Position numbers and translations under genes: made by a program | Assembly: GCF_964204645.1 (NCBI RefSeq) | Contig: NC_134033.1 | Coordinates: 14,696,155-14,760,154 of the forward strand | Reading direction: 5' to 3' | Length of the DNA stretch: 64,000 nt | Source: Tubulanus polymorphus | Lineage: Eukaryota > Nemertea > Palaeonemertea > Tubulaniformes > Tubulanidae | Shown: one piece after another, positions 1 to 64,000 of the stretch | How the letters are laid out: each line of letters starts with the position of its first letter | Position numbering within the stretch: the stretch's first letter is position 1 | The notes under the pieces: generated by a model | What the model was told of the DNA's origin: nothing | Databases searched by the model: none | Seen by the model: only the letters and a program-made list of their open reading frames with translations

Positions 1-714
1 GATTAACCGAAGTCAGGGTCGCGTGGGGCTTCGCCGTGCAAATTAGATGTTGTTTTTGCTTGCCTAATTGATACAATCGTTTGATGCTATTATCATAACG
101 TCTATTTGCCATATTATTCACTTTTTTCCCTATCTATAAATACAAGCGATTTTATCCCGTTCTTATTGACAACGCTTTTAAAAGCCTTTGGAAAAAGTAC
201 AGCGTTGAACTATTATTCTACTACAGGCGTTAGAGTGGTTGAAGTTTAAGCCATCGGTCGCATCAATCCAGGGTTCGTTTTGGTTTCGAATCCCGGTGGT
301 GGCAGAGTTTTCAAACGAGACGGCCTTGCGCTGCTTAACACCCGAAAAAGAAACCCCGAATATGCGAGCAAAATCCCGTATTCAGCCATAGATGTAAAGT
401 TCCTGAATAAAAGTGTATAATATTTGAGTAACATTTCGGCTAAAGACTATAACACGGATATTCCACGCTCTTACGCGGACTCTTGCATGGATATCGTCGG
501 ATATCATCTTGAAACCCGAAACTGACCTCAAGAATGCTAATGTCGGCCTAAAAGGGGGTCAAGGGCCAGGATGATAAATGAGTCTCTTAGATATCATAAC
601 ACTCTCAGAATTGAATTGAAATCTAGAAGATAACGCCCATAACATTGATTTACGAATTCATTTGTCTGTGATTCATCTCAAAATTGTTACTCGTTTTTTT
701 TCTATTTCCGGCAG
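1..714 (+). other. Shox intron, 3' part
   Basis: This is non-coding sequence between an unseen upstream Shox exon and the exon at 715. Apart from the tRNA-like candidate at 226-305, I see nothing. Confidence 0.6.
226..305 (+). repeat. tRNA-like (SINE head) sequence candidate
   Basis: A-box-like TTAGAGTGGTTGAAG starts near 230, and B-box-like GGTTTCGAATCCC is at 282-294. Spacing is about right for a tRNA-derived promoter, but I cannot fold a full cloverleaf. It lies in the Shox intron. Confidence 0.3.
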
Positions 715-772
715 GTCTGGTTTCAAAATCGAAGAGCTAAATGTAGGAAACAAGAAAGCCAAATGCAAAAAG
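715..772 (+). CDS. Shox: Shox exon: end of homeodomain helix 3
   Basis: The exon is 58 nt, bounded by a TTTCCGGCAG acceptor and a GTTTGT donor. It enters at phase 0 and leaves at phase 1. It codes for homeodomain positions from V47 onward, including W48, F49, Q50, N51 and R53, then the basic RAKCRKQE extension. The sequence left of it (1-714) is the 3' part of the preceding intron. Confidence 0.93.
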
Positions 773-3700
773 GTTTGTACAGCATATCACTCCAAACCTG
801 AAAGAAAGAATGATTTCTTTTCCATTTGAAAATATCATTGCATGATAAACCAAAATACAAGAGGCCTTTTTATGAACCAGCAAAATCGAAATAGATTAGC
901 TATTTAGATTATATAGCCGATTAGTGTCAATTAGCATAACCGGGTATGTTGGTTGATAAAAACGCCAGGTAGAAATTATTCAATTATGGCCTACTCAGCA
1001 GCGACTTCTACCGAGAACACCATATCGGTTGGATTAGATAATCGGCATACTTGCTCGCCGAGCGAGCATGCTGAGTATGCTAATCGATTATGATAACCAA
1101 TGTTCATAAAAATGACGGATTATGACATAATCCATGCTCATAAAAACGTTTTGCATACTCGAATATACTAATCGAGTGTTCATAAAAAGGCCTAAGGTTT
1201 CCGATATAGATGTTTTTACAATATAGTGTGATACTGACGCACACGACGCCTAGAGAAACTTTGAATCAAACATGTTGTTTCCCGAAATCGCGTTTCTCGT
1301 TCATCGTTCACGATACAAGGAAACCCTCGGAATCATGTATCGTGTTCCCGTCGGTTGCCGCGCGTTTGGCTGAAGTTTTACGACGCTTTCTCAAATTAAA
1401 GACATCATCGCTTTACCATCCATCCGTTCCGTTCCACGCGCGCGACGATAAGTCGATATATCGACTCGCAAATAAAGCAAAGCATAATTAATTAGCGCCC
1501 AGTAGGATCCGGGTTAATTGGGAGGCACGATCTTACATAGTTTAATCGGTTCTTTGAAAAAGTGAACGCGTCTTCGATTAACGAGATCAGTTCGACTGCA
1601 GCCATTAATCACTATACTCCATTCTACTGTCGATTCTATGTGTATGTAAAACTCATCGGGCTCCGGCGCTGTCCCCCGGGGACCGGCTGGCTAATTACAG
1701 CGATCAAAAACTTGATTAGCAGCAAATTGTCTCATTCTTCAGTTCTTTACTCCGGGAATGAGCTGTCGTATCGTTGTTGCAATCTACAACACTCCCCCAG
1801 TTCAGGTTTTAATTCGATTTTTGCCCGGTTCTGATCGGTGCTAATTGCGCGGCGAATTCGTCTGCTTAGGAACCGACCGCACGGAGATGATTTACCAGGC
1901 CAGGCAAATTTGATCGACGATTCTTAATTGAAGTAGAATAAGAAGTCGGTGGCGTTAAGTGTTTATATCAATAACCTAAGGCTAGTTTTCCACTGCACGT
2001 TTGCGGCTGTAGACGCTTGCCTCGAATCGGTCATTTTTAGCGATTTCGTCCCGCTCTTTTACTGCAATCATCCTGTAATGTAAGCTCACGAGAGGCGCAG
2101 TGGCCGAGTGTCTTAAGGCGCCGGTCACCGGTCTCGTCAATACGGGGTTCGAACCCTGGTTACGGGGTTTCATGGTCGAAGGTTCAGCTCTGGTCTTTCC
2201 TCATTTGGACGAAGGAAACATCGAAACCGCTCATAATGCCCTGCGTTGCGCTCAGATGGTTGAGAGAATTTCAGAAAATAAAAATGAAAAGCCCACGAAG
2301 TGCAATTTGGAATAGATTAATTCATTTCCGTAATTAATTCATTGCGTACACGAACACAGGGAAACCGTATTTACATTGTGCGAGTCTAGGCAACTGGGGG
2401 AAACGGTTTATTACGATGGCTTTGCCTAACGACAGCACATCGGGAAATACGCATTCTCAAATAGAACTGATCGACTGACAAAAGACACGATCAGACTATC
2501 CGTGCAACTTCGCTAACTTCCGTACGTGATCGGAATTATCTCAGAGAATAGATCAGCTTGTTCACCGCTGTGGTAGTGAGGATTGGAAATACTTCTCGGA
2601 AACCCGCGTTATTATCGCCTTATTCCACCTTTCTTAATTCAACTTCCCATATATCGACACAAACATTTCAGCGCGGTTTACAAACATACAAGGCTATAGC
2701 CTTGTATGTTTGTAAACCGCGTTTGTAAATTTGAAAATTGAAATGTTTTTAGCTAAGTTTTTAGAGTGATCAAATCAATACAGGATCTATTTCTAAAAGT
2801 TAAAGCCTTCCAGGGGCGGTTCTAGGACTTTCGTAGGGGGTAGGGTCCGGGGAAGTAAATAGGGACCATATGAAATGTTACTGTAAGGACGATGCAAGAT
2901 GCATAACGACGTAGCCTCCATCGACCGTGAGGGGGTACTCGACTATAGAAATGTTTTAAAAATTTGAAAAGAATTTGGTGAGATTTCCATGAAGTTGAAT
3001 TGATGAAATCCATGAAATTAATCATAAAATACACAATACCACAACCAAAATCACAATACCACAACCAAAATCACAATACCACAACCAAAATCACAATACC
3101 ACAACCAAAATCACAATACCACAACCAAAATCACAATACCACAACCAAAATCATAATACCATTGTGTATTCATCATTCTGCATGAGAAAATACCACTTCT
3201 GTTTGTTTTATGATCACCTTAATTGAAGAAATGTCACCTCGGATGTCTTTGGTAGACAGTAGGGACCTTCAAATTTAGGGGGTGGGGGATACGGACCCCT
3301 TGGACACCTTTAAATCCGGCCCTGCGTTCTTTAAGATAGGATACACACCCGTCCCGAAGCTCTATCAATTTTCTTTAGCGGAGATGAGCTTTTTTATATC
3401 TAGGTTATGATACCGAAGCTGGAACGGACTCCCCTAGCGCGACGGTCCATTGTTCCAGTCGGCAGTGGCTACCATTCTCATGGCTTTCATCCACTCAATA
3501 ATGATCCTACCACTTGAACAATCACATCTTAACCAAAGAGTGTTTGCTCACCGTTAGAACGGCCGTCTTTAATTAATTTAATTACCAACATCAATTAATC
3601 TAATACATCGACGTGCCGAACACTCTGGGGTGTTTGCTTCGTGAATTGGACCAATCAGGCTAATGAACGATGGGCTTAGACGAGGTCTGCAGCCGTGTGA

Positions 3701-4935
3701 CGGGATGAGCTTCAATGACGTATTTAACGATTGAATGAGTGTAACTGCGCTGCCGCTGAACGGCGTACTACACCGCGGTATATGAGCCAATGAACGGAAA
3801 CCGCGAACTAAGATTTCCACACGTCTCTGATCGGGCCAAGTGTGGCCCGTGTCAAACAGGCATGGGCCTATTTGGCACCGGTGTGAACGGTTGACCCGGT
3901 GGAAAACGTTTCTATGTTCGCGGCTGTAGTTGTTTTTGAACTAAGGGATTTGTAGGTGATACTTCGAATTTGGCTTTATCGTATGACATCGATGTTTTGG
4001 GGATATTTTTCTTAAAACTTTTGAACGCATACCTCAAATTAATCTTAATAGGATCAGAGTGAAACAATGCAGTCTGAATAAGACATCGTTTTTATATCCA
4101 TTTTACACAGTTTTGAAGCATTGCAAAAGTATTAAGTATTCTTTAACTCATTTGAATAGGAGAAAAGAGACTCCATTTTATAATTTAACTTATTTCTAAC
4201 GATATGCCTAACATTTGAAATCATATTTTCAATCCGGAAATTACTTGTCTCGATTGTCCATTCCATTTTTGATCCAGCCGTTGAGAATAAAACGGGCGTT
4301 ATCTAAAGGCTTGGTAAAACGGCGCCATTATCTTCGCGGGTTATCGAAAACTTAAACGCTTTATCTTTCACCTTAACTTTCAATAAATATTTCTTGAAAA
4401 ATGCTAACCACCACCTGAGGTAAATCACCCTCGTGTTCGGTTTAAGCGTCACCAAGCTATCCGAAACGATGCAACAGGCTTTACCTAACGCGCATCCGCA
4501 TTGTGATTGTTTATTCAACTATCATTATCAGAATTCAGCAGAGTTTATTCAATGCTAAAGATGATTTGTTTTCGTGTATTTTCAGGAATGATATTGGGAC
4601 CAACTTCCGGCGCACTCGAGTCGTGTAGAGTGGCGCCGTACGTCAATGTGAATGTACCGGCGATGCGCATGGCGTTCGACAGACTTCAAGCCGTGCACGC
4701 GCCTCATCTGAGCGCATGGGATCCCGCGCATCTACCACTCGTCCATCCGGCACCGTTTCTATTCTATCCACCACCCCACTACGCCATGCACCTGACGGCA
4801 GCGTTTACGGCAGCTGCAGCAGAGAACGCAGCTGCCGGTCTGACGGCGGGTATTACGTCGGTTACCAAAAATTCGAGCATCGCTGATCTGAGACTGAAAG
4901 CTAAAAAGCACGCGGCTACGATCAGATTCCCTTGA
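715..4935 (+). CDS. Shox: Shox-type paired-class homeobox protein, 3' part of gene (exons 715-772 and 4586-4935)
   Basis: This is the C-terminal part of a short-stature-homeobox-type transcription factor, a nuclear DNA-binding protein. The first exon in the window follows an acceptor CAG and reads VWFQNRRAKCRKQESQMQK. That is the end of recognition helix 3 of a Q50 homeodomain, with the intron at the usual ARVQ/VWFQ position. RAKCRKQE rather than RAKWRK is typical of Shox. The exon ends in phase 1 and joins the terminal exon at 4586, which starts GMILGPTSGALE, then ESCRVAPYVN (compare DACRVAPYVN in vertebrate SHOX), then a His/Pro/Ala-rich stretch. It ends in an OAR domain, KNSSIADLRLKAKKHAATI, a few residues before the TGA at 4933-4935. 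The rest of the homeodomain and the N terminus lie left of the window. Identity is based on remembered SHOX sequence; confidence in Shox rather than another OAR class is high. Confidence 0.92.
862..1193. mobile_element. MITE-like element with 16-bp perfect terminal inverted repeats
   Basis: AGGCCTTTTTATGAAC at 862-877 matches GTTCATAAAAAGGCCT at 1178-1193 perfectly in inverted orientation. The 332-bp interior is AT-rich and non-coding and has further internal inverted pieces (AATCGATTATG, ATGACGGATTATGACATAAT). No target-site duplication is certain. It sits in the large Shox intron. Confidence 0.65.
2094..2165 (+). pseudogene. tRNA-Leu-like pseudogene or SINE head
   Basis: The sequence TGGCCGAGTGTCTTAAGGCG has the D-arm/A-box pattern of a tRNA-Leu, and GGTTCGAACCC at 2146-2156 is an intact B box. 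The anticodon arm is reduced to CCGG-TCA-CCGG, with no 7-base loop. The acceptor ends do not pair. It cannot be a working tRNA and is a pseudogene or a tRNA-derived SINE fragment. Confidence 0.6.
2672..2721. repeat. 50-bp perfect palindrome
   Basis: Each half is 25 nt, centred at 2696/2697 (GCTA|TAGC), and matches perfectly in inverted orientation. Beyond it, AAACATTTCA on the left and TGAAATGTTT on the right also pair, so a longer hairpin with an interruption is possible. It is inside the Shox intron. Confidence 0.95.
2811..3324. mobile_element. Non-autonomous, possibly hAT-like element with CAGGG(G/C)CGG ends
   Basis: The left end CAGGGGCGGTTCTAGG and the right end ATCCGGCCCTG are inverted and similar. 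The element has no transposase. It contains the 20-bp tandem array at 3033-3160. Similar ends occur at 18550 and 61906-62193. No certain target-site duplication was found. Confidence 0.5.
3033..3160. repeat. 20-bp tandem repeat, about 6 copies
   Basis: The unit ACAATACCACAACCAAAATC is repeated head to tail with almost no variation. It lies within the element at 2811-3324. Confidence 0.95.
4586..4935 (+). CDS. Shox: Shox terminal coding exon with OAR domain
   Basis: The acceptor is TTTTCAG at 4579-4585. It enters at phase 1 and reads to the TGA at 4933-4935. The upstream in-frame ATG at 4507 lies in the intron and is not the start. Content in order: CRVAPYVNVNVPAMRM, a proline/histidine-rich stretch with FLFYPPPHYAMHL, an alanine run (AAFTAAAAENAAAG), and the OAR box SSIADLRLKAKKHA. 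The OAR domain modulates activation and DNA binding in paired-class proteins. Confidence 0.93.
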
Positions 4936-5711
4936 CTCGTGTTATTTACGTTTCGTATTGCGAAAACTAACCCGCTTTTTGTCGGTGTCAAAACGACCAG
5001 TTCAAAGGATCGATGAACTTTAGTCTCAGACTCGTTCCGTTATCACCGGGATAACTTCAGATGTTCTTTTCACTATTCCTGCATTATCACAGGGACACGT
5101 ACGATCCTCTCCTGAAGGTGAGCTCGAATTGTAGAGGTTTCGGAAATCGTGTGAGATTCGGGTTCCCTCCCTCCTGTTTGGCTCGGCGGGGGTATAGTTA
5201 AGTCAATCTAGGTGCTGCGCGTGGAGTCGTAGTCAGTGCGGGAGACTCGCCAAATAATATCGTCATTTATAAATTTCGGGTATCCTGTTATTGTATTTGA
5301 CGGCAATATGGCGTCGTTTTCAACGTGATAAAAAGTTCATGGCTGCAACTTGTCGATAGCCGAAGTCTTAATATAATTATCGAGACCATTCCCCGGCCGA
5401 CCGACGAGCACGAAGAGATATGGCGCAATTCGGTTTCGAACGTAAAAGTTAAAAAAAGTTTCCGTGACCATGAATGCAAAAATGTGGCTCTGGACAACGG
5501 CAGCACCGACAGTCAAAATCCCGAGGAGGTCGAACCATGGACTATTTTAAAGGAAAGATTCGCCTATGTGATGGAAATTTAACGGTTGAAGGTTTAAAGT
5601 GACACGCATTATCTTTAACCCGTTAAAATCTGAGCACCGTATGGATCAGTATTCGTATTGTATCTTATTCGAATTCTTGTAAATAATGGAGTAAATAAGT
5701 CTTAAAAATGA

Positions 5712-5717
5712 AATAAA
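5712..5717 (+). terminator. Poly(A) signal of Shox (AATAAA)
   Basis: AATAAA lies about 775 nt after the Shox stop codon. It is the first canonical signal I see after the stop, so the 3' UTR probably runs to about 5735. Inferred from position only. Confidence 0.55.
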
Positions 5718-5924
5718 GTATTGATATTATAACAAGCTGCGTGTCTGTAAGATTCTTAGTATTTATTACACATTACGATTCTCCAAATGACGGTTAGATA
5801 TTAACACATTATAGAAGGCGTGCTGTTATTGATAATTGTTGCTAGACATTATAAAATTTACTAGACATTAGGTGCCCTATGTACGACCACGCGAAGTTTG
5901 TCTCGGAACAACTGTTCACAAATG

Positions 5925-6165
5925 AGCCCGTGCCTTTTTGGGCCGACCAAATAGGTCGGACTAGGCCGGAACCAAATTTTTTGCACGGGTCAAGTCGTTG
6001 CATGTGAATGGGTTCCGGAACTGTGGCTTCGGAAGTGACTTATTTCGCTTTGTTTAAGCATCGTTTAGTACCGAGTGAGTGGATTACGTGTGAACGCGCT
6101 CTCTGATTAGGCACCGGCCAAATTTGACTCGGCCCTGATCCGTGCCAAATCGTCTCCGTGTGATC
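5925..6165. repeat. Interspersed repeat, family shared with 10235-10490
   Basis: Shared landmarks in the same order: an xAAATCGTTGCxT-type segment, GTTTAAGxATCG, GAGTGGxTTACGTG, GAxCGCGCTCTCT, and a GGCAC(G)GGCCAAATTxGACTCGG(G)CC-type end. A shorter related piece lies at about 3835-3895. Confidence 0.6.
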
Positions 6166-7302
6166 GTATTGGGTATTAATTAGGCATTGTGAAAGATGAA
6201 TCCGTTCCGCTCGGGCCTAACAGGTCTTCTCTAGCCTTCGAAAATTATTCCATAGCAAAATGGATGAACTTAACACAGCCATCACCGAGAGCCAAATTGA
6301 TTCCCGTTGCGGGTCGATTACACCAGATGGCGACTACGATCTATACGTCAAATCCATTCACCGCCCCATTAAAAGAGAACATTGAACATTGTTTGCGATG
6401 TCGTTTCCAACATCAGAACGAACATAAAGCTTAACAACGTTTTAGGCAGGAATAAACAAGGAAACAAAACAACAAAAAGTAAAATACGCAAGCGATCGCA
6501 AACATGAAGTAAAAACTCCTCAATCCTGAAATACGAAATCATGATTTAAACTTAGGAATTCGAAATGATTTAGCAACATTTCAAGTATGAATCTAAGGTA
6601 TTGGAAAATGATAGATCATAGCAGAAATAAGAGTATAGAAAATACGTGTTTAATCTGTAATTCCCTACATCTAAACTCCATATCTGTGCATCCCGTATCT
6701 AACTTCGTTTTCTTATTTCGAAAGCGAAAATATTTCAAAACAGATCATTTTCATCCCACCACATCACACATAAGCATTGCACTTGCGTGGGTTACAATGG
6801 GTTGGTCATCAACATCCTGTTATGTACACCTCAACGCCGTCCATTCGAAATTACGAATGATTCTAATTTTCATGAAGCCATGGCAAATTGACAACAAAAC
6901 ACAATTTATTTTGAGACGAATATATTCAAACAACACGATCGATTTCACTGATTCATTCAGCCTCATCAATTCTAATTCTGGGGTGCTGCTAACGCGAAAA
7001 GAAGCTGTCTGTGCGGCCCAAGCAAAGCCTTAAGGCCGCTGTCGCAAGCACCCAGTAAGACACTCTCATATCTAGATAATTTGCGGTTCTTTCTACAGGA
7101 TTCAATCAATCTATTAGTCAACACACGGGACAAACAACGCAGAGGACTTGTATACATCATTATCATCTAAACTGAAAGAATAGACTAATTTAAAATCACA
7201 AATTTCGGACTATTTACACGAAGGAAGTCAGTGACCAAAAGTGGACAATATATGATCTTAAGGGTTACTTCGAAATCTCCGCCATTTTACTTATACACAT
7301 CA

Positions 7303-7430
7303 GGCCCGGTTTTATATACTGGTTTTATCTATAACCCCGGGGCTAACTCAATTCATTATCAATTGCGTCAGCCCCCGGGTTAAAGGTAATACCGGTCTAT
7401 TAAACCGCGCTGAGAAAATTAACCCCAATC
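7303..7430. mobile_element. Palindromic MITE-like element
   Basis: GGCCCGGTTTTATATACTGG and AACCCCGGGGCTAACTC on the left pair with GTCAGCCCCCGGGTTAA and ACCGGTCTATTAAACC on the right. The spacer CAATTCATTATCAATTG resembles that of the palindromic family at 7549 and 9957. Confidence 0.55.
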
Positions 7431-7548
7431 AGTCGAAATTTTCAATCATGTACTTCGATTAGAAAATAAATCATGTAAATCGTACAAACGACCATCTTAC
7501 TATTATATCTGTACTAATCGAGTTCCGATTTCAAAATCTAACCCTCTG

Positions 7549-7655
7549 CACCCGGTTCCACAGTGTGGGTTAAACTTAACTATGAGTTGAAATCAGTTCA
7601 TTTTCAATGAGTTAACCCAGAGTCAAAACGTAACTCACAACTGCGGAACTGGGAC
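7549..7655. mobile_element. Palindromic MITE, family P copy 1
   Basis: The element is about 107 bp. It starts CCCGGTTCCACAGTGTGGGT and ends AACTCACAACTGCGGAACTG, so the ends pair in inverted orientation around a centre reading GTTCATTTTCAATGAGTT. Two more copies are at 9957-10071 and 47668-47780. Confidence 0.75.
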
Positions 7656-9956
7656 CTGATGGCGTTCCTGGCAGGCGTGGCTGGTGGGTTTGTAAGGTAC
7701 AACAAATCGAATCAACCAACGAATAAATAAGAAGTGTAATCCCTATTTTAAGATCGAACTCATCTCATCGCCCCTGCTTCGTTGCGCAAGGGAGGGAGCG
7801 CCGGAGTCTACTCCACGTCGCTGCTGCAACCAATAAACAGCGCTTACGGGGGAAGAACGACTTCAAAACGGCCAATTAACAGCGCTCAACTGGGTAATAA
7901 GGAATATAAAATACGCTCAGTGAGAGCTGTTTATCAAATATGATATCTCACTCTCCTGCGCCAAACAGGTACGAAATAAACAGACTGACCACATAATTAT
8001 TAGCTGGGTCAACATCGAACCGTCGACATCCGAAACATAGAAATACCGAACGACGAATCGAAAAGAAAACAACAGAAAACGCTTAAGAAGTAAGTAAGTT
8101 TTATTCACGCTATAATCTATTGACGCTATAGATTTTCTTATCGATATCTTTAGTTTTTCAATTTTTCAGTATTTAAGCTTTTTAACATTAGTTCAGTGCT
8201 ATCTTAAAGATTGTTGAATTTATCTCTTTATTTCGTCGAAGCAATGAAAATAGATTCTGTTTAATAATTTTTTTTTTTTTCTATAATTAAACACTAGTTA
8301 GTGTAAATAATGAAAGAAAATATCATCATTCTACTTCGTTGAATTTGACTGTCATGATTTGCAGGATGAAAAACCGGTATTTTGATTTTAGTTTCGTATT
8401 CGAAATGAATCGGCGTTTTCCGTTATCGATGGTCAATTTGAAAAACAAATACTTTACCTAATTTGCATATTCATAACATACATCGAAATTGAATTGTCAA
8501 TGTCCTAAGACAATGTTCCTCACTAATTTGAACCGGACAATAGAGCGTTTTAAAATGTTCAATGCGATTAGATATGGTGATATTATTCGCCACAGTGACG
8601 AAAAAGTGGGATCTTGTTTTCACCAGAACTTAGATGCATCAAAACTAACATGAAATTTCACCTCAAATATTTTGATAACGAACAAATCTAAGCACTTTCT
8701 CGGATAAAAATAACAACTCACTATTTCATTAAACACGGGTTAATGCACAAAGCTGTCTTTTAGAAATATAGGTGTTATAGGTCAAGATTAATGTACATTT
8801 TAAACAGCACAAATACCACTTCAATCGAATTATCAGGTTGGACCAAGAGTAGATCCCGATTCTTTTACTACAACTGACTTTTTGAAGAACACTTTCAAAA
8901 TTTTACTGTACAAAGTGAAATTTGTTTCAGAAGAGGGCCAATCAATACATAGATATTCTTGCACCTGGCCCCAAGACCCACTGTATCTGTGCTTGGTGCA
9001 TCCGACCTGTGATTCTGCAGCGCTTACGGAGACATTTGAGAGTTGGGTATAGATAGCTTGGATGTTGGTTCCATCAGGATATAACCTGTTTGGGGACGAG
9101 GAGCCGCGTTTTGAAGAAAGCGTCGCCGGCAAATATTTACCCCCGAGACGCCGAGCCAACACGCCAACTTCCGCCGCATCGGTATAAACGCGTCGGCGAT
9201 GCTGAAATTATCCGAATCACTCAAATCAATTAATAGTCAATTTACTTTTCATAATTAGCAATACACATCAGGTTAGAAGATCAAATACGATGCATAAGTG
9301 ATGATGATCAGTTAGAGATATCGAGTCTCGCGCATCATGCCACTTTCTCTGTATATAAATCAAATTTGAATTATTAATTCTATTCATCTTGTATACAGTT
9401 ATAATCTCTAACTCGTCTACTTTTAATTAATTAATTGGCAATATCAATTGATCGCAGGTGCGCTATAGCGGCTTATAAACCTATTTGAAATTATGCAATT
9501 ATCGTAGCAGAAAGGCGTCGATGTTTGTCACGATACATTCGCGGATTTTGCCCCTATTCGGCCGGCGATGTATCAAACATACCCGTAATCGTTCTCGACG
9601 CCACCCGCCGAAATCGTACTCCATTTATTATCGTCTTTTCAACCGTGGACTCTAAACGATTAGGGTTTTGGTTTAAGAGTCCATGATTTAACCGAATTTG
9701 CGAGCGTCTCATCGGAATCGGGTGGTAAAAATCAGCATAGATGCGGCGGTCTTCAAAATGGAATATAGCGTGAGCGCAATGATGTTTCAATCATTTAAAT
9801 TGATAATTCACATCTCATCCCACATAAACGTTACTCATCATTAGTTACTGATGTAAAATACTCAAGTCAATACATAATAGAGGTAAACAAAGCGATGTGT
9901 ATAAAATAAAGACTATTCGACACTGAACACAGATTTTACTATTGTCACAGAAACAG

Positions 9957-10071
9957 GACCCGGTTCTATAGTTGTGAGTTAGATTTAACTCTGAGTTAAG
10001 ATTAGTTCATTTTCGATGAGTCAGCTTTGAGTCAAATCTTAACTCGGAACTCTGGATCGAACTGGGTCAGA
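9957..10071. mobile_element. Palindromic MITE, family P copy 2
   Basis: It starts CCCGGTTCTATAGTTGTGAG and ends in a CGGAACTCTGGATCGAACTG-type arm. The centre is GTTCATTTTCGATGAGTC. It belongs to the same family as 7549-7655 but is more diverged. Confidence 0.7.
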
Positions 10072-10234
10072 ATAACACATAGAGAACATTTTAACGGTTC
10101 TAACTTGCTTTTTGAGATGGACATAAAACATGGCCCAGCGATGTTGATACATGAAACATGAGCGCGCCATCTTCGGAGAAAATTCAACCAAAATGATAAT
10201 AGATATTGATATTATAGAAGACTTCGCTCATGTC

Positions 10235-10490
10235 GGGTATTTTGGGACCGACTTGAGTGATCTGATCACAAAGATATTTAATAAAACGAGTTAATCAAGG
10301 AGGGACCAGACCCGTACCAAATCTTAGCACGGATCAAATCATTGCGTTTGAATTGCTACTGGTTCAGAAAGTGACACACTTCACTTAAGTTTTGTTTAAG
10401 TATCGAATGAGTGGTTTACGTGCGAGCGCGCTCTCTCTAATTTGGCACGGGCCAAATTCGACTCGGGCCTGTGATCCGTACCCGCTGCTA
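10235..10490. repeat. Interspersed repeat, second copy of the family at 5925-6165
   Basis: This copy carries TTGGCACGGGCCAAATTC and ACTCGGGCC near its right end, and ATCGAATGAGTGGTTTACGTG before it, matching the copy at 5925-6165. There is no coding potential. It lies just upstream of the first coding exon of the al/Arx-like gene. Confidence 0.6.
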
Positions 10491-10840
10491 TACACAGTGT
10501 TACCGTTAAACATGCGTGACAGCAGAAATTTCACATGCGATCAGGGCGTGTCACATTCGCGCTATCATTGAATTGAATCCAATCATCGCCTCCACAAAAC
10601 TATCATCTCGTTTAGTTACAACTTGTTAATTAGTTTTTCCAAACATATTTATTAGTTCGCCGCGAGCCGAAATGTATATTATCATACCGCTAATGGTACT
10701 AATATCGGTTTCTATTAACGCTCGCGATGGACACACAGTTACATAGTCGTGCCGTTCTTCACAGAGACAGCACCACAACTTGGCAGCTTCGGAGGAGATA
10801 TTATCATAAGAACAATCGTTTTTATTTCAGAAGTTGAAAC

Positions 10841-18476
<7,636 letters not shown>

Positions 18477-18549
18477 CTCTGTCAGCCGCTGTGCGATCGA
18501 TTACGCCAAGTTTCCGAAGAACAAACACAACAGGAGACCGGATCCGAAC

Positions 18550-18640
18550 CAGGGGCGGATTTAGAGGAACTTATCCTACTCTGATGCCAAAAAAGGCAAT
18601 ATAAGGTATATTCCTGTCCCGCACTAAGGGGCTAGTTGTG
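18550..18640. repeat. Left-end fragment of a CAGGGGCGGAT-type element
   Basis: CAGGGGCGGATTTAGAGG resembles the ends of the elements at 2811 and 61906. No matching right end was found nearby, so only one end can be supported. It is in the 3' UTR region of the al/Arx-like gene. Confidence 0.35.
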
Positions 18641-19580
18641 AGGAACTTTCAAGTCTTAAGAGGGGACTTCGATGTTGGATAAAGGCAATATAAAGCATAC
18701 TCCCACACTGGAATTCATCAATTTCCTCTGATGACAAAATGGAAAAATGACGCTCAAATGTATGTACCTTGCAAGTCTCACAAGTTTCCTGGATCCGCAA
18801 TGTACAATGTTGAATCCATGTATTCAAGACAGTAAATCTATATCCCCTTAAATGTATCATTTTTTAATGTTAAGTTGTTTTGTCCACAACAAGTGCTTCA
18901 TGACGTAACCGCTTAATGTGTTCGAAAACGTATTTGAATCCTTGATTACAAACGCTAGCAATATCTAAATTCCTGGTTGGTCGTCAATTCTAAGTTATTT
19001 TGCCCACAAGTGTTTGACGATGTAACAATATTGTGTTTGAGAGTGTATTCAAATCCGTAATTGTTACACGCTAGCGCTATAAACCCAGTTCTGCATACAG
19101 TAAAGCTAATTTGAAAAAAAGATTACCTGGTTTGTCGTCAATAGTGGTAATGTTGTACGATCAGAACGTTTTGTACACCCTGTGTTTATTAGATCACGTA
19201 AGAAAAATTCTATTTGTAAAAGTGACACGTATTGTTAAAAGCAAACTCCATGAAATCTTGTATATATGTTATAATGATGTATACTAGAAATATATCTAAT
19301 GTATCGATTAAATTATGTTTTCAAAATGTCGTAAACTTTCTGTTGTTCCTTTGATTCGATTTGGTAGATATAGAATAACTCCTGGCGAGCGACGATCCAG
19401 AGAGATTCACACCGGGCGGAAATGGCTCCGTCTAACGACTATCTCCGTCTCGGAGACAAGATGCGACTCGGTGTCACCTGACACAGCCATGCGCAGTTAA
19501 CGGAAATTGGCAGTATGAATGCACTGGTAGCGCGGCTTGTGCGCGCACGGAGGATGACTTTCAATTTATGAATATAATGC

Positions 19581-19586
19581 AATAAA
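19581..19586 (+). terminator. Poly(A) signal of the al/Arx-like gene (AATAAA)
   Basis: This is the first canonical AATAAA I see after the stop at 18476, implying a 3' UTR of about 1.1 kb. Assigned by position only. Confidence 0.4.
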
Positions 19587-20246
19587 TATTTAATGACACG
19601 AGGACTGGGCATTTATAGAAAATTAATTGACTGATGACAGGAAATCGAGTTGATGATCGCTGCACACGATGCAAAAGATCATATATTAAACAAAGCTATG
19701 AGGCAATGACGGACAGTAAATTTGTTAACATAAGGAATATTGGTTTCCATAGTCAGTCAGTTACCAGGTATGCTTGATCATGATTTAACTGAATAAATAA
19801 GCCACAACCATGTAGGGAAACTTAAGAGGGGATATTTTAACTCAATTCTATGAGCTATTGTAAAAAATGAATCGAATCGATGTGATAAAAACGCAGGCCC
19901 GTAACAAAAAAAAACAATCAAACGAAATCTACCAATTAGATTAATGATAGAGTCAATCCCTATTTTTAGATCAACAACGACTACACTATAGTACATGTAG
20001 CCTATAAAGACAAATTGTGTTCAGTTATTTCCTTCGATCATCAAGAATTGCCCACAGGCCATAACTGAGCATCACATTTTCAAAATCCTGCCGGGTGGGC
20101 CCCAGATCCCGTTAAATTCCACTTAAATTCTTACATTCTTTTGGAAGGATTTAAAGGACATTGTCTAATGGGAAAATAAAAACAAATTACAAGATTACAC
20201 AGGCCCTTTGGATAATATTCGCTGTTTTTTCCTTGGAGAGATATGT

Positions 20247-20256
20247 TTTATTTATT
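20247..20256 (-). terminator. Poly(A) signals of the giant gene (AATAAA, two overlapping)
   Basis: On the - strand, AATAAATAAA lies about 365 nt beyond the stop codon at 20620. It fits a short 3' UTR. Assigned by position only. Confidence 0.5.
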
Positions 20257-20619
20257 AAACGGAATCAATTTATTTACAAACAAATTTCACGTTGTCGAGC
20301 TACAGTGAAAAATGAGATAAATGACATTCAGTATTTGCCGGTACGTCAAGCAGATACGTCTTATAGTGGCGCCGCCACGCGCCGGAAGCAGGAAAGATAA
20401 AATTCCGTGTTCGAGTCCTTGGTATTATTAGCATTTGTCATCAACGTTATCTGAAATGTCAACAATCGATGATTCAATCGATCATACTCTAAAGACATTC
20501 CCTACGTCAGGTGTTCAAGGAAATTCCCTAAAATCTCATTGAAAATTCTACTTTCAAGTTTTCATCACCTACCATAGTCAGCAGTTTTATCAAATCGTGT
20601 ATCGCTTCAACGTCAATAA

Positions 20620-21149
20620 TTATATCTTGAAAATAACAAAAACAAAGGAAATTATGTTAAGGCTGGAGTTGAAAAAGATTGTTTTTATATTTTGAATAGA
20701 AAAACGTAAGAACATTTTCACATATTCAAAGGCCTACCATTTTATTCAACGTCGCTCTGAGCAAGTTCATCCCTTTATTTTTGTTGTGGGGTTTGCTTCG
20801 TTTGACGGCCGCTTGTCTCGAATTTGACACGATCTTCAATAACGAACTCACTCTATGCGCCTTTTTAGCTTGTGATTTGGCGGCTAGTTGATTCTGTAGA
20901 TAGACGATAGAAGATTAACTTATATAGAGAAGAAATGATAGCTTTTGGACCTAGAGACATTATTCGTCAATGTATTCTTCAAAAGGAGTGCTCCTAGAAT
21001 ATGATCATGTATTCAGACATTATTCAGATAAATATATTATTCCAATCATTCCCAGATCCCTTTGAACCGGTACTTAGCCAACGATTTAGACTTACTGTCT
21101 TAGCGGCTGACGGCTTCTGTGACTTTACATTTTGACCAAGCGGCATTCC
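20620..21149 (-). CDS. Giant gene exons 23-25: basic C-terminal tail
   Basis: The exons are 21096-21149 (GMPLGQNVKSQKPSAAKT), 20738-20893 (NQLAAKSQAKKAHRVSSLLK and on to TLNKM) and a last one starting at 20625, which adds only Ile and then TAA (20620-20622). Phases are all 0. The tail is basic. The last exon is short but has a good TTTTCAAG acceptor; confidence in it is lower than in the others. Confidence 0.62.
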
Positions 21150-24100
21150 CTGTGATGGAAAATGACGATCGTAAAGCAAAAACAAAAACTATTTGTAATT
21201 CCCTGATGGCCTGAACTCTTTCAACGATGAATGAATGAATCACCATAATCGATGGGAAAAAATCGAGATTTTAAATGTGGGTTCTTTAAGTAAGAGTAGC
21301 TCCATTTCTATGGGAAGGATACGGTTGAATAATTATTACAGTTACAACGCATTATGTACATCTTCTACCTTGACATCTGCCGCAGTTGCTTTCAATTTTG
21401 CCTCAGGTACCATCTTCATCACCGGTTTGTTGACGGTTACCGATCTATCTCTTTGACCTTTTGGCAACGCAATCGGCATTTTCACTGTTTTGACGACGTC
21501 ATCCAGCTTCTTAGCTTTCTCAGCACCGGTGCTGTTACCAGCTGAGACGTCAGACGTAGCATTTCCAGCAGTGGCGTTTCCAACAGTAGTATTTTCAGCC
21601 GTGGTGTTTCCAGCAGTAGCACCTTCCGACGAAGCATTCTTAGGTTTGAGGCCTTCGAGCTTTTTTCCAAGTTCATCCCGTAGCTCTTGTGGGCAGGGCA
21701 CTGTTAAGCGAATTGTATAACAGAAATAAGCATTTTGCATCCAATGATTGCAGCAGATAAACATTACGAGCTTGTGTACGACGTGTGAAGTTCGTGTCAA
21801 ATCCACTTTGTTCAGATTGTGCAACTTGGGAGTAGATGCAGGAAAATGCAAACCCACTCCGTCTTAAATTGAGCGCAAATTGTTGAGTATGGTTACTTCC
21901 AGATGGAACACGCTATAGACATGCATGTTTTAGCAGCCGATCAACATGCACAGGGTGATTTTTTTTCTATTTTGATGCCATTATCTTTTATACACACGAT
22001 TAAGATCTCTAAAACCAAAAGATATAAGTTAATCTAGTTGTAGTGTAAACGATGATTTGAAAGAACTTACGTTTCATAGAATTTCCTTTGCCTGTGGGTA
22101 AATCGAAACAGAAAAGACAGTAACAGGTGAGACTGGTTTAAATAAGACAAAAAACGAAGACTCAATCGAGTGACCCAGTGCTATGCTTACTTATGCAGAG
22201 ATCTCCGTACAGATTCCAACCGCGTGGACACTTGAATTCTAAATAATATAGAAACATCAGAAATTATTATTCAAATGTCTTTGTTGTAGTTTAATCTTTC
22301 GGAACCATACGCACTGTAACATTTGCCGTCATGTCTAATCCATGAAACTTCACACGTCTTCTCTCCCTCCTTTATTGGTTGTTCTAAATGGAGAAAATTA
22401 CATTACGCTGCTACAAACAATTCTGACTAGTTTGCAAATCGGTACAAATTTTATGATATCAATTATGCCACAGACTATATGACGAGATGCATAAATAAAT
22501 GCACATTAAGGACATACCTTTGGCGCACATGCCGTTCATTGGTTTGTAGAGTGGATCACAGGAGTATACTATAAATGATAATACCAGTAATAAACATATG
22601 GATTATAATAACTACGTAATGCAAAATGCAAAAGTTGATAAATTAACGATTCATTTCAAGTAGTGCTTCCTTTATAAGCTTGCTATACTTAGATTACTTA
22701 ATCGACCTGGAAAAATAATCACCATCTGCTAACTCGGATATGGGTCTACGTAAGGTTGTGATGATTTTGATACTTACCAAACGTCGATTTACTCACGAAT
22801 CCGTACATCGCGTTCGCATTTGGCTTTTCTGAAATAGGAGAGTGTATATTCAACGACGATCCAATTTTGCACAATGACATCAGTGAAATATTTACCTGAA
22901 ATGGCATAATTAATTCTTTTCGAAACTTAATTGGTTAACAACGCAATGAAAGTGTTTTATAGGCCTAATAAACTACTAGGTGTTAACCCAATACCATGAA
23001 AAATACCGATATACAGACAATGACAAAATAAACGATAAATGATTAAGATCGAGAGAATAGATAAAATACCTGAACATTTATCGAATCCTACCATGATTGA
23101 TCCCAATGGACAGACACGTTCTGAAATTTAGATACAAAACAAACCATATAATTCGACATCGGTAATGCCACAATTAAAAGGGCCCTAAAATCTTGGCGTG
23201 AAAAAATAAGAAAAAAGCAAACCGCTGTCAATTCAGTTACGTGGTTTTGATAGGCGGAGGTGAATAAATAAATCATTCGATCACTCTGCTTTACCAAACA
23301 GAATTTTTGATTCCCATTCAGAAAAAGCCAGTAATTTTTTTCTCGTTAATTGCCTTTCCACCTGGTCTGGGCGTTATCCATGGCAAACGGAGGCCCCAAA
23401 TCATACTTACTTATGCATGCTCCATCGATAAGATGCCATTTAGGTGGACAATCCTTCCAGGAGCGCGGTAGAGAAAATCCTAAAATAAACAGTGATCAAA
23501 GAAGACATTTATATCTGATAAGCTTGATTGAATAGAAACAGGTTGGGTCGAAGATTCATTCACTTACGCGCTGCACAGAATCTCTTATTCAGTGGTTGAA
23601 ATCCATCAGGGCAATTAACTACAACAAACGAATGAGTATCAGTGTCAATATAAATTAAATATTCGGTAGTATCTCGAAATCTTCAAATTTCAAGCTTGTT
23701 TTACTAACGTTTTAATTTTGATGTACAATGTTCGTTTTCTGAAATGTTAAGTTCAAGTATTGAATGTGGGATGATAAAAACAGGTGAGCTGAAGTAACAG
23801 TAAAACCAGCAGGCCTGGGCGAACATACCTGTGCAATGTATACCAAGACAATCAAGGATCTTTCTCTGGTAGGTCGTAAATTTAGAATACGCCTTGTCCA
23901 TATCAGCCAGTTTACCCCCTTCCGATTTCAATTTTTCATATTCATCTTTAGCAGATGCATATTGTTTCATATTACTATCTGTCAGACACTTAAAAGGACT
24001 CGCTAGTGATGGGGGCTTAGGCTTCCCTGCCGATTTGGACTTTTCAGCAGCTTCTAATTTCTTTTCTTCCTTCTTTTCATCTTTGGCGGCTTCTTCGACT

Positions 24101-27100
24101 TTTTTCTTATCCTCGGTGACTTCTTTTTTAACTTCTTCAACTTTTTTCTCAGCCCCCGGCTTTCCTTCGGCCTTTTCTTTCTCAGCTTCCTTGAGTTTAT
24201 TTTCCTTTTCTTTGAGTTTCTCAGTTTTCTCCTCTACTTTCTTCTTGGCTTTTTCTGTTTTTTCCTTTTTCTCCTCGACTTCTTTTGCGGCTCCTTTTTT
24301 GGCTGGAGCTGGAGCACCGGTTTCCTCTTTCTTTTTGGCCTCGTCCAATTTCTTTTCTTCTTTCTTTTCATCTTTGACGGCTTCTTCGACTTTTTTCTTA
24401 TCCTCGGTGACTTCTTTTTTAACTTCTTCAACTTTTTTCTCAGCTCCCGGCTTTCCTTCGGCCTTTTCTTTCTCAGCTTCTTTGAGTTTATTTTCCTTTT
24501 CTTTGAGTTTCTCAGTTTTCTCCTCTACTTTCTTCTTGGCTTTTTCTGTTTTTTCCTTTTTCTCCTCGACTTCTTTTGCGGCTCCTTCTTTGGCTGGAGC
24601 TGGAGCGCCGGTTTCCTCTTTCTTTTTGGCCTCGTCCAATTTCTTTTCTTCCTTCTTCTCATCTTCGGCCGCTTCTTCGACTTTTTTCTTATCCTCGGTG
24701 ACTTCTTTTTTAACTTCTTCAACTTTTTTCTCAGCCCCAGGCTTTCCTTCGGCTTTTTCTTTCTCAGCTTCTTTGAGTTTATTTTCCTTTTCTTTGAGTT
24801 TCTCAGTTTTCTCCTCTACTTTCTTCTTGGCTTTTTCTGTTTTTTCCTTTTTCTCCTCGACTTCTTTTGCGGCTCCCTCTTTGATTGGAGCTGGAGCACC
24901 GGTTTCTTCTTTCTTTTTGGCCTCGTCCAATTTCTTTTCTTCCTTCTTTTCATCTTCGGCGGCTTCTTCGACTTTTTTCTTATCCTCGGTGACTTCTTTT
25001 TTAACTTCTTCAACTTTTTTCTCAGCCCCAGGCTTTCCTTCGGCTTTTTCTTTCTCAGCTTCTTTGAGTTTATTTTCCTTTTCTTTGAGTTTCTCAGTTT
25101 TCTCCTCTACTTTCTTCTTGGCTTTTTCTGTTTTTTCCTTTTTCTCCTCGACTTCTTTTGCGGCTCCCTCTTTGATTGGAGCTGGAGCACCGGTTTCTTC
25201 TTTCTTTTTGGCCTCGTCCAATTTCTTTTCTTCCTTCTTTTCATCTTTGACGGCTTCTTCGACTTTTTTCTTATCCTCGGTGACTTCTTTTTTAACTTCT
25301 TCAACTTTTTTCTCAGCCCCCGGCTTTCCTTCGGCTTTTTCTTTCTCAGCTTCTTTGAGTTTATTTTCCTTTTCTTTGAGTTTCTCAGTTTTCTCCTCTA
25401 CTTTCTTCTTGGCTTCTTCTGTTTTTTCCTTTTTCTCCTCGACTTCTTTCGCGGCTCCTTCTTTGGCTGGAGCTGGAGCACCAGTTTCTTCTTTCTTTTC
25501 ATCTTTGACGGCTTCTTCGACTTTTTTCTTATCCTCGGTGACTTCTTTTTTAACTTCTTCAACTTTTTTCTCAGCCCCCGGCTTTCCTTCGGCTTTTTCT
25601 TTCTCAGCTTCTTTGAGTTTATTTTCCTTTTCTTTGAGTTTCTCAGTTTTCTCCTCTACTTTCTTCTTGGCTTTTTCTGTTTTTTCCTTTTTCTCCTCGA
25701 CTTCTTTTGCGGCTCCTTCTTTGGCTGGAGCTGGAGTGCCGGTTTCCTCTTTCTTTTTGGCCTCGTCCAATTTCTTTTCTTCCTTCTTTTCATCTTTGAC
25801 GGCTTCTTCGACTTTTTTCTTATCCTCGGTGACTTCTTTTTTAACTTCTTCGACTTTTTTCTCAGCCCCCGGCTTTCCTTCGGCCTTTTCTTTCTCAGCT
25901 TCTTTGAGTTTATTTTCCTTTTCTTTGAGTTTCTCAGTTTTCTCCTCTACTTTCTTCTTGGCTTTTTCTGTTTTTTCCTTTTTCTCCTCGACTTCTTTTG
26001 CGGCTCCTTCTTTGGCTGGAGCTGGAGCGCCGGTTTCCTCTTTCTTTTTGGCCTCGTCCAATTTCTTTTCTTCCTTCTTCTCATCTTCGGCCGCTTCTTC
26101 GACTTTTTTCTTATCCTCGGTGACTTCTTTTTTAACTTCTTCAACTTTTTTCTCAGCCCCCGGCTTTCCTTCGGCCTTTTCTTTCTCAGCTTCCTTGAGT
26201 TTATTTTCCTTTTCTTTGAGTTTCTCAGTTTTCTCCTCTACTTTCTTCTTGGCTTTTTCTGTTTTTTCCTTTTTCTCCTCGACTTCTTTTGCTGCTCCTT
26301 CTTTGGCTGGAGCTGGAGCGCCGGTTTCCTCTTTCTTTTTGGCCTCGTCCAATTTCTTTTCTTCCTTCTTTTCATCTTTGACGGCTTCTTCGACTTTTTT
26401 CTTATCCTCGGTGACTTCTTTTTTAACTTCTTCAACTTTTTTCTCAGCCCCAGGCTTTCCTTCGGCCTTTTCTTTCTCAGCTTCTTTGAGTTTATTTTCC
26501 TTTTCTTTGAGTTTCTCAGTTTTCTCCTCTACTTTCTTCTTGGCTTCTTCTGTTTTTTCCTTTTTCCCCTCGACTTCTTTCGCGGCTCCTTCTTTGGCTG
26601 GAGCTGGAGCACCAGTTTCTTCTTTCTTTTCATCTTTGACGGCTTCTTCGACTTTTTTCTTATCCTCGGTGACTTCTTTTTTAACTTCTTCGACTTTTTT
26701 CTCAGCCCCCGGCTTTCCTTCGGCCTTTTCTTTCTCAGCTTCTTTGAGTTTATTTTCCTTTTCTTTGAGTTTCTCAGTTTTCTCCTCTACTTTCTTCTTG
26801 GCTTTTTCTGTTTTTTCCTTTTTCTCCTCGACTTCTTTTGCGGCTCCTTCTTTGGCTGGAGCTGGAGCGCCGGTTTCCTCTTTCTTTTTGGCCTCGTCCA
26901 ATTTCTTTTCTTCCTTCTTCTCATCTTCGGCCGCTTCTTCGACTTTTTTCTTATCCTCGGTGACTTCTTTTTTAACTTCTTCAACTTTTTTCTCAGCCCC
27001 CGGCTTTCCTTCGGCCTTTTCTTTCTCAGCTTCCTTGAGTTTATTTTCCTTTTCTTTGAGTTTCTCAGTTTTCTCCTCTACTTTCTTCTTGGCTTTTTCT

Positions 27101-30100
27101 GTTTTTTCCTTTTTCTCCTCGACTTCTTTTACTGCTCCTTCTTTGGCTGGAGCTGGAGCGCCGGTTTCCTCTTTCTTTTTGGCCTCGTCCAATTTCTTTT
27201 CTTCCTTCTTTTCATCTTTGACGGCTTCTTCGACTTTTTTCTTATCCTCGGTGACTTCTTTTTTAACTTCTTCAACTTTTTTCTCAGCCCCAGGCTTTCC
27301 TTCGGCTTTTTCTTTCTCAGCTTCTTTGAGTTTATTTTCCTTTTCTTTGAGTTTCTCAGTTTTCTCCTCTACTTTCTTCTTGGCATTTTCTGTTTTTTCC
27401 TTTTTCCCCTCGACTTCTTTCGCGGCTCCTTCTTTGGCTGGAGCTGGAGCACCAGTTTCTTCTTTCTTTTTGGCCTCGTCCAATTTCTTTTCTTCCTTCT
27501 TTTCATCTTTGACGGCTTCTTCGACTTTTTTCTTATCCTCGGTGACTTCTTTTTTAACTTCTTCAACTTTTTTCTCAGCCCCCGGCTTTCCTTCGGCTTT
27601 TTCTTTCTCAGCTTCTTTGAGTTTATTTTCCTTTTCTTTGAGTTTCTCAGTTTTCTCCTCTACTTTCTTCTTGGCTTCTTCTGTTTTTTCCTTTTTCTCC
27701 TCGACTTCTTTCGCGGCTCCTTCTTTGGCTGGAGCTGGAGCACCAGTTTCTTCTTTCTTTTCATCTTTGACGGCTTCTTCGACTTTTTTCTTATCCTCGG
27801 TGACTTCTTTTTTAACTTCTTCAACTTTTTTCTCAGCCCCCGGCTTTCCTTCGGCTTTTTCTTTCTCAGCTTCTTTGAGTTTATTTTCCTTTTCTTTGAG
27901 TTTCTCAGTTTTCTCCTCTACTTTCTTCTTGGCTTTTTCTGTTTTTTCCTTTTTCTCCTCGACTTCTTTTGCGGCTCCTTCTTTGGCTGGAGCTGGAGTG
28001 CCGGTTTCCTCTTTCTTTTTGGCCTCGTCCAATTTCTTTTCTTCCTTCTTTTCATCTTTGACGGCTTCTTCGACTTTTTTCTTATCCTCGGTGACTTCTT
28101 TTTTAACTTCTTCGACTTTTTTCTCAGCCCCCGGCTTTCCTTCGGCCTTTTCTTTCTCAGCTTCTTTGAGTTTATTTTCCTTTTCTTTGAGTTTCTCAGT
28201 TTTCTCCTCTACTTTCTTCTTGGCTTTTTCTGTTTTTTCCTTTTTCTCCTCGACTTCTTTTGCGGCTCCTTTTTTGGCTGGAGCTGGAGCACCGGTTTCC
28301 TCTTTCTTTTTGGCCTCGTCCAATTTCTTTTCTTCTTTCTTTTCATCTTTGACGGCTTCTTCGACTTTTTTCTTATCCTCGGTGACTTCTTTTTTAACTT
28401 CTTCAACTTTTTTCTCAGCTCCCGGCTTTCCTTCGGCCTTTTCTTTCTCAGCTTCTTTGAGTTTATTTTCCTTTTCTTTGAGTTTCTCAGTTTTCTCCTC
28501 TACTTTCTTCTTGGCTTTTTCTGTTTTTTCCTTTTTCTCCTCGACTTCTTTTGCGGCTCCTTCTTTGGCTGGAGCTGGAGCGCCGGTTTCCTCTTTCTTT
28601 TTGGCCTCGTCCAATTTCTTTTCTTCCTTCTTCTCATCTTCGGCCGCTTCTTCGACTTTTTTCTTATCCTCGGTGACTTCTTTTTTAACTTCTTCAACTT
28701 TTTTCTCAGCCCCAGGCTTTCCTTCGGCTTTTTCTTTCTCAGCTTCTTTGAGTTTATTTTCCTTTTCTTTGAGTTTCTCAGTTTTCTCCTCTACTTTCTT
28801 CTTGGCTTTTTCTGTTTTTTCCTTTTTCTCCTCGACTTCTTTATCGGCTCCCTCTTTGATTGGAGCTGGAGCACCGGTTTCTTCTTTCTTTTTGGCCTCG
28901 TCCAATTTCTTTTCTTCCTTCTTTTCATCTTCGGCGGCTTCTTCGACTTTTTTCTTATCCTCGGTGACTTCTTTTTTAACTTCTTCAACTTTTTTCTCAG
29001 CCCCAGGCTTTCCTTCGGCTTTTTCTTTCTCAGCTTCTTTGAGTTTATTTTCCTTTTCTTTGAGTTTCTCAGTTTTCTCCTCTACTTTCTTCTTGGCTTT
29101 TTCTGTTTTTTCCTTTTTCTCCTCGACTTCTTTTGCGGCTCCCTCTTTGATTGGAGCTGGAGCACCGGTTTCTTCTTTCTTTTTGGCCTCGTCCAATTTC
29201 TTTTCTTCCTTCTTTTCATCTTTGACGGCTTCTTCGACTTTTTTCTTATCCTCGGTGACTTCTTTTTTAACTTCTTCAACTTTTTTCTCAGCCCCCGGCT
29301 TTCCTTCGGCTTTTTCTTTATCAGCTTCTTTGAGTTTATTTTCCTTTTCTTTGAGTTTCTCAGTTTTCTCCTCTACTTTCTTCTTGGCTTTTTCTGTTTT
29401 TTCCTTTTTCTCCTCGACTTCTTTCGCGGCTCCTTCTTTGGCTGGAGCTGGAGCGCCGGTTTCCTCTTTCTTTGTGGCGCCGTCCAATTTCTTTTCTTCT
29501 TTCTTTTCATCTTTGACGGCTTCTTCGACTTTTTTCTTATCCTCGGTGACTTCTTTTTTAACTTCTTCAACTTTTTTCTCAGCCCCCGGCTTTCCTTCGG
29601 CTTTTTCTTTCTCAGCTTCCTTGAGTTTATTTTCCTTTTCTTTCAGTTTCTCAGTTTTCTCCTCTACTTTCTTCTTGGCCTTTTCTGTTTGTTCCTTTTT
29701 CTCCTCGACTTCTTTTGCGGCTCCTTCTTTGGCTGGAGCTGGAGCGCCGGTTTCCTCTTTCTTTTTGGCCTCGTCCAATTTCTTTTCTTCCTTCTTTTCA
29801 TCTTCGGCGGCTTCTTCGACTTTTTTCTTATCCTCGGTGACTTCTTTTTTAACTTCTTCAACTTTTTTCTCAGCCCCCGGCTTTCCTTCGGCTTTTTCTT
29901 TCTCAGCTTCTTTGAGTTTATTTTCCTTTTCTTTCAGTTTCTCAGTTTTCTCCTCTACTTTCTTCTTGGCATTTTCTGTTTTTTCCTTTTTCTCCTCGAC
30001 TTCTTTTGCGGCTCCCTCTTTGGCTGGAGCTGGGGCACCGCTTTCTTCTTTCTTTTTGGCGTCGTCCAATTTCTTTTCTTCCTTCTTTTCATCTTTTGCT

Positions 30101-33100
30101 GCATCCTTAACGTCCTCTTCAGCTTTTTTGATCTCTTGTTTAACCTCTTCAACCTTTTCTTTGGCCCCCGGCTTTCCTTCAGCGGTTGCATTCTTTGCTT
30201 CCTCAAGTTTTTCTTTCTCATCATTCAATTTTTCAGTTTTCTGTTCAACTTTTTCTTTTGCCTTCTCTTTTTCTTTCTCTTCTTTTTCAACCTCTTTTTT
30301 GGCTTCTTCTTTTGACGGTGTTGTTTTGCCAGTTTCATTTTTTTCCATTCCTTTTACTTCGATTATTTCTTTTTTCCCTTCTTTTTTTACCTCTTTCTCT
30401 TTCTTTTCAGCTGTCTTGATTTCTTCATTAGATTTTGCCTCCTCTTTTTTAAGATCCGCCATTTCTTGTTTTATTTCTTCACTCTGAACTTTGTCCGTCG
30501 TTTTATTCGATTGCTTTTCTTTAACAATATCCATCTTTATTTTAACTTCCTCTTTTTTAACTTTGGCATTTTCTGCTTCTGCTTCTGCCGCATCATCTGC
30601 CTTTTGAGCAGCGTCTTTAGCTGTTTCATCTGCTTTTTTCAATCCTTCCTTCACAGCAACCTTTAATACTTCTTTTTTTATTTCAAGTTTGTCTTCGGTT
30701 GCCTTATCACCAGTTGCCTTTGCAGTTTTGATGTCCTTTTCGATTGTTTTCAAATTATCTTTCTTTTCCTCTACCTTTTTATTTGTTTCCATGGACTTAT
30801 CTTTACTTTTCTTAGCTTCTTCTTTTGTGTTCTCCTTGTTATCTTTAGCCTCTACAATAGCTTTTTTGATAACTTTTTCAGCATCTTTTGCAGTCTTCTT
30901 AGCCTTTTCCTGCAGGTTAGCTGCTTTTTCCTCTTGCTTTTTGTCGCCTTTAGATGCTGCTCCCTTCATCATTTTATCGGCTTCAGTTTTCTCTTCTTCT
31001 GCCTTTTTCACAAGATCTTTGGCTTGTTCAGCATCTTTCTCGGCTGTGTCCTTTGTCTTTGTTCCTGTAATCTTTTTAGCAGCCTCATCAATATCTTTTT
31101 CTTCTGTTTTTACCACTGCAACCCCCTCATTTGCTTTTGCCACTGACTTTTCTAAGGTTTTAGTGAGTTGCTTCTCGGCGTTTTCGATGGCTGTTTTATC
31201 TCCTTTCTTTTCAACTTTGTTAACATTTGCTTCTGCTTTCTTTAATTCTTTCTTTTCTTCTTTTACTTGTTTTTCCTCTTTTTTCACTTTATTCATTTTC
31301 GTTTTTAACTAAAAAAAAATTCAAATATCAAGTAATGTTCAACCTAATCGTTTAAACGAAGGATCTCAAAATTTCAATAAATGTGTCAATGACAACTCCT
31401 ATTCTTTCTTACCCCCACCCAGCCCTTTCATTACACATTTCCGAAGTTGGAACTATCGATTTTTTAATGAGAGACCGCCGACAAACATAAGCCCTCACGA
31501 ATGCATTTTGATCACAATTTTGATTGAAAATTACATAGAAACATTATAAACAAATTGTGAAAGAGCTCTAATAGACTATAAACAAATGCGCCTCCACAAA
31601 TCTCTCGTAAAGGGAGCATTTGTTTTCAAACATCTTTTTAAATTAATGTAAGAATCATATTGCATCGATAGTTCGGCATTCGTGATCATTCCGCGGGAGG
31701 CCTTCGATCTCCCACCCACTTCCGCAAGTTATACTAATTGGAACAACTACCGAAATTTTGAGATGCTCCTTAATGAATGTATGCTGCGGGATTGCATAAC
31801 TCCTACCTTACTACTTTCCTTTTTGGCTTTTTTATCCTGCTTTCTGGCTTTCTTTATTTCCTTTTTCAATTTCTTAATTTTTCTCTTCTGACCTTTGCCT
31901 GGTTTTTCCTTCAGTTTCACAAGTGCTTCTTTTTTATTTTTTATTTCTTTTTTTAATTTGTCTTCGTTGCCCTTTGCTGTTTTCAGTGTCTTCTCGATGG
32001 CATCTTTACTGCCTTTCAAACTCTTTTCTGCTTGAACAACCGATTTTTCTGCACTTTCTTTTACTTTAGCCTTTGTTTCCGCTAACTCCTCTTTCATTTT
32101 GTCTGTCTTATTCTTACCACCTAAAATACAGATAATGTATATGATTATCTATTATCATCGTCGCAAAATGAAAATATGAATTGCTTACCTTTATTCTCTG
32201 CCTCGCTTATTTCTTTCTCGATTACTTTGGCTTTAGCCAAACTTTCCTCACTTTTAGTTATTTCTTTTTCGGTATCTTCAGCCTCTGTTTTGGAAGCTGC
32301 GGATTCCTCCTTCACGACCTCTGCCTTATCCTTTGCTAATTTCTCTTTCGCACTTTCTGCATCCTTTTCAGCTTCCTGAGCCTTATCTTCCTTTTTCTCG
32401 AGCTTTTCATCTAACTTCTCCACGGTTGTGTTGTCCCCCTTTTTTTCTGCTACAGCTTTCTCTTTCTCAAGAGATTTAACTTCGGCTTCATCTTTTTCCT
32501 TCTCAGCATTTGCCTTTTCACTCTTTTTATCTGCATCAGAAATCTTTGTTGCTTCGGCAAGCTTCTTAACATCTTTGTTAGCATCAACTGCTGTTTTGTC
32601 TGCTACATCAGCTACTTTTTTCATTTCGTCATTCATGACATTTTTAGCTTTATCAGCCTCGGATTTTGCTTTCTCTGCTGCTGCTTTCATTCCAGGATCT
32701 TTCGTTTCACTTGCCTTTTTCTCGAGGTCTGATGCCTCTGTTTCTTTCTTAACAAGTTTTTTGGCTTTTTCGTCCGTCTCCTTTTTCGTCTTTTCGAGGA
32801 CATCTTCCTCCTTTTTAGCTTTCTTTAGTGCCACTTCGGCTTCTTTAACAACTTTGCCCTTTTCTTTAGCTATGTCTTTTTCAGCTTTAACTTCTTCCTT
32901 CGCCCCTGGTTTCGTATCACCTTTTTCTTTAGCAGCTTCAGTGGTAGCCACTTTTGCGTCTGACTTGGCTTTATCCAATGTATCTTTTGCAACTTTAATC
33001 TGCTCCTTTACGGTATCGTTTGCTTTATCTAATCCCTTTTTGACCTCGTCTACGCCTTTCTTGATCGCCTCCGTTTCTTTCTCCTCTTTATCTTTCTTTT

Positions 33101-36100
33101 CTACCTCAAGCTTCACTACTTTAGCCGCATCACCTTTAGTTTTAGCTTCAACAATCTCTTTTTTTATGTTACTAACCTCAGTTGCAGCTAAATCTGCTTT
33201 GTTGGCTGATTTCTTAGCTGCCTCGGTATCCTTTTCTGTGTCTTTCTTATCTGTTTTTGCTCTGTTTTTATCTTCTTTTTCTTTCTTCTCAGGGTTAACA
33301 GTCTCTTTTGCGGTCTTTTCAACCTGAAAAAGTGTCTCAATGGATATAGCAAATACTCTCTTTAAAACGATAGAAGATAAAAGAATATCTTACCGACATG
33401 ACTGATTTAGCAACCGATTTCATTGAAGCGATTGCTTTTTCTTCTGTATCTTCTGAAGTGGTCTTCAGTTGTTTTCCTTCGGGTGATTGTTTACTCGCTG
33501 ATTTCAACTGTTTTTCAAGGGCATCGGCTTTTTTCAAAGCACTCTCAGAGACCTTCGCATTATTTGCAAGTTCTGCTTTCTTCTTTTCCGTAGCTTTTAC
33601 TTTATTCTCCCTGGCTTTAGAATCCTCAGCAAGTTTCTCTGCCTTTTCTTTTAGGTCTTTTGCTTTCACATCATCGCCATCTTTCTCTGCTTTTTTAGCA
33701 TCTTTTAAATTCTCATCAGCCTTCTTTTTGTCATCTTGTGCTTTTTTCTTTTCAATTTTTTCACTTTTATCTGCCACCTTTGCTGCTGACTTCACAGCAT
33801 CCAACTGATCTTGCAAAGCCTTACTTTTAGAATCTTTTTTCTCTTTCTCCGCCTGCTGCAGTTTGGTTTGTACTTCACCTACAGTCTTTTGATCACCTTT
33901 TCCTTGCTTGACTTTAATGGTTACTTCCTGTAATTTATCTTTCAGTTTATCAACCTTTTTAGCTGTCATCTTAACAGTTTCAGCACTTTGAGATGCCTTT
34001 TCCGCTTCAGATTTAGCTTTGGATGCCTCTTTTTTAACCTCTTGCTTCTCAACCTTTTCTGCTACTTTAGTTTTTTTGTTTGCCATTGTGTTCAACTCCT
34101 TTGAGCTTTCAGCAGCCTTTTCTGCTTTTACTTTCAGCAAAGAATCATTTGAAGCTTTTGCATTTTCTGCCAATTTCTTTGCCTTTTCCTCTTCGGTTTT
34201 TGCTTTTGATTTGAGATCGGTTGCCTCCTTCTTCAATTCAGTGGCTGGGACGTTTGTAAGGCTTGCGATGTTTGAAATTGCCGGTTTAATAGTTTTTTCC
34301 ATGTCTTTAGCGTAGACTTTAATGTCTTTCTTTATTTTTTCTCTCTCATTCTTCATACCGATTCGTAGCGACTTTTCTTTTTCTTTGTCACCTATTATGT
34401 AGATCACGCATTACATACAGCAACATTAAAAGTACTTGTTATTATACTTACTAAAATTGGCATGTAAGAAATGCTCAAATTAGCAGATTGATTACTCGAA
34501 ATATCAATTAAAACATATATATCGAATAAAACATACAAATATATAATCTGTGTACTAAAGATAATTGTAAAAGTCCTACAATAGAATTTCATATGATAAA
34601 ATGTTTTATTACATTACTATTAGCCAACAGCCAAAACGTTGTGGTTTCGTTGTAATAAATTTTATCAAATGAAATTCTATTGTGGGACTTCGATTAAATA
34701 TGAATAAAGACATGGTGGATACCTTTGGTTTCGGCATCTTTTGCAGCAATTTCGTCATCAGAGATTTTCTGTGCAAGTTTCTGCACCTCCTTTTCCTTTT
34801 TGGCTATTTCATCTAATTGCTTTTTCACATTCACCGATGATTTCTTCTTTTCTTCAGTTTCCTTTTTCATTTGTTCGGATTCAGTTTTATCTTTCTTACC
34901 AATTTCTTTTTGTGTTTCATCTTTGGATTTTGCAAGTTCCTATTAAAAATGTGGTTAAGATATATTATTCATACAATAAATGAGACAACCACAGTATTAT
35001 CTGTAACCATGTTTACCTTGGCTTCCAAATCCTTATTAGTTGCTTTTGTTTCTATCTTTGAAGTTTGAACTTCAAGAAGCTTGAGCAGATTTTCAAAAAC
35101 AAGTTTTGCCTGTAGCAAAGCCGCTTGATACACTGTAATTACATGGATTATCAATTTCCGTCGCCCATCCCGCTTTGCATCTAGTTTAGCTTTGGCTTGT
35201 GTGATGAGTTTCTGATCATTCTTTGCAGTTGCTTTTTTAAGTTCAGCCCGTGCATCAGCCACTTCTGTTTCCTCTTTCTCGTACTGAATCCAAGAAGTAC
35301 ATAATATACTAGTGTTGGGGTAGAAACATCGAAGCACGAACATTTTTAATGATAAAAATCTTATTCTACCTTATTTAAATCGTCTACGGTTTCCTTTGTT
35401 TTCTTCTCTACCTCCACAACATCGTGCTCAACCCTTTTAGCTTTATCTTCCTTCGCCTGCGTGTCTTCATCGTCGATTTCGTCTTTCTTTTCAGCTTTGT
35501 CATCTTCAAGTTTTTTTACCTCTCGCTTTAACTCTTTCGATTCTTTTTCGGTTTTTGAATCATTTGATTTACTGGATTTTTCTTCAACCTTGGCGAGTTC
35601 ATCTTGCTTTGACTCGATTTTATCATCAATCTTCTTTAGATCTTTCTTCTTTTTATCAACTTTCTCCTTACTTTTCTCTTCTGACTTTACGTCATCAGCT
35701 TTCTCTTTAACCTGTTTCTCCATTACAGTAGCCTTTTCAGCTGTGAGTTTTACTTTCTCCTTCTTGATATCAGCCTTTTTCTTTACTACCTCAGCTTCCT
35801 TTGCCTTAAGGAATATCAAATTGAAATGAGTACATTAAAAATGTCACAACTAAATAAAAAATTGTATTTTATGATCAGTATAACTAATAAATCACATCTT
35901 TACCTTGCCACTGCTCTTTAATTCAGCAGCTTTTTTCTGCAGTTCTAAAGCTTTTTCTTCATCCTTCTTCTCCTTGTCTTTTATATTTTCTACTTTCTTC
36001 TCTAACTTCTTAACTCCTTTCTCTTCTTCTTTAATGACCTTTGCCTTTGCTTTTTTCATATCGTCTTCTGTTTTTTCGACATCCTTAGTTTTTGATTTCA

Positions 36101-39100
36101 CTTCATTTTCCAATTTGTTTGCAATCGCTTTGTCTTCAGGTTTTCCTGTTTTCAGTGCTTTAGCTTTGGCATTGCTAGCTTTTACTTCAGTTTTTTCAAG
36201 ATTTTTCTTCTCCGATTCTTCCTTAGCCTTGCTTTCTTCCACCTTTTTCTCTGCTTGCTTCTGTTTTTCGACTGTTACCTTTTCGTCTGCCTTTTCTTTT
36301 TTGCTTGCTAGTTCCTCTTTCTTAGTTTCCAATTTTGATAGATTTTTCTTTATGTCATCAGCTTTTTTATTTGCATCTGGTGATCCTTTCGCGGCAGCTT
36401 TTTCTAAGTCAACTTCTTCCTTTTCAATTTTCTCTTCGGTTGCTTTTTCCTCCTTGTCAACCTTTTTCACTTCTTTTAGGTCCTTTGCTACTGTTTCAGA
36501 TGATTTCTTTTCTTCCTTTGCTTCTTTAACAAGCTTCTTTGAATCAGCCTTCATTTTATCAGCATCGGTCTTTGCCTTATCAGCTGCTGCTTGAGCCTGG
36601 GCAGCCTTTTCTTTGTTGCCTTTATTAGCTTCATCCTTTGCCTTTGCTTCCATTTTCAAAGCTTTTGTTTCTTCTGTCTTTGCTTTTTGTTCGTCTTTCT
36701 TTGCTTTTTCTTCAAGGTCTTTTGCACCCTTCTTTTCAGCTACTTCCTTAGTTTTTTCCGCCTTTTCAGATTCTTTTTCCTTCTCTTTTACCTCTCCTTT
36801 AACTTTTGTCACCTCCTTTTTGGCCTCTTCCACCTTTGCTTTATCTTCGGGTTTATTTGATTCTGCAGCCTTCGTTTCTGCTTCGGCAACTTTTTTAGTT
36901 GCATCTATTTTCTTCTTTTCAGCGGCCTTGAGATCATCATCAATTTTATCTGATTTATCTTCTTTTGACTCTTTCTTGCTTTCCTTTTCAGTTGCTACTT
37001 TATTTTTGTCCTCTTTGGTTTTTTCAATTTTCTTTTCAATTTTCACCTCAGATGCTTTAAGGGCTTCCACCTTCGTTTTATCCGCTGGACTTCCAGATGC
37101 GTTTGCCTTACTTTCAGCTTCTTCTATTTTCTTTTCAATGTCAACCTTCTTTTTTTCTTCGCCCTTAATTTTTTCATCAGCTTTCTTTGCTTGTTTTTCG
37201 ACATCTTTGTCACCTTTTTTCTCAACATTATTTTCAGCCTTCTTCAACTCTTTGACCTTTGCTTTGTCTTCCGGCTTTCCAGATTCCTTTGCTTTCTTCT
37301 CTGCCTCTTTAACCTTCTTCTCTGCCACCTTCTTCTCTTTTTTATCTTCCTCGATTTTCTTAGGTGCTTCCGCCGTTTCATTTTTCGTTCCATTTTCAGC
37401 TTTTTCTACTGCCTCATCTTTTTTCTTTTCAGCATCTTCTGCTTTTTTTTCTAATTTCTTTACTTCGTTCATGTCCTCTTGTTTCCCTGATTCCGAAGCT
37501 TTTTTCTCAGCCTTCTCTAGTTTTGAGGCAAGAACCTCGACCTTCTCTTCGGCCTTCTTCTCTGATTTAGCAGTCTCATTTCCAGCTTTTGTCTCATTTG
37601 TGGCAGATCCGCTGGTTTCAGCAGATGGTTTCGTCTCATTTCCAGCTTTCGACTCATTTTTAACAGACTCACTTGTTTCAGCAGAAGGTTTAGTCTCATT
37701 TCCAGTTTTCGTCTCATTTTTGGTAACCTCGCTTGATTCAGCAGTTGATTTTGTTTCATTTTCACCTTTTCCTTTCTCGCCTACTTTTGCTTTTTCCTTC
37801 ATCTCTGTCTTTTTAGATGCTTCGTCTAATTTACTGGTTGCTTTAACAACCTTTTCTCTTTCTTCTAGTGCTTTTTTCGTATTTTCCTTGATGTCTTTTT
37901 CTGCTTCGGTGGCTTTCTTTGTCATATCAGCTTTGCCCCCTTTTGATTTGATTAGATTTATAAGATCTGTAGTCAAATCAGCCAGGAACTGCATCTTCGT
38001 TGTAATCTTTGTTGTCATATCATCTAATTCCAATGCCTGTAACAATCATGTATGACGTACATTTTCGGAATCTTGTAGAACATAGTGTGTTGTAATTGTA
38101 TCAGGATTTTACCTTGTTATCGGCAGCAACTTTTGTTTCTGCAGCCACCCAGGTATGAGCCATATCCTCAGGCGATTTAGATTTTTCTGCTTTTGTTTTC
38201 GCCGCATTGTAGGCAACCTCTAATTGCTTGGATTGATCCCTGACACTAGCCACTTGTTTTGAGAGTTCTTTGACGATTCCAAGTAAAATACCAACCTTAA
38301 AGAATTTAGATTAACAATGACTTAGGCCTACTCATATCATACAACTTGTTAGAATGATCGACTCAAGTCTCAAACTAGTCTCTTAATGTATTTGAACTTA
38401 TCAGAATGATGTCACAATACACTTCCTGCCTTACGTTTTTCTTGGTTTGTTGAATTTCTTTCAATAGCTTATCTGGATCTTGTGTTTTGTAAATCTTCAT
38501 CTTTTCTTCTTTTTCCTTTTGTAATTTGACAACGTTCATCATCATCCAGCCTTCTCCCAAAACTGAAACGAACATTTCGATAATATTTCGACTTAATACA
38601 TATTTACTTTCTGGTAACATACACCGGAGAATATGAATTGTAATTGAGCACGAGTCATCAATTGAGGAACGTGTGCAGGAAAACTATTAACAATCAGAGA
38701 TGCACCATCTATAATGAAGCTACCTTTTGTACATTGTTTACGTGTCTGCGTGAGGCTTACGTCAGGAAATTTCACTCCAGTGTTGACTACCGTACCAGCA
38801 CTCTTAGTAGCATTAGTTGAAGCATCTACAAATGGCATATTCTTATGACTTAGTCAGATAAAACGTATTATGAAATAATTCACCATCAACATTATGATAT
38901 TGTAACAAATGCAACAAAGATCAGTAATATATTTGCAAATGGTTTGCATTTTTCATCGTCTTAAATCAATCGCGATACGTAAGAATCGTGTCTTTTTATT
39001 GATAATTACCGGTAATAACGACGCGTTCGCATTGTCCTTTAGAGTCCAGTTTATATCCGGTCGAACACTGTATAGCAGGCTTCATCATCGCAGCATCTGT

Positions 39101-39399
39101 ATATGAACATGAAGTATCCCGTCATAAAAAAATCATTCCGGTACAGTAATACAGTTACATTACATAACTTTGGTACAGTCATCTAATATGGCAATTTTGC
39201 TGTTCTTATGATCTAAAATTTGCTCTGCTTATTGAACTGACTAAAAACAACAATAGCGAATCGATTCTTTTCTTTAGGGTGATATTTTACTGTAGACCTG
39301 TAGAATTTGGCCCTGTACATCTATCATTTGTTTACCTTTTGCAGAGGAAACTGCAGCTGAGGAGATGACTAGCATCAGCACTAAGCCAAGCCTTGTCAT
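20620..39399 (-). CDS. Giant secreted Lys/Glu-rich repeat protein with two-cysteine modules (25 coding exons, 4,866 aa)
   Basis: I do not recognise the family. Exons (high to low): 39336-39399, 39010-39096, 38625-38825, 38435-38562, 38113-38295, 35904-38036, 35370-35804, 35017-35283, 34723-34939, 33394-34391, 32189-33323, 31807-32120, 23829-31308, 23568-23618, 23411-23479, 23070-23120, 22778-22828, 22518-22568, 22315-22383, 22191-22238, 22071-22091, 21369-21700, 21096-21149, 20738-20893, 20620-20625. They sum to 14,601 nt with every phase matching. Layout: signal peptide (1-20); a short two-Cys module (about 25-50); a segment with few cysteines to about 160; predicted Lys/Glu/Ala helix or coiled coil (about 160-4500), including a 97-aa tandem array (about 2410-4480); two-Cys modules in small exons (about 4500-4690); an Asn/Thr/Ser-rich sequon cluster; and a basic tail ending in M-I. 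It is probably extracellular, perhaps a matrix, mucus, adhesive or other structural protein. That role is a guess from composition. Confidence 0.85.
21369..21700 (-). CDS. Giant gene exon 22: Asn/Thr/Ser-rich, probably N-glycosylated segment
   Basis: The exon enters at phase 1 (L-P-CPQELRDELGKKLEGLK). It then has a cluster of N-x-T/S sequons in a small-residue background (NASSEGATAGNTTAENTTVG, then NATAGNATSD, then NSTG), then a basic segment. The donor is AAG|GTAGAA. If this donor is not used, reading through adds VEDVHNAL and a stop at 21342, so an alternative C terminus is possible. Confidence 0.78.
22071..23618 (-). CDS. Giant gene exons 14-21: small phase 1-1 exons, mostly two-cysteine modules
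   Basis: The exons are 23568-23618 (NCPDGFQPLNKRFCAA), 23411-23479 (DCPPKWHLIDGACI), 23070-23120 (VCPLGSIMVGFDKCS), 22778-22828 (EKPNANAMYGFVSKSTF, no Cys), 22518-22568 (SCDPLYKPMNGMCAK), 22315-22383 (TCEVSWIRHDGKCY), 22191-22238 (KCPRGWNLYGDLCI) and 22071-22091 (SKGNSMK). All are 51, 69, 48 or 21 nt and symmetric phase 1-1. The usual pattern is one Cys pair per exon, spaced C-x8-11-C with an aromatic in the middle. They look like duplicated mini-modules. I know no named domain of this size with certainty. Confidence 0.82.
23829..31308 (-). CDS. Giant gene exon 13: 7.48-kb exon carrying the 97-aa repeat array
   Basis: The exon has 2,493 codons plus 1 nt. The acceptor TTTTTTTAG precedes TTAAAAACGAAAATG, and the donor is ACAG|GTATGT. 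The N-terminal ~350 residues are non-repetitive K/E/A-rich sequence. The middle ~2,070 residues are the tandem array. The last ~70 residues (SLASPFKCLTDSNMKQYASA, then RKILDCLGIHCT) are a different, Cys-containing segment. The frame continues past the donor only in intron sequence. Confidence 0.88.
24040..30245 (-). repeat. Tandem array of 291-bp (97-aa) coding repeats, about 21 copies
   Basis: The unit encodes KKVEEKTEKLKEKENKLKEA, then EKEKAEGKPGAEKKVEEVKK, then EVTEDKKKVEEA, then DEKKEEKKLDEAKKKEETGA, then PAPAKEGAAKEVEEKKEKTE. It has two breaks, GKPGAE and TGAPAPAKEG, between charged helices. Most units are 291 bp. Three units (starts near 25398, 26529 and 27660) are 258 bp because an 11-residue KKLDEAKKKEE is missing. 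Only a few residues vary (AVKDE/AAEDE, APAKEG/APIKEG/APAKKG/TPAPAKEG), and codon choice is nearly identical between copies. The first copy (29955-30245) is the most diverged. Confidence 0.95.
31807..35804 (-). CDS. Giant gene exons 7-12: charged coiled-coil region
   Basis: The exons are 35370-35804, 35017-35283, 34723-34939, 33394-34391, 32189-33323 and 31807-32120. All have GT-AG boundaries and matching phases (0-0, 0-0, 0-1, 1-0, 0-1, 1-0). Together they give about 1,122 residues, nearly all Lys/Glu/Ala/Asp/Thr, with almost no Cys, Trp or Tyr. Exon 8 is less charged (KLIIHVITVYQAALLQAKLV) and may break or pair the helix. Exon 12 is very basic (KRKIKKLKKEIKKARKQDKK). Confidence 0.83.
34571..34690. 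mobile_element. 120-bp MITE with about 32-bp near-perfect terminal inverted repeats
   Basis: The left arm AAGTCCTACAATAGAATTTC and on to GATAAAAT is matched by the right arm ATTTTATCAAATGAAATTC and TATTGTGGGACTT, with about two mismatches. It lies in the intron between giant-gene exons 9 and 10. Confidence 0.8.
35904..38036 (-). CDS. Giant gene exon 6: 711-codon Lys/Glu/Ala-rich region with an N-glycosylation sequon cluster
   Basis: This is one 2,133-nt exon (phase 0-0). It starts ALELDDMTTKITTKMQFLAD. Near its N-terminal end it has about three short repeats of the type NETKPSAETS(G/E)S with N-x-T/S sequons (NET, NES). Long K/E/A-rich helical sequence follows, with regular motifs such as AEKKxxESGKPEDKAKVxELK that differ from the array in exon 13. 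The composition suggests a single helix or coiled coil. Confidence 0.85.
38113..38825 (-). CDS. Giant gene exons 3-5: N-terminal region with few cysteines
   Basis: The exons are 38625-38825, 38435-38562 and 38113-38295 (phases 1-1, 1-0, 0-0). Exon 3 contains a Thr/Val/Ser-rich segment, one clear Cys (RKQCTKGSFIIDGASLIV) and a hydrophobic stretch (AQLQFIFS). Exon 4 starts VLGEGWMMMNVVKLQKEKEE and begins the charged helical composition. Exon 5 reads VGILLGIVKELSKQVASVRD and looks like an amphipathic coiled coil. No named domain is recognised. Confidence 0.78.
39010..39096 (-). CDS. Giant gene exon 2: N-terminal two-cysteine module
   Basis: This 87-nt exon enters and leaves at phase 1. It codes for DAAMMKPAIQ and then CSTGYKLDSKGQCERVVIT. 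The C-x2-G-Y-x7-C pattern matches the modules near the C terminus of the same protein (CPDGFQPLNKRFC, CPRGWNLYGDLC). The two ends therefore share one small disulfide-module type. Confidence 0.8.
39336..39399 (-). CDS. Giant gene exon 1: start codon and signal peptide
   Basis: The ATG is at 39397-39399 on the - strand. The peptide MTRLGLVLMLVISSAAVSSA has a short basic start, a hydrophobic core and small residues at the expected cleavage site, followed by K. The donor is AAAAG|GTAAAC (phase 1). An acceptor-like TTTTCTTAG lies just upstream (about 39413-39421), and a donor-like CAGAG|GTAAAC near 39535. A non-coding first exon with a small intron in the 5' UTR is therefore likely. Confidence 0.85.
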
Positions 39400-40860
39400 C
39401 TTGGCTGGTCACCCTAAGAAAATGTTAAAGAAAAATGTATTCATTGCACCGGGTAATGAAGGTGTCTAACACAACATCGTATTTTTTCATATCCTATGAT
39501 AAATTTGTTGAACACATTTTGGATAAGGTTTACCTCTGATTAAGCCCATCTATCCGAATGCTCTAGTAAAGTTCGCTAGTTCGATTTGACATTTTGAAAA
39601 ACGATGCCTATCTTGATTCTTTTATTGATTACAAAATGGAGAATAACTAGACTAGGCTAGCTGGGCTTGAGGTCTGTCATGTTGTAATTAGGGTCTGAAA
39701 CCCTTGTTGTATCAAAACATTTATCGCAATTAAGGGAAACTTTACTCAAACCTTACTTTACCCAACATTTATTTCAACTTTATTCGACTTGAAATGTGGC
39801 TCATATTTAACAAATGATACAATTAAAAGTCACATATAAACCACGGAAAATGAATTTTACCTGCTTTTTCCTGTGGGCCGGCGAAACTTCAGTACGAAAT
39901 TTACACGATCAGCAAGAATTACAATCACCGACTAATCCCAACACGTGCGCCTGGTCCCACTTGTTGTCCAACGCGTTGTTGCCTCCTGCCCGATAGCGCC
40001 GAGCAAATTCAATAGAATATCGGCAGCAATTACCCGTTAATTTCTAGTTAGAACAATTAAAACTATCGGATCTCTAGTTTCTATCGGTAATCCGGTATTT
40101 TTTGCAGTGTTAAACAGACGCTGAAGTGGCTAATTACGGATTCGAATGAAAATCTATAACAATTTGGCTGACACCATCATATTTTTAAAATCATTGGTAG
40201 ATTAAAATATTTGGTATTTCTATTTCGCAGTTCAATACAATACCACCTGTGAATTTACTGAAGCATATCTTTTACGTTTACCGAATTATTTTGATAGCGC
40301 CCATGGATGAATATTCTAAGTGTTTAAAAACAGCTTCTTCCATTTTTTTCACCGTCGCGTGCGTAGCTAGGCATTGCTGTGTCTTAAACTGTGACGTCAA
40401 CGGATCCAAACTTTGAGTTGCTTCTGTTGCAAGGACGGTCGAGACAGGTTCATTCTGTAGCGTTGAACTTCAATACCGGACCCGTATACGATTGCATTTA
40501 TCTTGCGTTTCAAAGAAATTAACACAGTCGTTCGTAGCGATTCTCAATATTCAATGAGATTCTTTACTTTCTGTATCGTAAGCCAAAGATGCCATTTTCG
40601 AAATGGTCGATATTATGATAGCTATGTTTCAACGCCTAGTTTTGTATATACCTGTTGACGTCAAGAATCGCGAATCGCGGCTTTTGGTCTGTGGAGTTGG
40701 AGGACCGCGTTATGAACTAGAAGCAATCGTTCATCGAATCTTTATTCGCTCATAAAACTGACTTACTTCGTCCGTTTACAATCTATGAGATAAAAGTTAT
40801 TCTCGAATTCCGAATTTAACTTTTAAAAAAAACGGAATTTCATCAAATCAAATTTTTGAT

Positions 40861-40966
40861 TTTCTAATGTGCCAATGACCTAAAAGGTTAATGGCACATG
40901 AGAAAACTTAAATTCAGATTTTTCAATGCGGCATTGACCTAAAGGTAATAAGCACATTAGAAAAAT
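40861..40966. repeat. Two adjacent related hairpins
   Basis: Hairpin 1 (40861-40905) has TTTCTAATGTGCCAATGACC paired with GGTTAATGGCACATGAGAAA. Hairpin 2 (40918-40966) has similar arms (GCGGCATTGACCT and AGGTAATAAGCACATTAGAA). The arms of the two also resemble each other, so this may be a duplicated MITE. Confidence 0.6.
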
Positions 40967-41337
40967 TCAGATAAAGATTCGTCGGATGATTTCCCGTGTA
41001 TGAATTTGAATTAGAATCTTATTTTCACCTATCTGAAATCCTCCTACGAATTTTCACTTCTAAACACAACAGACGCAACATTTGTATTACGTGATATACC
41101 GAGGTTTTGTCGTTGTTAATCATATCAAACTCAATACAATTGTAACGTAAATAGGATGCTAATCGTACATATGGGATGGATCTTTTCAAAATCCTACCAG
41201 CCTCTCGAAGTACCTCTTCTGTCACCAGTGTATTATAGCATAACAAGCCACCCGTTAAACGTCGAAGGGCGGAGTCGATTCAGTTGCACCAATTAAACAA
41301 ACAAAAAATTAACAAGTTCTTAACAAAAACATTTTCG

Positions 41338-41343
41338 TTTATT
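41338..41343 (-). terminator. Possible poly(A) signal of the EGF gene (AATAAA)
   Basis: This is the first canonical AATAAA I noticed on the - strand after the stop at 42906. It implies a 3' UTR of about 1.5 kb, so this is tentative. Confidence 0.35.
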
Positions 41344-42905
41344 AAATCAATATCGTTATCACTATTTACACGGATTCACTAAGGCCTTTTTAATGACAAA
41401 TACTTAAGTCTTTCTAACTCTATCGACACATAAACGCGATTATTCTATTCAATGAATCGATTGCGTAATATTTACACTATATAAAAATTCGTTATTCTCC
41501 ATCGACGACACAGAAATTCGAAGCTACCAGAAACAACTATATACATACAATTCATCATTAAAACATTTCGTAAACGCGAAGACAATATTAGTAAAACAAT
41601 GTTTAAAAGCAGAGATGAGTTTATCGACGCGGTATATCCACTAACCGACATAATCTACTGTAAAATGCACTACCTTGTCGATGCAGGGTTTAGTTGGCTG
41701 AATTAGCCAAAAATGCAATAGGGAGAAAACAAGATTCGAGGTTCTTTTTTCGCCGCACAATATAACAAGAACATTTAACAAGCCATTTTAATGAGAGGTT
41801 TTTAAAATTCTGATCAGTCAGTCAGATCAGTCAGTAGCCAGCTGTTTTAGAGATAATCGTCTTTAAACACACTTTTGAGTATAAACGCTTTAATCTTTGT
41901 TCACAACGCTAAGCCTCGCAGAAGAAACAATGCATGACAATCAGCTATCTAATCATATTTGGCTAGTGATACGTGTCATGTACCCGAGAATTTCACCGTC
42001 AACTCTCGTACGTAATTATACGATATGTACTTGTACAAATTACTTATTAATATGATATATAATGTATCTATATATTGTATTTTAATAACAACTATTTACA
42101 GATGAAATACTGAATTCTTTGTATTTTTATGAATACATTCTTGGTATACATGTATGTACATACGCAGTATGAAATATCGGATTTTCTAAATCGTAGTTCT
42201 ATAAATCGTTGCTTTACTCAACATACGTCATCGTCACTGGGCCGCCACCTTTCGCAATATCGTAGTACCAACAATTTCAGGGCCATTTTCTTCGAAAAGG
42301 TTTGACACATGAATCCGTGTTAGTATCTTCATTCATCCAGCTTTTAAAGTTTAGAAAAAAAAATATCCAAATACTTAAAAAGCAAGAATGCAACCACTGA
42401 AAATCTTCATTTTCAAAGTGCGATCAAAATTAACATTTTGATAGTTGTGTTTCTTGCACTTCTTTAATAATTCAGCTTTAATTTGTCAGGTAGATTTAGG
42501 AGTCAATTTTGCTTACAACACTGGACTGTATTCATTTCTTCGATAGATTCTAATCTCAACTTTTATGTTTGGCACAAACAACGGAGTATTGTATCGTACC
42601 GTACGTATGTTTGAAAACATACCAAGCGCTATAGCACAAATAACACCTCGGTACTTAGATTGCTCCCTTCGACGGCCCGATACGGAACTCACTTCCTCGG
42701 TGACCGATCATACCCCCCCCCCTACCGGGTCTATATTATTAGTTATTTGAGAACTAGTTATCGCAGTTATTCAGTCATACGATGGTCGACGATGTTGCTT
42801 TTTAACTGCTGGTTCGGCGGCATCTGGAAACTGTTGTCGTGTGTCACGGTTCGTGTGGCCCCATCCACCTCTCTGTCGGATACAGTTTTCCAAATACCGG
42901 TTCAG

Positions 42906-63192
<20,287 letters not shown>

Positions 63193-64000
63193 CTATTGCA
63201 GCAGTCTAACTAGGATCAATCGATGCCGACAACCGACTTTCACTACAGTCTAACACTGATCCGCCTATTATAATGCATAACCCTCGCAAAACCTCAAAAC
63301 CCGAATCTTCAACCCTTTCGATCCCAAACCCTGGCCTCTGGACTCTCCTGACCCTTATTTCCTGTGGTTGGAGAAGCCGCCATTTTGTTTCTAGTGACGT
63401 CACGATCTAAGTACCGGGGATGAAAACGTAGGCCAGCGGGTCTAATTTGAGCAGGGATACTAGTCGTGGTTGTACCATGCATGTTCGAATGCCTAACCGA
63501 TGATAGATAAGAAAAGGGAAACATTTACTGCTAACCGATACCAAAAGACCCAACAGACAGTTTCAGGTCTGGTACTCCGAGGAGGAAATAGTTGTCATTG
63601 GAAACTGATCATAATCCGCATTGTAATCTGCATTATAAGGCTTTGGTTGGCGTTTCATTTTCAATTTCGTTTGTTTAGCTGTCGATGCAGCTTTCATAGT
63701 CATACGAGCACGTCGACTGATGTTTCACATACACCGGTGAATAATTCACTACTTGCTGTGTGATCTAACTGGCCTTCTCCATCTCCGGTGGCCATGATAT
63801 CAACATGGCTACATACATCGAAACTCGCCGTTAGAAACGATAATGCATTCATTTCTAAGCAGCTTCTTTGATCAGAAAAAAAAATTTCTGGAAGAATCAA
63901 CTTCAACGGATCGGCTGTCAGCTTAGCAGCGATCATCACTCGCTCGAATGAGTATTGTGGATGAGCTTATGACGCAAGAAGACGCAGAAATACAGCACAA
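63193..64000. other. Right edge, unresolved
   Basis: The 5' part of the EGF gene could begin here or beyond the edge. A - strand stretch at about 63730-63890 has an acceptor-like CTTCCAG and a donor-like CCG|GTGTAT, but its phase does not fit the exon at 63192. Confidence 0.3.

Follow-up and report, generated by a model that had tools for sequence, protein, structure and literature searches.

Secreted proteins whose helical coiled-coil rods are interspersed with linkers and which possess head and tail domains have been described from gastropod egg capsules (PMC13052691). Judged by description, the whelk egg capsule proteins can be likened to the protein predicted here from the nemertean Tubulanus polymorphus, for which secretion and helical coiled-coil parts with distinct ends are predicted as well. 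They differ from it in that the latter has 4,866 residues, tandem 97-residue units and Cys modules which are encoded by exons. The gastropod proteins are far smaller than 4,866 residues.

Mlig-ap1, a cohesive protein of a flatworm, is a giant (5,407 residues) and highly charged protein for which its authors found no homologue, and in the portions of that report considered here it is described as having K/R-rich ends with a pI above 14 in addition to lectin, VWD and EGF domains (PMC6410801). As far as these portions go, giant size, richness in Lys and a Cys-rich part are common to Mlig-ap1 and our protein, for which no homologue was found either within the searches made; Mlig-ap1 is also secreted, as is predicted for ours. 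Unlike Mlig-ap1 so described, the latter has a K/E-balanced rod in its middle, a pI of 9.0 and no Pfam domain in the pieces searched, VWD, lectin and EGF domains included. In octovafibrin of octopus egg tethers, terminal domains assemble a repeat rod end to end, according to the passages of the source drawn on (PMC10336842). A repeat rod with terminal domains is common to both proteins as described there; the rod of octovafibrin, however, consists of 29 EGF domains and not of helix, and its terminal domains are of the C-type lectin kind.

A survey of yeast and human single-helix proteins found RNA- and cytoskeleton-related terms to be enriched among them, and its main text uses neither the word "secreted" nor "extracellular" (PMC5812594). 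Single alpha-helix (SAH) domains share with the present rod a high content of charged residues, with opposite charges paired at i+3 and i+4. In contrast to them, this rod has a hydrophobic stripe and turns every 40–50 residues, which argue for a coiled coil or hairpins. As predicted, the protein is an orphan of a known kind, namely a giant secreted protein specific to a lineage, and its parts are combined in an unusual way; no protein of this build was named among the literature matches listed.

Gene model and coding frame

The window (the whole stretch of 64,000 nt analysed) had been reported in a preliminary description to hold a 25-exon gene with GT-AG junctions and matching phases, adding up to 14,601 nt and encoding about 4,870 residues. 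Re-derivation of the model on the minus strand (39399–20620) reproduced it exactly and confirmed the gene observation: 25 exons, GT-AG at 24 of 24 introns, consistent phases, and a predicted CDS of 14,601 nt with one stop, at its end. The product has 4,866 residues plus the stop (545 kDa, pI 9.0), with 28.1% K, 20.5% E, 19 Cys and 26 N-x-S/T sequons. In order, it comprises a signal-like start, one Cys-pair module, a K/E-rich rod and a string of Cys modules, followed by a stretch rich in sequons and a basic tail:

Exon 1, 39336..39399, minus strand: signal-peptide-like start MTRLGLVLMLVISSAAVSSA
Exon 2, 39010..39096, minus strand: N-terminal Cys-pair module CSTGYKLDSKGQC, phase 1-1
Exon 3, 38625..38825, minus strand: N-terminal region with 1 Cys and 1 sequon, phase 1-1
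Exon 4, 38435..38562, minus strand
Exon 5, 38113..38295, minus strand
Exon 6, 35904..38036, minus strand: KE-rich rod begins; 60-nt NETK sequon repeats
Exon 7, 35370..35804, minus strand: rod
Exon 8, 35017..35283, minus strand: rod, with a hydrophobic stretch out of character near residue 1121
Exon 9, 34723..34939, minus strand: rod
Exon 10, 33394..34391, minus strand: rod
Exon 11, 32189..33323, minus strand: rod
Exon 12, 31807..32120, minus strand: rod
Exon 13 (7,480 nt), 23829..31308, minus strand: rod, repeat array, first C-terminal Cys segment (3 Cys)
Tandem array within exon 13, 24010..30021, minus strand: 21 units, of which 17 have 97 aa, 3 have 86 aa and the last is degenerate
Exon 14, 23568..23618, minus strand: Cys module CPDGFQPLNKRFC, 51 nt, phase 1-1
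Exon 15, 23411..23479, minus strand: Cys module CPPKWHLIDGAC, 69 nt, phase 1-1
Exon 16, 23070..23120, minus strand: Cys module CPLGSIMVGFDKC, 51 nt, phase 1-1
Exon 17, 22778..22828, minus strand: 51 nt, phase 1-1, without Cys
Exon 18, 22518..22568, minus strand: Cys module CDPLYKPMNGMC, 51 nt, phase 1-1; by eye corresponds to exon 14
Exon 19, 22315..22383, minus strand: Cys module CEVSWIRHDGKC, 69 nt, phase 1-1, with donor gtgcgt; by eye corresponds to exon 15
Exon 20, 22191..22238, minus strand: Cys module CPRGWNLYGDLC, 48 nt, phase 1-1; by eye corresponds to exon 16
Exon 21, 22071..22091, minus strand: 21-nt mini-exon, uncertain
Exon 22, 21369..21700, minus strand: one Cys; NTT/NAT sequon repeats
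Exon 23, 21096..21149, minus strand
Exon 24, 20738..20893, minus strand: basic tail
Exon 25, 20620..20625, minus strand: 6 nt (I-stop); may not exist

Exons 21 (only 21 nt) and 25 (only 6 nt) are weak spots of the model. Read-through of exon 22 would end in VEDVHNAL-stop and that of exon 24 in VGL-stop, giving alternative 3' ends.

The interval might instead be divided between two or more genes, an intracellular rod gene and a separate small secreted gene to which the signal peptide belongs. This would agree with the usual link of single-helix proteins in yeast and human to RNA or the cytoskeleton, as presented in the main text of the survey (PMC5812594), and the single-gene model is predicted from the DNA; its donors match 4–6 of 7 consensus places, which is a weak point, intron 12 reaches 498 nt, the longest of all, and AATAAA is present in introns 2 and 9. 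Every intron is nevertheless short (62–498 nt), sequons are concentrated at the start of the rod and behind the Cys string, and the array shares the single open frame of exon 13 with the first three C-terminal cysteines, so that the rod and the beginning of the Cys end belong to one protein with no splice needed. We regard such a division as rather unlikely and treat the exons as one gene below.

In the predicted frame pN/pS was 0.15 for 17 of the 21 repeat units, a set that excludes the three units of 86 aa and the last, degenerate one. When 288-nt stretches were compared frame by frame, the predicted frame gave 0.12 and the other five 1.08, 1.29, 0.84, 0.24 and 2.52. The array is under selection in the predicted frame, which has the lowest pN/pS of all six. 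The long open frame alone is weak evidence because the opposite strand is also open over 2,204 aa. Purines make up 73% of exons 6–12 as against 48% of the seven introns that lie between exons 6 and 13. A scan for phase-1 AG...GT mini-exons with a Cys pair found 6 in the 2.1-kb 3' region (five of them exons of the model, one not, while exon 19 fails the filters), whereas 300 dinucleotide shuffles averaged 0.03 and never gave more than 1.

Terminal regions and homology searches

The signal peptide claimed earlier is matched by a signal-like N-terminus, residues 1–19 forming the most hydrophobic 19-residue window of the protein (mean 1.63), although the stretch in exon 8 comes close to it (1.61). 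Cys pairs at both ends and N-sequons, which had likewise been claimed, were found. Exons 14–20 are phase 1-1 mini-exons of 48–69 nt, six of which carry one Cys pair each, and exons 18–20 look like a duplicate of exons 14–16. The sequons form clusters where the rod begins and behind the Cys string.

The assignment to an unknown family is limited to comparison with Pfam, the sequences of the PDB and this genome: in the pieces searched, no Pfam family exceeded its cut-off, none of the PDB matches was convincing, and the genome showed no paralogue. The Pfam scans were made on pieces outside exons 7, 9, 10 and 12. Profile searches with the terminal Cys segments, which the preliminary description had proposed as a check, gave no Pfam family above cut-off: for exons 2 to the start of 6 and the end of exon 13 to exon 20 without exon 17 nothing exceeded its cut-off (E up to 10), the best match to these terminal pieces reaching 14.1 bits against a cut-off of 28.8, and exons 20–25 had no match. 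Among the Cys domains in Pfam, such as EGF, EB and C-type lectin, none exceeded its curated cut-off in the terminal pieces (exons 2 to the start of 6, end of 13 to 16, and 18 to 25). At E up to 0.01 no match was obtained with exon 6, the greater part of exon 11, three units of the array or the initial 429 residues of exon 13, and a piece from exon 8, extended by a few residues beyond it, had four, all under their cut-offs (best MSS51_C, E 0.011, 15.8 bits, cut-off 27).

Weak matches within the Cys string were to the EB module (7.5 bits, cut-off 24.3) and FOG_N (10.7 bits, cut-off 27). Both resemble the Cys modules in the short hairpin look C..G[FWY]...C, and the first hairpin of C-type lectins has a similar look. 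An identity of the string with either was rejected, as the scores lie below the cut-offs and no complete domain is present.

Against PDB sequences the C-terminal query had a best E of 0.13 (MAK16) and the N-terminal query a best of four at E 0.059 (an SMC protein), both unconvincing, and three array units found none at E up to 0.001. The genome was searched with queries from outside exons 1–2 and 21–25. All 7 matches of the C-terminal query lie inside the gene itself; exons 3 to the start of 6 had 5 matches, 4 in the gene and 1 on C1 (E 0.09, two stops); and for a 333-residue rod piece, 121 of whose 1,130 candidates were scored, the piece itself was the sole match at E up to 1e-6. A decayed repeat fragment is the exception to these otherwise paralogue-free searches. 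The assembly also yielded no COX1 match, and the annelid linker and mollusc haemocyanin families gave no match in it, nor did their controls anywhere.

The rod and its proposed role

The KE-rich rod comprises about 4,260 residues, is K/E balanced and contains 52.6–65.5% charged residues along its length, the highest value being that of the array, which has a net charge of +22 over 1,997 residues. The array is young, its units being 98–100% identical to their best partner (first 234 nt). In each 97-residue unit GKPG and GAPAPA interrupt the helix-like sequence, leaving two stretches of about 42 residues, and these breaks point to helical hairpins or a segmented coiled coil. Heptad registers of stretches A and B lie above shuffles (P 0.0048 and 0 of 5,000), with a/d positions 58% and 67% hydrophobic in the two stretches, so that the heptad pattern expected of extracellular coiled-coil structural proteins appears to be present, if weakly. 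The resulting hydrophobic seam is weak; an SAH domain proper is a stable monomeric helix without one. The hydrophobic period of the array, 3.46, is tied to a harmonic of the unit (97/28), on which it can only fall because the array is built of 97-residue units; the older rod has raw periods of 3.62 and 3.34.

Opposite-charge pairs are in excess at i+3 and i+4, as expected of an SAH domain. In the older rod D/E to K/R at i+3 reaches z 5.1 and K/R to D/E at i+4 z 5.4; in the array K/R to D/E at i+3 reaches z 11.5, a value from copies that are not independent. The preliminary description had seen the rod as a single helix or coiled coil. Richness in K and E, helix-type charge spacing and hydrophobic periodicity bear this out, but one continuous helix is less likely in view of the GKPG and GAPAPA breaks, and the earlier interpretation as a whole is partly supported, secretion, an adhesive or mucus role and the hinted mollusc origin (mantle, foot) being conjectural. 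The hydrophobic, purine-poor stretch of exon 8 fits badly with a pure polyampholyte rod; an in-frame intron concealed in this exon was considered, but the candidate for it proved to be an artefact.

Diverged hairpin repeats occur in exon 6 (residues 366–640). A global 79-residue periodicity of the older rod, spotted by eye, was rejected, its best Gly spacing (z 2.7) falling below the 95% limit of shuffles (3.9). Of 61 windows in the older rod, no more than 5 have a self-match above z 5, and just local old repeats stand.

On balance we favour the view that this gene, paralogue-free in the searches made, encodes a giant secreted structural protein with a helical polyampholyte rod and Cys-bearing, cross-linking ends, which would form a fibre, gel or glue. 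The gene model, the selection on the frame, the purine switch at exon borders, the clustering of mini-exons, the periodicity and the composition support it, and it is drawn partly by analogy to egg capsule proteins, octovafibrin and Mlig-ap1, as far as the cited sources describe these. The rod would fold into amphipathic helices interrupted at the GKPG and GAPAPA turns, as helical hairpins or a segmented weak coiled coil, and molecules might associate laterally through K-E pairs and their sparse stripe of V, L and A. Each Cys module may be a hairpin stapled by a disulfide, and these modules or odd cysteines could join the molecules at their ends, giving an extensible, hydrated material in the form of a fibre, gel or glue. 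With a helix rise of 0.15 nm per residue, the rod would measure about 640 nm if fully extended as helix.

A more far-reaching suggestion, which we make only tentatively, is that of a new class of extracellular fibre, a helical-hairpin polyampholytic rod of more than 4,000 residues, lengthened by very recent tandem duplication of 97 residues, with ends of minimal disulfide modules (one stapled hairpin per 48–69-nt phase-1 exon) multiplied by exon duplication. If expressed and secreted, the protein would represent a natural, very long and highly charged helical material with built-in end cross-linkers, show how animals invent structural proteins by tandem growth of helical units and mini-exon shuffling, and serve as a model for tough hydrated biomaterials. 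Genes of this sort are probably prone to being masked as low-complexity sequence or broken up in automatic annotation.

Other readings of the protein

In a cohesive component of glue or mucus, charge rather than coiled coil would do the work, through ionic cross-links as proposed for Mlig-ap1. The array, with its 65.5% charged residues and net +22 over 1,997 residues, would suit this role, and homologue-free giant adhesive proteins exist, as the consulted part of the flatworm report states (PMC6410801). Mlig-ap1 as described there, however, has basic K/R ends and lectin, VWD and EGF domains, and Pfam found no such domains in the pieces searched here, which leaves this role a little less likely than the division into several genes.

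A matrix protein, mineral-associated or of a cuticle (shell, chaeta, tube), is improbable. Charged repetitive secreted proteins are common in shell and cuticle matrices, which is nothing specific to this protein, but Lys dominates here, not Asp, and a literature search for shell matrix proteins listed a single paper, a mantle expression atlas.

That simple purine-rich repeat DNA is merely open by chance, with no functional protein, is hardly credible: the opposite strand is likewise open, one antisense frame without stop has a pN/pS of 0.24 and the near-identical units mark a young array, but the predicted frame has the lowest pN/pS (0.12–0.15) and the exon chain is coherent, with symmetric Cys mini-exons.

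The gene model and its reading frame

When the open frames of the minus strand were read and splice sites picked afresh, with the earlier end coordinates and totals known beforehand, the 25-exon model of the preliminary description was obtained again in extent and total. The gene runs from 39399 to 20620 (minus strand; exons numbered 5' to 3') and comprises 14,601 nt, all 24 of its introns are GT-AG (median 136.5 nt, range 62–498 nt) and the phases are consistent. The product predicted from the model has 4,866 residues, a mass of 545 kDa and a pI of 9.0, with 28.1% Lys and 20.5% Glu; it contains 19 Cys and 26 N-x-S/T sequons. Alternative stops leave the 3' end ambiguous, and exons 21 and 25 are weakly supported. 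Because exon 13 (7,480 nt) contains both the repeat array and the first three cysteines of the C-terminal end, the rod (the K/E-rich middle of the product) and the start of the Cys-containing end belong to one protein irrespective of the other splices.

Frame length alone is weak proof of coding, as the opposite strand, too, has an open frame of 2,204 aa (23873–30487, plus strand); this S/F-rich frame is a by-product of purine-rich codons. The frames were therefore compared among 17 full repeat units of the 21 in the array, the three units of 86 aa and the final, degenerate one being excluded. In 136 pairs, pS was 0.101 and pN 0.016 (ratio 0.15); variable columns numbered 6, 6 and 18 by codon position, and 17 changes were silent and 16 replacement, the expected silent share being 18% if changes are random and 34% if they are transitions. 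In 288-nt stretches of these units the predicted frame had a pN/pS ratio of 0.12; the two remaining sense frames gave 1.08 and 1.29, and the antisense frames, of which two lack a stop, gave 0.84, 0.24 and 2.52. Since copies generated by unequal crossing-over are not independent of one another, these ratios compare frames and do not constitute a P-value test. In addition, purine content is 0.727 in exons 6–12 versus 0.480 in the seven introns that separate exons 6 to 13, which supports the borders of exons 6–12. The original gene observation is correct, and the gene is very probably real.

The rod, its array and the cysteine modules

Charged residues make up 52.6% of the older rod (residues 226–2483), whose 2,258 residues include 7 that are F, W, Y or H, and 65.5% of the array (residues 2484–4480), whose 1,997 residues include none. 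Pairs of opposite charge are overrepresented at helical spacings, in the older rod from D/E to K/R at i+3 (z 5.1) and from K/R to D/E at i+4 (z 5.4), and in the array from K/R to D/E at i+3 (z 11.5, from copies that are not independent). In the array the strongest hydrophobic period is 3.46, which is 97/28 and thus tied to a harmonic of the 97-residue unit; the older rod has its strongest periods, computed without shuffle comparison, at 3.62 and 3.34. Each 97-residue unit is made up of two helix-like stretches of 42 residues, interrupted by GKPG and GAPAPA, whose best heptad registers have 58% and 67% hydrophobic a/d positions (against shuffles, P 0.0048 and 0 of 5,000). In the earlier proposal of mostly single helix or coiled coil, the single helix is to be weakened to hairpins or coiled coil, the unit being broken at these two motifs.

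The first 234 nt of the units agree by 98–100% with their best partner, and exact blocks of 817 nt and 677 nt recur at lags of 2,262 and 3,975 nt, marking the array as young; its 21 units are the number as assembled and depend on the assembly. Diverged repeats carrying an SGKPEDK-like turn stand out in the older rod at residues 366–640 only, and self-match exceeded z 5 in 5 of 61 windows, four within this segment and one at 1626. A 79-residue glycine spacing across the older rod was not significant. Exon 8 (35017–35283) contains an unexplained hydrophobic, purine-poor stretch, LIIHVITVYQAALLQAKLVF, within the KE rod, which could be an interaction patch, a membrane-like segment or a wrong exon border. 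Close to each end of the rod lies a distinct sequon-rich repeat, NTT/NAT in exon 22 (21556–21621) and GNETKPSAETS in exon 6 (37572–37769), suggesting glycosylated collars.

Exons 14–20 measure 51, 69, 51, 51, 51, 69 and 48 nt, every one in phase 1-1. Six of the seven contain one C-x(10-11)-C pair, which in four starts with CP, and the two cysteines are the sole invariant columns of the seven modules; exon 2 holds a module resembling them. Exon 17 (22778–22828) shares the length and phase of its neighbours and has no cysteine; either the module has degenerated or the exon is false. Judged by eye, exons 14–16 and 18–20 look like a duplicated three-exon cassette in length, phase and appearance. 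A scan of the 2,129-base 3' stretch for AG...GT segments of 40–75 nt in phase 1 with a Cys pair gave six, namely five model exons and 22474–22415 outside the model, exon 19 failing the filters. The opposite strand gave 0, 300 dinucleotide shuffles a mean of 0.03 (maximum 1), and 60 tiles from both window strands a mean of 0.13, including the Cys-region tile with 5 and three further tiles with one each.

Relatives and a possible function

The family had been described as not known, and this holds within the searches made. No Pfam family was above cut-off for the termini and rod pieces (exons 7, 9, 10 and 12 lay outside the scan), and a PDB sequence search with three stretches gave no convincing match. 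The genome (267.8 Mb, 77 contigs; the gene lies on contig 9, of 16.5 Mb, of which the window spans 14,696,155–14,760,154) was searched by scoring the best candidates only, for a 333-residue rod piece the best 121 of 1,130. This piece, the C-terminal query and a query reaching from exon 3 into the first part of exon 6 found the giant gene only, except for one match with stops at E 0.09. Of 25 matches to the repeat unit, 22 lie in the gene and three on its contig at a distance of about 1.2 Mb (15922426–15923020; positions 8427–9021 of the piece L010), where 311 bases at 86% identity plus smaller pieces, with stops in two of the three matches, represent a decayed copy of the unit. The product is accordingly an orphan relative to Pfam, PDB sequences and its own genome, this fragment aside. 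Near the fragment, on the minus strand of L010 (contig 9, 15919286–15921349), lies a 688-aa open frame of mostly Gly-rich repeats of the GGNAGGGGAYGG type, which may be a further gene for a structural protein.

A secreted giant structural protein is a plausible reading of the sequence and the best on offer. In the most likely mechanism as a whole, the product would be exported from the cell. Its rod would fold into helical hairpins or weak, segmented coiled coils, packed side by side via K-E pairs and a sparse stripe of hydrophobic residues, and disulfide-stapled hairpins and odd cysteines would cross-link the ends of the product, giving an extensible, hydrated fibre, gel or glue. The anatomy to which this mechanism is fitted is itself shown by the sequence. 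Gastropod egg capsule proteins (PMC13052691), octovafibrin (PMC10336842) and Mlig-ap1 (PMC6410801) are among the nearest working analogies, with no membership claimed. According to a survey of yeast and human, long charged single helices occur mainly in RNA- and cytoskeleton-linked proteins (PMC5812594). Giant lineage-specific secreted proteins are a kind already known; the build of this one is new within our limited searches.

Neighbouring features

Homeodomain, OAR and EGF exons are present in the window and, with the nicotinic-receptor matches given below, mark the DNA as that of an animal, presumably a bilaterian and probably a spiralian. These exons and two simple repeats are as follows:

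3026–3161: 20-base minisatellite, 6.8 copies
4507–4932, plus strand: second exon with an OAR motif
15261–18476, plus strand: two homeodomain-gene exons with an OAR motif, adjoining the giant gene at its 3' end
43259–51302, minus strand: four EGF-domain exons, just upstream of the giant gene
44352–44513: GAGA microsatellite, about 40 copies

We take the homeodomain gene at 15261–18476 to be Arx/aristaless-like, and the exon at 4507–4932 probably belongs to another paired-class homeobox gene. A transmembrane exon, judged by eye, possibly accompanies the EGF exons. Elsewhere in the genome, the nicotinic-receptor ligand-binding family has at least 145 matches, many on contig 5 and with clusters on contig 7, which points to a large receptor expansion.
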